In this document: positions 1 through 64,000 of the stretch, in pieces
Layout: every line of letters starts with the position of its first letter
Position numbering within the stretch: the stretch's first letter is position 1
Origin: Pedobacter cryophilus
GTDB lineage: Bacteria > Bacteroidota > Bacteroidia > Sphingobacteriales > Sphingobacteriaceae
DNA length: 64,000 bases
Reading direction: 5' to 3'
Assembly: GCF_005116455.1 (NCBI RefSeq)
Contig: NZ_SWBP01000003.1
Coordinates: 434,012-498,011 of the forward strand
The notes under the pieces: model-generated
Databases searched by the model: none
What the model saw: the letters and a program-made list of their open reading frames with translations, nothing else
Told to the model about the DNA's origin: nothing
Position numbers and translations under genes: made by a program

Positions 1-1281
1 TTTAAATATCTGCTTATCAAATCGTTCTAAAAAATCATCAGTGTCTTTAAAAAACCATTTGTTCATTTTAAAGTTACCCTGATGTTTTTGAAGGTCCTCG
101 CCGATGCCTATAAACTTATCAATTCCTTTGTTTTCTACTAATTGAGCAACCTTTTGATACAACTGAACAGCTGGAATTCCGCTCTGGTGAATATCAGAAA
201 GAATGAGCGTTTTGGTAAGATATTGACTTTGCTGATTCAAAAAATCGATGGCAATTTCTAATGAAGAAAAATCAGAGTTATAAGAATCATCAATAATGGC
301 AGTTTGATGGATGCCACTTTTAAGTTCTAAACGCATTTTTACTACCAAAAGCTTTTCTATTCTTTGCGCAATTACTTGCTGATGATAGTTTAAATAAAGC
401 ATGGAAGCCCAACAAATTACTGCATTTTCTATTGAAGCTTTATCTGTAAAAGGGATGCGAATAGCAATCTCTATGTTTTTATAAATTCCTTTGATCAGCG
501 AATTTCCATTGTGGGTACTGATATCGGTAATTTTTAAATCGGCATCTTGATCAAAACTCCAGGTAAAGATTTTTTTCGCTTCAGAAAGCTCTGAAATATA
601 TTTTGAATTGATGATTAAGGTTTCTGAATTTTTGAAAAGTCTTAATTTTTCTTGCAATTTTTGAGTCCTGCTTTCAAAGCCTTCATCATGAGAAGAAGCC
701 AGATTGGTTAATATGCCAATGGTAGGCTTAATAATTTCTTCTAAATGATCCATTTCTTGAACGGTAGAAATGCCAGCTTCAAATATGGCTAAATCATAAT
801 CATGGGTCATTTCCCAAACAGATAAAGGAACACCTATTTGAGAATTATAACTTTTAGGACTCCTAATGAGTTTAAAATCGGCAGCTAAAAGTTGAAATAA
901 CCATTCTTTTACAATAGTTTTTCCATTACTACCCGTAATACCTATTACCGGATAATGAAAATGACTGCGATGATAAGCTACTAACTGTTGCAAAGCCTTT
1001 AAACTATCCTTAACCCAAATAAAATTAGCATCGGGATAATTTGCGACAGAAAAATTTTCATCAGTGATTACAAAAGACCTTAAGCCTATCTCATAAAGTT
1101 GCGGAATGTATTGATGAGCATCTCTTCTAGCCTTTAAAGCAAAGAATACCGAAGAACTTGCTTCTGAAACTTTTCTACTATCTGTTAAAATATGACGAAT
1201 AATTTGATCGGGATGAGGAAGCACCAGCTTATCAGCAATAATTTTTGATAAATCTTGAATTTGATAAGCTATTTGAGACAT
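1..1281 (-). CDS. murF: UDP-N-acetylmuramoyl-tripeptide--D-Ala-D-Ala ligase, N-terminal part (cut by window edge)
   Basis: MurF joins D-Ala-D-Ala to the UDP-MurNAc tripeptide in the cytoplasm, the last soluble step of peptidoglycan precursor synthesis. The frame opens with ATG at 1281 (MSQIAYQIQDL) and stays open for 427 codons to the left edge. The Mur-ligase P-loop GITGSNGKT is at residues 114-122, followed by SYNSQIGVPLSVWEM and FEAGISTVQEMDHLEEII, both typical of MurF. In Bacteroidota this protein is usually about 800 residues because an alanine racemase domain is fused to the C-terminus; that half would lie outside the window, so the fusion is an expectation, not seen. It is divergent from recX with a 48-base gap. 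Confidence 0.93.
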   Translation of the reverse strand, partial: MSQIAYQIQDLSKIIADKLVLPHPDQIIRHILTDSRKVSEASSSVFFALKARRDAHQYIPQLYEIGLRSFVITDENFSVANYPDANFIWVKDSLKALQQLVAYHRSHFHYPVIGITGSNGKTIVKEWLFQLLAADFKLIRSPKSYNSQIGVPLSVWEMTHDYDLAIFEAGISTVQEMDHLEEIIKPTIGILTNLASSHDEGFESRTQKLQEKLRLFKNSETLIINSKYISELSEAKKIFTWSFDQDADLKITDISTHNGNSLIKGIYKNIEIAIRIPFTDKASIENAVICWASMLYLNYHQQVIAQRIEKLLVVKMRLELKSGIHQTAIIDDSYNSDFSSLEIAIDFLNQQSQYLTKTLILSDIHQSGIPAVQLYQKVAQLVENKGIDKFIGIGEDLQKHQGNFKMNKWFFKDTDDFLERFDKQIFK

Positions 1282-1329
1282 TGCCACAAAGTTGACGATT
1301 ATTCACGAATATCACTAATTTTATAGCGT

Positions 1330-1809
1330 ATGGAGAAAAAAATACCTCAATATATTGACAAACAAACGGCCACTTTAAAAGCTGAATCTTATTGCGCTTA
1401 CCAAGAAAGAAGCCAATACGAAGTTAGGGGCAAACTGCTTGACTTAGGAATGAGATATGATGAGTTAGAAGAAATTATAGCTTATTTGATAGAAAATAAT
1501 TTTTTAAACGAAGAGCGTTTTGCAAATGCTTATGCCCGAGGGAAACTAAGAATTAAAGGTTGGGGTAAAAACAAAATAGCCCAGGGACTAAAATTTAAGC
1601 AGGTATCATTACCGCTAGTTAAAAAAGCATTAAAAAATTTAGACGAAACAGAATATTTAGAAAAATTAAAGGAAGTTTTAGATAAAAAAAATGAAAGCGT
1701 TAAAGAAAAAACAGCTTATCAAAGGAATTTTAAGCTCACACAATACGCTTTGAGCCGAGGTTTTGAGCGTGATTTAATTTTTTTTATGCTGAAAGATAGC
1801 GAATTATAA
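1330..1809 (+). CDS. recX: Regulatory protein RecX
   Basis: RecX modulates RecA filaments during recombination and the SOS response. The 159-residue product has the small three-helix-repeat composition of the family. Recognisable pieces are the N-terminal CAYQERSQYEVRGKL, the central YLIENNFLNEERFANAYARG with KGWGKNKI shortly after, and a C-terminal QYALSRGFERDLI. Length and motif order fit RecX well. It is divergent from murF and is followed after about 100 bases by the tRNA cluster. No LexA box was seen upstream. The family call is from motif recognition, not a search. Confidence 0.88.
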   Translation: MEKKIPQYIDKQTATLKAESYCAYQERSQYEVRGKLLDLGMRYDELEEIIAYLIENNFLNEERFANAYARGKLRIKGWGKNKIAQGLKFKQVSLPLVKKALKNLDETEYLEKLKEVLDKKNESVKEKTAYQRNFKLTQYALSRGFERDLIFFMLKDSEL

Positions 1810-1838
1810 AATGTTGCTGATTTTTTTTCAATTCAATC

Positions 1839-1868
1839 TTGCAAAGAATATTTTTCTGTCTATATTTG
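1839..1868 (+). promoter_or_regulatory. Bacteroidota-type promoter for the tRNA cluster
   Basis: TTG at 1839-1841 and TATATTTG at 1861-1868 are separated by 19 bases. This matches the -33/-7 pattern (TTTG ... TAnnTTTG) known for Bacteroidota primary sigma factors. It sits about 40 bases before the first tRNA-like sequence. It is the best promoter match in the window. Confidence 0.7.
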
Positions 1869-1908
1869 CAACCCGCAAGGGATAGTTCTTTAACACAAAT
1901 AATAAAAT

Positions 1909-1960
1909 GCGAATTAGCTCAGTTGGTAGAGCGTCCCGAAGAAAGTTCGGGAAGGTCACT
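1909..1960 (+). pseudogene. tRNA 5'-half remnant
   Basis: The stretch reads like a tRNA start: a GCGAAT acceptor strand one base short, TA at positions 8-9, then the D arm AGCTCAGTTGGTAGAGC, identical to that of the tRNA-Gly 79 bases downstream. The anticodon arm is replaced by a hairpin TCCCGAA-GAAAG-TTCGGGA, whose loop has no usable anticodon and no U33. After AGGTCAC there is no T arm and no 3' acceptor strand. It is therefore a broken or chimeric tRNA rather than a working gene. It begins right after the promoter, so it is probably transcribed as part of the tRNA precursor. Confidence 0.7.
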
Positions 1961-1987
1961 AACAATTATAAGAGTCTTAATAATAAT

Positions 1988-2063
1988 GCGAAAGTAGCTC
2001 AGTTGGTAGAGCGCAACCTTGCCAAGGTTGAGGTCGCGAGTTCGAACCTCGTCTTTCGCTCCA
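1988..2063 (+). tRNA. tRNA-Gly(GCC)
   Basis: A complete cloverleaf can be drawn. The acceptor GCGAAAG pairs with CTTTCGC (2053-2059). The D arm, a CAACC/GGTTG anticodon stem, loop TTGCCAA with anticodon GCC at 2021-2023, and a T arm with GTTCGAA are all present. The discriminator is T2060 and CCA is encoded at 2061-2063. Confidence 0.97.
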
Positions 2064-2077
2064 TTGCTATCAAAGCT

Positions 2078-2162
2078 GCTGAAATGGTGGAACTGGTAGA
2101 CACGCAGGACTTAAAATCCTGTTCCCGTTAAGGGAGTGCGGGTTCGATTCCCGCTTTCAGTA
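2078..2162 (+). tRNA. tRNA-Leu(UAA)
   Basis: A class II tRNA with a long variable arm. The acceptor GCTGAAA pairs with TTTCAGT (2155-2161). The anticodon stem is CAGGA/TCCTG and the loop CTTAAAA gives anticodon TAA at 2112-2114. The variable arm has TTCCCGTTAAGGGAG, and the T arm has GGTTCGATTCC. CCA is not encoded (ACAAAA follows), unlike in the neighbouring tRNA-Gly. It is 14 bases after the Gly CCA, so the two are co-transcribed. Confidence 0.97.
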
Positions 2163-2167
2163 CAAAA

Positions 2168-2196
2168 TCTCTTACATGCCCGTAAGGGATTTTTTT
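2168..2196 (+). terminator. Rho-independent terminator of the tRNA cluster
   Basis: TCTCTTAC (2168-2175) pairs with GTAAGGGA (2182-2189) across the loop ATGCCC, followed by seven T. A diverged copy of the same hairpin is at 2535-2564. Confidence 0.85.
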
Positions 2197-2212
2197 GTTT
2201 AAAGCAATTCTT

Positions 2213-2272
2213 ATGTTTCACACCTATATTTTACAATCCTTAAAATCAGGTCGATATTATATTGGGCATACT
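2213..2272 (+). repeat. Direct repeat, copy 1 (GIY-YIG 5' end)
   Basis: Sixty bases starting ATGTTTCACACC and ending GGGCATACT recur at 2582-2641 with one mismatch. Similarity extends upstream through the terminator into the tRNA-Leu variable and T arms with more divergence. Confidence 0.9.
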
Positions 2273-2659
2273 CAAAATCTTGAGGAAAGATTAGAAAGAC
2301 ATCAATCAGGAAAAGTTACTGCAACTAAAAATAAAGGTCCTTGGAAAATAGTTTACACCGAAGAATTCAATACAAAAATTGAAGCAAACCGTAGAGAACT
2401 TGAAATAAAATCTAAAAAGCAGGATTTACATCGAAAAATTGATTGCAGAAAATGGAAACTAAATTCATCAAAATTTAATAATGTCTCTTTATTAGGGAGT
2501 GCCCCGATTTTCATTCGGAGCTCTGAGTACATAAACTTCTTACATGCCCTTAAGGAGTTTTTTTGTTTTAAAGCATTTTCTATGTTTCACACCTATATTT
2601 TACAATCCTTAAAATCTGGTCGATATTATATTGGGCATACTTCAAGAACATCACTTTAA
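2213..2659 (+). CDS. GIY-YIG nuclease family protein running into a truncated second copy of itself
   Basis: From ATG 2213 the product begins MFHTYILQSLKSGRYYIGHT, the GIY-YIG signature of small single-domain (UvrC/SLX1-like) nucleases. LEERLERHQSGK, WKIVYTEEF and an EANRRELEIKSKK segment follow, so residues 1 to about 88 make one whole domain. The frame then continues through a diverged copy of the tRNA-Leu end and terminator, and ends in a second copy of the first 20 residues plus SRTSL. That tail is read-through of a partial duplication and is unlikely to be functional. The start 17 bases after the tRNA terminator is preferred to an earlier alternative codon at 2195, which lies inside the terminator T run. 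The catalytic Tyr pair and an Arg are present; the substrate is unknown. Confidence 0.7.
   Translation: MFHTYILQSLKSGRYYIGHTQNLEERLERHQSGKVTATKNKGPWKIVYTEEFNTKIEANRRELEIKSKKQDLHRKIDCRKWKLNSSKFNNVSLLGSAPIFIRSSEYINFLHALKEFFCFKAFSMFHTYILQSLKSGRYYIGHTSRTSL
2493..2641 (+). repeat. Partial tandem copy of the tRNA-Leu 3' end + terminator + GIY-YIG start
   Basis: The copy begins with TTAGGGAGTGC, matching the tRNA-Leu variable arm at about 2128-2139. It passes through a degenerate stretch ending GAGTACA (the tRNA has CAGTACA at 2158-2164). It continues with a terminator hairpin at 2535-2558 and then 60 bases nearly identical to 2213-2272. After 2641 the match stops. The unit therefore duplicated as tRNA end, hairpin and ORF start together. 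Confidence 0.75.
2535..2564 (+). terminator. Second copy of the tRNA-Leu terminator
   Basis: ACTTCTTA (2535-2542) pairs over eight positions with TAAGGAGT (2551-2558), one pair being T-G, and a T run follows. It is a diverged copy of 2168-2196 that still folds and lies inside the run-on GIY-YIG frame. Confidence 0.65.
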
Positions 2660-2938
2660 ATCCAATTAGATTTTAAAATTAGAGTAAGTAGCGGCTTTTT
2701 ACAAAACATTGAAAAGCTGGTTTATTAAAATCACCATGCACCTCAAACCTATATTGCTTAAGCCATAATGCTTATTGCTTTTGGGGCTAAACACTGGTAA
2801 ACTAAGTAAAAATCTCGTTAGATAAACGCCTATTTCACTATTTAACTCGTTTAGGTTATTCATCTATCTATCAGAAACGCTACATTTAAATTTGAATCAA
2901 ATAATTCTTGTAGAAACTCATTTAACAAAATCAGAAAT
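2660..2938. other. Intergenic region before the M28 peptidase
   Basis: About 280 bases with no gene. A TAAATTTG at 2887-2894 fits the -7 element of Bacteroidota promoters and would give a leader of about 40 bases for the M28 gene, but no TTG lies at the expected distance. Nothing else was recognised. Confidence 0.35.
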
Positions 2939-4489
2939 ATGAAAATAACTAAACCCCTACTTTTAGCTTTAGCGTTTAGCTACAGCATTTCTTTTGCACA
3001 AACAAAAGACCCTATTACCGAAGCCATTGTTAAAGAGGCTACAGAAAACTCTCAGCTAGAAAAATTAGGTCATGAATTGATGGACCAAGTTGGACCACGT
3101 TTAGTGGGAACGCCTCAAATGAAAATGGCGAATGATTGGGCTGTTAAAAAATATGCAGATTGGGGAATTAGTGCTAAAAATGAAAAATGGGGCGATTGGC
3201 GTGGCTGGGAAAGAGGAATTACGCATATTGATATGCTTTCGCCGAGAATAAAATCTTTAGAAGGGATGCAATTGGCTTGGAGTCCTTCTACTTCATCAAA
3301 AGGAGTTACCGGCAGTGTGGTGATCATCCCTGATTTAGCTGATTCTATAGCTTTCCAAAACTGGTTACCCAATGTTAAAGGAAAAATTGTTTTAATTTCT
3401 ATGGCTCAACCCACCGGAAGACCAGATTATAACTGGACAGAATTTGGAACCAAAGAATCTATCGAAAAAATGAAGAAAGATAGAACAGAAAAAACTCAGT
3501 CTTGGGCTGCAAGAATTAGAAAAACCGGATATACTGCTCGTACACTTCCACTTGCTTTAGAAAAAGCGGGAGCCATTGGAATAATTACCAGTAACTGGTC
3601 GGCAGGATTTGGAGTAAATAAGATTTTCAGTGCTTACACTAAAAAAATTCCTTCTGTTGATGTAGCCTTAGAAGATTACGGAATGTTGTTTCGTTTAGCC
3701 GAATCAGGAAATGCACCAACATTAAATATTACTGCCGAATCTAAAAATTTAGGTGTGGTGCCTACTTTTAATACAATAGCAGAAATTAAAGGGACAGAAA
3801 AACCAGAGGAATATGTGATGCTATCTGCACATTTTGATTCTTGGGATGGTGGAACCGGTGCTACTGATAATGGAACCGGAACTATTACCATGATGGAAGC
3901 AATGCGTATTCTTAAAAAAGTTTATCCAAACCCAAAAAGAACCATTTTAGTTGGGCATTGGGGTAGCGAAGAACAAGGTTTAAACGGTTCGAGAGCTTTT
4001 GTAGAGGATCATCCAGAAATTGTAAAAAATATTCAGGCTTTATTTAACCAAGATAACGGAACAGGTAGAGTAGTTAATTTAGCTGGACAAGGATTTTTAA
4101 ATTCTTATGATTATTTAGGCCGATGGTTAAATAAAGTGCCTGCTGAGATTAGAAGCCAAATTGAAACTAATTTCCCTGGCTCGCCAGGTGGTGGTGGCTC
4201 TGATTATGCTTCTTTTGTTGCTGCTGGAGTGCCTGCGTTTTCATTAAGCTCGCTAAGCTGGTCTTACGGAAGTTATACTTGGCACACTAACAGAGATACT
4301 TATGATAAAATTGTTTTTGATGATGTTAGAAACAATGCAATTTTAACCGCTATTTTAGTTTACATGGCTTGCGAAGATCCTCAAACTACTTCAAGAGAGA
4401 AAATTGTTTTACCTGTAAACCCAAGAACAGGCCAGCAAATGACATGGCCAAAAGTAACTTCTCCAACCAGAAAAGGCGGATTAGATTAG
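2939..4489 (+). CDS. Secreted M28 family zinc metallopeptidase
   Basis: M28 enzymes are di-zinc aminopeptidases or carboxypeptidases. Residues 1-20 are a signal peptide ending SISFA, followed by Gln. A PA-like insertion with VKGKIVLISM and AGAIGIITS lies at about 115-220. The catalytic core has the expected ligands: H298 and D310 (SAHFDSWDGGTGATDNGTG), E344/E345 (GSEEQG), D372 (QDNG) and H449 (TWHTNRDTYDK). The length of 516 residues suits a periplasmic or exported peptidase, and nutrient peptide breakdown is inferred. It is a single gene, ending at a strong bidirectional terminator. Confidence 0.9.
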   Translation: MKITKPLLLALAFSYSISFAQTKDPITEAIVKEATENSQLEKLGHELMDQVGPRLVGTPQMKMANDWAVKKYADWGISAKNEKWGDWRGWERGITHIDMLSPRIKSLEGMQLAWSPSTSSKGVTGSVVIIPDLADSIAFQNWLPNVKGKIVLISMAQPTGRPDYNWTEFGTKESIEKMKKDRTEKTQSWAARIRKTGYTARTLPLALEKAGAIGIITSNWSAGFGVNKIFSAYTKKIPSVDVALEDYGMLFRLAESGNAPTLNITAESKNLGVVPTFNTIAEIKGTEKPEEYVMLSAHFDSWDGGTGATDNGTGTITMMEAMRILKKVYPNPKRTILVGHWGSEEQGLNGSRAFVEDHPEIVKNIQALFNQDNGTGRVVNLAGQGFLNSYDYLGRWLNKVPAEIRSQIETNFPGSPGGGGSDYASFVAAGVPAFSLSSLSWSYGSYTWHTNRDTYDKIVFDDVRNNAILTAILVYMACEDPQTTSREKIVLPVNPRTGQQMTWPKVTSPTRKGGLD

Positions 4490-4513
4490 TATTTATTGAT
4501 GAAGATGAATTTA

Positions 4514-4551
4514 AAAAAAGCTCGATTTGAAATTCAAATCGAGCTTTTTTT
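4514..4551. terminator. Bidirectional terminator between the M28 and DUF779 genes
   Basis: GCTCGATTTGAA (4520-4531) pairs with TTCAAATCGAGC (4533-4544). An A run precedes and a T run follows, so it works for the plus-strand peptidase and the minus-strand DUF779 gene. Confidence 0.9.
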
Positions 4552-4556
4552 GTTTT

Positions 4557-4931
4557 TTAAGATTCATAGTATTGAACAGGTTCTAAATCTTTCATTTCTT
4601 CATCAGTATATAATCTAGATCTGATGAGGAAACGAATACCCATTGGAATTTCAATCGAAAAACTTGAGCCTCTGCCGGGAGTAACATCTAAAGTTAAGTG
4701 TGTATGTTGCCAGTATTCAAATTGAGAAATGCTCATAAAAAACTCGCAGCCTTCTACCTCTCCTATCTTAACGTCGCTACTTCCAATCTTAAAATCACCT
4801 TTTTCAAAACACATAGGCGAAGAACCATCGCAACAGCCTCCACTCTGGTGAAACATTAATTCGCCAAACCTACCTTTTAAATCATCAATAACTTTAACTG
4901 CTGCTGGAGTTACATCTACTCTTTTAATCAT
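4557..4931 (-). CDS. DUF779 domain protein paired with aldehyde dehydrogenase
   Basis: A 124-residue protein of the DUF779 family, which is commonly encoded next to NAD-dependent aldehyde dehydrogenases; its role is not known to me. Visible conserved features are FHQSGGCCDGSSPMC (C33, C34, C41), WQHTHLTLDVTPGRGSSFS (H76, H78) and a C-terminal EMKDLEP. The cysteines and histidines could bind metal or act as a redox partner, which is inference. It lies downstream of the dehydrogenase on the same strand with 123 bases between, and a structured GGGCG repeat fills most of that gap. It ends at the terminator at 4514-4551. Confidence 0.85.
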   Translation of the reverse strand: MIKRVDVTPAAVKVIDDLKGRFGELMFHQSGGCCDGSSPMCFEKGDFKIGSSDVKIGEVEGCEFFMSISQFEYWQHTHLTLDVTPGRGSSFSIEIPMGIRFLIRSRLYTDEEMKDLEPVQYYES

Positions 4932-4947
4932 TTTAAATATTTAATAT

Positions 4948-5021
4948 GGGCGTTTTAATACGCTGTCCGCTGTATCTTTTTGGGAAAAAACCAAAAAGGA
5001 TGCCGCTTCCATCGTTAACGC
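4948..5021. repeat. Structured intergenic repeat (GGGCG...AACGC type)
   Basis: The element starts GGGCGTT and ends TTAACGC, giving short terminal inverted repeats (GCGTT/AACGC). At its centre ATCTTTTTGG faces CCAAAAAGGAT, an almost perfect hairpin. It is more GC-rich than its surroundings. Similar structured elements are, from general familiarity, scattered between genes in Sphingobacteriales genomes. A possibly related element is at 50536-50634. Confidence 0.55.
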
Positions 5022-5054
5022 AAAACCAAGTCTGTTCTTAAAATGCCAATTCAA

Positions 5055-6557
5055 TTAAAAGAATCCAAGTTTATTCTTGTCATAAGAAATCAACATATTC
5101 TTTGTTTGGCGATAGTAGTTTAACATCATTTTATGATTTTCTCTACCAAAACCAGATTTTTTGTATCCGCCAAAAGGCGCATGAGCCGGATAATTATGGT
5201 AACAATTTACCCAAACTCTACCTGCCTGAATGGCTCTTGGTACTTGATAAATCTCATGAGCATCTCTAGTCCATACGGCGGCTCCTAATCCGTAAAGCGT
5301 ATCATTTGCAATTTCTATAGCTTCTTCTGTGGTTTTAAAAGTGACAACAGAAACTACCGGACCAAAAATCTCTTCCTGGAAAATACGCATCTTATTATGC
5401 CCTTTAAATATGGTTGGTTTAATGTAATAACCTCCACCCAATTCATCAGGTAATTTATTGGCTTCGCCACCAGCTAAAAGCTCTGCACCTTCTTTTTTAC
5501 CAATATCCATGTAGCTTAATACCTTTTCAAACTGATCATTAGAGGCTTGTGCGCCCATCATGGTTTCAGAATCTAAAGGATTACCCATTTTAATAGCGTT
5601 TGTACGTTCAATCACTCGTTTCATAAACTTATCATAAATATTTTCATGAACTAAAATTCTAGACGGACAAGTACAAATTTCTCCTTGGTTTAAAGCAAAC
5701 ATTACAGCGCCTTCTACTGCTTTATCAAAAAAGGCATCGTCAGCCGCACCAACAGATTCAAAGAAAATATTTGGCGATTTTCCTCCTAATTCCATCGTCA
5801 CCGGAATTAAGTTTTCTGATGCATATTGCATAATTAAACGGCCTGTGGTGGTTTCTCCTGTAAAAGCTACCTTACTAATATTTGGATTAGTAGCCAATGG
5901 TTTCCCTGCTTCTGGCCCAAAACCTGTAACTACGTTTAACACTCCTGCTGGTAAAACATCTCCAATTAACTCCATTAAGCACATAATGCTAGTTGGCGTT
6001 TGTTCGGCTGGTTTTACAACTATGCAACATCCGGCAGCTAAAGCGGGTGCAATTTTCCAAGTAGCCATTAATAATGGGAAGTTCCAGGGAATAATTTGTC
6101 CAACAACACCTAAAGGCTCTTGTAAATTAATACTTACTGTAAATTCATCATGTTCTGAAATAGAACTTTCTTCGGCCCTAATTGCCCCTGCAAAATAACG
6201 GAAATGATCTACCACCAAAGGTAAATCGGCAGCCATGGTTTCTCTTATGGCTTTACCATTATCAATAGTTTCTACTGTGGCTAAGTAAGCCAAGTTATCT
6301 TCAATAATTTGAGCAATTTTTAATAAAAGATTACTTCTGGTAGTTGCAGATGTTTTGCTCCAGGTTTTAAAAGCTACATTGGCAATATCTACAGCGGCTT
6401 CAATATCTTCTTTTGTTGATCTTGCCGCTTTGGTAAATACCTTACCATCTATGGGTGAAATGTTATCAAAATACTCGCCTTTAATTGGTGGAACAAATTT
6501 ACCTCCAATAAAATTGTCATACTTCTCTTTAAAAGAAGGTCTTTTCGCTATACTCAT
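5055..6557 (-). CDS. NAD(P)-dependent aldehyde dehydrogenase (acetaldehyde dehydrogenase II / ExaC-AldB type)
   Basis: Oxidises an aldehyde to the acid with NAD(P)+. The 500-residue length is standard. Visible catalytic features are N159 in PWNFPLLM, the cofactor-binding KPAEQTP, E256 in MELGGKSPN, and the catalytic Cys C295 in [11 protein letters not shown]. The QEEIFGPV and [13 protein letters not shown] motifs follow. The double-cysteine CTCPSR form and the DUF779 neighbour point to the AldB/ExaC subgroup that handles acetaldehyde and similar short aldehydes. It is divergent from an AraC-type regulator across about 155 bases, which is the likely activator. Confidence 0.92.
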
Positions 6558-6713
6558 AATTTAAAATTTTTAATTGGTAACACTAAGTTATGCAGGTACT
6601 TCTTAAAATTTGTGCATTATGGTATCAATTACTAGCACAATAGTTTCAATTTTAAATTGTATTCTAATTTGCTAAAACAATTACTAACTTGTGGTTATAT
6701 AAACCATTTATGA

Positions 6714-7643
6714 ATGAGAGGGAATTTAATTTCACCATTTAACTTATCGGATAAAAAAGGACTTCAAACGCTGGTAGAAAACAGAAAAGCCTACACTTTA
6801 AACCATTGTGAGCTTAATATTTTTGAAACTTATGAGCGCAGCGAATTAGTTCCACTAACTTTTAATGATTTGGTAATTACCAGCATGTTAAGAGGTAAAA
6901 AAGTGATGCATTTATTTGATAAACCGGGTTTTGATTATTTGCCTGGTGAAACTGTAATTGTACCGCCAAATGTTACCATGACTATTGATTTCCCGGAGGC
7001 TTCAGAACTTAATCCATCTCAATGTACTGCCTTAGCTATAAATCATCAAGAAATCAAAAACACTTTAGATTTTTTAAATGAAAGTTATGCTAAAGCAGAT
7101 GGTGATTTATGGCAATTGAATTATCAGCAATTCCATTTTTTTAATAATTATGAGTTAGCACAACTGATAAACAAGTTGATTAGCATTAGTACCGGAGATT
7201 ATATTACTAAAGATATTTTAGCCAATTTAACGCTTAAGGAATTGCTGGTTAGAATTATGCAAATGCAAAATTTACAGGAGATAAAAGATAACCTAAACCA
7301 ATTATCTACCGGAAATAGATTTGCTTACATTATTCAATACATAAAAGCTCACCTTACAGAAAAATTAAGTATTGATGCTTTAAGTCAGATGGCTTATATG
7401 AGTAAGGCTAGTTTTTTTAGAATATTTAAATTAGAATTGGGAATTTCACCTGTAGATTTTATAATCAAAGAACGTATTCAGTTGGCCAAACAATTTCTAA
7501 AAAATCCTTATTGCAGTATTTCTGATGCTTGCTTTAAAGCTGGCTTTAATAACCAGCATTATTTTAGTCGGGTTTTTAGAAAATTAGAAGGAACTACACC
7601 AAGTTTATATAAAGCTAAAGTGATTTCGAACTTTAATAACTAA
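6714..7643 (+). CDS. AraC family transcriptional regulator of the aldehyde dehydrogenase genes
   Basis: 309 residues. The N-terminal half (about 1-190) resembles the cupin-like AraC N-terminal domain, with VITSMLRGKKVMHLF and YLPGETVIVPPNV. The C-terminal 100 residues carry the two helix-turn-helix units of AraC/XylS proteins: LSIDALSQMAYMSKASFFRIF followed by GISPVDFIIKERIQLAKQFL, then SISDACFKAGFNNQHYFSRVF. Divergent placement next to the dehydrogenase suggests it activates that gene in response to an aldehyde or alcohol (inference). The start at 6714 is taken because an overlapping ATG at 6710 is in another frame. It converges on the TolC gene with a 7-base gap. Confidence 0.87.
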   Translation: MRGNLISPFNLSDKKGLQTLVENRKAYTLNHCELNIFETYERSELVPLTFNDLVITSMLRGKKVMHLFDKPGFDYLPGETVIVPPNVTMTIDFPEASELNPSQCTALAINHQEIKNTLDFLNESYAKADGDLWQLNYQQFHFFNNYELAQLINKLISISTGDYITKDILANLTLKELLVRIMQMQNLQEIKDNLNQLSTGNRFAYIIQYIKAHLTEKLSIDALSQMAYMSKASFFRIFKLELGISPVDFIIKERIQLAKQFLKNPYCSISDACFKAGFNNQHYFSRVFRKLEGTTPSLYKAKVISNFNN

Positions 7644-7650
7644 TATTTTT

Positions 7651-9039
7651 TTAGTTAGTTAGAGCGCCTAATATCCACTCGGCTTTAAGCTTGTTTTTTC
7701 TGATTTTATTTTCTGTTTCTATTAGTTTTTCCTGAGTTTCTATCAGCTTACTTTCTCTGGCATTAATTAAAAACAGTGAGCTATCACCAAACTTAAATCT
7801 CATTTCTTCTCCTTCTACTAACTTTTTATTGGCCTCAACAGATTGTTTAATAATGACTAACTGAGCTTTTAAAGTAGTAGCCTCTGCCCTGTTTTGATTA
7901 AATTTTACTTCTAAATTATTACGCACCAAACTTTGTTCGTACTCGGTATCTTTAATTTTGAGCTTAGCTTCTGCTAAATCGCCTCTGGCAGTTGTAAAAG
8001 TGAGTGGGAAAGAAAATTGCAACCCTATTTTATTATTATTTTCCCAATAATTTCTATTGATATTTCTAAACGCACTTTGCCCAGTATTTAAAAGCCCAAC
8101 TTGTAAATCCAAAGTTGGTCTTAAACTTTCTGCTTTCAATCTTTTTTCAACTTCTAAATCTCTAAGCTTAAACCCATAACTTAATAATTTAGGGTTGTTT
8201 GTAATAGCTGGATTTAACGTTTGAGGAATTTCTATTTCTTGTTTTTGAGGCAATATGTTTAACTTTTCTATATCAACAGGTTGATTTTGGGGCAACCACA
8301 TAAACGAACCTAAATCATATAATGCGCTTTTTAAATTAAGTTGCGCTTGTTGTAATTGTATTTGCCTTTGTTGAATTTGAGTAACTGCTTCAACAGTATC
8401 AATAGCTGGTCTATCTCCGCCAATAACACTGTTTTTTACAGCTTCATATCTTACCTCGGTTAACTTTAAAGCTTGTTCATAAATTAAAGTGATTTGGTAG
8501 CTGTTTTGCCAGTATAAATAAGCTTCACCGGCATCCAAAATCAAATCGTTAATAATTAATAACTGTTGGTTGGCACTTGCTTCTTTAAAAATATTTGCTT
8601 GTTTTACCGCAGCCCTACGCTTGTCTATTAACAAACCTTTACCTAAAGACATATTTAAACCAATAAAACTTAAACCTTCTGCTGGCAACCTACTTTCTGG
8701 GTTAATGTAAACACCTTCTGCTTCAGAATAATTCCCTTTTAACTCTAAACCATACCAAAGTGGCAATTTTATTTCTGGTGTTAAAAATTGATAATATTCT
8801 GTTCCATCATAAACTTTTTGTTCAAAATTGGCAGATAGTTTAGGATCAAAATTTCCCCAGGCTTGTTTCATCCTGGCTTTAGCCAAACTTTCTACCAAAT
8901 TAGCTTGCATAGCCACCGGATGATACTTTTTAATAATTTCTTTAAACTGATTCCAAGTTAAAGTGTCTGTATTTTGTTGCGCACAAACAGTTAGAAAAGA
9001 GGTGAGTAATAATAAAATTAAAATGATACTTTTTCTCAT
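7651..9039 (-). CDS. TolC family outer-membrane channel
   Basis: Outer-membrane component of a tripartite export system. The 462 residues start with a signal peptide (MRKSIILILLLLTSFLTVCA). Two long helical repeats of the outer-membrane efflux protein family follow, with typical coiled-coil text such as QIQQRQIQLQQAQLNLKSALYDL and a C-terminal VEGEEMRFKFGDSSLFLINARE segment. It overlaps the HlyD gene by four bases (ATGA-type), so it is the last gene of the 12.4-to-7.65 kb operon. The exported substrate is unknown; no peptide or toxin gene is adjacent. Confidence 0.88.
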   Translation of the reverse strand: MRKSIILILLLLTSFLTVCAQQNTDTLTWNQFKEIIKKYHPVAMQANLVESLAKARMKQAWGNFDPKLSANFEQKVYDGTEYYQFLTPEIKLPLWYGLELKGNYSEAEGVYINPESRLPAEGLSFIGLNMSLGKGLLIDKRRAAVKQANIFKEASANQQLLIINDLILDAGEAYLYWQNSYQITLIYEQALKLTEVRYEAVKNSVIGGDRPAIDTVEAVTQIQQRQIQLQQAQLNLKSALYDLGSFMWLPQNQPVDIEKLNILPQKQEIEIPQTLNPAITNNPKLLSYGFKLRDLEVEKRLKAESLRPTLDLQVGLLNTGQSAFRNINRNYWENNNKIGLQFSFPLTFTTARGDLAEAKLKIKDTEYEQSLVRNNLEVKFNQNRAEATTLKAQLVIIKQSVEANKKLVEGEEMRFKFGDSSLFLINARESKLIETQEKLIETENKIRKNKLKAEWILGALTN

Positions 9040-10400
9040 TTTTTAGCCTCCTTAGCGCTAGAAGTTGCATTGTTATTATTATTACCAGAAGTATAATATT
9101 CTGGCGGAAAGCCATTTAGTTTACGCCATAGTTCATAAATAACTGGTACATCTTTAAGTAAGGCAATTCCTTTAGCTCCAGATCCGTAGCTAAGCATGGT
9201 AGGCCAAGGTTTTTCATTTTCATCGGGTATAACCCAAGCTCTAAATTTACCATTGATACTGATAGAAGGATCAACAGTTGCTATTTTACCTCCAAAAGTT
9301 CCATAAGATGAATTTGGCCAACCCGAGAAAACAATAGCTGGGAAACCATCAAACTGTAACCTTACTTTTTGGCCCTTGTTTACTAAGGGTAAATCAAATG
9401 GGTCTATAAAAATCTCTACTGCCTCTTCAAATTGAACAGGTACTATTTCTAATAGCGGGTCTCCATCTTTTACAGTTTCGCCAATGCCCGATTTACTTGT
9501 TCTAATTACCTGACCAGATTGTGGCGCAATAATCACATAAAAGCCTCTTCTAATACTATAATTGCTTAATTGATTTTTTAATTTGGCAATTTCGCTTTGC
9601 GTAGTAGCCATTTCTGATAATGTAGAAAATCTATCACCCGTTGTTTTCAGAATTTTTTCGGCATATTCTTGATCAATAGCTGCCCTATCAATTTTAACGT
9701 TTAAAAGTTCGTTTTTACTATTGTAAAACTTGTTTTCAGCTCCAATTTTTTTGGATAAAGCATCTTGATAAGCTTGTTGACGTTGCTCAAACTCGGTTAA
9801 TGATTTTAAACCTGCATCATATAATTGCTTTTGACGGGCCAATTGTTGATCAGCAATTTTTAATTGATTTTGTGCTGCCAAATAACTAATACTATCAGAT
9901 TGTACCAATAAAGTGTATTGCTTTACTTTGTTAGCCAACTGATTTAATTTTAAAATCCGCGAAGTTTCTAAAGTAACGGCTTGAGAGCTTGTGGCATCTG
10001 CTTTATTTTGATAAAAATCTATAGAAGCATCTTTAGCTTTTATTTGCTCATCAACCCTAATTAATTGAGATGGATCTAAATAATCTTCTTTAATCTCGGT
10101 TATCAATGCTAAAGTATCTCCTTTTTGTACTAATTGGCCATCTTTTACTCTCCATTCAGAAATTCTACCAGCAATAATGCTGTTTATTTGCTGAGGGCGC
10201 TGTTTAGGGTTTAAGGTAGAAATTTGGCCTGTAGATTGTATATTTTGGGTCCATGGCAAACATAAAACGATAACCAAACCAACAATCGTAAAAATTATCC
10301 ATCTATTTCGTCTGCCATATCCTTTTGGCTCAATCATTACAGTTTCTAATGATTTGAATTTGCCAAAAGCATCAGCTGGTATTTTATTTTCTAAAAACAT
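9036..10400 (-). CDS. HlyD family periplasmic adaptor
   Basis: Membrane-fusion protein linking the inner-membrane ABC protein to TolC. 454 residues: cytoplasmic N-terminus, a single membrane span at about 34-51, a first biotinyl-lipoyl half (INSIIAGRISEWRVKDGQLVQKGD), a long coiled-coil hairpin at about 110-280, a second lipoyl half (APQSGQVIRTSKSGIGETVKDG) and a beta-barrel with NKGQKVRLQFDGFPA. The asparagine-rich tail NNNNN near the C-terminus is low-complexity. It sits between the ABC and TolC genes, six bases from the former. Confidence 0.9.
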   Translation of the reverse strand: MFLENKIPADAFGKFKSLETVMIEPKGYGRRNRWIIFTIVGLVIVLCLPWTQNIQSTGQISTLNPKQRPQQINSIIAGRISEWRVKDGQLVQKGDTLALITEIKEDYLDPSQLIRVDEQIKAKDASIDFYQNKADATSSQAVTLETSRILKLNQLANKVKQYTLLVQSDSISYLAAQNQLKIADQQLARQKQLYDAGLKSLTEFEQRQQAYQDALSKKIGAENKFYNSKNELLNVKIDRAAIDQEYAEKILKTTGDRFSTLSEMATTQSEIAKLKNQLSNYSIRRGFYVIIAPQSGQVIRTSKSGIGETVKDGDPLLEIVPVQFEEAVEIFIDPFDLPLVNKGQKVRLQFDGFPAIVFSGWPNSSYGTFGGKIATVDPSISINGKFRAWVIPDENEKPWPTMLSYGSGAKGIALLKDVPVIYELWRKLNGFPPEYYTSGNNNNNATSSAKEAKK

Positions 10401-10406
10401 TTAATT

Positions 10407-12098
10407 TTAAATTGTACTAGTTTTAAATATTTCGTTATCTAAATATAATTTCTTATTGCATTTGCTAATAAAATCTTCATCATTAGTGACAACTAACAAG
10501 GTAAATTGTTGATTTTCGTTTGTTAAATATGAAATAATTTGCTTTCTGATGCTAGGCTCAATACCTCCCCAAGTATCTTCCACTAATAAAAGCGATGGTT
10601 TATTTACTAAACATCTAGCTAATAAAATCTTTTGTACTGTATTGTAAGATTGCTTTTTACCTTGCGGATCTAAATGAAGTTGATAACCTTGTTGTTGACC
10701 AGTTATAAATTCTTCTAACCCAACTATTTTACAAACTAAGTCTAAATCATTAAAATTTACGTTTTTGTTGCCTATTGTAATGTTTTCTAAAAGTGTTCCA
10801 CTAAACAACTCATCATCAGCAAAAAGCGTAGCAATATTTTGGTAAAGAATTTTCTTAGGTACCATTTTAATAGCCAAGCCATTGAATAAAATATTTCCAG
10901 AAAAATCTGGATAAATGCCTGCTAAAAGTTTCAATAAAGTAGATTTTCCTGTACCTTCTAAGCCTGTTATACAAACTTTTTCACCTTCTTTAATCTCAAA
11001 ATTTACGTTTTTAATAATAGGTCTTTTGTTTGGATAAGCAAATGACAAATCATTGGCTTTAATGCTTACACCTAATTTTTTAGGAATATTTTGATTTAGT
11101 ACTAAATCAGCACTTTCATCTTGAGGCTTATCTAAAACCTTGTTAAGTTTTTCTAAAGCTGTTAAAACGTCATAAACCACCTCTAAATTAACGATGAGCT
11201 TTTCTATAGAGTTTAAAATAGTGATGATGATAATTTCTGAAGCTATAAATTGCCCTAAGTTAATTTGTTGCTCTATAAACAAGTAAGAACCAATAATTAG
11301 CATGGCGGCCGTGATTAACACTTTGAAAATGATAAGCACCCTGTATTGTAAAATAAGAACCATAAAATGTGAGGTTCTTGATGATAAGTAGCCAGACACC
11401 AGTTTATCTGTTTTTTCTAAATGAAGTTCATTATGCTGGTGAAATTTAAATGTTTTTATTGCTCTTGATACTTCTTCTAACCAATGAGCTACATCATATT
11501 TATAATCAGACTCTACCATGCTAGTTTTAAATCCTTTAGCGCTGGTAAAGTAAAAAATCATGTAAACTAAGCTGCAAACTATCAACGCAAAAACAATAAA
11601 TACCGGATGATAAAAGCATAACAATATTAAACCAAACAAGATTTGTATACTGGCAGCCGGAAAGTCTAATAAAAGCTTAGAGAAACCTTTTTGGAGGTTA
11701 GCGGTATCAAAAAACCTATTCACTAACTCAGGCAAATAATAATCATCAATACTAATAAGGCTAATTTTTGGAATGCGATAAGCATAAGCAAAAGTTAATC
11801 TGGTAAATATTCTTTGTTGAATGCGTTCTATCACTCGCATTTGTGCAACTTGTAAAATGCCCGTAAAAAGCACCCCAAGTACAACCACACCTATTAAAAC
11901 AATTAATGATGTACTTACGGTTGCACCAAATAATAAATTTGTAATTGCTTGTATACCTAATGGAAGAGATAATAATATAAAACCGCTTATAATTGCATAA
12001 AAATAAACAAAGCCTATTTCTTTTCGCTCTAAACTAACCAGTTGATAAAATCTTTTAACTGCCTTTCTTATTGAATAATTTTCTTTTTCCGATATCAT
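10407..12098 (-). CDS. ABC exporter half-transporter with degenerate nucleotide-binding domain
   Basis: Inner-membrane component of the operon. Residues about 25-310 form a six-span exporter domain; 345-560 form the ATPase domain. Walker A is intact (GLEGTGKST, 379-387). Other parts are altered: the LSGGQ signature position reads QSYNT (483-487), Walker B ends LLLVED (503-508) so the usual Asp-Glu pair is reversed to Glu-Asp, the Q-loop glutamine is missing (TLFADDELF), and the H-loop histidine is Asn539 (VVTNDEDF). No peptidase C39 domain precedes it. ATP may be bound but hydrolysis looks impaired. It lies between a small unknown gene and HlyD, with gaps of 3 and 6 bases. Confidence 0.85.
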   Translation of the reverse strand: MISEKENYSIRKAVKRFYQLVSLERKEIGFVYFYAIISGFILLSLPLGIQAITNLLFGATVSTSLIVLIGVVVLGVLFTGILQVAQMRVIERIQQRIFTRLTFAYAYRIPKISLISIDDYYLPELVNRFFDTANLQKGFSKLLLDFPAASIQILFGLILLCFYHPVFIVFALIVCSLVYMIFYFTSAKGFKTSMVESDYKYDVAHWLEEVSRAIKTFKFHQHNELHLEKTDKLVSGYLSSRTSHFMVLILQYRVLIIFKVLITAAMLIIGSYLFIEQQINLGQFIASEIIIITILNSIEKLIVNLEVVYDVLTALEKLNKVLDKPQDESADLVLNQNIPKKLGVSIKANDLSFAYPNKRPIIKNVNFEIKEGEKVCITGLEGTGKSTLLKLLAGIYPDFSGNILFNGLAIKMVPKKILYQNIATLFADDELFSGTLLENITIGNKNVNFNDLDLVCKIVGLEEFITGQQQGYQLHLDPQGKKQSYNTVQKILLARCLVNKPSLLLVEDTWGGIEPSIRKQIISYLTNENQQFTLLVVTNDEDFISKCNKKLYLDNEIFKTSTI

Positions 12099-12101
12099 GC
12101 G

Positions 12102-12371
12102 CTAACCAGGTATATTTTTTCTTGAATTTGATAAGATAATTTGTGCTTTTAAATCAATTTGATAAGTAGCTTGGCTAATGTATTCAATAGTTTCATATAA
12201 ATATTTATGTAGCTCAATAATTCTACTTTCCCTTGATCTTACATATTCCTCATCATCTGAATGAGCTATTATTTTTTGCTCGTGATATTTAATTGCGACA
12301 TGAATGATTTGAATAATTATTCTCTCAGCATCTTTAGTTAAAAACTCGTCATTTAAAATATCTAAAATCAT
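12102..12371 (-). CDS. Small conserved-looking protein at the head of the ABC export operon, function unknown
   Basis: An 89-residue acidic, helix-rich protein (MILDILNDEFLTKDAERIII...) with no signal peptide or membrane span. It has many charged residues (KYHEQKIIAHSDDEEYVRSRESRIIELHKYLYETI), which suggests an all-helical cytoplasmic bundle. It ends three bases before the ABC gene and is first in that operon, so it is probably translated with it. A regulatory or chaperone role for the transporter is possible but is only a guess. I recognise no family. Confidence 0.6.
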   Translation of the reverse strand: MILDILNDEFLTKDAERIIIQIIHVAIKYHEQKIIAHSDDEEYVRSRESRIIELHKYLYETIEYISQATYQIDLKAQIILSNSRKNIPG

Positions 12372-12388
12372 TTCCTTTTAATATTCAC

Positions 12389-12430
12389 CAAATGTAAATC
12401 AGACTATCCATATATTATTATTTATATTTG
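12389..12430. promoter_or_regulatory. Divergent promoter region between the export operon and its LysR regulator
   Basis: TACATTTG on the minus strand (12396-12389) and TATATTTG on the plus strand (12423-12430) both match the Bacteroidota -7 element and face away from each other. No clear TTG -33 element accompanies either. The AT-rich stretch between them is where a LysR protein would be expected to bind. Confidence 0.35.
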
Positions 12431-12454
12431 TTATGCAAATCATTAATAAATTTT

Positions 12455-13378
12455 ATGAATTACACTTTACATCAGTTACAAGTTTTTTTAAAGATTGTAG
12501 AGACAAAAAGTATTACAAAAGCAGCCAAAGAGCTTTTTCTTAGTCAACCAGCTGTTTCTATTCAATTCAAAAATTTTCAAGATCAATTTGAGATTTCGTT
12601 AATAGATGTAATTGGCAAGCAAATACATATTACAGACTTTGGCAATGAGATAGCTAAAATGGCCGAAAGAATTATTAATGAAGTTTACACCATAAATTAT
12701 AAAACACTGGCATATAAGGGCATCTTATCTGGCAGATTAAAACTTGCAATAGTATCTACCGGTAAATATATTATGCCTTACTTTCTTTCTGATTTTCTAA
12801 AAAAAAATGAAGGAATTGATTTGAGTATGGATGTAACCAACAAATCCAAAGTTTTAGAAAGTTTAGAAAACAATGAAGTAGATTTTGCCTTAGTTTCCTT
12901 ACTTCCATATACTATAAAGGTTAATGAAGAAATATTGATGGCTAATCAACTTCACTTAGTAGGAAACAGAAATCATCAATTCAAAGAAAATATTCAGAAA
13001 AAATCAATCTTTAATGAGATCCCTCTTATATACCGAGAATTGGGATCTGGAACCAGATTAATTATGGAAAGCTTTTTTGAAAGCAGCAAAGTTAATATTA
13101 GAAAAAAAATAGAATTAACCTCAAATGAAGCTGTTAAACAAGCTGTTATTGCCGGCTTAGGTTATTCTATTATGCCTTTAATTGGCATACATAATGAGTT
13201 AGTTAATGGTGATTTAGAAATTATTAAAGTTGATGGATTACCTATTACTTCTAATTGGAGGTTAATATGGCTAAAGAACAAAAAACTATCACCAGTAGCA
13301 CAAAGTTTTTTAGAATATACCAGAGAAAACAAAACACAAATTCTTGAAAAACATTTTAGCTGGTTAAATGATATTTAG
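12455..13378 (+). CDS. LysR family transcriptional regulator
   Basis: The product from ATG 12455 starts MNYTLHQLQVFLKIVETKSI and continues TKAAKELFLSQPAVSIQFKN, a standard LysR winged helix-turn-helix. A substrate-binding domain of about 210 residues follows (GRLKLAIVSTGKYIMPYFL; ELGSGTRLIMESFF). A longer reading from a TTG at 12428 is rejected because that codon overlaps the TATATTTG promoter-like element. Divergence from the small gene/ABC/HlyD/TolC operon makes it the likely regulator of that operon, as is usual for LysR proteins. The inducer is not predictable. Confidence 0.9.
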   Translation: MNYTLHQLQVFLKIVETKSITKAAKELFLSQPAVSIQFKNFQDQFEISLIDVIGKQIHITDFGNEIAKMAERIINEVYTINYKTLAYKGILSGRLKLAIVSTGKYIMPYFLSDFLKKNEGIDLSMDVTNKSKVLESLENNEVDFALVSLLPYTIKVNEEILMANQLHLVGNRNHQFKENIQKKSIFNEIPLIYRELGSGTRLIMESFFESSKVNIRKKIELTSNEAVKQAVIAGLGYSIMPLIGIHNELVNGDLEIIKVDGLPITSNWRLIWLKNKKLSPVAQSFLEYTRENKTQILEKHFSWLNDI

Positions 13379-13396
13379 AATTAATTAAATGTTGTG

Positions 13397-13828
13397 TTAA
13401 ACATTATAAACAAAAGATGCTTGAACTTTCTTTTCACCAAAAGTATCAATCTCTGCCACTTCTTCTAAAAACAAATCCCAATCTCCATCGGTAAATAAAT
13501 TCCCTTCGTATTCTCTAATTTCATCATGATAATGAAAATACCATTCTTCTAATTCATCTAAACCATCTAAAGTATAAGACCTTACACTAAAGCCGTCTTC
13601 ATTAAATTGTGCCAACCATATACTTGTTAAATTAGCTATTGAAGTTTGAATTTGGAACTCAATTTCAAAGGAATCAGAAAACTCGGGTAAGTTTTCCAAA
13701 AAATCTTTTACCATCGTAGATTTTGCCAATTCATTTGGTGTAATAATTTCTTTGTCTTCTATCAATTGATAAAACTCTAATAAGTAATTTTGATAGCGAG
13801 TAAGCAGACTTCGGTAAATGGTATTCAT
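13397..13828 (-). CDS. Hypothetical acidic protein
   Basis: A 143-residue, strongly acidic cytoplasmic protein (MNTIYRSLLTRYQNYLLEFYQLI...; ELEEWYFHYHDEIREYEGNLFTDGDWDLFLEEV). No signal peptide, membrane span or known motif was seen. It converges on the LysR gene with 18 bases between. A CAAAAGTA at 13846-13853, which is TACTTTTG on the coding strand, fits a -7 element just upstream of its start. Function unknown. Confidence 0.65.
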   Translation of the reverse strand: MNTIYRSLLTRYQNYLLEFYQLIEDKEIITPNELAKSTMVKDFLENLPEFSDSFEIEFQIQTSIANLTSIWLAQFNEDGFSVRSYTLDGLDELEEWYFHYHDEIREYEGNLFTDGDWDLFLEEVAEIDTFGEKKVQASFVYNV

Positions 13829-13982
13829 CTCTAATTTATTTTTTCCAAAAGTAATATTATTTAAGGTTTTTCTATTTGCTTAAAACGATTAATAATGGCT
13901 CAAGCAAAGTAAAAAAATCATAAAAACAGGTTTTCAACATTTCTTATTTGCTCACATGTAGTACAGAATCGAAAAAAATATC

Positions 13983-13990
13983 TAATTTTG
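13983..13990 (+). promoter_or_regulatory. Possible -7 element for pyrG
   Basis: TAATTTTG fits the TAnnTTTG consensus and lies 72 bases before the pyrG start. No TTG is at the usual distance upstream, so support is partial. Confidence 0.3.
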
Positions 13991-14062
13991 AATCCCGTAC
14001 AAACAAATTTAAAAAATGCCTTTTTAGCGCTTCTTTTTAATTTTTAAAACACAAAATTCATC

Positions 14063-15676
14063 ATGACTAAGTATATTTTTGTTACGGGAGGCGTTACATC
14101 GTCTTTAGGAAAAGGTATTATTTCCGCTTCATTAGCTAAACTCTTACAAGCCAGAGGTTACCGCGTAACTATCCAAAAATTTGATCCCTATATTAATATA
14201 GATCCAGGAACTTTAAACCCTTATGAACATGGCGAATGTTATGTTACCGAGGATGGTGCCGAAACAGATTTAGATTTAGGGCATTACGAACGTTTCTTAA
14301 ATGTACCAACCACACAAGCCAACAACATTACCACCGGTAGAATTTATCAAAACGTAATTAATAAGGAAAGAGAAGGCGCTTACTTAGGTAAAACTGTACA
14401 AGTAGTACCTCATATTACCGATGAAATAAAAAGAAATATGCGCCTTTTAGGCGAAAGTGGCGATTATGATATTGTAATTACAGAATTAGGCGGAACCGTA
14501 GGTGATATTGAATCTTTACCTTTTATAGAAGCAGTAAGACAGTTGAAATGGGAAGTAGGCTCTAATAATGCAATTGTTATTCATCTAACCCTAATTCCAT
14601 TTTTGGCTGCAGCCGGAGAATTAAAAACTAAACCTACACAACACTCGGTTAAAATGTTGTTAGAATATGGTATTCAACCAGATATTTTAGTTTGCCGTAC
14701 AGAACATCATATTTCTCAAGACATCAGAAAAAAGATAGCCCTGTTTTGTAACGTAAACATTAATGCAGTAATAGAATCTATAGATGCTAAAACCATTTAT
14801 GATGTGCCTTTACTGATGTTAAAAGAGCAATTAGACCGTACTGTACTTTCTAAATTAAAACTTCCTTTAAAAAATGAGCCTGATTTAGAAAGCTGGAAAG
14901 ATTTTTTAGGCCGACTTAAAAACCCTACTGCTGAAATTAGAGTGGGATTAGTGGGTAAATATGTAGAATTACCTGATGCTTATAAATCTATTACAGAATC
15001 TTTTATTCATGCTGGCGCACAAAATGAGTGCAAAGTTAGAGTAGAATGCATTCACTCTGAAGGCATTACAGAAGAAAATGTAAAAGCTAAATTGAGCCAT
15101 TTAGATGGCGTATTGGTTGCCCCAGGTTTTGGAAACAGAGGAATTGAAGGAAAAATAATTGCTATTCAGTTTGTAAGAGAAAACAACATCCCATTTTTTG
15201 GAATTTGTTTAGGAATGCAATGTGCTGTAATTGAATTTGGCAGAAATGTTTTGGGTCTTACTCATGCTCATAGTACAGAAATGGATGAAAGCACAGAACA
15301 TGCTGTTATTTCTATGATGGAAGAACAGAAAAAAATTACCCTAAAAGGTGGCACCATGAGACTAGGTTCTTATACTTGCGAGCTTAAAAAAGGAACAAAA
15401 GCACATGCTATTTACGGAAAATCTAAAATTACTGAGCGCCATAGACACCGTTATGAATTTAATAATGATTTCTTAACTCAATATGAAAATGCTGGTATGA
15501 TAGCCTCTGGGATTAATCCAGAGAATAATTTGGTAGAAATAATAGAGCTTAAAAGTCATCCTTATTTTGTAGCCGCACAATTTCACCCAGAATTAAAATC
15601 AACAGTGGCTAATCCTCACCCACTTTTTGTTAAATTTGTCGCCGCTTCAATAGAATACGCTAGAAAGAAAAATTAA
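14063..15676 (+). CDS. pyrG: CTP synthase
   Basis: Makes CTP from UTP, ATP and glutamine. 537 residues, the normal length. The N-terminal synthetase domain opens [19 protein letters not shown], with [20 protein letters not shown] and [18 protein letters not shown]. The C-terminal class I glutamine amidotransferase has the nucleophile elbow [12 protein letters not shown] and the His-Glu of [10 protein letters not shown]. It is followed by yidC after 23 bases, and the pair is probably an operon. Confidence 0.98.
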
Positions 15677-15699
15677 AAAAGAGGATTTAAACAACAATA

Positions 15700-17502
15700 A
15701 TGGATAGAAATACATTTACAGGATTATTCCTGATATTAATAATTTTAGTAGGATCAACCTTTCTTTTAAAACCATCATCAGAAGAAATAAAGTTAGAAGA
15801 AGCAAGGACAAAAGCGAAGCAAGATTCTATAGCTTTATCTCAAGGAAAGCCAAGCAATATTTCAAAAAATGTTGCTACAACACCTACAGCAACTTTAGCT
15901 ATAAATGATTCTTCAAAAATTAGTTCTACTAACTTTAATGAAGAATTAATCACTTTAGAAAACAACCTTATTAAATTAAGCATTTCTAACAAAGGTGGCA
16001 GAATAGCAAGTGTTGAAATCAAAAACGAAAAAACTTTTGCAGGCAAACCAGTAGTTCTTTTTAATAATGAAGACACTAATTTTGGCTTAAGCTACAAAAC
16101 CAACGTTGCTACCGTAAATACCAACAACTTACTTTTTAATAAAATAAGTACTGATGACAAGCGAGTGGTAATGCAAATGCTTAACGTTGATGGATCTGCA
16201 ATTAATTACATCTACTCTTTAGCTCCAAACTCTAATAAAGTTGATTTTAACATTGAATTAAAAGGCTTTCAAAACAAAATATCAGACACTAATTTGTTGT
16301 TAAATTGGGATACAAAACTATTACAACAAGAAAAAGATATTAAGAATGAAAGAATGTACTCTACAACTTACTACAAAGAAACAGTAGAAGGTGTAGATTA
16401 TTTAAGCGAAAGTGAAGATGAAGAGCTAATACTAGATAAGGGGAAAATTGAATGGGTATCATTTAAACAACACTTTTTTTCTGGAGCATTAATTTCTAAA
16501 GATGGTTTTAGCAAAGCTGAAGTAAAAATAAAAACACTTGCTGATAGCTCAGCAGTTAAAGCTTACGCAGCCCAGTTAACCTTACCTTATAAAAATCAAG
16601 ATAACAGTCGTTATGAAATGCAGTTCTATTTTGGTTCTAACAAGTTTAGTCAGTTAAAAGATCAAGGACATGATTTAGATGCTCAGGTAAAAATGGGTTG
16701 GGGTCCTTTAAAATGGATTAACAGATTTTTAGTACTGCCTATTTTTAACTTTTTTGAAACTTTAAACCTAGGTTATGGCTTAATTATTCTTTTATTAACT
16801 GTTATTTTAAAATCTGTTTTATTTCCATTTACTTACAAGTCTTATTTATCTATGGCTAAAATGAGGGTGTTAAAACCTGAGATGGATGAGATCAAGAAAA
16901 AAGTAGGTGAAGGAAATCAAGCACTGGTTCAACAAGAGTATCTAAAACTTTATAAACAAGCAGGTGTAAACCCATTAGGCGGATGCTTACCAATGGTTTT
17001 TCAAATGCCTTTTATTCTTGCCTTTTTCTATTTCTTTCCTAACCTTTTTGAATTAAGACAAGAGAGCTTTTTATGGATGAAAGATCTTTCTACTTTTGAT
17101 GAGTTAATCACTTTCCCAACCATTCCACTATTAGGCTGGAATCACATTAGTTTAATGTGTTTATTGATGACCATCTCCACCCTTATTTATACTTACTTTA
17201 ACAACCAAGTTTCGGGCGTACAGGGGCAAATGAAATATATTGGCTACATCACTCCAATTATATTTTTTGGTGTCTTAAATAGCTACCCTGCTGGTTTAAA
17301 TTACTATTACTTTTTAGCTAACGTTTTAACCTTTACTCAGCAATATTTTATCAGAAGATTTGTTGATGATGATAAAATCCATGCTCAAATTCAGGAAAAT
17401 AAAAAGAAGCCCGAATCAGCTAAAAAGAAAGGTGGCTTTCAAAAGAAAATGGAAGATATGATGCGCCAACAACAACAAATACAACAACAAAAGAAAAAAT
17501 AA
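15700..17502 (+). CDS. yidC: Membrane protein insertase YidC
   Basis: Inserts and folds inner-membrane proteins, alone or with Sec. 600 residues with the Gram-negative layout: an N-terminal anchor (about 5-24), a large periplasmic beta-domain (about 80-330), then the conserved Oxa1/YidC core of five membrane spans (about 350-560). The core includes LTVILKSVLFPFTYKSYLS, a cytoplasmic helical hairpin with KMRVLKPEMDEIKKK, and QAGVNPLGGCLPMVFQMPF. The tail is basic and Gln/Lys-rich (MMRQQQQIQQQKKK), as in many homologues that contact the ribosome. Confidence 0.97.
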   Translation: MDRNTFTGLFLILIILVGSTFLLKPSSEEIKLEEARTKAKQDSIALSQGKPSNISKNVATTPTATLAINDSSKISSTNFNEELITLENNLIKLSISNKGGRIASVEIKNEKTFAGKPVVLFNNEDTNFGLSYKTNVATVNTNNLLFNKISTDDKRVVMQMLNVDGSAINYIYSLAPNSNKVDFNIELKGFQNKISDTNLLLNWDTKLLQQEKDIKNERMYSTTYYKETVEGVDYLSESEDEELILDKGKIEWVSFKQHFFSGALISKDGFSKAEVKIKTLADSSAVKAYAAQLTLPYKNQDNSRYEMQFYFGSNKFSQLKDQGHDLDAQVKMGWGPLKWINRFLVLPIFNFFETLNLGYGLIILLLTVILKSVLFPFTYKSYLSMAKMRVLKPEMDEIKKKVGEGNQALVQQEYLKLYKQAGVNPLGGCLPMVFQMPFILAFFYFFPNLFELRQESFLWMKDLSTFDELITFPTIPLLGWNHISLMCLLMTISTLIYTYFNNQVSGVQGQMKYIGYITPIIFFGVLNSYPAGLNYYYFLANVLTFTQQYFIRRFVDDDKIHAQIQENKKKPESAKKKGGFQKKMEDMMRQQQQIQQQKKK

Positions 17503-17520
17503 ACTATAGGTAGTTTTTTA

Positions 17521-17560
17521 AAATCCCTGATTCGTTTAAAATGTTTCAGGGATTTTTTTT
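17521..17560 (+). terminator. Rho-independent terminator after yidC
   Basis: AAATCCCTGA (17521-17530) pairs with TCAGGGATTT (17546-17555) and a T run continues to 17561. Confidence 0.9.
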
Positions 17561-17562
17561 TG

Positions 17563-17972
17563 ACCCAAATCACTCATTAATTCCCCAACAAGAATAAATT
17601 TCCTCATAACGAGAAAAAATTACACACCACTAAAGCTATCTAAAAACATTCTTTCTATTCTCAATCTAAATGTTGATAAAAATCGTTAATGAAAGCAAAA
17701 AATAAAAAAGCAAAAATAAAACGAAAAAATGTGATTATTATTCAATAAAAAACGAATATAAAAAATATAAAAACTTGTTTATTAGCTATTTATAGAAAAT
17801 AAACATCAATTTAAAATGATTAAAATTTAATCTTGTTGAAGGTAATTTATTAGACTTCTTTTCATCTGATGATTTAAAATCAAAAAATTTACAACTAATT
17901 AAAATATACTTTCGTATACCAATCTTTCGGCATCTTTTATGTCTATATAATAATAGTTAAAGAAATAGAATT
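17563..17972. other. AT-rich intergenic region before the EPS locus
   Basis: About 410 bases, extremely AT-rich, with no convincing ORF or RNA gene. It contains a small inverted repeat TATAC-TTTC-GTATA at 17905-17918, about 55 bases before the receiver gene. Within it TACTTTCG resembles a -7 element with one mismatch. This could be an operator or promoter for the receiver/sugar transferase pair, but the support is weak. Confidence 0.3.
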
Positions 17973-18368
17973 ATGACACTAGTAGAAAAAACCACTGTAC
18001 CAGTTAGAAAAAGAATTCTTCTTGTTGATGATGAAATTGCCATACTTAAATTGTTAGAATTCATTCTAAAAAAAGATTATGAATTGGTGATAAAAGATAA
18101 TGGATTTGATGCCTTAACTTGGTTAGATAGCGGCAACATTCCTGATCTAATTATATCTGATATGGAGATGCCTTACTTTAATGGCGCCGATTTGGTAAGA
18201 TCTTTAAAAGTAAGTGGTTACTTTAGAGATGTGCCTGTTATTGTACTTTCTGGATCTGATTCTTTAGAAAACATTAAAACAAGAATTCCTTACCCAATTA
18301 ATGAATTAATGTCTAAACCTTTTAATCCAGGAATATTAAAGGAAAAAATAAAAATTATATTAAATTAG
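17973..18368 (+). CDS. Stand-alone response-regulator receiver protein (EPS locus)
   Basis: A 131-residue single REC domain without an output domain. All key residues are visible: the acidic pair in RILLVDDE, the phospho-acceptor Asp in LIISDMEMP, Ser/Thr in IVLSGSD, and Lys in MSKPFNP. It should therefore be phosphorylatable. No histidine kinase is encoded in the window. It is three bases upstream of the sugar transferase, whose N-terminus is itself receiver-like, so a physical partnership between the two is a reasonable inference. Confidence 0.92.
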   Translation: MTLVEKTTVPVRKRILLVDDEIAILKLLEFILKKDYELVIKDNGFDALTWLDSGNIPDLIISDMEMPYFNGADLVRSLKVSGYFRDVPVIVLSGSDSLENIKTRIPYPINELMSKPFNPGILKEKIKIILN

Positions 18369-18371
18369 CAA

Positions 18372-19454
18372 ATGCAATTTTCGAACGTTAACGTTTCTAA
18401 CAACTCTTTTAATGACGCTAAAATTAATGTTCTTTACTTTTCTGATCTTATAGAAACTGATCTTTTATCAGGTTTTGATAATTCGGAGTTCAATTTAAAA
18501 AAAGCCGATAGCATTTCTAATTTAAAGCTTTTAACCCAAAAGCTATCAATAAATGATTTAAGTACTATTATTTTATTAGAAGTAGACCCTTCTAAATTTT
18601 TGGAAATTCAGGAATTTATTCTCCTTCTAAAAAATAATTGGATTACTAAAAACTTAATCACTATTTTTCTTTTAACAGAAAAAAACCCTCCTATAGTAAA
18701 AAAAGCTTTAGAACTTGGTGTAAGTGATTGTTATACTTCACCCATTCCTTTTGAAGATGTAAAAGAAAGATTAAAATTCTTAACCTTTTATAAGGTTTTA
18801 CGTTCACAGGTTAATCAATTATCTCAGGTAACTCATGTAGAATATCATATCCCAGTTGGAAAAAGATTTTTAGACATTACGCTGTCTTCTTTGGCATTAA
18901 TTTGCATATCTCCTGTACTTCTTGTGGTAGCTGCTATTATTAAATTAGACTCTCCAGGACCCATTTTTTACACCAGTAAAAGAGTAGGAACCGGATATAA
19001 GATATTTAATTTTTACAAGTTTAGATCTATGAGAGTTGGAGCAGAAGCTGAGGTTGCCAGCCTTGCTCATAAAAACCAATATGGTAATTCAACCTTTTTT
19101 AAGGTTGAAAATGATCCAAGAATCACAAAGCTAGGCTCTTTTTTAAGAGGCACCAGTATAGATGAATTACCACAATTATTAAATGTTTTAAAAGGCGATA
19201 TGTCTTTAGTTGGCAACAGACCTTTACCGCTTTATGAAGCAGAACAGTTAACTACTAATGAATGGTCTATGCGTTTTTTAGGTCCGGCTGGTTTAACTGG
19301 CTTATGGCAAATAAGTAAAAGAGGTAAAAAAGATATGTCTGAAGTAGAAAGAAAAGAGTTAGATAACTTTTACGCTAAAAACTATTCTTTGTGGCTGGAT
19401 ATTAAAATTATCTTTAAAACTATTCCTGCTTTACTACAAAAAGAGAAAGTTTAA
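18372..19454 (+). CDS. Undecaprenyl-phosphate sugar-phosphate transferase with N-terminal pseudo-receiver domain
   Basis: Initiates EPS repeat-unit synthesis by moving a sugar phosphate onto undecaprenyl phosphate at the inner membrane. The C-terminal half (about 158-355) is a bacterial sugar transferase: GKRFLDITLSSLALI with a re-entrant hydrophobic helix, SPGPIFYTSKRVG, FYKFRSM, then SIDELPQLLNVLKGDMSLVG. Instead of the multi-span N-terminus of WcaJ/WbaP, residues about 17-140 look like a receiver domain that has lost its chemistry. The phospho-acceptor region reads IILLEVDP (Leu69/Glu70 where Asp is expected) and the conserved Lys is Ser123 (YTSPIPF). The family call for the C-terminus is firm; the pseudo-receiver reading is from pattern only. 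Confidence 0.88.
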   Translation: MQFSNVNVSNNSFNDAKINVLYFSDLIETDLLSGFDNSEFNLKKADSISNLKLLTQKLSINDLSTIILLEVDPSKFLEIQEFILLLKNNWITKNLITIFLLTEKNPPIVKKALELGVSDCYTSPIPFEDVKERLKFLTFYKVLRSQVNQLSQVTHVEYHIPVGKRFLDITLSSLALICISPVLLVVAAIIKLDSPGPIFYTSKRVGTGYKIFNFYKFRSMRVGAEAEVASLAHKNQYGNSTFFKVENDPRITKLGSFLRGTSIDELPQLLNVLKGDMSLVGNRPLPLYEAEQLTTNEWSMRFLGPAGLTGLWQISKRGKKDMSEVERKELDNFYAKNYSLWLDIKIIFKTIPALLQKEKV

Positions 19455-19696
19455 GATTTTTCTATTTTTTTTCCTAATCCCCATCCCTATTTTCGCTTTT
19501 AAAGATTTTCCTCTAGGTTGGTTATCATTAAATAGAACTAAGATTAATAAGGAAATTTATTATCCGTTTTAAAACAATTCACTCTGCTTAAATCAAATAG
19601 TAAAATCTTCATCCCCAAAAGGGGAACAACCTTCAAACTTTAAAATCAATTTCAAGTTAGCCAACTTCAATTTTAAATTCAAAATTTCAGATAATA
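19455..19696. other. Intergenic region after the sugar transferase
   Basis: About 240 bases of AT-rich sequence with no ORF or RNA gene recognised. It leads into the shared terminator at 19697-19734. Confidence 0.4.
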
Positions 19697-19734
19697 AAAA
19701 AGGTCCAGACATATAAATATATCTGGACCTTTTT
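19697..19734. terminator. Bidirectional terminator between the EPS initiation genes and the T9SS operon
   Basis: AAAAAGGTCCAGA (19697-19709) pairs perfectly with TCTGGACCTTTTT (19722-19734) around a 12-base loop. It serves the plus-strand transferase and the minus-strand OmpA gene, which ends at 19751. Confidence 0.9.
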
Positions 19735-19750
19735 AGAAAGTGCTTTGTGA

Positions 19751-21874
19751 TTACTGTTTACAATCTATTTGTGATAAATTGATTCCATTATATATAATTT
19801 CAAACTCTGTTCTTCTATTCCTTTGCTGTTCTTCTTCAGAACATAAAACCCCGTCAATACAGTTGTTCACTAATTTACTCTTCCCGTAATACTCTACTAT
19901 CACCCTACTTTTCGAAATCCCTTTTGAAACTAAGTAAGCTTTAGCCGACTCACCTCTATTTAATGAGAGTGTTCTATTATAACTTTCAGAAGCTCTACTA
20001 TCACAATGACTACTGGTGAGTACTTTAAGATCAGGGTATTTCTTTAATAAGGCAGCCAATTTATCAAGAGCTTCAAAAGAGCTTGTTCTAATATAATACT
20101 CATCTAAATCATAATAAATATTTTCGGTTTTGAATACCCTTTTTAAAGAATCACAATTATTTAAAACATACTGTTGTATTTTATTGGCTTTTTTAAGACT
20201 TAATGTTACATATATGGTGGTATCTTTAGTTATTCCATCTGTCCCAATATATCTCCTATCGGGAAGATAATTTTTAAGTAAACCACTTAATTCAAAACCC
20301 GTGTTTTTGGGTAATTCTTTTTCAAACTCCCCATTAGCATCAACACTTAAACCCTCTAAATTTTCACCATTTCTTAATGAAACCGTAGCGTTAATTAATG
20401 GCGAACCTGTAGATCCGTCTACTACTTGACCTTTTAATATGATTTTAAATTGTTTCTTTTTAAAGGTATAAATATCATCACTACCTTTTCTATTTGAACT
20501 AAAATAACCAGATTCACCTTCGGTTACAGCAACTGCAAAATCATCAAAGGGAGAGTTTAACGGAGCACCTAAATTCAAAGGATTTCCAACTGGTTTTAAA
20601 TCATTTAATTCAATAGTAAAAACATCTAAACCTCCTAAACCAGCTAAACCATTTGATGAAAAATATAGTGTATCAAAATTATTTAAGTATGGGAATTCTT
20701 CATCACCTTCGGTATTAATTTTTCTTCCAAAATTAACCGGTCTACTCCATTCACTTTTATTAGACAACCTAATGCAATAATAAATATCTACTCCACCCAT
20801 TCCACCTGGCATATCTGAAGAGAAAATAAGAATTTTTCCGTCTTTACTTACCGTAGGATGTCCAACAGAATACTCATCATTATTATAATAAAAAGGTTTT
20901 ATTTTTCTAAGATCATATCCACTGGCTGTATAAAGTTTTAACTTAGTTACACCATCTCTACTTTGTGCTGATCTTGAATTAAAATAGTTGTTTCTGGTAA
21001 ACATGATAGAGCCATCTGGCAAAATTGTAGAAGACCCTTCGTGAAACTTGGTGTTAATTTTTCCTTTTAATTTCTCAACACCATTAAGCTCATCACTTGC
21101 AGAAATTGTTGCGTAAACTTTTGGATCATAAATACCCAATATCTTACTATCATTACTGGTTACAGGAGTGTTATCATCATTTAACTTGATGTTTTTCTTA
21201 CTTAGATTTAGCTTTTGCGATGAGGTATCGGCAGTATCTTCATCAGCAAACTTCAATTTTTTTCTATCCTTAATCACATACAAATCAGAAAAAGGTGTAT
21301 TATTCCAACCAAAAACATATTTAACTGGTTTAGAATCCTGTCTATTGCTTGTAAAAACTAATCCATCTTTATAAAGCATTGGGCTATATTCTGAAGCGGA
21401 AGTATTGATGCTCAAATATTTTATATCCCAACTTACTCCTTTACCTAATTTATCAAAATCTGCTTCAGAAAATAAAGCTGCTCTTCTATCTGAAGGAACC
21501 ATGCTTAAGTATTTTCTATACCATTGCTCTGATTTCTCATATTCTTTATTATTAGCTAAAGCCTCGGCATATCTTAAAGCCCAATCTGGTTTGGTGAAAC
21601 TTTGTTTACTCAATTTTTCATACCAACTTAATGCTTGCTTATATTGCTTTGTTAACCTATAACAATTAGCTATCATCTCCATAGCATCAATATTCTCTGG
21701 ATCTTTAGCTAAAATTGGCTTCAAATCTTCAATAGCTTGCGCAAACTTTAGGTTATTGTATGAAGTAACAGCAACGCCTAATTTCTTATCTGCATTTTGA
21801 TCTTGTGCCAATACTTGATGGTAAAACACCAGTAATAAAGTGCAAAGATATATGGATGTAAAAATCTTTTTCAT
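19751..21874 (-). CDS. OmpA family protein with TPR, WD40-like and regulatory-like domains (type IX secretion associated)
   Basis: An outer-membrane, peptidoglycan-linked protein of the PorE-like architecture. Order in 707 residues: signal peptide (MKKIFTSIYLCTLLLVFYHQVLA), TPR helices at about 25-125, PD40/WD40-like beta-propeller repeats at about 140-455 (ILIFSSDMPGGMGGVDIYY; LYFSSNGLAGLGGLDVF; SGYFSSNRKGSDDIYTF), a carboxypeptidase-regulatory-like domain (about 475-550), and a C-terminal OmpA domain with TSSHCDSRASESYNRTLSLN. It is last in the operon with PorP/SprF and the secreted adhesin, and probably supports their secretion or anchoring. Confidence 0.88.
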   Translation of the reverse strand: MKKIFTSIYLCTLLLVFYHQVLAQDQNADKKLGVAVTSYNNLKFAQAIEDLKPILAKDPENIDAMEMIANCYRLTKQYKQALSWYEKLSKQSFTKPDWALRYAEALANNKEYEKSEQWYRKYLSMVPSDRRAALFSEADFDKLGKGVSWDIKYLSINTSASEYSPMLYKDGLVFTSNRQDSKPVKYVFGWNNTPFSDLYVIKDRKKLKFADEDTADTSSQKLNLSKKNIKLNDDNTPVTSNDSKILGIYDPKVYATISASDELNGVEKLKGKINTKFHEGSSTILPDGSIMFTRNNYFNSRSAQSRDGVTKLKLYTASGYDLRKIKPFYYNNDEYSVGHPTVSKDGKILIFSSDMPGGMGGVDIYYCIRLSNKSEWSRPVNFGRKINTEGDEEFPYLNNFDTLYFSSNGLAGLGGLDVFTIELNDLKPVGNPLNLGAPLNSPFDDFAVAVTEGESGYFSSNRKGSDDIYTFKKKQFKIILKGQVVDGSTGSPLINATVSLRNGENLEGLSVDANGEFEKELPKNTGFELSGLLKNYLPDRRYIGTDGITKDTTIYVTLSLKKANKIQQYVLNNCDSLKRVFKTENIYYDLDEYYIRTSSFEALDKLAALLKKYPDLKVLTSSHCDSRASESYNRTLSLNRGESAKAYLVSKGISKSRVIVEYYGKSKLVNNCIDGVLCSEEEQQRNRRTEFEIIYNGINLSQIDCKQ

Positions 21875-21885
21875 AATGTGTATCC

Positions 21886-22824
21886 TTAAAAATATCTAGG
21901 AGAAACAACTTTGTTTTTCTCGAAACCAAACTCGTAACGCAACATAATCTCATGGCTGCCGCCATTAAAATTTCTAAGCTTGGTGGTACTGTGATCATAA
22001 GCATATCCAAATCTAATTTGAGGATTAACTTGAAGTTCTAACAATCCAGAAACATCTGCATTAGTTCTATACTGTGCTCCTAAACCAACAATTTCTTTTA
22101 TCCAAAAGGTAGCATTAATATCTCCTTCTATTGGCGCTCCTTTAACCGCTTTTAATAAAAAAGATGGTTTAAATTTAAAATCGGTATTTAAATCAAATAC
22201 ATATCCTGAACTCACAAACAAGTGCATTTCTTGTTTTGATGGATTGTTAGTTTGTGCGTTTGAACCTTTTGACAATCGGTTTGGTACAAGTGTAGGAACA
22301 GAAACTCCAAAATAGAATTTATCTGAGTTGTAATAAATACCAGTTCCAATATTAAACTGCATACTGTTTACATTTTCTTGAAAAGCAGGATCGTAAGATG
22401 TACCCGTTTCATCAAGTTCTACCGAGCTAAAATTGGCTTTAAAGTTTGCTATGCTTCCTTGCATACCAAATGATAGGGTTGCCTTTTCCATTCTTATTCT
22501 ATAAGCCGAACTTATAACAGCACCTGTTGTATTGGTGATTCCTAGTTTATCATTAAATACCTGCAAACCCAAGCCAATTTTGTTATTATTTATGGGTGCA
22601 TCAATGGTAAAGGTGGTGGTTTTTGGCGCACCATCTATACCAGACCATTGGTACCTGTATAAACCAGTAGCGGATATCACATTTCTACTTCCAGCATAAG
22701 CGGGATTTAAAGCCAAAGCATTGAACATGTATTGTGTGTACATAGCTTCTTGCTGAGCTTTAGATTCTTGAGAAGAAGAAATCAAGAATATTAATCCTAC
22801 AATTGAATAAATATATTTTTTCAT
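21886..22824 (-). CDS. PorP/SprF family type IX secretion membrane protein
   Basis: A 312-residue outer-membrane beta-barrel protein. After the signal peptide (ending ESKA) comes the family's diagnostic start EAMYTQYMFNALALNPAYAGS. Alternating beta-strand text and a terminal aromatic residue (SPRYF) follow. In Flavobacterium johnsoniae, SprF is needed to secrete its partner SprB, and PorP-like paralogues sit next to substrates with the gliding-type C-terminal signal. Here the substrate is directly upstream (five bases) and an OmpA protein directly downstream, the usual trio. Confidence 0.92.
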   Translation of the reverse strand: MKKYIYSIVGLIFLISSSQESKAQQEAMYTQYMFNALALNPAYAGSRNVISATGLYRYQWSGIDGAPKTTTFTIDAPINNNKIGLGLQVFNDKLGITNTTGAVISSAYRIRMEKATLSFGMQGSIANFKANFSSVELDETGTSYDPAFQENVNSMQFNIGTGIYYNSDKFYFGVSVPTLVPNRLSKGSNAQTNNPSKQEMHLFVSSGYVFDLNTDFKFKPSFLLKAVKGAPIEGDINATFWIKEIVGLGAQYRTNADVSGLLELQVNPQIRFGYAYDHSTTKLRNFNGGSHEIMLRYEFGFEKNKVVSPRYF

Positions 22825-22829
22825 GATTT

Positions 22830-25379
22830 CTATCTATTTAAGGTAAGATATCCCACGTATTTATTGAAATTATAATTAACAATATAGTAATAGGTTCCGG
22901 GCGGTAAATCCTGACCGATGTAAATTCCCTCGGAACATTTACCACTCCAATTATTAGTGTAATTTGTTGATTTGTAAACTGCATTTCCCCACCTGTTAAA
23001 GACTTCTAATTCTACTGGTAAGCCAGATGAAGTGTTTTGAACAACAAAGAAATCATTAATTCCATCTCCGTTAGGTGAAAAACCTTTTGGAATAAACAGT
23101 TTAGTAATAGAAAGATTAATAGGTGTAGGCACCAAAGGCGTAATATCTGAAGGCGCTATTGGATCAGGTTTTAATCCGTCTGTTGATTGATCTGTTACTT
23201 TTGCAGCATCTAATAATGAAATTGCTTCTACAAATGCTGTATTGGTAAAATCAATGATGGTACCGGTGAGTTTTACGTTTACAATTAATTCTATAATAGC
23301 TGTTTGCTGAGCTTGCAGTTGATTGTTTCCTAAAAGCATTTCAGTAAACGCTCTGCCATTATAGGCATTATTTACATTGAAATTTGCAGGAGAAACAGAT
23401 TTAAGACTAACTACTGTATAAGTAGCGCCTGCAAAAGTGACACTCAAATCATCTTTAAGAGAAAGTTGTTCTAATGTAATGGCACTATAATTTATAATTG
23501 TAAATAAAAACTTAAGATTATAAGACTCATCAAGAAGTTTATCTGTACTCACCAAAGCTTTAGCTAATCCAATTTTAGGTGGTATTGGAATAATAATTTC
23601 AACCGTACCTACATTAGATTCTGATCCGGTAATGTCTTTAATGGTGTAAGTAAAACTATCTGGTCCGCTGTAACCAGGGTTTGGTGTGTAAGTTACAATA
23701 CCAGTATTGGGATCAACAGTTACAATCCCATTTAATGGATTAGTTTTAATCACAACACTTTTATTGTCTATCGTATTGTTTCCATCTCTATCAGTATCAT
23801 TACTTATGATATTGATTTGTATAGGTTTATTATAAATACCTATTACATTGTTATTAACAGCAACCGGTATGGCATTTATTATGATTTGAACATCATCAGA
23901 AGCTATACATTGCCCGGTAGTATTTAATATCCATCTAAATAAGTAAGTTCCTAGCGACATATTATTTACCGTAGTATTAGGCGAATTTGGATTAACAATA
24001 ACAGCACCTAAAGGACCCGAAACTTGTGTCCATTGCCCTGTAGAATTAGAAGGCGAATTACCTTGTAAAGTCACACTTCCGGTAGCGGTAGAAATACTTA
24101 ATAATTGATCTAGCCCGGCATTTGAAGGTGTTGCAGAAATAGGCTCATTAATAGTAATTGTGGCAATATTAGAAACAATACCGTAATTATCATTCACCAC
24201 ATAACGAACAGATACAAGCCCAGATACCGAAGCACTTAATGGATTGTATGAAACTGTTCCGTCATTATTTGCAGTAAAAGTTCCTTTACCGGGAACTAAA
24301 AAAGTTTTTTGTAACCCTGTTAAATTTGGATTAAGATCTATAGAATTATTTTGAATTACTCCGCCTGGGTTAGGAGAAACATCATTATTTGTAACAGGTA
24401 TAATAGAAGGTCTGCCAGAGCATTCTACAATCTGATCATTTAATGCAGTTGGATTTAATAAATTTCCTCTATCATAAATATCTATAAACACATTTCTTAT
24501 TTCGTGAAAATTTGTAGAGTTACCTGTTGAAGAGGCAATGCCGTATCGTAACAAAGCAGGTGCTGGTTCAGAATAATAAAAATTATCAATTACAGTATAT
24601 GTTTTGGTTGGTGTACCACCTACGGTAATTCTCACAGTTATATTATAGCCACCAATAGGATTAGGTTTTAAGTCTATATAAGCTTTTCTGTATCCTATTG
24701 TAGTGCTATCTGGGAAACGAGTATTTCCGTCATTTACTAATGAAAAATTAAAATCAGAAGTTTGTGCGGTAGCTAAAAACGGGTAATTATTGGCTGTTAA
24801 AGCGTTACCATCTCCTTTACCTCTGATAGTTACAGATTTAGGTCTTAAACCGTTTTGCGTAGGACCAGGAATACCACCTTGCCTACCTTCTATTGGGTTA
24901 GAAAAGTTACCATATTCATCAATTCCGATTCCTATATATCCTTTACTTACACCCGGCGAAGTGGGATTTGTTAATGTAAATTGTGAATATCCTAGGGAAC
25001 CTCCAAAACCACCAATTACAAACGGATTAGCCGTAGCATCAAACAAGAAAAAACTAATCCCATCTGCACCGCTTCCACCGTAAGTATAATATTCAAATTG
25101 CATTCTTAAACCCTGCGCAGATGTAAGATTGTTTTGACTATAGATATAACCCTTTTGATCAAAGTTATTATTAGTAAGTCTTAAATAACCATCTCCATCT
25201 GGATCTAAACTAGCCGATGACGAAGCTGTTAAAAACGCTGTAGGCGAACCTCCAAAAACAATTCCTGAAGCCGAAGCATTTCTAAAACTTTCGAAATAAG
25301 GTAATTGAGCTTTTGTTAAAAAACTTACTAATATAAAAACCAAAGTCAGAAATAGATTTGGGTAAAATTTTAGTTTCAT
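22830..25379 (-). CDS. Large secreted lectin-like adhesin with type B (gliding-type) T9SS C-terminal signal
   Basis: 849 residues from ATG 25379, chosen because it gives a clean signal peptide (MKLKFYPNLFLTLVFILVSF...KAQ); an in-frame ATG 13 codons earlier gives a poor one. Residues about 25-300 resemble an L-type lectin fold (GADGISFFLFDA, YIGIGIDEYGNF). Cadherin/VCBS-like repeats follow (NNDVSPNPGG; SNDTDRDGN; GIVTYTPNPGYSGPDSFTY), then a repeat-domain linker. The C-terminus has GFSPNGDGINDFF, FNRWGNAVYKS and PPGTYYYIV, the type B sorting domain. It should be exported to the cell surface by the T9SS with the neighbouring PorP/SprF. Carbohydrate binding is inferred from the fold only. Confidence 0.87.
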   Translation of the reverse strand: MKLKFYPNLFLTLVFILVSFLTKAQLPYFESFRNASASGIVFGGSPTAFLTASSSASLDPDGDGYLRLTNNNFDQKGYIYSQNNLTSAQGLRMQFEYYTYGGSGADGISFFLFDATANPFVIGGFGGSLGYSQFTLTNPTSPGVSKGYIGIGIDEYGNFSNPIEGRQGGIPGPTQNGLRPKSVTIRGKGDGNALTANNYPFLATAQTSDFNFSLVNDGNTRFPDSTTIGYRKAYIDLKPNPIGGYNITVRITVGGTPTKTYTVIDNFYYSEPAPALLRYGIASSTGNSTNFHEIRNVFIDIYDRGNLLNPTALNDQIVECSGRPSIIPVTNNDVSPNPGGVIQNNSIDLNPNLTGLQKTFLVPGKGTFTANNDGTVSYNPLSASVSGLVSVRYVVNDNYGIVSNIATITINEPISATPSNAGLDQLLSISTATGSVTLQGNSPSNSTGQWTQVSGPLGAVIVNPNSPNTTVNNMSLGTYLFRWILNTTGQCIASDDVQIIINAIPVAVNNNVIGIYNKPIQINIISNDTDRDGNNTIDNKSVVIKTNPLNGIVTVDPNTGIVTYTPNPGYSGPDSFTYTIKDITGSESNVGTVEIIIPIPPKIGLAKALVSTDKLLDESYNLKFLFTIINYSAITLEQLSLKDDLSVTFAGATYTVVSLKSVSPANFNVNNAYNGRAFTEMLLGNNQLQAQQTAIIELIVNVKLTGTIIDFTNTAFVEAISLLDAAKVTDQSTDGLKPDPIAPSDITPLVPTPINLSITKLFIPKGFSPNGDGINDFFVVQNTSSGLPVELEVFNRWGNAVYKSTNYTNNWSGKCSEGIYIGQDLPPGTYYYIVNYNFNKYVGYLTLNR

Positions 25380-25794
25380 AATGATTGCTTTAATATTCCA
25401 CAGTTGTTGAAGCTGCATTTCCCATTATCCAAATATCAATCCAGTTCAAATAATAAATTAACTAAGCGTGTTATTCATCCCTATAAGCACTCCAAACAAA
25501 CATATTTTTATTTTTAGTTGTATTTCTCAAATATTTTCTGATTTTAAATTAGCGAAATTATTTCCACAGTCAGGCAAATATTTCCTCAAATAAAATTTAA
25601 GAATACACATGCTTTAATTTTAATAATACTCACTAGAATTTAAATAAACATACCTTTATGATCTTCTAAACGGTATTTACAGCCCTTGAAACCTTTAGAA
25701 TTAGTTTCTGGCATAGAATTGCCTATAAGTGTTGAAAACTATTAGGTTTTATTTTTAATTAATTTGACATTTTAAAGTTTTAAGACATATTATA
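25380..25794. other. Divergent intergenic region between the T9SS and EPS export operons
   Basis: About 415 AT-rich bases with no gene. On the minus strand TATGTTTG (plus-strand CAAACATA, 25497-25504) fits a -7 element for the adhesin operon, with a leader of about 110 bases. No clear promoter was found for the plus-strand operon. Confidence 0.3.
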
Positions 25795-26478
25795 ATGAAC
25801 AAAATATTTAAATCGGTTTTACTGATTGCTTGTTTGAGTTTAAGCATGCAATTTGAAGCAAAAGCTCAGCAAACCATTATTCCTGATATTTCATATTTAT
25901 TTTTAGAAAAATTGATAGCGACTGCTAAACAAAATTATCCAAAAATTAAACAGTACGAAATAGCTAAAGAAATAGCAGAAATAAATATTAAAAGGGAAAA
26001 ACTAAATTGGCTCGACCCTATAGCAGTTTCTTATGTTTCGGTCCCAAATAAAACAATTAATTTTATTGACCCTCAATTTTTTTCAGGTTACCAGTTTGGG
26101 ATAAATGTTAATGTTGGAACATTTATGCAAAAACCTTTAAATATTAAGAAAACTAAAGCCGATTTAAGATTTATGGTTGAAGAATCTAAAGAATATGCTT
26201 TAAGCTTAGAAGCTGAGGTAAAAGTAAGATACTTCGCCTACATACAGCAACTAAATAATGTAAAACTATTTACATCATCTTTACAAGATGCTGAAGGATT
26301 ATTAAACGACCTTAAAGTAAGATATGAAAGAGGCGAAGTAACCTTTGGGATTTATAGCGAGGGTTTAATAAGTTTTAGTAACATTAGCAAATCAAAAATA
26401 GAGTCGGAAGCCGCTTTTCTTATCGCAAAAGCAAGATTAGAAGAACTCATCATCACAAAAATTGAAGATATAAAATAA
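25795..26478 (+). CDS. Short TolC-like outer-membrane protein of the EPS export operon
   Basis: 227 residues with a signal peptide ending MQFEAKA. The rest resembles one half of an outer-membrane efflux protein: ISYLFLEKLIATAKQNYPKI near the start, a beta segment with GYQFGINVNVGTFM, and a helix pair rich in coiled-coil residues (DLKVRYERGEVTFGIYSE). Full TolC proteins are about 430-480 residues, so it carries a single repeat. It overlaps the Wzc-like gene by one base. As no Wza homologue is present, it may form or support the outer-membrane exit for the polysaccharide; this is inference. Confidence 0.75.
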   Translation: MNKIFKSVLLIACLSLSMQFEAKAQQTIIPDISYLFLEKLIATAKQNYPKIKQYEIAKEIAEINIKREKLNWLDPIAVSYVSVPNKTINFIDPQFFSGYQFGINVNVGTFMQKPLNIKKTKADLRFMVEESKEYALSLEAEVKVRYFAYIQQLNNVKLFTSSLQDAEGLLNDLKVRYERGEVTFGIYSEGLISFSNISKSKIESEAAFLIAKARLEELIITKIEDIK

Positions 26479-28676
26479 TGGAAGAGTTAAAAAAGTTTTA
26501 TTATCTGTTGTACAGATTTAGATTAATAGTTATAGCAGTACCGCTAATTACAATTATTATTGCTTATTTTTTGGTAAGAAATCTTCCTGATGAATATATT
26601 GCTGAAGGACAAATTGCAACAGGTATTGTTGATGAGACTCAAAACTTAGTTTCTAATGTTGATAAACAAGAAGCTAGTATAAACAGAGAGTTTAGTAACC
26701 TGATTGAGATTATGAAACTTCAAAAAATAATTAATTTGGTTTCCTATCAATTAATTATTCATGATTTAACAACCGACAAACCGTTTAGAGAAATCAGTAC
26801 TAAAATCAAAGAACTTTCTGAAGTAGAAAGAAGAAAAGCATTAAATGCCTTTAAAAGAAAATACACTTATAAAGAGACCTTAAATCAGTTTAATGCCGAT
26901 GATAGAAATCTTTATGATTTATTAAGCTCTATGGGCTATAATCAAGATTTTATTGCTGGTAATATTTACACAGACAGATTAGAAATTAGTGATTTTATTT
27001 CGGTTAAATTCACATCAGAAAACCCAGAGTTATCTGCATTTGTAGTTAATTCACTTTGTTCTGAATTTATTAATTATTACACCAACATTTTAAGAGACAA
27101 TCAAAACAAATCAGTTAAGTTTTTATCAAATTTAGCCAAGGTTAAAAGTGACACCTTAAACAAACAAGTTGAAGCTTTAAGAAAGTACAAGATTGATAAT
27201 AAAATAGTGAATTTAGGTGAGCAGTCTAGAAAAATGTATGAGCTAACTGCTGAATATGAAACCAGAAAGCAAAATGCAGAAAAAGATATTATTTCATTAA
27301 AAGGAACAATTGATAATATTGACAAACAGTTTGACCCTTCTCAAAGGAAATATTTAGAGGCTTCGCTTGTTAAAGTAAATCAAGACATTACGCAATCAAA
27401 AAGAGAGCTTACCGCACTTAGCGAACTCCAAATTAGAAATGAATTTGATCCAAAATATAACAGATCAATAGATTCATTAAAACAGGTTATTAACGCTCAA
27501 ATACTAGATCAATCAGATAAATACATTACTAGCCCTTTAAGTAGAAAAGAAAGTTTGGTGACTCAAAAAATGAGTTTACAGGTTCAATATGACATTGCCC
27601 GTTACAGCCTTAACTCCTTAAAAAGAGAATTACAGGAAATGAACAATAAGTTTGAAAAACTTGTACCTCATGAAGCGGTAATACAATCATTAGAAAGAAA
27701 AATAGATATTGCAGGTAAAGAATACCTAGATATTTTAGATAAATATAATAATGTAAGCTTAGAAGCTAGTCTTTCAACCAAACTAAGACAGGTTCAAATT
27801 GCTATGCCAGGGGTACAACTTCCATCTAAAAAAATGCTCTTAATTATACTAAGCGGCATCATCAGCTTTATATTTTGTTTGTTGGTATTCTTTGTCATCT
27901 TCTATTTTGACAATAGAGTTGGAAGCCCTAGAGAGTTAGCTCAGATTACAGAAATACCTGTTTTAGGAAAAATAAACAGAGTAAACTCAGCTAATTTAGC
28001 CCTTAAAGAAATTTGGAGTAATTTACATGCAAACCCAGAAATGCAGGAACTTAAAAAACAATTACGTTCTGCTAGGTATGAGATAAGCCGAGAAATGGTG
28101 CCTACTAAAGATACCAAAGGCCAGGTATTAAATATTACGAGTATGAATGACTCTGAAGGTAAAACACTTTTAATTGCCTGTATAGCTTATTCTTATGTAG
28201 TAATTAGCAAAAAGGTTTTATTAATTGATGGTAACTTTGATCATCCAAGTATTACAGAAAACTCTAACACTAAATTTTTTATTGAAGATTATTTAAAAAG
28301 TGGAAATTTAGGTTCGGCCGAGTTTAATACTGGTATTATGGTGATGGGAAATAAAGGAGAAGACACCTCTTTGTTTGAAGTTGCCGATGAAAAAACCATT
28401 AAAGAAAGATTTGATTTATTACGCACTAAATTTGATATTATTTTGGTTGAAACCCCGTCTTTGGAAACTTTAGGAAAAGCCAAAGAATGGAATTTAATTG
28501 CCGATAAAGTAATGGGAGTTTTTGAAGCAAACCAGACTTTATCTGGAAGCAAAAAACAGCATATTAACTATTTAAAAGAGCTAAATGGGCAGTTTATTGG
28601 ATGGGTAATCAACAAAGTTTCTGTAGATTCGTACAACAAAACTGATGGTGCAATTAATACTAACTTCATTGAGTAA
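26478..28676 (+). CDS. Wzc/GumC-like polysaccharide co-polymerase with BY-kinase-like ATPase domain
   Basis: Inner-membrane protein controlling chain length and export of EPS. 732 residues: a Wzz-type domain with spans at about 17-34 and 454-475, a long periplasmic coiled-coil region between them, and a C-terminal cytoplasmic P-loop domain. That domain has NITSMNDSEGKTLLIAC (Walker A), VLLIDGNFDHP (Walker A') and FDIILVETPS, where the second Walker B acidic residue is Glu rather than Asp. The C-terminus lacks the tyrosine cluster of autokinases, so ATP-dependent autophosphorylation of the usual kind is doubtful. The next gene starts immediately after the stop codon. Confidence 0.88.
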   Translation: MEELKKFYYLLYRFRLIVIAVPLITIIIAYFLVRNLPDEYIAEGQIATGIVDETQNLVSNVDKQEASINREFSNLIEIMKLQKIINLVSYQLIIHDLTTDKPFREISTKIKELSEVERRKALNAFKRKYTYKETLNQFNADDRNLYDLLSSMGYNQDFIAGNIYTDRLEISDFISVKFTSENPELSAFVVNSLCSEFINYYTNILRDNQNKSVKFLSNLAKVKSDTLNKQVEALRKYKIDNKIVNLGEQSRKMYELTAEYETRKQNAEKDIISLKGTIDNIDKQFDPSQRKYLEASLVKVNQDITQSKRELTALSELQIRNEFDPKYNRSIDSLKQVINAQILDQSDKYITSPLSRKESLVTQKMSLQVQYDIARYSLNSLKRELQEMNNKFEKLVPHEAVIQSLERKIDIAGKEYLDILDKYNNVSLEASLSTKLRQVQIAMPGVQLPSKKMLLIILSGIISFIFCLLVFFVIFYFDNRVGSPRELAQITEIPVLGKINRVNSANLALKEIWSNLHANPEMQELKKQLRSARYEISREMVPTKDTKGQVLNITSMNDSEGKTLLIACIAYSYVVISKKVLLIDGNFDHPSITENSNTKFFIEDYLKSGNLGSAEFNTGIMVMGNKGEDTSLFEVADEKTIKERFDLLRTKFDIILVETPSLETLGKAKEWNLIADKVMGVFEANQTLSGSKKQHINYLKELNGQFIGWVINKVSVDSYNKTDGAINTNFIE

Positions 28677-29855
28677 ATGATTTTGAAATATCTTGAAATT
28701 ATTTGGTTTGCGATCCAAATCATCATTGGATTTCATCTTTTTTTTCCTTTGATTTTACTATTGATTAGTAAAATTTCTAAAAAGGAAGAATCATTAAATA
28801 ATTTTGAGCAAACAGACTTAGACTTTGCTGTAATTGTTACTGCTTATGAAGAAACAGATCATTTGCCAAAAGTAGTTGCTTCTATATTAAACCAAAGTCA
28901 TCAACAATTTTTAGTTTATGTAGTTGCTGATAAATGTGACATTACAAATTTATTTTTTGATGATGAACGAGTAATTTTGTTAAGACCAGAAACCATTATT
29001 GGGAGCAACACAGGTTCTCATCAATATGCAATTGATCATTTTAAAAGGGCACACAATTACGTTACCATTATTGATAGTGACAATATTCTTGATCAAGATT
29101 ATTTAAAGGAGTTGACCTATTCAATAAAGAATGAATTTGTAGCCGTTCAAGGTATTAGGGCTGCTAAAAATTTAAATAGCACTTATGCTTGTTTAGATGC
29201 CGCCAGAGATATTTATTATCATTTTTATGATGGCAAAATACTATTCAAAAGTGGCTCTTCTGCTACTTTAGCTGGTTCTGGTATGGCATTTAAAAGCGAT
29301 TTATATAGTTCATTTTTAAAACAAAATAAAGTAAGTGGCGCTGGTTTTGATAAAGTATTACAAGCTTGGTTACTTAACCAAAATTTAAGAATAGCATTTA
29401 ATGAGAAAGCTATTGTTTACGACGAAAAAACTACGCATTCAGATCAATTGGTAAAACAAAGATCTAGATGGTTAAATACCTGGTTTAAATACTTTAAATT
29501 TGGTTTTACCATCACCTTTAAAGGAATCAAAAACTTATCTGTTAACCAGTTATTATTTGGATTAGTTTTGTTAAGACCTCCCTTATTTATTTTTCTAATA
29601 TTGTCTGTTTTAGCTACATTCATCAATATAATTTTTGGCCTCAATTATTGGATTTGGTTAGCCGGTATAATTTGTTTTGTGGTGAGCTTTTTCTTGTCAT
29701 TAATTAACTCTAAAACAGATAAAAGAATTTATGCCTCATTAATTAATATCCCAAAATTTATTTTCTTTCAAATTTTATCCTTAACCAAGGTTAAACAAGC
29801 AAATAAAATATCGGTGGCAACAAAACACACACAAAATGGCAGCTTTAAAAACTAA
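28677..29855 (+). CDS. Membrane-associated family 2 glycosyltransferase
   Basis: 392 residues. An N-terminal hydrophobic helix is followed by a GT-A domain with FAVIVTAYEETDHLPKVVAS, the DSD metal site (VTIIDSDNILDQDY), a central acidic region and QRSRWLNTWFKY, an (Q/R)xxRW-type motif of processive or membrane-linked GT2 enzymes. Two or three membrane spans lie at about 290-370. It abuts the Wzc-like gene (no gap) and precedes the tiny membrane ORF. The transferred sugar cannot be told from sequence. Confidence 0.85.
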   Translation: MILKYLEIIWFAIQIIIGFHLFFPLILLLISKISKKEESLNNFEQTDLDFAVIVTAYEETDHLPKVVASILNQSHQQFLVYVVADKCDITNLFFDDERVILLRPETIIGSNTGSHQYAIDHFKRAHNYVTIIDSDNILDQDYLKELTYSIKNEFVAVQGIRAAKNLNSTYACLDAARDIYYHFYDGKILFKSGSSATLAGSGMAFKSDLYSSFLKQNKVSGAGFDKVLQAWLLNQNLRIAFNEKAIVYDEKTTHSDQLVKQRSRWLNTWFKYFKFGFTITFKGIKNLSVNQLLFGLVLLRPPLFIFLILSVLATFINIIFGLNYWIWLAGIICFVVSFFLSLINSKTDKRIYASLINIPKFIFFQILSLTKVKQANKISVATKHTQNGSFKN

Positions 29856-29861
29856 AAATAA

Positions 29862-29993
29862 ATGAGAATAAACCCTGATTTAAATGTTGGTAAAAGAAAA
29901 GCTCAAAATTTTTTACTTTTCAAAAAATGGTTAGCTATAGCCATCTGTTTTGTAACTACCTTTTTCTTTTTTTTAAAAATATTATTCTTCTAA
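29862..29993 (+). CDS. 43-residue single-span membrane protein of the EPS operon
   Basis: ATG 29862 to TAA 29993 encodes a basic N-terminus (MRINPDLNVGKRKAQNFLLF) and one very hydrophobic helix (residues 24-43, WLAIAICFVTTFFFF then LKILFF). It fills the otherwise empty gap between the GT2 gene (six bases upstream) and the polymerase gene (six bases downstream) in the same strand and spacing pattern. That supports it being real. It is a candidate small accessory subunit of the polymerase or co-polymerase. No family is recognised. Confidence 0.55.
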   Translation: MRINPDLNVGKRKAQNFLLFKKWLAIAICFVTTFFFFLKILFF

Positions 29994-29999
29994 AAGGTA

Positions 30000-31478
30000 A
30001 TGAGAAATATAAATTTTCAAATAAACAATAAAGGGAAGATTTTTTATATAGCTATTGCCGTTACGTTAATTTTAGTTTCTATTGTAGCTGCTTTTGTTAT
30101 AAAAATATACGGTTTAAAAGGCGGCGTAATGCCCGTTATTTTATCCTTTGGTTTACTTTTTGTTTATGCAGTATTAAGATTACCACGATTTGGCGTTTTG
30201 GCTTTACTGGTAATGGCCTACTTCATTATGTTTATTATTAGTATGGGTTTTACCGAATTCCCATTAGGCACAATAATGGATGGTATGCTTGCACTCTTGG
30301 TGATTGGTTTTTTTATCCAGCAAAAATATTATAAGAATTTTAAAGTATTTAAAAACCCTGTTGCTTATCTTATTTTAGTTTGGGTAGTTTATAATCTTAT
30401 ACAAGTTTTTAACCCTAATGCAGCCTCACAACTAGCTTGGGTATATACTATCAGAAGCGTTGCTGTAGTGATGCTCTCGTATTTTATATTTAGCTATTAT
30501 ATTATCTCCATAAAATTTATCAGAACTATTTTAATTGTTTGGTTATCACTTGCTTTTTTTGCTGCTTTATATGCAATTAAACAAGAATACATAGGCTTTT
30601 TCCCATTCGAAGAATGGAACCATTTTGATCCTCTCATACAATCTTTACTTTTTATTGATGGACACTGGCGTAAGAATTCTATTTTTTCAGATCCTGTGGC
30701 TTTTTCATACAACATGGTGGTATGTAGTATTCTTTGCTTAGCATTAATAACTGGTCCTTTTAGGTTAAGATTAAAAGTTTTTTTTGGATTTTTAATGTTG
30801 CTATTTTTAACCGTGATGCTTTACTCTGGCACTAGGGCAGCTTATGTGCTTTTACCCGCCGCTGGAATTCTATTTTTAGTTTTAAAACTTAACAAGTCTT
30901 TATTCTTTTTAGCAATAGTTGCCGGTTTATTCTTATTTGTGGTGATCAACATCCCTACAGGCAATGTCACTCTATACAGGTTTCAAAGTGCTTTTAAACC
31001 AAATAATGACGCTTCTTATAATGTAAGGAAAGCTAATCAGAAAAAAATTCAACCTTATATTCAAGCACATCCAATTGGCGGTGGCTTAGGAGCTACCGGA
31101 GTTTGGGGAGTAAGGTTTGCCCCCAACTCTTTTCTCGCAAAATTCCCTCCTGATAGTGGCTATTTAAGAGTAGGAATGGAATTGGGTTGGATAGGATTAT
31201 TTATCATTTGCAGCATTATGTTTACCGGCTTATACATGGGGATTAAGAATTATTTCAACATGAGAGATCCTGAACTTAAAACCTATTGTTTTGCCATGAT
31301 TTTAATTATATTCGCTATTGCAGTTGGTAATTTCCCACAAGAAGCTATAGTTCAATATCCTTTAAACATATTTTTTTATCTCTTTTTAGCTTTAATTCAA
31401 GTGACTAAAGTGTTAGACGATAAAAAATTTAAAGAAGAACAAGGCGTAACAGAGAAAAAAATAAAAGGACTTATATAA
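30000..31478 (+). CDS. O-antigen ligase/Wzy-like EPS polymerase
   Basis: 492 residues with about 11-12 membrane spans and one large periplasmic loop. The loop region has HWRKNSIFSDPVAFSYNM and, later, AHPIGGGLGATGVWG with a following DSGYLRVGMELGWIGL, text typical of the WaaL/Wzy polymerase-ligase superfamily. In this locus, with a flippase and a Wzc-like protein, polymerisation of repeat units is the likely role. It starts six bases after the small ORF and ends directly before the acetyltransferase start. Confidence 0.85.
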   Translation: MRNINFQINNKGKIFYIAIAVTLILVSIVAAFVIKIYGLKGGVMPVILSFGLLFVYAVLRLPRFGVLALLVMAYFIMFIISMGFTEFPLGTIMDGMLALLVIGFFIQQKYYKNFKVFKNPVAYLILVWVVYNLIQVFNPNAASQLAWVYTIRSVAVVMLSYFIFSYYIISIKFIRTILIVWLSLAFFAALYAIKQEYIGFFPFEEWNHFDPLIQSLLFIDGHWRKNSIFSDPVAFSYNMVVCSILCLALITGPFRLRLKVFFGFLMLLFLTVMLYSGTRAAYVLLPAAGILFLVLKLNKSLFFLAIVAGLFLFVVINIPTGNVTLYRFQSAFKPNNDASYNVRKANQKKIQPYIQAHPIGGGLGATGVWGVRFAPNSFLAKFPPDSGYLRVGMELGWIGLFIICSIMFTGLYMGIKNYFNMRDPELKTYCFAMILIIFAIAVGNFPQEAIVQYPLNIFFYLFLALIQVTKVLDDKKFKEEQGVTEKKIKGLI

Positions 31479-32096
31479 ATGTCTGTAACCAAAATCATAA
31501 AATCTAATCCAGTTTTAAAAAAACTTATTCACTGGATGATTATTCCATCAAATGATTTTAGACCTAGGTTATGGATAAGGTTATTTGTAAATCCAGTTAG
31601 AAATAAAATTGGTAAAAACACCATTATAAGATCTAGTACTAGAATGGATATTCTTCCATTTAATAAATTTGAGATTGGTTCTAAATCATTAATAGAAGAT
31701 TTTTCGACTATTAATAATGGTGTTGGAGATGTGAAAATTGGAAACAACACCATTATTGGCTTAAGTAATGTAATTATTGGTCCCGTTGTAATTGGTGATG
31801 GTGTGATGCTGGCTCAGCATATTGTAGTTTCGGGCTTAAATCATGGTTATGAAGCCATAGATATTTCGCCAAGTAAACAACCCGTGAGTACAAAACTAAT
31901 TACAATAGATGATGATGTTTGGATTGGTGCTAACGCAGTGATTACAGCCGGAGTACATATTGGAAAACATGCTGTAATTGGCGCAGGAAGCGTAGTTGTT
32001 AAAGATATTCCAGATTATAGTATAGCAGTAGGCAATCCGGCTAAAGTGATAAAAAAGTACAATTTTGAAAGTCAAAATTGGGAGAAAGTAATTTAA
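31479..32096 (+). CDS. Hexapeptide-repeat O-acetyltransferase
   Basis: 205 residues of left-handed beta-helix repeats: KIGNNTIIGLSNVIIGPVVI, then the acceptor loop with VVSGLNHGYEAIDIS (catalytic His in GLNHGY) and the C-terminal coil ITIDDDVWIGANAVITAGV and IGAGSVVVKDIPDYSIAVGNPAK. It belongs to the WcaF/maltose-acetyltransferase group that uses acetyl-CoA. It probably O-acetylates an EPS sugar. It directly follows the polymerase gene with no gap and precedes a glycosyltransferase by three bases. Confidence 0.9.
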   Translation: MSVTKIIKSNPVLKKLIHWMIIPSNDFRPRLWIRLFVNPVRNKIGKNTIIRSSTRMDILPFNKFEIGSKSLIEDFSTINNGVGDVKIGNNTIIGLSNVIIGPVVIGDGVMLAQHIVVSGLNHGYEAIDISPSKQPVSTKLITIDDDVWIGANAVITAGVHIGKHAVIGAGSVVVKDIPDYSIAVGNPAKVIKKYNFESQNWEKVI

Positions 32097-32099
32097 AAG

Positions 32100-33311
32100 A
32101 TGCTTAAAAATTCTGTCGTTTTTATTTTAAGTAATGCCAAATATGATGGTCTTTTTGAATCTACAAGTTTTACGGCTGCCAAACATTTAGCTAAATACAA
32201 TCAGGTATTTTATATAGAGTATCCTGCCACCTACAAAGATTATTTAAAGCACAAAAAAGATCCTGATTTTATAAAAAGAAAAAACTTTTTCTCTAAAAAA
32301 TCTAATGGTTTATTAGCCACAGACCAATCCAATTTACAAATACTCATCACTCCTCTCCTATTATCTATAAACTTTTTACCCGAAGGTTTTCTTTATAGAT
32401 TATTACTAAAATATAATGAAGCCTTAATTGCCAACAGAATAAAAAAAGTACTTAAAAAGTATAAGATTAAAGATTTTGTATTTGTTAACTCTTTTAACAT
32501 TTACTATCCAAATATTGGAAAATTAATTCCCTCAGCTCTTAATGTTTACCATTGTGTTGATCCATTAATTGTAGGTTTTGATAGAAGACATGGCATTGTA
32601 TCAGAACAAATAATTTTAAAAAATAGCGATTTGGTGATTTGTACCAGCAAGCAATTATTTGTAGAAAAGCAAAAACAGCATCCTCATACTTACTTTGTAC
32701 CCAATGCTGCCGATATTTCTCACAGCCAAAAAGTAAGACAAGCAGAAACTCAGGTTCATCCAAAATTAAAAGACATTAAAAAACCTATTATTGGTTATTT
32801 TGGAAACATAGAAAGGCGCATGGACTACAGCCTTTTAGAAGAACTTTTTAAAACCAATTTAGATAAAAACTTTGTTTTTGTTGGCCCCGTTACCGAAGAA
32901 TTTATTCCACCTCATTGGTATAAAACTGCAAATATTCATTTTATAGGAAGGGTACCATTTGCAGAAATGCCCTCTATTTTAAAAGGTTTTGATGTGGCTA
33001 TCATCCCATTTAAAAAAGATAAAGTAAGTGATACCATTTTTCCACTTAAACTATTTGAATATTTAGGTAGTGGAAAACCTGTGGTATCAACAAATTTTAA
33101 CGCTGATCTTAAAGATTTCACCCGTAACACGGTAAATTATTGTGCTGATGCTAAAGAGTTCTCCGAAGCAATAAATGATGCTTTAATGAATGACAATTTA
33201 GAAAAACAAAACGATAGAATTGCAGTAGCAGAAGAAAATACTTGGGAAAAGCGAATGAAAGAATTTTCTAATTTATTAGATCAATATTTAAAATTAAACA
33301 CTCATCAATAA
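32100..33311 (+). CDS. Glycosyltransferase, GT-B fold (GT4-like)
   Basis: 403 residues without membrane spans. The C-terminal GT1/GT4 domain is clear: KKPIIGYFGNIERRMDYSLL, FVFVGPV, IHFIGRVPFAEMPSILKGFD and the donor-binding acidic patch PFKKDKVSDTIFPLKLFEYL, then GSGKPVVSTNF. The N-terminal half (VVFILSNAKYDGLFESTSF; VYHCVDPLIVGFDRRHG) resembles TuaH/GumH-type enzymes. It probably adds one EPS sugar at the cytoplasmic face. The donor is unknown. Confidence 0.88.
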   Translation: MLKNSVVFILSNAKYDGLFESTSFTAAKHLAKYNQVFYIEYPATYKDYLKHKKDPDFIKRKNFFSKKSNGLLATDQSNLQILITPLLLSINFLPEGFLYRLLLKYNEALIANRIKKVLKKYKIKDFVFVNSFNIYYPNIGKLIPSALNVYHCVDPLIVGFDRRHGIVSEQIILKNSDLVICTSKQLFVEKQKQHPHTYFVPNAADISHSQKVRQAETQVHPKLKDIKKPIIGYFGNIERRMDYSLLEELFKTNLDKNFVFVGPVTEEFIPPHWYKTANIHFIGRVPFAEMPSILKGFDVAIIPFKKDKVSDTIFPLKLFEYLGSGKPVVSTNFNADLKDFTRNTVNYCADAKEFSEAINDALMNDNLEKQNDRIAVAEENTWEKRMKEFSNLLDQYLKLNTHQ

Positions 33312-33315
33312 AAAA

Positions 33316-34416
33316 ATGCTAAAAATATTTTTTGATCATCAAAAATTTAGTACCCAAAAATTTGGAGGTATTAGTAGGTATTTTGCAAATATTATTGAAG
33401 AAATAAAAAAGAATGATGACTTTGATTATTTACTTGGTGTTTTAAATTCTCCCAATCATTATATTAAAGATGAGCCTCAATTGCTTAACAATACTTTAGG
33501 CAATAGTTTATTAAACTCGGCTTCTGGCGCAAAAAGATATAAAGCCAATGAGTGGTATTGCGATTATTTACTCAAAAAAAACAACTACGATATTTTTCAC
33601 GCTACTTATTACGATCCTTATTTTATTAAGAATTTAAAAAAACCTTTAGTAACCACCATTCACGATATGACTTATGAGCGTTTACCCGAATATTTTTGGG
33701 TGAATGACCCATTAACCTATCAAAAGAGGATAAGTGTGGAAAGAGCTGATAAAATTATTGCCATATCAGAAACTACTAAAAAAGATTTACTGAAATATAT
33801 TGATACCGATGAAAGTAAAGTAGAAGTTATTTATCATGGAATTGATATTGAAACGCCCTTAAAATTTGATGAGGTAGCAAATTTACCTAAAGAATATTTA
33901 CTTTTTGTAGGTGATAGAAGTGGTTATAAAAATTTCTATTTATTCCTTAATACCTTTGAAAAACTGAATAAAAAATATCCGGATATTCATTTAGTATTAA
34001 CTGGAGGAGGCAAACTGGTTGGTGCTGATGTAGAAATTGTTAACAGGTTAAAAATAAAAGATAAAGTTCACCATTATAACGTGAGCGATGAACAATTGAA
34101 TTTTTTGTATAAAAACACCTTACTTTTTGTTTACCCTTCTTTGCATGAAGGGTTTGGATTACCCATTTTAGAAGCATTTAAGGCGCAGTGCCCTATGCTC
34201 TTGAGTGATACGGACTGTTTTAAAGAAATTGCACAAGATGCGGCTGAATTTTTTAGTCCTCATTCAGCAGATGACTTATATTCTAAAATAGAAAATTTAA
34301 TTTTAGATAAAAAACAGAGGGAGGTTTTAATTGCTAAAGGAAACTTAAGGCTTTTAGATTTTCCGATAGAAAAATCGGTAAAAGAAACTTTAGCAGTTTA
34401 TAGCGCATTAAAATAA
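33316..34416 (+). CDS. Glycosyltransferase family 4
   Basis: 366 residues, GT-B fold. The acceptor-side opening FDHQKFSTQKFGGISRYFANI and TTIHDMTYERLPEYF are typical of mannosyltransferase-like GT4 enzymes. The donor half has KEYLLFVGDRSGYKNFYLFL, HLVLTGGG and the signature YPSLHEGFGLPILEAFKAQC with the EX7E glutamates, then PMLLSDTDCFKEIA. It is the last gene of the plus-strand EPS operon and converges on the GT11 gene 24 bases away. No terminator hairpin was found in that gap. Confidence 0.92.
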   Translation: MLKIFFDHQKFSTQKFGGISRYFANIIEEIKKNDDFDYLLGVLNSPNHYIKDEPQLLNNTLGNSLLNSASGAKRYKANEWYCDYLLKKNNYDIFHATYYDPYFIKNLKKPLVTTIHDMTYERLPEYFWVNDPLTYQKRISVERADKIIAISETTKKDLLKYIDTDESKVEVIYHGIDIETPLKFDEVANLPKEYLLFVGDRSGYKNFYLFLNTFEKLNKKYPDIHLVLTGGGKLVGADVEIVNRLKIKDKVHHYNVSDEQLNFLYKNTLLFVYPSLHEGFGLPILEAFKAQCPMLLSDTDCFKEIAQDAAEFFSPHSADDLYSKIENLILDKKQREVLIAKGNLRLLDFPIEKSVKETLAVYSALK

Positions 34417-34440
34417 TGCTATTGTTTTAAAAAAGTCCAA

Positions 34441-35262
34441 TTAAGATTTTACATCACACCAAATAAACTTTTCGGTCATAATTCCCTTTGGATGTTCTCG
34501 ACCCAAATTGAAGCCGAACCAGTATTTTGGCGCATAAACTGTATTATTCTTAGGGCTTAAATAAGCTGCCCACCAAGCAAATGTACTATTAGAAATAATA
34601 CTGATATCGGCATTTTGGATAATTTGAAAATCAATGATTTCACTATTGTTCGAAAAAATATAATTAGGCTGTTGAGGAAAAACTTCTTTCACCTTTTCTA
34701 CGTCATCACTTACAAAAATTACTTTATAGCTGTCTAAGTCCTTTATATTAGCCAAACACTTTTTAAAATAATCCAATGGCAGAGAAATGTCTCTCTTTCT
34801 ACGTTCACCATAATTCATGTAATCTGTTCTACGTATATGTACCACTACAGTTTGATTCTCCTTAAAAAGTTGCCCGTATTTCGACTCAAAATCAAGTTTA
34901 AATTTATCTTTCAACTCAAAAGGAATTTTATGAGGAAGCTGTTCATAATAATACGCTGTTTGATAATACCCTTTATAATAAACCCAATTCTTTACATCAA
35001 CAGGTTTTGGAGCAACCCAGTTGTGAAAATTCAAATCCTTTAAACCTAAAATTGCGGGTATAATTCTGGTAATGGCAGAATAAACTTTAGATTCTAATAA
35101 GAAATTATCTAAACCTGGTAGTTTAAAGTACTTAGCTAAATAAGCATGATGAGGATTTGGAAAAAAATAAATTAATCCCTTTCTTCTTGTTTTTAGATAC
35201 TTTAAAAAAGTGTACTGAAAAAACTGATTCCCTAATCGTCCTTTAAACTCAACTCCTACCAT
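34441..35262 (-). CDS. Alpha-1,2-fucosyltransferase-like protein (GT11)
   Basis: Transfers L-fucose (or a related sugar) from the GDP form. 273 residues with the GT11 motifs: FKGRLGNQFFQYTFLKYL at the N-terminus, VVVHIRRTDYMNYG (the HxRRxD motif, H142 to D147), VIFVSDDVEKVKEVF, and SIISNSTFAWWAAYL. The presence of this enzyme suggests fucose in the polymer, but no GDP-fucose synthesis genes are in the window. It overlaps the flippase gene by one base and is last in that operon. Confidence 0.9.
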   Translation of the reverse strand: MVGVEFKGRLGNQFFQYTFLKYLKTRRKGLIYFFPNPHHAYLAKYFKLPGLDNFLLESKVYSAITRIIPAILGLKDLNFHNWVAPKPVDVKNWVYYKGYYQTAYYYEQLPHKIPFELKDKFKLDFESKYGQLFKENQTVVVHIRRTDYMNYGERRKRDISLPLDYFKKCLANIKDLDSYKVIFVSDDVEKVKEVFPQQPNYIFSNNSEIIDFQIIQNADISIISNSTFAWWAAYLSPKNNTVYAPKYWFGFNLGREHPKGIMTEKFIWCDVKS

Positions 35263-36623
35263 TATTCAGATTTTTTGTTTTTAAACTTAGCAAAAATGGG
35301 TTCAGCAAACTTTTTATACATTTCTGGATAGAAGTAATAAGCATAAATAAATGGGTTAATCACATTTACATTTAATTCTCTTTTCAAAATTACTTGAGCA
35401 ATAATAAAACCCACCACATTTGCTAATAAAGTAGCGTATGGAGCGCCAATCATTCCATAATTTTTAATAAAAACATAATTCATTACCAGATTAAAAACGG
35501 TAATAAAAATCACCATGTAAAAAGTAATTTTTGTTTTACCAATAGAATCTAAAATTGCACCAAATTGTCTTCCGTAAGGGAGTAAAACTATATATATTAA
35601 GGTTACTTTTAACATGGGGACTGCTTCAGGAAATTTACCATCAGCCAATATAAAAATCACAAAATCAGCAAAAAAATAAAGAAAAATAACACCAGGTAAA
35701 AGGATGGCTAAAATTGCGCCAACAGATCTTTCATACAAATACTTAATAGCATCTTTTCCTTCTGTTTCTATCCTTTTAGCACTTTGTGGAAAAACAATGG
35801 TAGCCATAGCATTGGTAGGTATATCAACCAAATTTATTATTCTTATTACTATATCATAAGCTCCGGCTGCTGCCGAATTAATGATACCACCTAACATCAT
35901 TTTATCAACCGTACCAGATAATATAGAACTAACCGATGTTCCAAAACTATATTTTGCATAATTAAAGAGCTTGGCTATCCATTCTTTAGAAATTTCTTTT
36001 GCGAAGTTTAAATAATCTTTAACAAAAAAATAAGCCACTACAGTACTGGTAATAACAGCAACAATTTGCACCAAAACTAAATTAATAAGCGGAAGTTCTA
36101 TTTTGAAAATATAACAATAGAAAATATACAAAAAGAAAATGGCTTGGTTTATAAAGCCTGTTAAAAATATTCCTTTAAAATTTAAATTTGCTTGTTCAAT
36201 ACAATTAAACTGTGTTAAAATTCCATTCACAATATATACTATGTTAAAAACATAAAATACGTTTTCAATTTCTGGATTATCCCATTCTTTTGCCAAATAA
36301 TGAGCTAATGATAAATTTAACAATACACAAAATAAGCTAATCAGAAGGTTTATTACCAAAGCAGCAGTAAGTATTTTTGGCTTATCCTGATCTGATGCAC
36401 TAGATAAAAACTTTATCAAGGCGTTTCTTATCATACCATCTCTTACTAAACTAAAAATAGTTGTGGTGGTTGTAAATAATATCCAAGTACCGTAGTGTTG
36501 TGGTGATAATATTCTCACTAAAAAAACAAATCCACCTACACCAAATAACACTCCAGACATATTTTGCAATATGTTAATGATCCCTGATTTTAACCAATAA
36601 TTGCTTTTAGCTTTCTCTTCCAT
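35262..36623 (-). CDS. Wzx-type oligosaccharide flippase
   Basis: A 453-residue MOP-superfamily membrane protein with about 12-14 spans (NILQNMSGVLFGVGGFVFLV at the start, LSPQHYGTWILFTTTT, FVKDYLNFAKEISKEW, then paired helices to the end). It moves lipid-linked repeat units across the inner membrane. The basic loop before the first helix and the repeated helix pairs fit Wzx. It overlaps both neighbours by one base, so translation is coupled within the minus-strand operon. Confidence 0.9.
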   Translation of the reverse strand: MEEKAKSNYWLKSGIINILQNMSGVLFGVGGFVFLVRILSPQHYGTWILFTTTTTIFSLVRDGMIRNALIKFLSSASDQDKPKILTAALVINLLISLFCVLLNLSLAHYLAKEWDNPEIENVFYVFNIVYIVNGILTQFNCIEQANLNFKGIFLTGFINQAIFFLYIFYCYIFKIELPLINLVLVQIVAVITSTVVAYFFVKDYLNFAKEISKEWIAKLFNYAKYSFGTSVSSILSGTVDKMMLGGIINSAAAGAYDIVIRIINLVDIPTNAMATIVFPQSAKRIETEGKDAIKYLYERSVGAILAILLPGVIFLYFFADFVIFILADGKFPEAVPMLKVTLIYIVLLPYGRQFGAILDSIGKTKITFYMVIFITVFNLVMNYVFIKNYGMIGAPYATLLANVVGFIIAQVILKRELNVNVINPFIYAYYFYPEMYKKFAEPIFAKFKNKKSE

Positions 36624-37591
36624 TAGTTAAGATAATGATCATCTATAAACTTTTTCACTTCTTCATTATTTTTTGCATGGTATATTTTAGCTCCAGATAA
36701 TTTAGGAAAAAGCTTTTGAAAACATCCAAAATGATGTTCTGGACCTTGTTTAGACAGAATAATATTTGATCCTTCAAAACAGCTGGCTAATGCGGCAGTT
36801 CCGCCATGTATAGAAATAAATTTGCTGGCATTGGCGTAAACCAACATTTGAAAATGATTGTAATTATTGGCGTTCATCTTGTTTTCATCAAACAAATCTT
36901 CCATTAAAACTACTTCAGGATATTTTTCTCTGATAAAATCATATTCATTTAGCTCACTTACATCGCTGGTATCTGATGTAATATTTTGCGGACGTGGTCT
37001 GTTATAAACTATAGTATATTTATCCTTTAGCTTTTCAATCATGTACTCCAACATCTCTATACTATAAAAACTAATTGGAGGGCCTTCCCATTCTGTATTG
37101 TATCTATTTGCAATCACCAATGCAGGCTTATCAAAAACATAAACATCATTCTTAAAATGGGCTTTAAACGGGACCTTCTCCCATTTTTTCATGTCGTAAT
37201 TATGACTGTATAGAATACGTGGAGTTTCATAATTATAATTGCCTTCATTGGTTCGCACATCATAAACTTCGCTGTGTTGTTCAGAAAAGAAATACATTTC
37301 TTTGGTAAACTTGGCGCCTTCTGTTCTCAATAATGTGCCATTTTTGTAGTGCCAATAAGCAAATGGTATCACAAACTCTAATTCTGGTGCAAATTCTCCA
37401 TCAAAAGAAATCACCTTATATTTTTTCTTAAAAAAGTAATCTTTAAAAATGTATTTTAATTGTACAAACTGACAATAATAGGTGTCTCTATAAAAATATC
37501 TTACATCCCAGTGTAATTTGCCAAATTTTAGTCTAACATAAAAACTGATTAGTTTAGTAATGATATTGTTGGGGATCTTATCTTTTTCCAA
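36623..37591 (-). CDS. Unknown EPS-locus protein, possible GT-B-like glycosyltransferase
   Basis: 322 residues, cytoplasmic, rich in Tyr and Phe (MEKDKIPNNIITKLISFYVR...; DVRYFYRDTYYCQFVQLKYIF). No family was recognised with certainty. The last third has a Rossmann-like flow: KYTIVYNRPRPQNI, PEVVLMEDLF, FQMLVYANASKFISIHGG and TAALASCFEGSNIILSKQGP. It ends like the donor-binding half of a GT-B enzyme (compare GT61- or heptosyltransferase-like proteins). Its place between GT2 (three bases upstream) and Wzx (one-base overlap) supports a role in repeat-unit assembly. Confidence 0.5.
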   Translation of the reverse strand: MEKDKIPNNIITKLISFYVRLKFGKLHWDVRYFYRDTYYCQFVQLKYIFKDYFFKKKYKVISFDGEFAPELEFVIPFAYWHYKNGTLLRTEGAKFTKEMYFFSEQHSEVYDVRTNEGNYNYETPRILYSHNYDMKKWEKVPFKAHFKNDVYVFDKPALVIANRYNTEWEGPPISFYSIEMLEYMIEKLKDKYTIVYNRPRPQNITSDTSDVSELNEYDFIREKYPEVVLMEDLFDENKMNANNYNHFQMLVYANASKFISIHGGTAALASCFEGSNIILSKQGPEHHFGCFQKLFPKLSGAKIYHAKNNEEVKKFIDDHYLN

Positions 37592-37594
37592 TTC

Positions 37595-38476
37595 CTATTT
37601 TCCGTTTACATACTCAGAGAATCTTTGCGTATGTGTTTTAAATCTATTAATAAACGATGTGAATATGCCACCTTCGGCAACTAATCTTCTTGATGAAGTA
37701 AATACCCTGGCTTGGTTAGATTTTACCAACTTTAACCTTCCTGATTTCATCAGATTCAAAGCCATTCTTCCATCTTCGGCTTCTTCTACAAAATATTCAC
37801 TTCCTAAAGCATTATCAAATTTCCTTACATCAGTAACTTTAAAACCGCCATTATTTTTGGCAACATTGGTTAAAAAGCCCATATTAAATCCTAAAACATT
37901 AATATATTCTCTTTTTTTCTTCCTAATTCTTATAATGATACCTGTTAAACGCTCATAAATCCACAGTAAAAATCTGCCGTTTTTATGCGGCGGTAAAAAA
38001 GCATATCTACCATAAACGCCTACTATATCTTTATTTTCATCCATTGGTTTTATCATACAATCTATCCAATCTGGCGGATAAAAGGTATCAGAATCTGCAC
38101 ATAAATGGTATTTACCTTTTGCGTTTTCTAAGCCTAGCTGCCTCGCAAATGGAGTTCCCTGAATGGGTTGAAGGTAATTTCTGACGCCTAAAATTTCTAA
38201 CACTTTTTGCGTTTCATCTGTTGAATTATTGTTAATAACAACAATTTCTACTCGCCTTTTAGTATTAGAAGATGCCAATGAAGATAATGCTCTATAAATA
38301 TTGTTTTCTTCATTCCATGCCGGAATCATGATAGATATTTCTGGCTTATCATCTTGAAATTTACTGATTCTTGATTTAATGTCTTGAATCTCTGCATCAG
38401 TTAAATCTATAAAATTTTTATCGATGAATAAATGTTGTTTTATCCAATTTGGAAGGTAAAGTAGAGATACAGCCAT
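37595..38476 (-). CDS. Family 2 glycosyltransferase
   Basis: 293 residues. The GT-A start is slightly internal: EISIMIPAWNEENNIYRALS, then VEIVVINNNSTDETQKVL, the donor-site KGKYHLCADSDTFYPPDW (DSD metal site) and an acceptor region with EDGRMALNLMKSGRL. One short hydrophobic stretch (RFLLWIYERLTGIIIRI) could associate with the membrane. It is the first gene of the tight minus-strand group GT2 - unknown - Wzx - GT11. A gap of 113 bases separates it from the GT8 gene. Confidence 0.87.
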   Translation of the reverse strand: MAVSLLYLPNWIKQHLFIDKNFIDLTDAEIQDIKSRISKFQDDKPEISIMIPAWNEENNIYRALSSLASSNTKRRVEIVVINNNSTDETQKVLEILGVRNYLQPIQGTPFARQLGLENAKGKYHLCADSDTFYPPDWIDCMIKPMDENKDIVGVYGRYAFLPPHKNGRFLLWIYERLTGIIIRIRKKKREYINVLGFNMGFLTNVAKNNGGFKVTDVRKFDNALGSEYFVEEAEDGRMALNLMKSGRLKLVKSNQARVFTSSRRLVAEGGIFTSFINRFKTHTQRFSEYVNGK

Positions 38477-38589
38477 TAATTTTAATTTCTTGTTTTAAAG
38501 ATTAACAATTTTGAATGGAATCTTAAATATTTATATAAATGACTAATAAAGAAATAAAAATAAGTGCCAATTATTTATTCCAAAAAAAA

Positions 38590-39483
38590 TTACTTTGATA
38601 AAATTACTTTGATTAATTTTTTTCTAATTCTTATGTATGCTTTATTAAATAACCTTAAATAATCTCCTTTTAAAGGAGTATTTATCCAAGGAGTCATATT
38701 TAGATATTTAAAAAACTCTTTCTGAAAAGATTTATCATACTTATAAGACTTAAATATAGGTTTTATCTCTAAAAAATGAATACATTTTGGCTTTGGATGA
38801 TAATTATGTGCGAACCAATTCCAAAGTGGACTTATCTCAAACCAATTATTAGCAAAAATCACGTTTAAACCATATTGATCTGCACAGCTAACGTATTCTA
38901 AATTATCATGCATTACTTTGAGAACTTTTTCAGGAATTTGATTATCACGCCATTGCTGTACATCAATAATCATTAAACCCGAATTAAAATATCTTGTTTC
39001 AGGATGCAAACCTAATTGTTGGTAATTTTTTAATCCACCCCAAGAACAACTTACCACTTTTACAATATCAACTACCGCTGCAACGGGGTATCCTTTAATA
39101 TCTGTATTCCATAGTTCTGATACGTCTCCCAACACAATCATATCTACATCAAAATAAATAATTTTTTTTACCTCATCTGACAATATATAAGGAGAAAGCA
39201 ATTTTAAAAATGCGGTAGATGGGTAAGAAGAGTTATCTAAAGGAAATTCAACTTTTTCTTTTAAAATTTTATCAGCATCTATCCATTTAATTTGGATTTC
39301 AGTTGAGGCTAAAGTGTTTATTTTATCTTTATTTCTTTTAGAAATTTTATCACTAATCACATAAAAAACTATCAATTCTTTTGAATGATGGTTGCAAATA
39401 ACAGATTTTAAGAGAGCGGCAGTAAGCACTGCGTAATTATTATTACTTGCTACAGAAATATGGATAGTTTCTTTTTGAGACAT
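38590..39483 (-). CDS. Family 8 glycosyltransferase
   Basis: 297 residues of the retaining GT8 family (LgtC/glycogenin type). The start IHISVASNNNYAVLTAALLKSV, the metal-binding KIIYFDVDMIVLGD (D112, D114) and RYFNSGLMIIDVQQW are all diagnostic. The later CADQYGLNVIFANNW and a partial HxGxxKPW-like KCIHFLEIKPIF follow. The C-terminus is basic (AYIRIRKKLIKVIL), as in membrane-associated GT8 enzymes. Probable donors are UDP-glucose or UDP-galactose (family knowledge). It has its own gaps of about 70 and 113 bases, so it may be separately transcribed. Confidence 0.9.
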   Translation of the reverse strand: MSQKETIHISVASNNNYAVLTAALLKSVICNHHSKELIVFYVISDKISKRNKDKINTLASTEIQIKWIDADKILKEKVEFPLDNSSYPSTAFLKLLSPYILSDEVKKIIYFDVDMIVLGDVSELWNTDIKGYPVAAVVDIVKVVSCSWGGLKNYQQLGLHPETRYFNSGLMIIDVQQWRDNQIPEKVLKVMHDNLEYVSCADQYGLNVIFANNWFEISPLWNWFAHNYHPKPKCIHFLEIKPIFKSYKYDKSFQKEFFKYLNMTPWINTPLKGDYLRLFNKAYIRIRKKLIKVILSK

Positions 39484-39553
39484 TATTTAAAAAAAAGTAA
39501 ATGTAGTTAATCAGCATTAATTTTAAAGGAATATTATTAACCAGATAAAAAAA

Positions 39554-40102
39554 TTAGATTTCAAATATTACTTCAAAAATATTTTGATTTTGAGCTTCAT
39601 CAAAATGGTAATGAAAAGAATCAGAACATTGTCTGATAATTTTTAAACCAAAATGTTCGGGAATGTCAAATACAGATTCATAAACAACCTCTTCTTCCTT
39701 CAAAAATTCAACTTTACAATTGCTTTTTACTAATAAATGCAGTTCATAGTTATTACCTAATGAGGCTTTTATTTTTTCTATACTTCTAAAGTCGTTGATA
39801 GGGAAATCGTAATCTTTGTTGGTAATTGCATCTTTAAAATAAAACCTTTTCCCATAATCAATTTTTTTAATCACCAATTGCTGTTTTTCTTTTATCACAT
39901 GAATAAAAGAGGTGGTTTTACTGTGTTTCATGGCGTTGGTTAACAACTCCATAATCACCAATTTAAATTTAGCACTTTTTCTAAAATCGCTACTTATTTC
40001 CGGCACATCCTTAATAAAATCACAGCAGCTTTCTATAAACAATTTGTATTCGTTTATAAATAATGGGATTTCTAATGAAAGATGATTTGGTTTTAAAACC
40101 AT
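39554..40102 (-). CDS. RsbW-like anti-sigma/HATPase ATP-binding protein
   Basis: 182 residues with a GHKL ATPase fold. The N-box is VIMELLTNAMKHSKTTS (E52, N56), the G1-like box KKIDYGKRF, and the G2-like box PEHFGLKIIRQCSDSF, with an insertion of about 60 residues between them. In partner-switching systems such a protein phosphorylates a STAS antagonist and binds either it or a target. It overlaps the STAS gene by one base, which fixes the pairing. Bacteroidota are not known to have sigma-B, so the target may be an EPS enzyme or another regulator (inference). Confidence 0.82.
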   Translation of the reverse strand: MVLKPNHLSLEIPLFINEYKLFIESCCDFIKDVPEISSDFRKSAKFKLVIMELLTNAMKHSKTTSFIHVIKEKQQLVIKKIDYGKRFYFKDAITNKDYDFPINDFRSIEKIKASLGNNYELHLLVKSNCKVEFLKEEEVVYESVFDIPEHFGLKIIRQCSDSFHYHFDEAQNQNIFEVIFEI

Positions 40103-40440
40103 TATTTTAGGTTTATAAGAGCGTCTTCAACGCTATCATATATTTTAAAAACTTTATCTAAGCGGGTTAATTCAAAAAGTGCTAAAACATCATCTTGAAT
40201 ATTTACCAAACCCATTTCGCCATTTTTAGACAATACATGCTTTAACCCTGCAACCAACGCACCAATAAAAGAGCTATCCATGTATTTAATATTGCTCATG
40301 TCTATCACCAATTTTGGTTCAGAGGCTGAGCTGTTATCATATATGAAATTCTTAAATTCTTCTGACTGATTTAAACCGGCCTCACTAAGATTAACCGTTA
40401 TTAGCGTTGCATTGTCTAAAACCTGTTTTTTATAATTCAT
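40102..40440 (-). CDS. STAS domain anti-sigma factor antagonist (RsbV-like)
   Basis: 112 residues forming one STAS domain. The phosphorylation loop is IKYMDSSFIGALVAGLKHVL, with D55 followed by S56/S57, one of which is the expected phosphoserine. The ending LALFELTRLDKVFKIYDSVEDA is typical of SpoIIAA/RsbV proteins. It lies between the phosphatase (gap of one base) and the ATP-binding protein (one-base overlap), so all three are made together. Confidence 0.9.
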   Translation of the reverse strand: MNYKKQVLDNATLITVNLSEAGLNQSEEFKNFIYDNSSASEPKLVIDMSNIKYMDSSFIGALVAGLKHVLSKNGEMGLVNIQDDVLALFELTRLDKVFKIYDSVEDALINLK

Positions 40441-40441
40441 A

Positions 40442-41566
40442 TTAAATTCTTTTTATGGATATTAAACTGCAATCATCAACCTGATACTTTTCTTGATTAA
40501 AAATACCAGTCGTTATTTCTTTAAAAGTCGACTTTTCTATCAATAAATCTTCTAATTGATGGATAAAGAAATTGATATCGGTTTTCTTAACTCCGTTAGA
40601 TTCATAATCTATAGCTCCATCAGTTAATAAAAATAATTGATCTCCTTTGCTGTTCTCTATTACTTGTTCAGTGTAATTTCCGTTTTCAAAAAAGCCTAAT
40701 AATAAGCCTTTAGATTTAAATTGCTGTACTTTTTTTTCTGTAGATTGATACCTTAAAACAGGTAAATCACTTGCGCCAGAGTAGGTAATTTTCCCTTCCT
40801 CATCATCTATCAAAACTAAACTAAGGGTTGCAAAAATATCATCCAAAAAATCATCAGCATGTATCACCTGATTAATCCTTTGCATAATTTGAGCAACAGA
40901 TAAATTTCCATCAAAAACACAAAGCCTAATAGCCGAACGGATATAGCTCAAAAAACTAAATGAAAAAAACCATGCTCCCCATTTTTTTCCCATTACATCT
41001 CCTAAAACAATGAATGTAAAACGGTCATTTATTTTTATAAAATCTATAAAATCACCTCCTGGATGATTCTGATAAGTCATATGAAAAAAATCAACTTCAA
41101 AATTCTTAAGCTTTAAACTTTTATTGGGTACGTTTTTAAGATTCAGCTTATCGGCAACAATTTTTAAATCGTTTATAGATTTTTCTTTTTGCTCTCTAAC
41201 GGTCACTAAAATATTGTTGATTTTAGAAAGCAATTGACTTTGAGGAATATCTTTATCTATATAATCTATGGCTTTTAAATCTAACCCACGCTGAATAAAA
41301 ATTTGATCGTTATGTGAGGTGAGAAATAGAAATGGAATGTCTTTATACCTAATGTCCTCTAATATTAGTTTTCTAAAATCAAATCCATCTTTTTCAGGCA
41401 TTTCAATATCAGAAATAATCAGATCGGGTATTTCGTCTTCTAAAATCTTAAATGCATTATCTACAGAATTGGCTCTCATAGGAAGAAAACCTGCATTTTT
41501 AAGTAGCTTATCCATCAAAACTAACTGTAATAACTCGTCGTCTACAAGTAAAATTTTTCTTCCCAC
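40442..41566 (-). CDS. Response regulator with PP2C/SpoIIE phosphatase domain (RsbU/P-like)
   Basis: 374 residues. The N-terminal receiver is complete: ILLVDDELL (D9, D10), LIISDIEMP (phospho-acceptor D53), FLFLTSHND (T83) and IDKDIP (K105). A helical linker (about 125-165) leads to a PP2C-type serine phosphatase with HPGGDFIDF, the GDVMGKKWGAWFF core, QLFLLTDGAIDYES and YQVDDCSLISI. The metal-binding aspartates are present. Phosphorylation of the receiver should switch the phosphatase, which would dephosphorylate the STAS partner. No cognate kinase is in the window. Confidence 0.92.
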   Translation of the reverse strand: MGRKILLVDDELLQLVLMDKLLKNAGFLPMRANSVDNAFKILEDEIPDLIISDIEMPEKDGFDFRKLILEDIRYKDIPFLFLTSHNDQIFIQRGLDLKAIDYIDKDIPQSQLLSKINNILVTVREQKEKSINDLKIVADKLNLKNVPNKSLKLKNFEVDFFHMTYQNHPGGDFIDFIKINDRFTFIVLGDVMGKKWGAWFFSFSFLSYIRSAIRLCVFDGNLSVAQIMQRINQVIHADDFLDDIFATLSLVLIDDEEGKITYSGASDLPVLRYQSTEKKVQQFKSKGLLLGFFENGNYTEQVIENSKGDQLFLLTDGAIDYESNGVKKTDINFFIHQLEDLLIEKSTFKEITTGIFNQEKYQVDDCSLISIKRI

Positions 41567-41569
41567 GGT

Positions 41570-42112
41570 TTATTGTTGATTAGCAAATTTAAAGTATGAT
41601 TTTATGGCTACAAATATACCTGTTAAGATAATAATTAATGAGATTAAATCCATTAATGTAAACCCATCATTTAATGTAAAATGAAATATAGTAAACATCT
41701 CAAAATACTTAGGCGCAGGTAAAATAATCATCGCAAAACCCAAAGTAACCATCACAATACCAATAAAAACAGGCACTATCATTTCTATAAAGCGTTTAAA
41801 AGCAAAAGATTTAACCACTTTAGTATCAATGTAATTAGATTTTAAAAGCATTTCAATTTTATCTAGTTTTTCTAAACGAGATAATTCCACGTCATCTACC
41901 TTCTTAAATTCGGCAATTAAATCTGCCTCACTTAATTTTTGACTTATAGCATTATTAAATTTACTTTGTATTTGTTTAACGTTTTCAGAGTCAATCTCAC
42001 TGTTATTTAATAAGCTAATCAGTTCGTTTAATTTCTCATCTAACGTTAACTGCTTCTGATCTAAAAGAGAGAAGCTATCCAAATCATCAAATATTTTCTT
42101 ATCTGTTAACAA
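41570..42112 (-). CDS. Two-span membrane protein with coiled-coil N-terminus, first gene of the partner-switching operon
   Basis: 180 residues. Residues 1-105 are charged and helical (LDEKLNELISLLNNSEIDSENV...), with no signal peptide. Two membrane spans follow at about 111-131 and 151-171 (VPVFIGIVMVTLGFAMIIL; LMDLISLIIILTGIFVAI). No family is recognised. It is three bases before the receiver-phosphatase gene. It may anchor the switch to the membrane near the EPS machinery, but this is only inferred from position and topology. Confidence 0.65.
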   Translation of the reverse strand: MLTDKKIFDDLDSFSLLDQKQLTLDEKLNELISLLNNSEIDSENVKQIQSKFNNAISQKLSEADLIAEFKKVDDVELSRLEKLDKIEMLLKSNYIDTKVVKSFAFKRFIEMIVPVFIGIVMVTLGFAMIILPAPKYFEMFTIFHFTLNDGFTLMDLISLIIILTGIFVAIKSYFKFANQQ

Positions 42113-42152
42113 TTTACTTTATTTTGCTCTTGTAAAATATTCAATGTGCTTT

Positions 42153-43064
42153 ATGAATTCAGTTTCAATAATTACGGTAAATTTCAATCAGCCTAAAGCT
42201 ACTATTGAATTGCTATTATCTTTAAATAAAAGTTATAAAGATGAAATAGAAATAATTTTAGTAGATAATGCCAGTAATGTAAATCACGAAGCTGATTTCA
42301 AAAAAATAATACCCAACCTAGTCTTTATTCGTTCAGAATCAAACTTAGGTTTCGCTGGCGGCAACAATTTAGGAATAAAAGCTGCTAAAGGAAATTTTAT
42401 TTTCTTGTTAAACAATGATACAGAAGTTCCGGCGGGTTGCTTAGAAACCATGGTAGCCGAGTTTGAAGCACAACCCAATATTGGCTTACTTTCTCCTTTA
42501 ATTATTTATGATGACGATAAAAGCATGATTCAATATGCCGGTTACACCCCATTAAACTATCTTACAGCCAGAAATTCTCAAATTGGACAGTTTGAAAAAA
42601 ACAAGGGTCAGTATGATGGTTTAAGTTACGAAACTGGTTTTTGCCATGGAGCAGCTGTGATGTGCCGAAGAGAAGATTTATTAAAAGCCGGTTTAATGGA
42701 AGAAAACTATTTTTTGTATTACGAGGAATTAGATTGGTGCGAAAAATTTAAACGCTTAGGGAAAACCATCAATTTTACCGGGAAAACTTTTATTTATCAC
42801 AAAGAATCTATTTCTGTAGGAAAAGAAAGTGATATAAAAACATACTTTTTAACCAGAAACCGAATGCTTTTCATCAGAAAAAACACTGGTTTATTGAATA
42901 CCATATTTTTCAGTCTTTATTATACCTTAGTTGCTTGCCCAAAAATGATTTTTACTTATGCCAAAAATGGCCGAACAGATTTAATTAAATGGGTATTTAA
43001 GGCGTTGATATGGAATTTTACGCACAACAAAAACAGTAAATCTTTAGGCTTTAAAATTAATTAA
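42153..43064 (+). CDS. Family 2 glycosyltransferase (rhamnosyltransferase-like)
   Basis: 303 residues from ATG 42153 (MNSVSIITVNFNQPKATIEL); an in-frame ATG three codons earlier is less likely because the domain begins right at this Met. GT-A motifs: EIILVDNASNVNHE, SNLGFAGGNNLGIKAAKG, FLLNNDTEVP (the DxD-type site) and an acceptor region ENYFLYYEELDWCEKFKRLG. The C-terminus (KTYFLTRNRMLFIRKN) with a membrane-interacting helix is the WbbL/GlfT-like pattern. It diverges from the partner-switching operon with about 40 bases between starts and overlaps the next gene by one base. Confidence 0.9.
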   Translation: MNSVSIITVNFNQPKATIELLLSLNKSYKDEIEIILVDNASNVNHEADFKKIIPNLVFIRSESNLGFAGGNNLGIKAAKGNFIFLLNNDTEVPAGCLETMVAEFEAQPNIGLLSPLIIYDDDKSMIQYAGYTPLNYLTARNSQIGQFEKNKGQYDGLSYETGFCHGAAVMCRREDLLKAGLMEENYFLYYEELDWCEKFKRLGKTINFTGKTFIYHKESISVGKESDIKTYFLTRNRMLFIRKNTGLLNTIFFSLYYTLVACPKMIFTYAKNGRTDLIKWVFKALIWNFTHNKNSKSLGFKIN

Positions 43065-44236
43065 TGATGATTATACTTTTCTGGATTTGCCTTTTTATCA
43101 TCTTTTATACTTTTTTAGGTTATGGCGTATTGTTATATTTTATCATTAGAATAAAAAGGCTTTTTAAAAGTCCCTTTATTTTTAAGTCTGATGCTCCCCT
43201 ACCTTCCGTTACTTTATTAATTGCGGCTTTTAATGAAGAAGATCTCATCAAAGAAAAAGTAGAAAACTGTTTAGCCTTAGATTATCCCAAAGAAAAAATT
43301 CAAATCATTTTTATTACTGATGGCTCATCTGATAGAACGCCTGAGTTTATTGCAGCATTTAAATATATTGAGCTTTTACATGAAAACGTAAGAGCTGGTA
43401 AAATGGCCGCCATCAAAAGAGCTATCCCTCATATAAAAGGAGAAATTACCGTTTTTACTGATGCCAATACTTTTTTAAACACTTTGGCTATTAAAGAATT
43501 GGTAAAACATTACCAAAACCATAAAGTAGGTGCTGTTGCCGGCGAAAAACGCATTATGGTAGATCAAGAAGCTGATGCAAGTGCTGCTGGGGAAGGTTTT
43601 TATTGGAAATATGAATCGGCATTAAAAAAATGGGATTACGAGTTGTATTCTAACGTTGGTGCTGCCGGCGAGTTGTTTAGTATCAGAACTAATTTATACC
43701 AACCAGTAGAATCAGACACCATCATAGACGATCACATGATTGCCATGCGCATTGCAGAAAAAGGCTATTTAATTGCCTATGAACCTGCGGCTTACGCTAT
43801 GGAAACTGCCTCTGCAGATAGCAAAGAAGAGTTGAAAAGAAAAGTGAGAATTGCAGCCGGTGGAATACAATCTATTTTAAGATTAAAAAAATCTGCCAAT
43901 CCGTTTTATAATCCCATACTTACTTTTCAATACATTAGTCACCGAGTGTTAAGATGGGCTATTACTCCTTGGTTAATGCTTTTGGTTTTGATATTAAATA
44001 TTATCATTTGCATTCAAAATCCTAATTTATGGCTTTATCAGCTCCTATTATTGGGGCAAATTCTATTTTATATGGCTTCTATTTCAGGTTATTTATTAGA
44101 AAGCAAAAAGATAAAAATTAAAGTTTTATTTATCCCTTTCTATTTCTCGATGATGAATTATGCAGCTATGGCTGGTGCAATTAGATATTTTAAAGGGAAA
44201 CAATCTGCCGCTTGGGAAAAATCTAAAAGGAAATAA
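43064..44236 (+). CDS. Membrane-bound family 2 glycosyltransferase
   Basis: 390 residues. An N-terminal span (about 4-27) is followed by a GT-A domain: PSVTLLIAAFNEEDLIKEKV, IIFITDGSSDRTPEFI, EITVFTDANTFLNTLAI (the DxD position is DAN), and then DDHMIAMRIAEKGYLI with KRKVRIAAGGIQSIL, where a QxxRW motif would be expected. Three spans lie at about 305-370. It overlaps the preceding GT2 by one base, and this pair ends the EPS locus. It resembles the ExoM/hyaluronan-synthase-like group but is probably non-processive. Confidence 0.86.
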   Translation: MMIILFWICLFIIFYTFLGYGVLLYFIIRIKRLFKSPFIFKSDAPLPSVTLLIAAFNEEDLIKEKVENCLALDYPKEKIQIIFITDGSSDRTPEFIAAFKYIELLHENVRAGKMAAIKRAIPHIKGEITVFTDANTFLNTLAIKELVKHYQNHKVGAVAGEKRIMVDQEADASAAGEGFYWKYESALKKWDYELYSNVGAAGELFSIRTNLYQPVESDTIIDDHMIAMRIAEKGYLIAYEPAAYAMETASADSKEELKRKVRIAAGGIQSILRLKKSANPFYNPILTFQYISHRVLRWAITPWLMLLVLILNIIICIQNPNLWLYQLLLLGQILFYMASISGYLLESKKIKIKVLFIPFYFSMMNYAAMAGAIRYFKGKQSAAWEKSKRK

Positions 44237-44300
44237 AATTGGATTAGTCCAACTTTAAAACAACAATAAATAAAAAAAATTTAACCCTAAACTTAAAAAA

Positions 44301-44657
44301 ATGAAGATAATAATTTATTCACTACTCATTATTTTTATTACCGGATTTAATAACACATCATTTGCTCAAGAAGCATCAAATACTAATGAATACAGGGCAT
44401 TTGTATTTTGCGAATTGGTAGCTAGTAGCTCTAGTTTAAATACAAAAACCAAAGTATCGGTTGATTTTGGTCTAGAAAATCCTAAATCAAAAGAAAGAAG
44501 ATTGCTAGATGAGTCTGGAAAAATAAAAACCTTTAATTCAATGGTTGATGCATTAAATTTCATGAGTGAAAAAGGATGGGAATTTGTACAAGCATACGTA
44601 ACCATTTATGATAAAGACAGCACTACTCATTGGCTTTTAAAAAAGAAAAGCGATTAA
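44301..44657 (+). CDS. Small secreted protein, unknown
   Basis: 118 residues with a signal peptide (MKIIIYSLLIIFITGFNNTSFA). The mature part is about 95 residues: EYRAFVFCELVASSS, then SKERRLLDESGKIKTFNSMV, and WEFVQAYVTIYDKDSTTHWLLKK at the end. The spacing of 'ALNFMSEKGWEFVQAY' recalls small periplasmic DUF4177-like domains, but that is uncertain. It stands alone between the EPS locus and the S9 peptidase. Function unknown. Confidence 0.6.
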   Translation: MKIIIYSLLIIFITGFNNTSFAQEASNTNEYRAFVFCELVASSSSLNTKTKVSVDFGLENPKSKERRLLDESGKIKTFNSMVDALNFMSEKGWEFVQAYVTIYDKDSTTHWLLKKKSD

Positions 44658-44733
44658 AAGAGATTGTAAAATTTTAGTTCCTCTTTAGCTTTTAATATCA
44701 CAATTACCCATATTTAAAGATTAAACTTTAGCT

Positions 44734-47562
44734 ATGCGTAAAATCTTACTCTTGGGAGGATTAGTTTTCTCTACATTCTTCACATTTGCTCAAAAAAAAC
44801 CTTTAGATCACACTGTTTATGACAGTTGGCAATCTATTAACGGAGAAAAAATAAGCAACGATGGTAAATATGTTGCTTATGCGGTTACTCCGCAAGAAGG
44901 TGATAATAACTTATTCATCAAAAACTTAAAAACAAATACGCTTTTCAATTATCAAAGAGCGGCTGGTTTTGATTTTTCTTTTGATAATCAGTTTGCCGTA
45001 TTTTTAATTAAGCCTTTTTTTAAAGACACTCGTTTAGCTAAAATTAAAAAGAAAAAAGCCGATGATATGCCTAAAGATTCATTAGGAATTGTGTCTTTAG
45101 CTAATTCTCAATTATGGAAAATCCCAAGAGTAAAGTCTTACAAGTTTCCTAAAAAAGCAGGAAATGTAATGGCTTACCTTTTAGATAAAGAGCCAGCAGA
45201 TACCAGCAAGAAAAAAGCTCCTGCAAAAAAAGATGATGCTGATTTTTTGTTTGCTGATGAGCCTGTATCAGCAACAGCTAAAGAGGGAAATTCATTAATT
45301 TTAAGAGACCTTAAATCGCAATCAGAAATAACCTTTAAAGCGGTTACTGAATATGAATTTAGTGAGAATGGAAAATTTTTATTGTTTGCTACTACTGCTA
45401 TCAAAAAAGATTCAACCCTAAAAGCAGGTACTTTTTTATACGATTTAGAAAAAAAGCAAACCACTAGTCTTACCACCGGAAAAGGTGTTTACAAGAATTT
45501 AATTTTTGATGAAAAAGGAAACCAAATTGCTTTTACAGCAGATAAAACTCCCGAAAAAGCATTAGTTAAAATCCCAAAACTATACTACTATAATTTCAAA
45601 ACTGATTCGGCCATTGTAATTGCTCAAGAAAGCACTCAAGGGATGCCCAAAAAATTCAGCGTAAGCGAAAACGGAAGAGTTTATTTTAGTAAAGATGGCG
45701 CCAAATTATTTTTTGGCACCGCTCCTATTCTTAGTCCAAAAGACACCACCATAGTAGATTTTGAAGTTGCCAAATTAGATATCTGGAACTATAAAGATGA
45801 TGAATTACAACCTATGCAATTGGCTAATTTAAGCAGAGAATTAAAGAAAAGTTATTTAGCAATGTGGTTACCTGCACAAAATAATAAAATGATGCAATTG
45901 GCTACTGAAGAAATTTCTGATGTATTTTTACCACAAGATGGCTTAGGCAACTATGCTTTAGGCATTACCGATTTTGGAAATAAAATTGCCATGCAGTGGC
46001 AGGGTTTTACTTTAGAATCGGCTTTTTTAATTTCTTTGGCTGATGGCAGTAAAAAACCAGTCAATCTTAATAAAAATGTTTCCAGATACGCTTTATCGCC
46101 AAAAGGAAATTATGTAGTTTGGTTTGATAAAGAAGATCAAAACTGGTACAGTTACAATGTAAATTCTGCTCAAACAGTAAAATTAGAAACACCAGATCCC
46201 ATTAAATTTGGAGAAGAAGATAATGATGTACCAGACTTTGCAAATCCTTATGGTTTAGCCGCCTGGACAGATAATGATCAACAAGTTTTAATTTATGATC
46301 GTTATGATATTTGGAGCTTTGATCCTGCGACAGGAAAAGGAAAAAACATCACCAACGGATATGGAAGAAGCAATTTACTTACTTTCCGTTATGCCAATCC
46401 AGATCCTGAAAAGAGAAGTATCTCTGCAAAAGAAACCATTTGGTTAAGCACTTTAAACAATGTAGACAAGCAAAAAGGTTGGTTTAAAAAGAATTTGGCT
46501 GACGCTAAAAATCCAGAAAAAGTAATTTTAACCACTTATAATTTTAGCGCCCCAAGAAAAGCCCAAAACGCGGATGTATTTATTTACAGCAAATCAAACT
46601 ATCAAGCCTCGCCAGATTTGTATGTTTCTTCAAACTTCATTAAAGAAACCAAATTGAGTGAGATTAATACTCAACAAAAAAACTACAATTGGGGAACCGC
46701 CGAATTGGTAAAATGGACGACGCCAAAAGGCTATAAATCTGAAGGTATTTTATACAAACCAGAGAATTTTGATGCCAATAAAAAATACCCAATGATTGTT
46801 TATTTCTACGAAAAACTATCAGACGGATTGTACAGCTATCAAGCTCCGGCTCCTACTCCATCTCGCTTAAATATTTCGTTTTTTGTGAGTAATGGTTACC
46901 TGGTTTTTGCTCCAGATATTTCTTATGAAATTGGCTATCCGGGTAAATCTGCCGAAGAATTTATTAATTCTGGTGTAGAAGAATTAAAGAAAAATACATG
47001 GGTTGATGGCACAAAAATAGGTTTACAAGGCCAAAGTTGGGGTGGCTATCAAATTGCGCATTTAATTACCCGAACCAATATGTACGCTGCCGCTTGGGCT
47101 GGCGCTCCGGTTGCTAACATGACTTCCGCTTATGGTGGAATTCGTTGGACATCAGGTTTAAACCGTCAGTTTCAATACGAAAAAACACAAAGCAGAATTG
47201 GTGCTACACTTTGGGAAAAACCAGAATTATATATAGAAAACTCTCCCTTATTTCACTTCCCTAAAGTGCAAACTCCGGTGGTAATTATGGCAAATGATGG
47301 CGACGGTTCTGTGCCTTGGTACCAAGGAATAGAAATGTTTACAGGCTTACGCCGATTAGGAAAACCTGTTTGGATGTTGAATTACAATGGCGATGACCAT
47401 AATTTAGTATTGCGCCAAAACAGAAAAGACATTCAAATAAGAGAGCAACAATTTTTTGATCACTTTTTAAAAGGCGCACCGCAACCCGTTTGGATGGCTA
47501 AAGGTGTACCGGCAACAGAAAAAGGCAAAAACTGGGGCTTTGATTTGGTGACAGAGAAATAG
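44734..47562 (+). CDS. Secreted S9 family prolyl oligopeptidase-like peptidase
   Basis: 942 residues with signal peptide MRKILLLGGLVFSTFFTFA. An N-terminal beta-propeller region spans about 25-690; it includes a Lys/Ala-rich insertion at about 150-165. The C-terminal alpha/beta hydrolase has the nucleophile elbow GLQGQSWGGYQIAH, the acid in ANDGDGSVPWYQG and the histidine in NYNGDDHNL. The family cleaves peptides, often after Pro or from the N-terminus. It is a single gene with its own terminator. Confidence 0.88.
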   Translation: MRKILLLGGLVFSTFFTFAQKKPLDHTVYDSWQSINGEKISNDGKYVAYAVTPQEGDNNLFIKNLKTNTLFNYQRAAGFDFSFDNQFAVFLIKPFFKDTRLAKIKKKKADDMPKDSLGIVSLANSQLWKIPRVKSYKFPKKAGNVMAYLLDKEPADTSKKKAPAKKDDADFLFADEPVSATAKEGNSLILRDLKSQSEITFKAVTEYEFSENGKFLLFATTAIKKDSTLKAGTFLYDLEKKQTTSLTTGKGVYKNLIFDEKGNQIAFTADKTPEKALVKIPKLYYYNFKTDSAIVIAQESTQGMPKKFSVSENGRVYFSKDGAKLFFGTAPILSPKDTTIVDFEVAKLDIWNYKDDELQPMQLANLSRELKKSYLAMWLPAQNNKMMQLATEEISDVFLPQDGLGNYALGITDFGNKIAMQWQGFTLESAFLISLADGSKKPVNLNKNVSRYALSPKGNYVVWFDKEDQNWYSYNVNSAQTVKLETPDPIKFGEEDNDVPDFANPYGLAAWTDNDQQVLIYDRYDIWSFDPATGKGKNITNGYGRSNLLTFRYANPDPEKRSISAKETIWLSTLNNVDKQKGWFKKNLADAKNPEKVILTTYNFSAPRKAQNADVFIYSKSNYQASPDLYVSSNFIKETKLSEINTQQKNYNWGTAELVKWTTPKGYKSEGILYKPENFDANKKYPMIVYFYEKLSDGLYSYQAPAPTPSRLNISFFVSNGYLVFAPDISYEIGYPGKSAEEFINSGVEELKKNTWVDGTKIGLQGQSWGGYQIAHLITRTNMYAAAWAGAPVANMTSAYGGIRWTSGLNRQFQYEKTQSRIGATLWEKPELYIENSPLFHFPKVQTPVVIMANDGDGSVPWYQGIEMFTGLRRLGKPVWMLNYNGDDHNLVLRQNRKDIQIREQQFFDHFLKGAPQPVWMAKGVPATEKGKNWGFDLVTEK

Positions 47563-47585
47563 ATTTTTTTTACTTTTTGAATTGC

Positions 47586-47628
47586 AAAAGCGGAGTCTGA
47601 AAATTATCAGGCTCCGCTTTTGTTTTTT
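47586..47628 (+). terminator. Terminator after the first S9 peptidase
   Basis: AAAAGCGGAGTCTGA (47586-47600) pairs with TCAGGCTCCGCTTTT (47607-47621), with one T-G pair and a T-rich tail (TGTTTTTT). Confidence 0.88.
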
Positions 47629-47667
47629 AGCATTTAAAGACGTTAATTTAATCGATAATCAATTAAT

Positions 47668-48849
47668 ATGTCTTCATCAATTATTCATCAAATAGATTGG
47701 AAACAATTTTGTCAAACAAAAATAACCAACAAAACTTTTGGATTTTCTTTAGTTGATGAAATCATTAACTCAGATTTAGTACACTTAGACTGGGAAACTT
47801 TAGGTTTTTCTTTTGAAGATCTTCCGATTAGAATGGTAAAAATTGGAAGAGGAAAAATAAAAATCTTACTGTGGAGTCAAATGCATGGAGATGAACCAAC
47901 AGCTACCGCAGCAATATTTGATTTGATTAATTTCTTTACGGATGCTATTCATCATCAAGAATTAAAAAACAACATTTTAACTTCTTGCACTTTATATTTC
48001 ATTCCAGTAATTAATCCTGATGGAATGGAAAAATTTACCAGAAGAAACGCTCAGCAAATTGACATTAACAGAGATTTTTTAGCACAACAATCGCCAGAAG
48101 GAAAAATACTTAGAACAATCAGAGAAAAAATAAAACCCAATTTTGCTTTTAACCTTCATGATCAGGATTCTTTATACAGCATCCCCAAATCAAAAAAAAC
48201 AGTAGCCATTTCCTTATTAGCCCCAGCTTTTGATGAAACTTTAGCCGTAAATTGGAACAGAGAACAAGCCATAAAAGTAATTATTTGCATAAATGAAGCT
48301 TTACAAAAGCTTGTTCCACAACAAGTAGGCAGATTTAATGATGAATTTGAACCACGAGCATTTGGAGATAATTTTCAGAAAGCTGGCGCAGCAACTATCC
48401 TCATAGAATCCGGATCGCTCATCAATGATCCTGAAAAGCAAGAAATTAGAAAACTCAATTTTTATGCTCTTTTATCAGCTTTAGAAGTCATCAGCAATCA
48501 AACTTATCAAGAAAAAGATTTGATTAATTACTTTATGATTCCGGTTCAAAAAAAGGAACTCTTCCACGTATTGCTTAAAAATTGCAGCATACAAAATTCA
48601 GATAAAAGCTATAAAATAGATATTGGGCTAAATTATACCGATATTTTTGATCAAAAAACCCGAACACTCCAAAAACATTATCAGGTTGCAGATATTGGAA
48701 ATTTATCTAACTATAACGCCTTTGAAACCATAGATGCTACAAGTTTAATTTTAATTGGAGAACCAAAATTTGAACAAATTGCCAATTTAGAATTAAAAAA
48801 CACCAATCATCAAACTATAATATGGTGGAAAGCCGGAATTAGAGTTTGA
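47668..48849 (+). CDS. M14-family zinc carboxypeptidase-like protein
   Basis: 393 residues, no signal peptide. Zinc and catalytic residues of the M14 fold are visible: the HxxE of WSQMHGDEPTATAAI, VINPDGMEKFTRRN, the arginine in QIDINRDFL, the third zinc ligand in AFNLHDQ, and the catalytic Glu in ATILIESGSL. The C-terminal 100 residues form an extra beta domain. Whether it acts on peptides or as a deacylase of the succinylglutamate desuccinylase group cannot be settled. It is 43 bases before the SpmA-SpmB fusion gene. Confidence 0.83.
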   Translation: MSSSIIHQIDWKQFCQTKITNKTFGFSLVDEIINSDLVHLDWETLGFSFEDLPIRMVKIGRGKIKILLWSQMHGDEPTATAAIFDLINFFTDAIHHQELKNNILTSCTLYFIPVINPDGMEKFTRRNAQQIDINRDFLAQQSPEGKILRTIREKIKPNFAFNLHDQDSLYSIPKSKKTVAISLLAPAFDETLAVNWNREQAIKVIICINEALQKLVPQQVGRFNDEFEPRAFGDNFQKAGAATILIESGSLINDPEKQEIRKLNFYALLSALEVISNQTYQEKDLINYFMIPVQKKELFHVLLKNCSIQNSDKSYKIDIGLNYTDIFDQKTRTLQKHYQVADIGNLSNYNAFETIDATSLILIGEPKFEQIANLELKNTNHQTIIWWKAGIRV

Positions 48850-48891
48850 AATTCACAAAATCTTTATAACCTTTAGAAACAATTAATAAAT

Positions 48892-50124
48892 ATGGCTTTA
48901 AATTACGTTTGGATTGCTTTCTTTTTGGTTTCGTTTGTAGTAGCGCTGGTTAAACTCATCTTTTTTCAAGATTACCAAATTTTTCAAACCATTGTGAGCA
49001 GCACTTTTGAGATGTCTAAAACAGGTGCCGAAATTTCTTTAGGCTTAATTGGCTTAATGACTTTTTGGTTAGGCATCATGAAAATTGGAGAAAAAGGTGG
49101 GATGATTAACATTTTCGCCAAAATTGTAGGTCCTTTTTTCAGTAAAATTTTTCCAGAAGTCCCAAAAAATCACCCTGCATTAGGTTCCATTTTAATGAAT
49201 TTTTCGGCCAATATGTTAGGTTTAGACAACGCAGCCACTCCTTTAGGTTTAAAAGCTATGAAAGAGCTGCAAGAAATAAATCCTGATAAAGAAACTGCTT
49301 CCAATGCGCAAATCATGTTTTTGGTGCTTAACGCTTCTAGTTTAGTATTGATTCCAACCAGTATCATGGCGTTCAGAAAAACCGCAGGAGCGGCAGATCC
49401 TTCAGATATTTTTATTCCTTGTTTACTGGCAACCTTCTTTTCTACATTAGTAGGTTTAATAGTTACTGCCATTTATCAAAGAATTAACCTTTTTCAAAAA
49501 ACAATTCTGGCTTATTTAGGCACAGCAGCATTAATTATTGGTGGTACATTATACTATTTCACTACCCTATCACCAGATCAAATTAACGTGGTTTCTGGCG
49601 TTGTTGGCAACGTCATGTTGTTCAGTATCATCATTTCCTTTATTACTTTGGCACTTTTCAAAAAAATAAATGTGTTTGAAACCTTTATTGACGGTGCAAA
49701 AGAAGGTTTCGAAATTTCGGTAAAAATTATTCCTTATTTGGTTGGAATATTGGTTGCTGTTGGTGTTTTAAGAGGATCAGGAACTTTAGATTTTATAGTG
49801 CAGGGAATTGGCTCTTTTGTAGCTTTTTTAGGTTTCGATACCGGTTTTGTACCTGCACTACCCATCGCATTTATGAAGCCCTTAAGTGGTAGTGGTGCCC
49901 GTGGCTTAATGGTAGAATTAATGAATACCACCGGGGCTGATAGTTTTCCATCAAGAGTAGCCTGCGTAATTCAAGGTTCTACAGAAACTACTTTTTATGT
50001 TTTAGCTATTTATTTTGGTTCGGTAGCCATCAAAAAAACCCGACATGCTTTACCAGCAGCTCTTTTGGCAGAATTAGCCGGAGTAACCGCTGCCATAGCC
50101 ATATCATATATGTTTTTTGGCTAG
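48892..50124 (+). CDS. SpmA-SpmB fusion, nucleoside-recognition (Gate) domain membrane protein
   Basis: 410 residues with about nine membrane spans. Two Gate domains follow one another: the SpmA-like half (GAEISLGLIGLMTFWLGIMKIGE; NMLGLDNAATPLGLKAM) and the SpmB-like half (GAKEGFEISVKIIPYLVGIL; PLSGSGARGLMVELM; IQGSTETTFYVLAIYFG). In Bacillus the two are separate spore-maturation genes; the fused form is common in non-sporulating Bacteroidota. The transported substrate is not established. It is followed by mgsA after 22 bases. Confidence 0.88.
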   Translation: MALNYVWIAFFLVSFVVALVKLIFFQDYQIFQTIVSSTFEMSKTGAEISLGLIGLMTFWLGIMKIGEKGGMINIFAKIVGPFFSKIFPEVPKNHPALGSILMNFSANMLGLDNAATPLGLKAMKELQEINPDKETASNAQIMFLVLNASSLVLIPTSIMAFRKTAGAADPSDIFIPCLLATFFSTLVGLIVTAIYQRINLFQKTILAYLGTAALIIGGTLYYFTTLSPDQINVVSGVVGNVMLFSIIISFITLALFKKINVFETFIDGAKEGFEISVKIIPYLVGILVAVGVLRGSGTLDFIVQGIGSFVAFLGFDTGFVPALPIAFMKPLSGSGARGLMVELMNTTGADSFPSRVACVIQGSTETTFYVLAIYFGSVAIKKTRHALPAALLAELAGVTAAIAISYMFFG

Positions 50125-50146
50125 TTAATATTAAAAGAATAAAGAA

Positions 50147-50518
50147 ATGAAAAGAAGAATTGCCCTTATTGCTCATGATGGTAAAAAGGCCGAAATTGTT
50201 GCCTTTGTAAAAGAGCATTTCGAGATTTTTTCAACAATGGCATTAACCGCAACCGGCACTACAGGAGGACTTATTGAACAAACTGGTTTGCAGGTAAATA
50301 AAAAATTAAGCGGCCCTAACGGTGGCGATGCACAAATTGCAGCCATGGCAGCCGAAGGTTTGTTAGATGCCATCTTGTTTTTTAGAGATCCCTTGGGTAA
50401 ACATCCGCATGAGCCAGATATTCAAATGCTGATGAGAATATGCGATGCCCACGATGTCCCTTTAGCTACTAACCCTGCAACTGCAGCACTTTTATTATAT
50501 GGTTTAGCGCAGCAATAA
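50147..50518 (+). CDS. mgsA: Methylglyoxal synthase
   Basis: Converts dihydroxyacetone phosphate to methylglyoxal and phosphate, a bypass of lower glycolysis. 123 residues: IALIAHDGKKAEIVAFV at the start, the phosphate-binding ATGTTGGLIEQ, LSGPNGGDAQIAAM, and the catalytic Asp in ILFFRDPLGKHPHEPDI. The DAHDVPLATNPATA end motif is complete. Start at 50147 matches the usual length of about 120-150 residues. It is probably co-transcribed with the preceding membrane protein. Confidence 0.95.
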   Translation: MKRRIALIAHDGKKAEIVAFVKEHFEIFSTMALTATGTTGGLIEQTGLQVNKKLSGPNGGDAQIAAMAAEGLLDAILFFRDPLGKHPHEPDIQMLMRICDAHDVPLATNPATAALLLYGLAQQ

Positions 50519-50535
50519 ATTTTAAATAAATATTT

Positions 50536-50634
50536 GGGCGGCTTAACCGGCTGTTCAGGGGTGCCGTTAAGCTTTTTGAAAAAAAGCTTAACCAGCCATT
50601 GCATGGCTGCCCTTACTATCCGGGCCGCGGCACT
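50536..50634. repeat. GC-rich structured intergenic repeat
   Basis: The block is much more GC-rich than the rest of the window. It begins GGGCGGCTTAACC. At its centre TTAAGCTTTTT-GAA-AAAAAGCTTAA (50567-50591) forms a perfect 11-base hairpin. A second hairpin CAGCCAT-TGC-ATGGCTG (50593-50609) follows, then GGGCCGCGGC. Apparent ORFs on both strands through it have no gene-like properties. It may be related in plan to the element at 4948-5021. Confidence 0.6.
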
Positions 50635-50795
50635 GCTATTTACCACATTCATCAATTATCACAAACCATTATTGGCATTATTTTTAACCCTTAATCAGTG
50701 GTTAAAAGATTACAAAAATCATTTTAAAAGATTAGTTAAAATTAAGCCTTAACTTTATTTCCACCATTTTAAATGCTAACTCAAATTAAAATCAC

Positions 50796-52829
50796 ATGAA
50801 AAAAATACTTTTTGCAGGTTTACTCCTCCTTTCCCAACAAAGCTGGGCACAAAAAAGCATGACACCAGAGTTGTTATGGAAATTAGGACGAGTAAGTGGT
50901 GAAACCTTAACTGCCGATCAAAAAAATGTACTTTTTGGAGTTTCTAATTATGATTTAGCGGCCAACAAAAGTGAACGAAATTTATACAGCATTCCATTAA
51001 CTGGAGGCGTAGCTAAACAAATTACAACAACCGCAGGAAGTGAATCAATTTTGACGGTAGATCAAAAAACTGGTAAATTAATCTACACCTACAAAGGTCA
51101 GCTTTTTGATATGAACGCTGATGGCTCTGCCATTAAACAATTGACTAATGAAAAAGAAGGATTAGAAAATGTAATACTTTCGCCAAATAAAGATTATATC
51201 CTTTTCACAAAAGATGTTCCCATTATCAAAAATGTAGGAAATGAGAAATATCCGGATTTACCTAAAGCCAACGCTTTAATTTACGAAGATTTAAATTATC
51301 GCCATTGGGATACTTGGGAAGATGGAAAGTATTCACATGTGTTTTATGCTCCTTTTAATAATGGAAATATTGGCGAAGCTGTAGATATTATGAAAGATGA
51401 GCCTTATGATACACCTCAAAAACCTTCTGGAGGAATTGAAGATATCACTTGGTCGCCAGATGGAAAATCGATTATTTATGTTTCCAAAAAGAAATATGGC
51501 AAAGCTTATGCACAAAGCACCAATACAGATATTTACAAATATGATATTGCCAATAAACAAACTTATAACCTAACTGATGGAATGTTGGGCTATGATACGC
51601 AACCACTTTTTAATAAAGATGGTTCTCGTTTAGCTTGGACAAGTATGGTAGAAGATGGTTACGAAGCAGATAAAAACGACATTATGGTTTTTGATTACAA
51701 AACCAATGTTTGCCATAATTTAACCAAAGATTGGGATGAAACGGTGGCTAGTTTTGTTTGGAGTACAGATCAATCTAAAATTTACTTTTTAGCTGTAGAA
51801 AAAGGTACGGAACAACTTTTTGAGATCACTTTAAACAAAGACCTTTCTAGAAATACAGCCGCCAACATTAAGAGAATAACACAAGGCAGATGGGACATTA
51901 ACGGAATTGTTGGGCAAAGTGGAAACACTATGGTAGTTTCTAGAACAGATATGAACCATGCCGCAGAATTATTTAAAGTTGATTTACAAACCGGAAACCT
52001 CAGTGCCTTAACCAAAGTAAATGAAGCAACTTATGCGGGTGTGGCCATGAGTGAAATTGAAGCCAAAACCATTAAAACTACAGATGGTAAGGACATGTTA
52101 ACTTGGGTAATTTACCCTCCTGGATTTGATCCTGCTAAGAAATATCCAACACTTTTATATTGCCAAGGTGGGCCGCAATCTGCCTTATCTCAGTTTTATT
52201 CTGTTAGATGGAATTTTCAATTAATGGCTGCTCAAGGTTATATTGTTGTAGCGCCAAACCGCAGAGGAATGCCAGGAAATGGAGTTGAATGGAATAAACA
52301 AATTAGTGGAGATTGGGGTGGCCAAGCCATGAAAGATTACCTATCTGCAATTGACGAGATTTCAAAAGAACCTTATGTAGATAAAAACAGGTTAGGTTGT
52401 GTGGGTGCAAGTTATGGAGGCTACTCGGTTTTTATGTTAGCCGGAATTCACCAAAACAGATTTAAAACCTTTATTTCTCACGATGGATTATTTGATTTAA
52501 GAAGCTGGTATGGTACTACTGAAGAATTATTTTTCGCAAATAAAGACATTGGTGGACCTTACTGGGGTGATAATTCTCCAAAATCATACAAAGATTTTAA
52601 TCCAATGGAATTTGTAAAAAACTGGAACACTCCAATTATGATTGTACAAGGCGGGATAGACTATCGTGTACCTATTGAACAAGGTTTAGAAGCTTTTCAG
52701 GCAGCTCAACTCAAAGGAATCAAAAGTAAATTGCTTTATTTACCCGAAGAAAACCACTGGGTTTTAAGCGGTCAGAATGGAATAGTTTGGCAACGAGAAT
52801 TCTTTAGCTGGTTAAAAGAAACTTTATAA
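50796..52829 (+). CDS. Secreted S9 family peptidase (dipeptidyl/acylaminoacyl peptidase type)
   Basis: 677 residues with signal peptide MKKILFAGLLLLSQQSWA. WD40-like propeller repeats fill about 25-410 (DITWSPDGKSIIYVS; GSRLAWTSMVEDGY). The hydrolase domain has LLYCQGGPQSALSQFYS, the nucleophile in CVGASYGGYSVFM, the acid in VQGGIDYRVPIEQG and the histidine in LPEENHWVL. It differs clearly from the 942-residue S9 protein upstream in length and motifs. It is a single gene ending at a terminator. Confidence 0.9.
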   Translation: MKKILFAGLLLLSQQSWAQKSMTPELLWKLGRVSGETLTADQKNVLFGVSNYDLAANKSERNLYSIPLTGGVAKQITTTAGSESILTVDQKTGKLIYTYKGQLFDMNADGSAIKQLTNEKEGLENVILSPNKDYILFTKDVPIIKNVGNEKYPDLPKANALIYEDLNYRHWDTWEDGKYSHVFYAPFNNGNIGEAVDIMKDEPYDTPQKPSGGIEDITWSPDGKSIIYVSKKKYGKAYAQSTNTDIYKYDIANKQTYNLTDGMLGYDTQPLFNKDGSRLAWTSMVEDGYEADKNDIMVFDYKTNVCHNLTKDWDETVASFVWSTDQSKIYFLAVEKGTEQLFEITLNKDLSRNTAANIKRITQGRWDINGIVGQSGNTMVVSRTDMNHAAELFKVDLQTGNLSALTKVNEATYAGVAMSEIEAKTIKTTDGKDMLTWVIYPPGFDPAKKYPTLLYCQGGPQSALSQFYSVRWNFQLMAAQGYIVVAPNRRGMPGNGVEWNKQISGDWGGQAMKDYLSAIDEISKEPYVDKNRLGCVGASYGGYSVFMLAGIHQNRFKTFISHDGLFDLRSWYGTTEELFFANKDIGGPYWGDNSPKSYKDFNPMEFVKNWNTPIMIVQGGIDYRVPIEQGLEAFQAAQLKGIKSKLLYLPEENHWVLSGQNGIVWQREFFSWLKETL

Positions 52830-52846
52830 CTTTTAATATTAATTTA

Positions 52847-52882
52847 CGCTGCCAAATTCTTGAATATTGGCAGCGTTTTTTA
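52847..52882 (+). terminator. Terminator after the second S9 peptidase
   Basis: ACGCTGCCAA (52847-52856) pairs with TTGGCAGCGT (52868-52877), followed by a T run. Confidence 0.88.
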
Positions 52883-52967
52883 TGCAAACAATAAATGAAA
52901 TTGGGTATAATTAAGCTTTAAGTCTAAAAATATAGTTAGAAATAACGCTTCCATAAAATTTAAATAA

Positions 52968-53402
52968 ATGATGAATCACAACTTAGTAGTATCAAAATCT
53001 GTAATTGTATATGCCAACCGAAATAGAGTTTGGGAGGTATTAACAAACCCTCAAATTATAAAGGAATATTTATTTGGGACAGAGACCATCACTGATTGGA
53101 AAGTTGGGAGTGAAATTATTTTCCAAGGAGATTATGATGGTCACCAATACAAAGATCATGGGGTAATTACTGAAAACATTCCAACAACAAAATTGAGTTA
53201 TAGCTATTGGAGTGGCTTTTCTGGAATGGAAGATAAACCCGAAAACTATTCAAAAGTAACTTACTTATTAGCCGACAAGAGAAACAATCAAACAGAATTT
53301 ACTTGGATTCAAGAAGGATATGCTAATGAGGAAGTTTATCAGCATTCTAAAAGTGGAATGGACGAGTTTATAGAAAGTATAAAACTAATTATGGAGAGAT
53401 GA
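52968..53402 (+). CDS. SRPBCC/AHSA1-like (START-fold) domain protein
   Basis: 144 residues with the helix-grip pattern of activator of Hsp90 ATPase-like proteins: VSKSVIVYANRNRVWEVLTN, then the LFGTETITDWKVGSEIIFQGD stretch, LSYSYWSGFSG, and a long C-terminal helix (SKSGMDEFIESIKLIMER). Two adjacent ATG codons at 52968 and 52971 are possible starts. The fold binds hydrophobic ligands; the actual function is unknown. The neighbours give no hint. Confidence 0.82.
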   Translation: MMNHNLVVSKSVIVYANRNRVWEVLTNPQIIKEYLFGTETITDWKVGSEIIFQGDYDGHQYKDHGVITENIPTTKLSYSYWSGFSGMEDKPENYSKVTYLLADKRNNQTEFTWIQEGYANEEVYQHSKSGMDEFIESIKLIMER

Positions 53403-53404
53403 TA

Positions 53405-53427
53405 AAAAAGAAACCTTCGGTTTCTTT
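53405..53427 (-). terminator. Terminator of the small minus-strand gene
   Basis: AAAGAAACC (53407-53415) and GGTTTCTTT (53419-53427) pair around a three-base loop. Read on the minus strand the stem is followed by a T run. It overlaps the stop codon of the gene it serves. Confidence 0.65.
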
Positions 53428-53686
53428 ACAACAAGGTTTTTTCAAAAGTTGCGCCAATTTGAACCAATTCCTTTTCAGTAATATCTTCTATTCCAATTTG
53501 GTGATTTTGTAAAATCAATTCATTAACCTTTAAAAAGCCATTGGTTAACTTAATAATAATCACATTTTCATTATAATGGAAATGCTCTATATAAGCACCT
53601 AAATTTGGTTGAATATCTTTAACCTTTTTAATTAAATAAATAAGATCATTCTTAAAAGCATCTAAATGGATGTTTGTTGATGGCAT
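53426..53686 (-). CDS. Small hypothetical protein
   Basis: 86 residues from ATG 53686 (MPSTNIHLDAFKNDLIYLIKKV). An ATG nine codons upstream is less likely, as the added residues are hydrophobic and unlike the rest. It has amphipathic helices and no cysteines, signal peptide or known motif (AYIEHFHYNENVIIIKL; GIEDITEKELVQIGATF). It converges on the AHSA1-like gene. Function unknown. Confidence 0.5.
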   Translation of the reverse strand: MPSTNIHLDAFKNDLIYLIKKVKDIQPNLGAYIEHFHYNENVIIIKLTNGFLKVNELILQNHQIGIEDITEKELVQIGATFEKTLL

Positions 53687-53882
53687 TTGACAAAAATAGG
53701 TTGCATAAAACAAGAACGCTAATTAACATATCCTTAACAATAACTTAATTACCACTAAGAATTAACATTAATTTAACGTTCACCATGCATTTAATGTGCC
53801 ATAATAATGCTTAACAATTTTTAACACCTGTTCTAAATAAAAAATTGTGTTAAATAAAATAAATTAGTTTATTTTTGTAACA

Positions 53883-54323
53883 ATGAAAATTTTTCGTCAC
53901 AGTTTAATTCTTCTGCTTTGCTTGATGGTGTTTACCACATCATCTGGGTTAACAGTGAATTTACATTATTGTGCCGGGCAATTACAAAATGTGAGCATGA
54001 AGCAAGATGCTTCAGATTGTATGATGGCAATGCCAACTTCTAAAGTTGCTTGCGATGAGAAAGCTCAAAAAACCTCTCTAAAAAAGGTTGATACCTGCTG
54101 CCAAAACCAGCAAATTAAAGCTAAATCAGAAATTAAAATTACTGATACCAAAGCAAAAAAAGAAGGCTCAATTTTAACTTCTATAACCTTCTTAAAAAGT
54201 TATTTCATCTCCTTGTTTTCTTTTGGTAACGAAGAAGAATCTGATGATCAAGAAAACGACTATTCCCTCTTTCCTTTACTTCAAAAAGGCCTTTATATCT
54301 TATTCCAACAATTTCGTAATTAG
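53883..54323 (+). CDS. HYC_CC_PP-type protein heading the copper/silver efflux operon
   Basis: 146 residues with a signal peptide or N-terminal span (MKIFRHSLILLLCLMVFTTS). The mature part has the HYC motif (LHYCAGQLQNVSM), DCMMAM, and a CC pair (VDTCCQNQ). The final PP of the family name is not obvious (the region reads SLFPLL). Small proteins of this type commonly precede CusA-type efflux genes in Bacteroidota. The Cys, His and Met residues suggest metal handling in the periplasm (inference). The efflux gene starts about 80 bases downstream. Confidence 0.7.
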   Translation: MKIFRHSLILLLCLMVFTTSSGLTVNLHYCAGQLQNVSMKQDASDCMMAMPTSKVACDEKAQKTSLKKVDTCCQNQQIKAKSEIKITDTKAKKEGSILTSITFLKSYFISLFSFGNEEESDDQENDYSLFPLLQKGLYILFQQFRN

Positions 54324-54404
54324 ACTTCACCTATTCTATATTACTGATAATAGCTAATTCCTTAGCGTTTATCCTCCATTTATTTTTTACTTTATTTTTT
54401 TAAA

Positions 54405-55706
54405 ATGATTGAGAAACTGATTTCACTATCACTTCGCAATAGATTTGTGGTACTGTTGGTAGCCGCCATCATATTTGGATTCGGAATTTTTGCTATCCAA
54501 AACAACAAGATTGATGCTATTCCTGATTTATCTGAAAACCAAGTGATTGTGTTTACAGAATGGCAAGGTAGAAGTCCGCAAATTATTGAAGACCAAATCA
54601 CTTATCCTTTAGTTACCGGCTTACAAGGTATTCCGCAGGTGAAATATGTACGAGCCAATTCTATGTTTGGAATGAGCTTTATCTACGTTATTTTTAAAGA
54701 TGATGTGGATACTTATTGGGCAAGATCTAGAGTATTAGAGAAATTAAGTACCGTAAAAAGTACGCTTCCAAAAGATGTTGCACCTTCTTTAGGTCCTGAT
54801 GGTACTGGCGTTGGCCACATTCTTTGGTACACTTTAGAAACAGACGGAATGGATTTAGGCGAACAAAGAGCCATTCAAGATTGGTATGTAAAATTTGCCC
54901 TGCAAAATGTTGAAGGCGTAAGTGAAATTGCTTCTTTTGGTGGCTTTCAAAAGCAATATCAAATTACTTTAGATCCAAATAAATTGGCCTATTTCAAATT
55001 AGGAATTCCGCAAGTAATGAATGCCGTAAACAGCAATAATAACGAAGCCGGTGGAAGAAAATTTGAGCAGAGTGATATGGGCTATATCATTAAAACATCA
55101 GGCTACCTAAAATCTATCGAAGAGATAGAAAATATTCCTATCCAAACTAATAATAGCATCCCTGTAAAAATAAGAGACATAGCCAATGTTCAGATGGCTG
55201 GCGAAAGCAGGTTAGGAATTTTTGATTTAGATGGAAAAGGCGAAGCCGTAGGCGGAATTGTGGTAATGCGTTATGGCGAAAATGCCGATGAAGTAATTAC
55301 CAATGTAAAAGCAAAAATGACGGAGGCAGCTAAAGGATTACCAGAAGGCGTAAATTTTAATATTGTTTACGACCGCAGCGGATTAATTAAAGAATCTATC
55401 AGCAGTATCAAAAACACATTAATTGAAGAAATGATAGTGGTTTCACTCATCGTTATCATATTTCTATTGCATTGGCGAAGTGCCATCAGCATCATCATTC
55501 AAATTCCAATTACCATTGCGGCAAGTTTCATTTTCTTAAATGCTTTTGATATCAGTTCTAACATTATGTCTTTAACCGGAATTGCCTTGGCTATTGGTGT
55601 TATTGTTGACAACGGAATCATCATGGCAGAAAATGCTTACAAACAACTGGCTGTAAGACAAGCAGAATTAAATCAGGAACACTTAATGAATAAGAGCGAT
55701 GTTTAA
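54405..55706 (+). CDS. CusA/CzcA-type heavy-metal RND transporter, N-terminal part (first frame of a split gene)
   Basis: 433 residues covering the first four spans of a transporter that is normally about 1,040 residues. Visible parts: span 1 (RFVVLLVAAIIFGFGIFAI), the porter region PDLSENQVIVFTEW with LVTGLQGIPQVKYVRANS, a beta-strand-rich domain, then spans 2-4 with LTGIALAIGVIVDNGIIMAE, including the membrane aspartate used for proton coupling in the family. The frame ends with TAA at 55704-55706 in the cytoplasmic loop after span 4. The remainder continues in another frame from 55699. Confidence 0.85.
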   Translation: MIEKLISLSLRNRFVVLLVAAIIFGFGIFAIQNNKIDAIPDLSENQVIVFTEWQGRSPQIIEDQITYPLVTGLQGIPQVKYVRANSMFGMSFIYVIFKDDVDTYWARSRVLEKLSTVKSTLPKDVAPSLGPDGTGVGHILWYTLETDGMDLGEQRAIQDWYVKFALQNVEGVSEIASFGGFQKQYQITLDPNKLAYFKLGIPQVMNAVNSNNNEAGGRKFEQSDMGYIIKTSGYLKSIEEIENIPIQTNNSIPVKIRDIANVQMAGESRLGIFDLDGKGEAVGGIVVMRYGENADEVITNVKAKMTEAAKGLPEGVNFNIVYDRSGLIKESISSIKNTLIEEMIVVSLIVIIFLLHWRSAISIIIQIPITIAASFIFLNAFDISSNIMSLTGIALAIGVIVDNGIIMAENAYKQLAVRQAELNQEHLMNKSDV

Positions 55707-57624
55707 GAAATCAAAAAATAAAGATTACGTTAAACTTGACAATCAAGAACGTTTAAATATCATAGAAAGGGCTTGTAAACAAGTTTCAAGAGGTGTTTTT
55801 TATTCAACTATCATCATTATAGCATCCTTTTTACCTGTCTTTTTATTGGGTGGACAAGAAGGAAAACTATTTCATCCTTTAGCCTACACCAAAACTTTTA
55901 TTCTTTTGGTTGATGCGCTTTTAGTGGTCACTTTAGCGCCGGTTTTAATTTCCTTTTTTATGAAAGGAAAATTTAAATCAGATCATGAAAATCCAATCAA
56001 CAGGTTTTTAGAACGTATTTACGAGCCTGCAATTAAAGCTTGTTTAAAATATAGAAAAACCACTTTAGGAATCAATATTTTGGCTTTATTAATCAGTATT
56101 CCTCTATTATTTAGTTTGGGAAGAGAGTTTATGCCCCCGCTTGACGAGCAATCTATTTTATTTATGCCTGTCACCCTTCCTGATGTTTCTAATGCCGAAA
56201 TCAAAAGAATATTGCAGGTTCAGGATAAGATTATTAAAAACACACCAGAAGTTGCACAGGTTTTAGGAAAAGCTGGCAGAGCCAATACCGCTACAGACAA
56301 CTCTCCTATTAGTATGATTGAAACCATTATTATGCTTAAGCCCAAAAATGAATGGCGTGAAGGCATGACTAAGAAAAAAATTATTGAGGAGTTAGATGCC
56401 AAACTGCAAATCCCGGGGGTGGTAAACGGATGGACTCAACCCATCATTAATCGTATAAACATGCTTTCAACAGGTATTAGAACAGATGTTGGCGTAAAAG
56501 TTTACGGACAAAATTTAGATAGTATTTACCAGGTTGAAGAAAGAATTAAAGCGCAATTAGCAAATATTACCGGAGTAAAAGATTTATATGTAGAACCAGT
56601 TACCGGAGGGAAATATTTAGAAATCAACATCAAAAGAGATGAACTATCTCGCTACGGTTTAAATATTGATGATGTAAACCAGACTGTAGAAGCTGCAATT
56701 GGAGGCGTTCCTTTTGCTAATACCATAGAAGGCAGACAAAGATTTGGCATTTCTATGAGATTGGGGCAAGATTACAGAAACAGTTTAGAGAAACTAAAAC
56801 GTATTCCCATTAACTCGCCAGATGCAGGTATTATTCCGCTTTCATCGGTTGTAGATTTTAAGTTTGCCGATGGCCCACCAATGATTACTTCTGAAAACGC
56901 TTTATTAAGAGGCGCAGTGATGTTTAATGTAAGAGATCGAGATTTAGGAACTACCGTTCAAGAAGCTATTGATGTTTTAAACAGTGAATTAAACCTGCCA
57001 AAAGGCTATTTTATTGAATGGAGCGGCCAGTATGAAAACCTGATCAGAGGAGAAAAAACATTATTAATGATTTTGCCCATTGTTTTAATCATCATTTTTT
57101 TAGCCCTTTATTTAGCCTTTAAATCTATCAGAGAAGCGTTTTTAAGCTTAATCACCATTCCTTTTGCTTTAATTGGCGGGGCTTACATGGTTTACTTTTA
57201 TGGTGTAAACTTATCCATCGCGGTAGCAGTTGGCTTTATTGCCCTTTTTGGAATAGCCGTAGAAACCGGCGTGGTAATGGTCATTTATTTAAATGATGCC
57301 ATGCAACAATTGGTTAAAGAGAAAGGAAATTCTAAAGAAACCATTACCAAAGAAGATCTTAAACAATATGTAATTATGGGTGCAGCTAAACGCTTAAGGC
57401 CAAAAATTATGACCGTTTGTGTTGCGTTATTTGGTTTAATTCCTGTTTTATGGAGTAACGGTGTGGGAAGCGATGTGATGCTACCCATTGTTTTACCAAT
57501 GATTGGCGGAGTTTTAACCTCGTCTACTCATATTTTATTGGTGACCCCTTTAATATTTTTAATGAACAAAGAATATGAACTTAAAAAATATGGAAAGCTG
57601 GAGGTGTTGGATGTTAAACATTAA
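55699..57624 (+). CDS. CusA/CzcA-type heavy-metal RND transporter, C-terminal part (second frame of a split gene)
   Basis: 641 residues from ATG 55699, overlapping the first frame by eight bases. It holds spans 5-12 and the second porter half (FLPVFLLGGQEGKLFHPLAYTKTF; GREFMPPLDEQSILF; GKAGRANTATDNSP; then FIALFGIAVETGVVMV). Three methionines, M156, M206 and M255, match in spacing (50 and 49 residues) the Cu(I)/Ag(I) triad M573/M623/M672 of E. coli CusA as I recall it, so the substrate is likely Cu(I)/Ag(I). The open frame reaches only three codons upstream of the ATG before a TGA, so either reinitiation, frameshifting or a disabling mutation is needed. Confidence 0.83.
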   Translation: MFKKSKNKDYVKLDNQERLNIIERACKQVSRGVFYSTIIIIASFLPVFLLGGQEGKLFHPLAYTKTFILLVDALLVVTLAPVLISFFMKGKFKSDHENPINRFLERIYEPAIKACLKYRKTTLGINILALLISIPLLFSLGREFMPPLDEQSILFMPVTLPDVSNAEIKRILQVQDKIIKNTPEVAQVLGKAGRANTATDNSPISMIETIIMLKPKNEWREGMTKKKIIEELDAKLQIPGVVNGWTQPIINRINMLSTGIRTDVGVKVYGQNLDSIYQVEERIKAQLANITGVKDLYVEPVTGGKYLEINIKRDELSRYGLNIDDVNQTVEAAIGGVPFANTIEGRQRFGISMRLGQDYRNSLEKLKRIPINSPDAGIIPLSSVVDFKFADGPPMITSENALLRGAVMFNVRDRDLGTTVQEAIDVLNSELNLPKGYFIEWSGQYENLIRGEKTLLMILPIVLIIIFLALYLAFKSIREAFLSLITIPFALIGGAYMVYFYGVNLSIAVAVGFIALFGIAVETGVVMVIYLNDAMQQLVKEKGNSKETITKEDLKQYVIMGAAKRLRPKIMTVCVALFGLIPVLWSNGVGSDVMLPIVLPMIGGVLTSSTHILLVTPLIFLMNKEYELKKYGKLEVLDVKH

Positions 57625-58861
57625 AAAATCTCTTTTTTCGCTTACGCTGATGATTTGCATATCGGCAATTAGTTTTGGGCAAGAAGTGTTGACTCTAGAC
57701 TCTGTTTTGAGTAAAATTCAACAGCATAATCCTGAACTTAAAATGTATGATCAACAAATTAATAGTCAGAATGCTTTGGTAAGTGGTGCATCAGCTTGGA
57801 TGGCGCCCATGGTTGGCGTTTCTACTTTTATGACTCCTTATAATAATTTTTCACAACCTAGAAATCAGCAAGACGGTTCTTTTATGCTTACCGCCGAACA
57901 AAAAATCCCAAGTAAAGCAAAAATTAAAGCTTTTGAAAATTATTTAAATACGCAATCGGCAATTACCTCAGAGGCTAAAGCCGAGAATTTTAACGAATTA
58001 AGAGCAATGGCTCGTTCTACTTATTTTGATGTTTTAATAGCTCAAAAGCAGTTGAATTATTTTTTAAAAAATCTTCAAATTCTCCAAAACCTAAAAAAAT
58101 TGGCCGAAATAAGATATGCTTATAACAAGGCTAGTTTAAGTCAGATTTTTATGATGGAAGCTCGAATTTTTGAACTTCAAAATAAGTTGAGTGATACGGA
58201 GGCTAATATCCAGATAGGAAAAATAAAATTAAACACCTTAATGAACAGGCCTAAAAACATTGATTTTAAGTTAGATAGCCTTAAAGATTACCGTTTAAAT
58301 GAGCTCAATAAAAACGTGAGCGACATAGTTGAGAACAGAAGTAATGTAAAACAAGTTGATGCACAAATTAAAAGCTTAGCATTAGAAAATAAAATGATTG
58401 CCAGCGAGGCAAAACCAGAGTTTAGCATTCAGTTTGACCACATGATTACTTATAATAATACCATGCCCAACCAGTTTTCATTAATGGGAGGCGTAAGTAT
58501 TCCAATTGCACCTTGGGCGGCTAAATCTTACAAATCAAAACTAAAAGCCAACCAATTTGATGTTGCCGCCATGCAATTACAAAAGGAAAGTTTAATGAAT
58601 AATTTAACCGGAATGATTAAAAGTCAGGAAGAAAAATTAGCAAATATTCAGCACCAACTTCAGCTTTTTGAAGGTAAATTAATACCTGCTTTGCAAAAAA
58701 GCTACGATGTGGTTTTGCTCAACTATCAAGAAAATAAAGAAGAATTACCCATGGTTTTAGATTCTTGGAAAGAGATTAACAACAGCCAGTTAGAATACCT
58801 GATGTTGCTAAACAATTATTATCAAACACTAGCCGAATATGAAAAAAATGTGGAAAGATAG
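57611..58861 (+). CDS. TolC family outer-membrane channel of the metal efflux system (CusC-like)
   Basis: 416 residues from ATG 57611, chosen because it gives a proper signal peptide (MLNIKKSLFSLTLMICISAISFG); an in-frame ATG at 57575 would extend into the CusA end. Helical repeats of the efflux-protein family follow (LDSVLSKIQQHNPELKMYDQ; LAEIRYAYNKASLSQIFMME). It overlaps the CusA second frame by 14 bases and the next gene by about 20, so the operon is tight. It is the exit duct for metal ions pumped by the RND complex. Confidence 0.87.
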   Translation: MLNIKKSLFSLTLMICISAISFGQEVLTLDSVLSKIQQHNPELKMYDQQINSQNALVSGASAWMAPMVGVSTFMTPYNNFSQPRNQQDGSFMLTAEQKIPSKAKIKAFENYLNTQSAITSEAKAENFNELRAMARSTYFDVLIAQKQLNYFLKNLQILQNLKKLAEIRYAYNKASLSQIFMMEARIFELQNKLSDTEANIQIGKIKLNTLMNRPKNIDFKLDSLKDYRLNELNKNVSDIVENRSNVKQVDAQIKSLALENKMIASEAKPEFSIQFDHMITYNNTMPNQFSLMGGVSIPIAPWAAKSYKSKLKANQFDVAAMQLQKESLMNNLTGMIKSQEEKLANIQHQLQLFEGKLIPALQKSYDVVLLNYQENKEELPMVLDSWKEINNSQLEYLMLLNNYYQTLAEYEKNVER

Positions 58862-60098
58862 ATTCAACATCATCGCAATTTTATGCCTGGCAACTTTTGT
58901 TTTGATAGCTTGTAATGGGGATAAAAAAACTTCAGAAAACAAGGATGCACAACAATATACTTGCCCAATGCACCCGCAAATTATAAAGGACCAACCTGAC
59001 ACCTGCCCTATTTGCGGAATGGATTTAGTGCCTATGCATTCGCAAGATTTAAAATTAGAGGTAGATACCAACTTAGCCGCTTTGCTTCAACCTTCTGATG
59101 AAGCAGTAGTGAGTAATATAAAAACCTTTAAAGTTAGTTCATCCACAGTTAGTGACACTTTAATTTTAAATGGTGTGGTGAGTTATAACACCAATAATAT
59201 GAAAACAATTTCTTCTCGTATTAACGGCAGAATTGAAAAATTATATGTGAAGTATAATTATCAAATGGTGAGTAAAGGCCAAAAAATTATGGAAATTTAT
59301 AGTCCTGATTTAGCCGCTGCCCAACAAGAATTATTGTACTTAAAAACAAAAGGAGATTTATCGCTTTTAGAACAAGCTAAAACAAAACTTCGTTTATTAG
59401 GTGTTTCAGAAAATCAAATTAACGAGGTATTAAGATCAGGGAAAACCAATTATAAAATTGCAGTTTACAGTCCTGCTTCGGGTTATTTAGTAAATCCTGC
59501 ATCTATTTCATCAACAACAAAAGCGATTTCTTCTGATGAAATGGGGCAACAAACAAGCGCAACAATTGTAGACAACAAGCCTGTAAATATGGTAGAAGGG
59601 CAATATGTGAGTTTAGGACAAGTGCTATTTAAACTATTTAACCAGCAAGAAGTTTGGGCCGAATTTTATAGCAATCCTGATGAATCTCATCTTATTAAAG
59701 AGAAAAACCTTATTCAAATTTCCAGTAAAAACGGAAAAACAACGAATGCTAGAATAGATTTAATTCAGCCTTTTTATAACGACGGACAAAATTATAGTGT
59801 TATTAGAGTTTATCTTAAAAACATGGCTAATGAATTCAGAATTGGCGAATTATTAAAAGCAACCATTGTAAAGCCTCAAGTTTTTGGCCGTTGGATTCCT
59901 GCAAAATCAGTTTATCAGCTTGGCGAAAAAAATATTGTATTCATTAAAAATGGAAATACTTTAAAACCTTTAGAAGTAAGTATTTCAGAAAAAGCAGGAA
60001 CTCATTTTTTAATAAAAACTGGGTTAAAGGAAGGTGATGAGATTGCAGTTAATGCCAGTTATTTAATTGATACCGAAAGTTTTATTCAAACCAACTAG
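58839..60098 (+). CDS. CusB-like RND periplasmic adaptor lipoprotein with heavy-metal-binding domain (first of two)
   Basis: 419 residues. The signal sequence ends in a lipobox (FVLIAC), so it is lipid-anchored. A short Cys/Met/His domain follows: YTCPMHPQIIKDQPDTCPICG then MDLVPM, the heavy-metal-binding domain of CusB/CusF-like proteins. The membrane-fusion core has KTISSRINGRIEKLYVKYNY, an alpha-hairpin (LAAAQQELLYLKTK) and a beta barrel (GQYVSLGQVLFKLF). A second ATG at 58848 would give almost the same product. The second adaptor starts two bases after the stop. Confidence 0.9.
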   Translation: MKKMWKDRFNIIAILCLATFVLIACNGDKKTSENKDAQQYTCPMHPQIIKDQPDTCPICGMDLVPMHSQDLKLEVDTNLAALLQPSDEAVVSNIKTFKVSSSTVSDTLILNGVVSYNTNNMKTISSRINGRIEKLYVKYNYQMVSKGQKIMEIYSPDLAAAQQELLYLKTKGDLSLLEQAKTKLRLLGVSENQINEVLRSGKTNYKIAVYSPASGYLVNPASISSTTKAISSDEMGQQTSATIVDNKPVNMVEGQYVSLGQVLFKLFNQQEVWAEFYSNPDESHLIKEKNLIQISSKNGKTTNARIDLIQPFYNDGQNYSVIRVYLKNMANEFRIGELLKATIVKPQVFGRWIPAKSVYQLGEKNIVFIKNGNTLKPLEVSISEKAGTHFLIKTGLKEGDEIAVNASYLIDTESFIQTN

Positions 60099-60100
60099 AG

Positions 60101-61309
60101 ATGAAAATTTTAAAATATATTTTGTTTTCGATATTATTTCTGAGTTTTTTGGCTTGCTCTAATGATCAAAAGAAGAAAACTGATGAAGCTAAAACAACCG
60201 AAGCAAAAGAAACTTACACTTGCCCAATGCATCCTCAAATTGTGGAAGATCATCCGGCCACTTGCCCTATTTGCGGAATGGATTTAGTAAAAGTAAACGC
60301 TCAAGGAAAAAGTAAAGGTTTGATGCTAAGCGATGCTCAAATTAAACTAGCCAATATTAAAACTCAAAAAATTGGCGGCTCTAACTTTGAAAATGCTAAA
60401 TTAATTAATGCCCGTTTGGTGATTAATCCTTTAAATACAGCTATTGTATCAAGTAAATTTGCAGGTAGAGTGGATCAACTTTTCTACCAGGAAGCTGGCG
60501 TAAAAATTAATAAAGGCCAGCCTATTTATAAGATTTATAGTGAGGAATTACTGACGCTGCAAAAAGACTATATCTTAAATATCAAGCAGCAAAAAGCTTT
60601 TCCTCAAGAAAATATTTATGGAAACCTACTCAGTGCTTCTAAAAATAAACTAAAGCTTTATGGTTATTCAGAAAATCAAATTAATAAATTATCTGTAAAC
60701 CAACAAACCAATCCTTATATCACGGTTTTTGCTCCAATTGGTGGCGTAATTTCAGAAATAAACATTAGCGAAGGGCAATATGTTGCAGAAGGTTCTCCGG
60801 TTTTTAAAATCGAAAATTTAAATCAACTTTGGGTAGAAGCTGATATCTATCCATCAGAAATTGCAGATGTAAAAATTGGTCAGAGCATTAATATTAGTGT
60901 TTTGGGATATGAAAACGAGCCTATCAAATCAAAAATAGAATTCATTAGTCCGCAATTAGAAAGTAACAGTCAAATTATTACTATAAGAACCAATATCAAT
61001 AATTTGGGAAACAAGTTTCAACCTGGCATGCAGGCTAATTTAAGTTTACCTTATTTCAGTAAAAATAACATCATATCTTTACCTAATGATGCTGTTTTAA
61101 GAGACGAAAAAGGAAATTATATTTGGGTAAAAACCGGAAATAACACTTTTGAAATTAGGATGATAGAAATTGGTTCAGAAAATGAAAAATTTGTAATCGT
61201 TAAAAGCGGAATAAAAAATGGTGATGAAGTAGTAATAACTGGGGCATATTTATTGAGCAGTGAATTGATATTAAAAAAAGGTGGCATAGCTGAATTAGAG
61301 CTGAATTGA
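60101..61309 (+). CDS. CusB-like RND periplasmic adaptor lipoprotein with heavy-metal-binding domain (second of two)
   Basis: 402 residues with a lipobox (FLACSND). It repeats the same plan as the protein upstream: YTCPMHPQIVEDHPATCPICG, then a fusion core with AIVSSKFAGRVDQLFYQEAG, an alpha-hairpin region and GQYVAEGSPVFKIENLNQLW. It is related to its neighbour but clearly diverged, so it is not a recent copy. Two adaptors for one pump may form a mixed complex, or one may mainly deliver metal. It is followed by the DUF3347 lipoprotein after 76 bases. Confidence 0.9.
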   Translation: MKILKYILFSILFLSFLACSNDQKKKTDEAKTTEAKETYTCPMHPQIVEDHPATCPICGMDLVKVNAQGKSKGLMLSDAQIKLANIKTQKIGGSNFENAKLINARLVINPLNTAIVSSKFAGRVDQLFYQEAGVKINKGQPIYKIYSEELLTLQKDYILNIKQQKAFPQENIYGNLLSASKNKLKLYGYSENQINKLSVNQQTNPYITVFAPIGGVISEINISEGQYVAEGSPVFKIENLNQLWVEADIYPSEIADVKIGQSINISVLGYENEPIKSKIEFISPQLESNSQIITIRTNINNLGNKFQPGMQANLSLPYFSKNNIISLPNDAVLRDEKGNYIWVKTGNNTFEIRMIEIGSENEKFVIVKSGIKNGDEVVITGAYLLSSELILKKGGIAELELN

Positions 61310-61385
61310 TTTGAAAATTTGATGATGTGTTGATTTGAAGACACCTAACAAACCAAAAAATAACTAACTAATAAATAATAGAAAA

Positions 61386-61922
61386 ATGAAAAATTACGTA
61401 ATGGGTTTAGCCCTGGCAAGTATGGTTTACACAGCGGTTGGTTGCACTAATGCAACTGATAAAACAGCAGAAAACAAACAAGTAGATGCAACTGAAGAAA
61501 GCGCTGAACAGAGTATCAATCCTAAATTTGCTGATGCAAAAGTGAATGAAGTTTATCAGCATTATATCCATTTAAAAACTGCTTTAGTAAATAACGATGC
61601 TAAAGAAGCTGATATGGGTGCTAAAATGTTAGAAAAAGCTTTAACGGATGCAGGTATGAAAACTGAAGCTGCGTTAGCCAGTCAATTAACTAAGGCTGCT
61701 GATGTTAAATCTAAAAGAGAAAAATTAAATCCTTTATCTATTGCTTTAGCCGAGACTTTAAAGAAGGCAAAAATAGAATCTGGAGTGGTTTACAAGCAAT
61801 TTTGCCCAATGGCAAATGATGGTAAAGGCGGTTATTGGTTAGCTAGCGAAAGTAAAATTAACAATCCTTATTATGGTGCTTCTATGTTAAAATGTGGAAG
61901 TGTAGAAGAAGAAATTAAGTAA
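61386..61922 (+). CDS. DUF3347 domain lipoprotein of the metal efflux operon
   Basis: 178 residues with a lipobox (YTAVGCTNA). The DUF3347 domain is a helical periplasmic unit: VNEVYQHYIHLKTALVNNDA, then KMLEKALTDAGM. The end resembles the extra YHS-like tail seen on some homologues: YKQFCPMANDGKGGYWLAS and NPYYGASMLKCG, with Cys and Met that could bind copper. Such proteins sit with CusB genes or are fused to them. The tail is followed by a tandem repeat, not a terminator. Confidence 0.85.
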   Translation: MKNYVMGLALASMVYTAVGCTNATDKTAENKQVDATEESAEQSINPKFADAKVNEVYQHYIHLKTALVNNDAKEADMGAKMLEKALTDAGMKTEAALASQLTKAADVKSKREKLNPLSIALAETLKKAKIESGVVYKQFCPMANDGKGGYWLASESKINNPYYGASMLKCGSVEEEIK

Positions 61923-62216
61923 CACGAATTTTAGACATGAATTTCACGAATTAACCGAATTCCACGAATTTTTTAACACGGATTATAAGGATTTCACAGA
62001 TTACACAGTTGAATTTCAGTTAACTTTTAACGCTGTGTAATTTGTGAATTTCTTTATTTACTTTGTGGTTTAACACGAATTTTACGAATTAAGCTAATTT
62101 CACTAATTTTTAACTCGGATTATAAGGATTTGACAGATTATTGGAGAATTAAGAAATGTAAAAGATTTTATCTCTCTGCGTACTTTGTGAATTTCTCTGT
62201 TTACTTTGTGGTTTAA
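61923..62216. repeat. Two tandem copies of a ~145-base non-coding repeat
   Basis: Copy A covers 61923-62073 and copy B 62074-62216. Each begins CACGAATTTTA with more GAATT units, continues CGGATTATAAGGATTT-ACAGATTA, and ends TTGTGAATTTCT followed by TTTACTTTGTGGTTTAA. The copies differ by many substitutions and a few gaps, so the duplication is not recent. There is no ORF. Repeats with this text occur between genes in many Bacteroidota, from general recollection. It fills the gap between DUF3347 and the HAD gene. Confidence 0.75.
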
Positions 62217-62228
62217 AACAAAACATTA

Positions 62229-62858
62229 ATGCAAAATATTAAAAACGTAATTTTTGATTACGGAAACGTAATTTTTACTATTGATTTTAAACGTACTCAA
62301 GCTGCTTTCAATGCTTTGGGAATTAATAATGTAGAGAGTTTTTATGCGCATAAAACACAGCATCCTATATTTAATCAGTTTGAAAAAGGAGAAATTACAG
62401 CTGCACAATTTAGAGATGGAATTAGAGAAATCTCCGAACATCCTAACCTCACTGATGAACAAATAGACCATACTTGGAATTCTTTATTAATTGGCGTTCC
62501 CAAAGGAAACCATGAATTATTACTTCAAGTCAAGCAAAAATACCGCACTTTCTTATTGAGTAACATTAATGAAATTCACTTAGATTACATCAATAATTAT
62601 CTAAAAAGACAATTTAATATAGATGGAAATGAAGTCTTTTTTGAAAAGATTTATTACTCTCATTTAGTTGGCAAACGTAAACCAAACAAAGAAATATTTG
62701 AACAGTTACTTAGCGAAAACAATCTTGATCCACAAGAGACCTTGTTTATCGATGATAGTCCGCAACATTTAGAAACTGCCACAAACATGGGAATTCAAAC
62801 TTATTTAATGACGTATCCTGATACTATACAGGAGTTCTTTAAAGACAAAATTTCGTAG
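62229..62858 (+). CDS. HAD superfamily (IA) hydrolase
   Basis: 209 residues. HAD motifs: I, NVIFDYGNVIFTID (nucleophile D10; the second acidic position is Gly-Asn, as in the DLGNV subgroup); II, FLLSNINEIHLDY; III, the lysine in VGKRKPNKEIFEQLL; IV, TLFIDDSPQHLE. An alpha-helical cap lies at about 16-85. Such enzymes are phosphatases or dehalogenases of small metabolites; the substrate is unknown. Its stop codon TAG lies inside the arm of an inverted repeat that also forms its terminator. Confidence 0.88.
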   Translation: MQNIKNVIFDYGNVIFTIDFKRTQAAFNALGINNVESFYAHKTQHPIFNQFEKGEITAAQFRDGIREISEHPNLTDEQIDHTWNSLLIGVPKGNHELLLQVKQKYRTFLLSNINEIHLDYINNYLKRQFNIDGNEVFFEKIYYSHLVGKRKPNKEIFEQLLSENNLDPQETLFIDDSPQHLETATNMGIQTYLMTYPDTIQEFFKDKIS

Positions 62859-62935
62859 GGATAATCCTCGGATTATCCCTTTTTTATTTGTTTACCTGCT
62901 TATATATTTAAGGATAATCCAAGGATTATCCCTAC
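62855..62935. repeat. Palindromic repeat element (two facing GTAGGGATAATCC hairpins)
   Basis: GTAGGGATAATCC (62855-62867) and its reverse complement GGATTATCCCTAC (62923-62935) bound an 81-base element. Each side also folds alone: GGGATAATCC/GGATTATCCC at 62858-62879 and GGATAATCC/GGATTATCC at 62912-62931. The TAG in each GTAGGG arm is the stop codon of a flanking gene (HAD on plus, proline dehydrogenase on minus). The shape resembles a REP-type element. Confidence 0.7.
62858..62885 (+). terminator. Terminator of the HAD gene, formed by the palindrome
   Basis: GGGATAATCC (62858-62867) pairs with GGATTATCCC (62870-62879), followed by six T. Confidence 0.75.
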
Positions 62936-64000
62936 AAACCTCTCCTTTTCATTTCCTTAGCAATCAAACTCAACTCTCTTCCCATTTGCCCTGCAATGGC
63001 GGTATTTTCTTCCGCTCTTCTAAACAAATAAGGTAAAACAGCTTTAACTGGCCCATAAGGCACATATTTAGCCACATTATAACCAGCGTTGGAAAGGTTA
63101 AAGCTCAAATTATCACTCATGCCTAAAAGCTGAGAAAAATAAACTTGGCTTTGGTGATGCGGAATTTGTTGTTGCTCCATTTTTTCAGTCAATAACAAAC
63201 AGCTGTGTTGGTTATGTGTACCGGCAACAAAAGAAATTTGGTTTAAATGATCCACACAAAAAGCTACTGCCAAATCATAATCTCTATCTGTACTGGCTTT
63301 ATCAGGCTGTATTGGAGAAGAATAACCCATCTCTTCTGCTCTTCTACGCTCTTTTTCCATATAAGCCCCACGTACTAGTTTTGCACCCAATAAAAAACCT
63401 TCTACTTGGGCTAAAGTGGTATCGCTAATCAAATCGGCTAATTTATCATGTCTGTATAACTGATAAGTGTTAAAAATAATGGCTTTCTCTTTATTAAACT
63501 TTCGCATCATTTGTAAAGCCAAATCATCAATTACTTCCTGAATCCAGCTTTCTTCGGCATCTATCATCAAATGTTTTTGCGCATCATAAGCTGTTTTGCA
63601 AATATTTTCCACTCGGCTTAAAGCCTTTTCCCACTCTAATTTTTCATAATCTTTAAGCTCTTCTTTGGCATTTATTTTCTGCAACAATCCAAACCTAGCA
63701 ATTCCGGTAACTTTAAACACACAAAAGGGAATAGCCGTTGGCATTTCTACAGCTTTTTTTATGGTATTAATAATTTCTTGCGCCGTTAAATCAAAAACTA
63801 ATTCCTCATCCTCACCTTCTACCGAATAATCTAAAATAGTTCCTACACCTGCATCAGCTAACTTTTTTATGGTTTGAGTGCATTCGGCAATGGTTTCTCC
63901 ACCACAAAATTGCTTAAAAATGGTAGCCTTAATTAACCCAGAAATTGGCAATTTAATGGCCAAAGCCGCTTTAGTAAAAAACGGACCTATTTTTACCAAG
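62932..64000 (-). CDS. Proline dehydrogenase, 5' end cut by window edge
   Basis: Oxidises proline to pyrroline-5-carboxylate with FAD. About 355 residues are inside the window and the frame is open to the right edge. The apparent start is a TTG codon reading GKxF-like sequence, so roughly 30-45 N-terminal residues should lie beyond. Family motifs: IFKQFCGGETIAECTQTI, TILDYSVEGED, KHLMIDAEESWIQEVID, NTYQLYRHDKLADLI and KLVRGAYMEKERRRAEEMGY (FAD/substrate lysine and arginines), then VAGTHNQHSCLLL and a C-terminal YVPYGPVKAVLPYLFRRAEEN. It is a monofunctional enzyme of Bacteroidota length. Its TAG stop lies in the palindromic repeat. Confidence 0.93.
   Translation of the reverse strand, partial: LVKIGPFFTKAALAIKLPISGLIKATIFKQFCGGETIAECTQTIKKLADAGVGTILDYSVEGEDEELVFDLTAQEIINTIKKAVEMPTAIPFCVFKVTGIARFGLLQKINAKEELKDYEKLEWEKALSRVENICKTAYDAQKHLMIDAEESWIQEVIDDLALQMMRKFNKEKAIIFNTYQLYRHDKLADLISDTTLAQVEGFLLGAKLVRGAYMEKERRRAEEMGYSSPIQPDKASTDRDYDLAVAFCVDHLNQISFVAGTHNQHSCLLLTEKMEQQQIPHHQSQVYFSQLLGMSDNLSFNLSNAGYNVAKYVPYGPVKAVLPYLFRRAEENTAIAGQMGRELSLIAKEMKRRGL

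Follow-up and report, generated by a model that had tools for sequence, protein, structure and literature searches.

A stand-alone single-domain response regulator and a phosphoglycosyl transferase (PGT) are encoded in tandem within the window, the 64,000-nucleotide stretch of Pedobacter cryophilus DNA analysed here, and both genes lie on the plus strand together with all of the features described within them. The first gene (17973..18368) specifies a receiver protein (REC) of 131 residues that matches PF00072 over residues 15-126 (4.4e-18). The second (18372..19454) specifies a 360-residue protein that its reading frame, Pfam and AlphaFold2 delineate as a fusion of a pseudo-receiver with a PGT. 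The REC frame ends in TAG, and the ATG of the PGT follows three bases downstream. By alignment the REC retains D19/D20, the phospho-acceptor Asp63 (18159..18161), S93 and the conserved Lys115 (18315..18317); the upstream gene is a receiver with acceptor Asp, Ser/Thr and Lys in place.

The C-terminal part of the fusion is a monotopic PGT catalytic domain (18861..19436), in which PF02397 (8.2e-62) covers residues 164-355 and profile positions 1-178 of 179, and by this conserved domain the protein belongs to the monotopic PGTs. Its Asp264-Glu265 pair (19161..19166), which we take from the PGT literature to be the catalytic dyad, is D and E in 103/103 distinct copies. Asn282 (19215..19217) belongs to the subfamily signature SLVGNRPLPLYEAE, which is replaced by G[PA]RP in two other PGTs with which it was aligned (L029 and L030). 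The subfamily was defined as PGT frames with GNRP, and because copies were picked by this motif the invariance of Asn282 is by construction. When the window PGT was compared with 10 NCBIfam models, it scored below the cut-off of all of them. A side observation concerns the catalytic domains of some subfamily members (L024, L025, L027, L040, L042, L044, L052, L056, L059 and L152), in which four cysteines (CxxC...C...C) occur within an additional segment, about 50-60 residues long, that separates the NQY motif from F[VF]K..DPR; the insert is a possible metal site, and the window PGT does not have it.

The N-terminal domain (N-domain) of the PGT is a degenerate receiver. A Pfam search with residues 1-157 alone gave zero matches. 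The AlphaFold2 model of the domain (pLDDT 89.5, pTM 0.82) consists of five strands alternating with five helices, and together with Foldseek, VIA and hhalign it places the pseudo-receiver at residues 17-154 (18420..18833), with a long last helix (127-154) that leads into the transferase. PleD, CpaE and PhoB head the Foldseek list for this model, and VIA-align superimposes it on the 3dgf receiver over 118 residues (Z 17.3, rmsd 1.9). Family comparison by hhalign, with 31 N-domain sequences (the window's plus 30 from the 33 named-genome homologues, namely those with the domain) on one side and 33 partner receivers on the other, gave a probability of 99.4% (E 4.9e-22, 124 columns). A profile of the N-domains, searched against PDB sequences, found PleD chains first (3.6e-20) and other receivers next. 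PF00072 itself is matched at E up to 1 by 17/31 N-domains (best 2.4e-11), the window's not among them. The alternative that the domain is a shrunken form of the DUF of large PGTs was rejected, as hhalign gave 1.9% against the 160-residue stretches, chosen by position, that precede the catalytic domain in 29 other PGTs, versus 99.4% against REC.

Degeneracy of the receiver is evident at its functional positions. In the window N-domain the acceptor Asp is replaced by Glu70 (18579..18581), the conserved Lys by Ser123 (18738..18740), and the acidic pair is gone; these losses, despite the REC fold, identify a pseudo-receiver. T102 and D119 still resemble receiver residues, D119 being retained in 79/86 aligned N-domains. 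In a sample of the window's own family, the acceptor position holds Glu in 105/107 N-domains and the Lys position holds Lys in 0/107, while among 86 distinct aligned N-domains from Bacteroidota loci Glu occupies the acceptor position in 47 and Asp in 12. Some remote members (e.g. L024, L052) remain receiver-like and have Asp, which fits an origin from a working receiver. An earlier note, made from the letters of this DNA, had proposed most of this architecture: an intact receiver three bases upstream, an intact PGT domain, and in front of it about 140 residues of receiver-like character with the acceptor missing and Ser123 in place of Lys. Each of these points agrees with what was found, and the structure prediction by which the note would have had its proposal judged, a fold other than REC speaking against it, returned a REC fold.

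The partner RECs are mostly intact and largely form one REC clade. PF00072 is matched by 33/33 aligned partner RECs, including that of the window. The acceptor Asp is present in 86/93 distinct adjacent RECs and in 102/107 partner RECs of the family sample (six loci of which are shared with the 93-REC set), the Lys in 92/93 and 107/107, respectively, and the Ser/Thr in 93/93 adjacent RECs. In a tree of 141 receivers the partner label changes 7 times, versus 40 when labels are shuffled, and the best branch (support 70) unites 72/93 partner RECs with 4 others; of these four, L028 and L159 are likewise partner RECs. Within the P. cryophilus genome, the partner-REC profile gives 159.8 bits for the window REC, its best match; the runner-up among the 54 REC matches reaches 114.5. 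The seven adjacent RECs without the acceptor Asp (L022, L035, L036, L062, L139, L147, L154) imply that phosphorylation cannot be the rule everywhere. Among these seven loci, only L147 has an Asp at the acceptor place of its N-domain, and there the Lys is absent.

Linkage of a REC to the pseudo-receiver-PGT is close to a rule in this Bacteroidota subfamily and no local oddity. A REC was counted as adjacent when it lay on the same strand and ended no more than about 450 bp before the PGT frame, or overlapped it, with limits that varied slightly between sets. Among 205 distinct subfamily copies collected, 195 have an adjacent REC (194 scored by script, plus L026), and the two frames often overlap or sit within 25 bp of each other. 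The REC is adjacent in 189/191 copies with the pseudo-receiver versus 6/14 copies without it; consistently, 8 of the 10 copies that lack an adjacent REC also lack the pseudo-receiver. The earlier note would have counted regular absence of the receiver gene among homologues against its proposal; such regular absence did not occur.

The component surveys give the same picture. In the first 60 relatives' genomes a REC lies directly upstream at 28/28 loci (L001-L028), where L028, cut by a contig end, is counted only among these 28, and where L008 (late ATG) and L026 (broken frame, with the REC 5 bp ahead of its first part) were scored as N-domain copies with an adjacent REC. The best 80 matches in a collection of species genomes comprise 33 subfamily loci and 47 other PGTs. 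All 33 are from Bacteroidota, among them Pedobacter, Mucilaginibacter, Hymenobacter, Dyadobacter, Flavobacterium, Chitinophaga, Roseivirga, a Prevotella MAG and others, and in 32/33 a REC lies upstream at no more than 100 bp. Only Roseivirga L058 departs from this: it is without the N-domain, and a degenerate REC lies 2.5 kb upstream of its PGT. As a control, a REC within 400 bp was found at 1/47 of the other PGTs among these matches and an adjacent REC at 0/20 other-PGT loci from genomes of the window's own class. The single control case, L109 from a Clostridium MAG, is flanked on either side by REC genes less than 250 bp away. In the window's own family the gene occurs in 239/399 genomes. 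At 108 loci fetched from these carriers, which represent the high-scoring end (E up to 1e-85), with N-domain presence read from match ranges and six loci repeated from earlier sets, the REC is adjacent in 107, or in 101/102 of the newly seen copies. The family exception, L212, has the N-domain and no REC in the 5.9 kb upstream.

An even sampling of 395 Bacteroidota genomes (matches at E up to 1e-75) found the subfamily in 45 of them, with 48 copies, all of which were examined. The REC is adjacent in 35/36 copies with the N-domain versus 4/12 without it (Fisher p 1.1e-5, uncorrected for descent), after L126, whose N-domain is encoded ahead of the start codon chosen for its frame, was assigned by hand to the copies with the domain; the script alone gave 35/35 versus 4/13. 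Four of the 8 non-adjacent copies without the N-domain (L144, L146, L149, L153) have a same-strand REC 2.2-2.5 kb upstream, so that co-loss is incomplete, and another, L152, has a divergent REC 230 bp away. N-domain presence changes just 4 times on the tree, and a descent-aware comparison of co-loss therefore offers few independent pairs: 1 on supported branches and 4 on all branches.

These data bear on two other readings of the pair. One, which we consider unlikely, is that the pseudo-receiver has no more than a structural or homodimerising function and that the co-transcribed REC acts elsewhere in the exopolysaccharide (EPS) machinery or on another target. Two N-domain copies without an adjacent REC (L126 and L212) are compatible with it, as is the poor conservation of the domain, whose mean column identity over the phylum is 23%, whereas the marked difference in REC adjacency between copies with and without the domain speaks against it. 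So do L057, L144 and L159, which are without the N-domain yet sit, by eye, in a similar EPS cluster. At L152, L155 and L156, also copies without the N-domain, nucleotide-sugar genes follow the PGT, and pathway differences could thus also explain the contrast in REC linkage. The other reading has the REC act directly on the catalytic domain and membrane part, as modelled for the Myxococcus xanthus pair EpsW/EpsZ, with the pseudo-receiver dispensable. The six distinct copies that pair an adjacent REC with a PGT without the N-domain (L057, L059, L136, L145, L148, L150) can be cited for it, and three of the six have a hybrid kinase upstream; moreover, the EpsZ-EpsW model (PMC12802240) has EpsW touching both the DUF and the catalytic domain. 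An adjacent REC is far more regular in copies with the N-domain, and we regard direct action that bypasses this domain as rather improbable.

The preferred reading, in which the REC contacts the pseudo-receiver, was examined by covariation and by co-folding. Mean-field DCA between REC and N-domain (194 paired rows, Neff about 101) gave no signal above a within-clade shuffle: among 25 such shuffles the best pair was reached by 15, the top-10 mean by 11 and the top-50 mean by 2. The best inter-protein pairs are scattered, and several fall in the catalytic domain. This non-significant covariation counts in favour of a purely structural role of the pseudo-receiver. A read-through co-fold, in which the REC stop was read as Gln to give a single chain, reached pLDDT 84.7 and pTM 0.56 from a flawed alignment, in which the N-domain of 21 PGT-only rows was misaligned to the REC part and 6 rows remained for the pseudo-receiver. 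VIA aligns PleD over both receivers (258 residues, Z 20.5) of this model, itself subject to the same alignment flaw, with an rmsd of 13.7; thus the tandem order matches that of PleD and the geometry, as modelled from this alignment, differs. The earlier note had suggested that the receiver dimerises with the pseudo-receiver and so switches the first committed step of EPS synthesis. Its pseudo-receiver, intact partner and EPS setting hold, and the contact between the two, for which covariation did not exceed the shuffle, is inferred.

The EPS setting is provided by assembly genes at 25795..36623, for an outer-membrane OEP protein, a PCP/Wzc-like protein, glycosyltransferases, a Wzy_C polymerase/ligase and a Wzx-like flippase. 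Pfam identifies these apart from the protein encoded at 26478-28676, which we take to be the PCP and which has no match above cut-off. An OEP-like gene directly follows the PGT in L016, L019 and L159. In the window, OmpA-like, PorP/SprF-like and large surface-protein genes (19751-25418, minus strand; by eye) separate the PGT from the OEP gene, and may have been inserted into this locus at a later time. Near the EPS genes, at 39554-41566 on the minus strand, are a receiver-SpoIIE phosphatase, a STAS protein and a small protein that has no Pfam match and is HATPase-like by eye; the trio is a possible partner switch, and relatives of all three genes in Mucilaginibacter L040 are located downstream of the PGT, at a distance of about 4-5.5 kb.

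Candidate signal sources vary among genomes. No kinase lies beside the REC-PGT pair in the window. At six loci the REC is preceded by a same-strand hybrid kinase, with 17 to about 360 bp between the two: L038 (Bacteroidales MAG), L043 (Hymenobacter) and L061 (Rufibacter), or 3/33 loci with long flanks, and L145, L148 and L150, or 3/18 in a further locus set. HisKA, HATPase and REC domains are present in all four of the kinases checked by Pfam (L038, L043, L061, L148), and Hpt in three. In L158 (4271-8904, minus strand) the PGT has the N-domain and no adjacent REC, and in front of it lie genes for an H-NOX protein, an HNOBA-PAS kinase, a FIST protein and another kinase; FIST proteins are also encoded divergently beside REC-PGT in L159 (1984-3093, minus strand) and L057.

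A further reading makes the pseudo-receiver a binding site for a small molecule, for instance c-di-GMP. Degenerate receivers can serve as ligand sites, as the pseudo-receiver of Caulobacter ShkA does (PMC7010744), and the N-domain resembles ShkA in being a receiver without phosphotransfer that has turned into a regulatory input. The likeness ends with the input and the output, which in ShkA are c-di-GMP and a kinase. GGDEF matches were found in 6/46 carrier genomes searched; the other 40, that of P. cryophilus included, have none, and this bears on c-di-GMP rather than on other ligands. We therefore rejected c-di-GMP input as the main reading, since it is unlikely in most carriers examined, and hold ligand binding in general to be very improbable. 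By the same count, EPS switching in the carriers is left unexplained by c-di-GMP.

The REC and PGT can be compared with two better known arrangements. In a recent report on M. xanthus (PMC12802240, mBio 2025), the single-domain response regulator EpsW stimulates the PGT EpsZ in a heterologous host and acts on it after translation, models place EpsW on a 2:2 complex, and EpsZ is a large monoPGT with a transmembrane bundle and a cytoplasmic DUF. As there, a single-domain response regulator is here paired, by adjacency, with the monotopic PGT that initiates an EPS pathway. Unlike EpsZ, which has the transmembrane bundle and a DUF without a beta-hairpin, the window PGT has a pseudo-receiver in that place, and unlike the myxobacterial case the pair consists of neighbouring genes and belongs to Bacteroidota. 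The second arrangement is PleD, which comprises a receiver D1, an adaptor receiver D2 and GGDEF (PMC8999164), and which is active as a dimer with D1 phosphorylated. The order of a phosphorylatable receiver, a degenerate receiver and an enzyme is the same here. In contrast to PleD, which is one protein and a cyclase, the Pedobacter system consists of two proteins in which the D1 equivalent is separate and the output is a PGT.

A REC-PGT fusion as such is not new, because small monoPGTs can carry receiver domains according to the discussion in PMC12802240, which cites the network study of O'Toole (2021, PNAS) and through which these fusions are known to us. They place a REC-type domain on a PGT, as here, and may include the GNRP subfamily. 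Our literature search, which covered titles and abstract openings in PubMed Central and left most subscription journals outside, returned no paper on the pair in Bacteroidota.

On the observed fold, degeneracy, catalytic residues, partner and linkage, we propose, with a probability of roughly 0.58, that REC and the pseudo-receiver-PGT together act as a single two-component output unit in EPS synthesis. A histidine kinase would phosphorylate Asp63 of the REC; this might be the hybrid kinase that some genomes encode next to the pair, and an unlinked kinase in P. cryophilus. Phospho-REC would then dock on the pseudo-receiver, which may serve as the fixed, non-phosphorylatable half of a receiver dimer, in a split version of the PleD REC1-REC2 stem. 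Docking could order or dimerise the membrane-bound PGT via the long helix 127-154, and the docked PGT would begin to transfer sugar-1-phosphate onto undecaprenyl phosphate, which is the first committed step. Such a switch is made plausible by the EpsW/EpsZ precedent (PMC12802240). Put more broadly, and as a tentative proposal that we rate at somewhat below even odds, the first step of a conserved EPS pathway in Bacteroidota may be gated by a split PleD-like switch, in which phosphorylated REC docks on the pseudo-receiver (Glu-locked in the window's own family) of the PGT, coupling diverse kinases (hybrid kinases, and one H-NOX/FIST/kinase cluster) to initiation without a transcription factor or c-di-GMP. 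If this is true, a receiver/pseudo-receiver pair on the initiating enzyme constitutes a direct post-translational EPS switch, and the EpsW/EpsZ finding of 2025, made in myxobacteria, is extended to a further phylum and a different PGT architecture. The interface would in that case be testable with two small soluble proteins.

One further feature of the window lies outside the EPS region. At 54405-57624 on the plus strand, two overlapping open reading frames (433 and 641 residues) appear by eye to be halves of one metal-efflux RND pump, and, judged likewise by eye, reflect a frame break or an assembly error.
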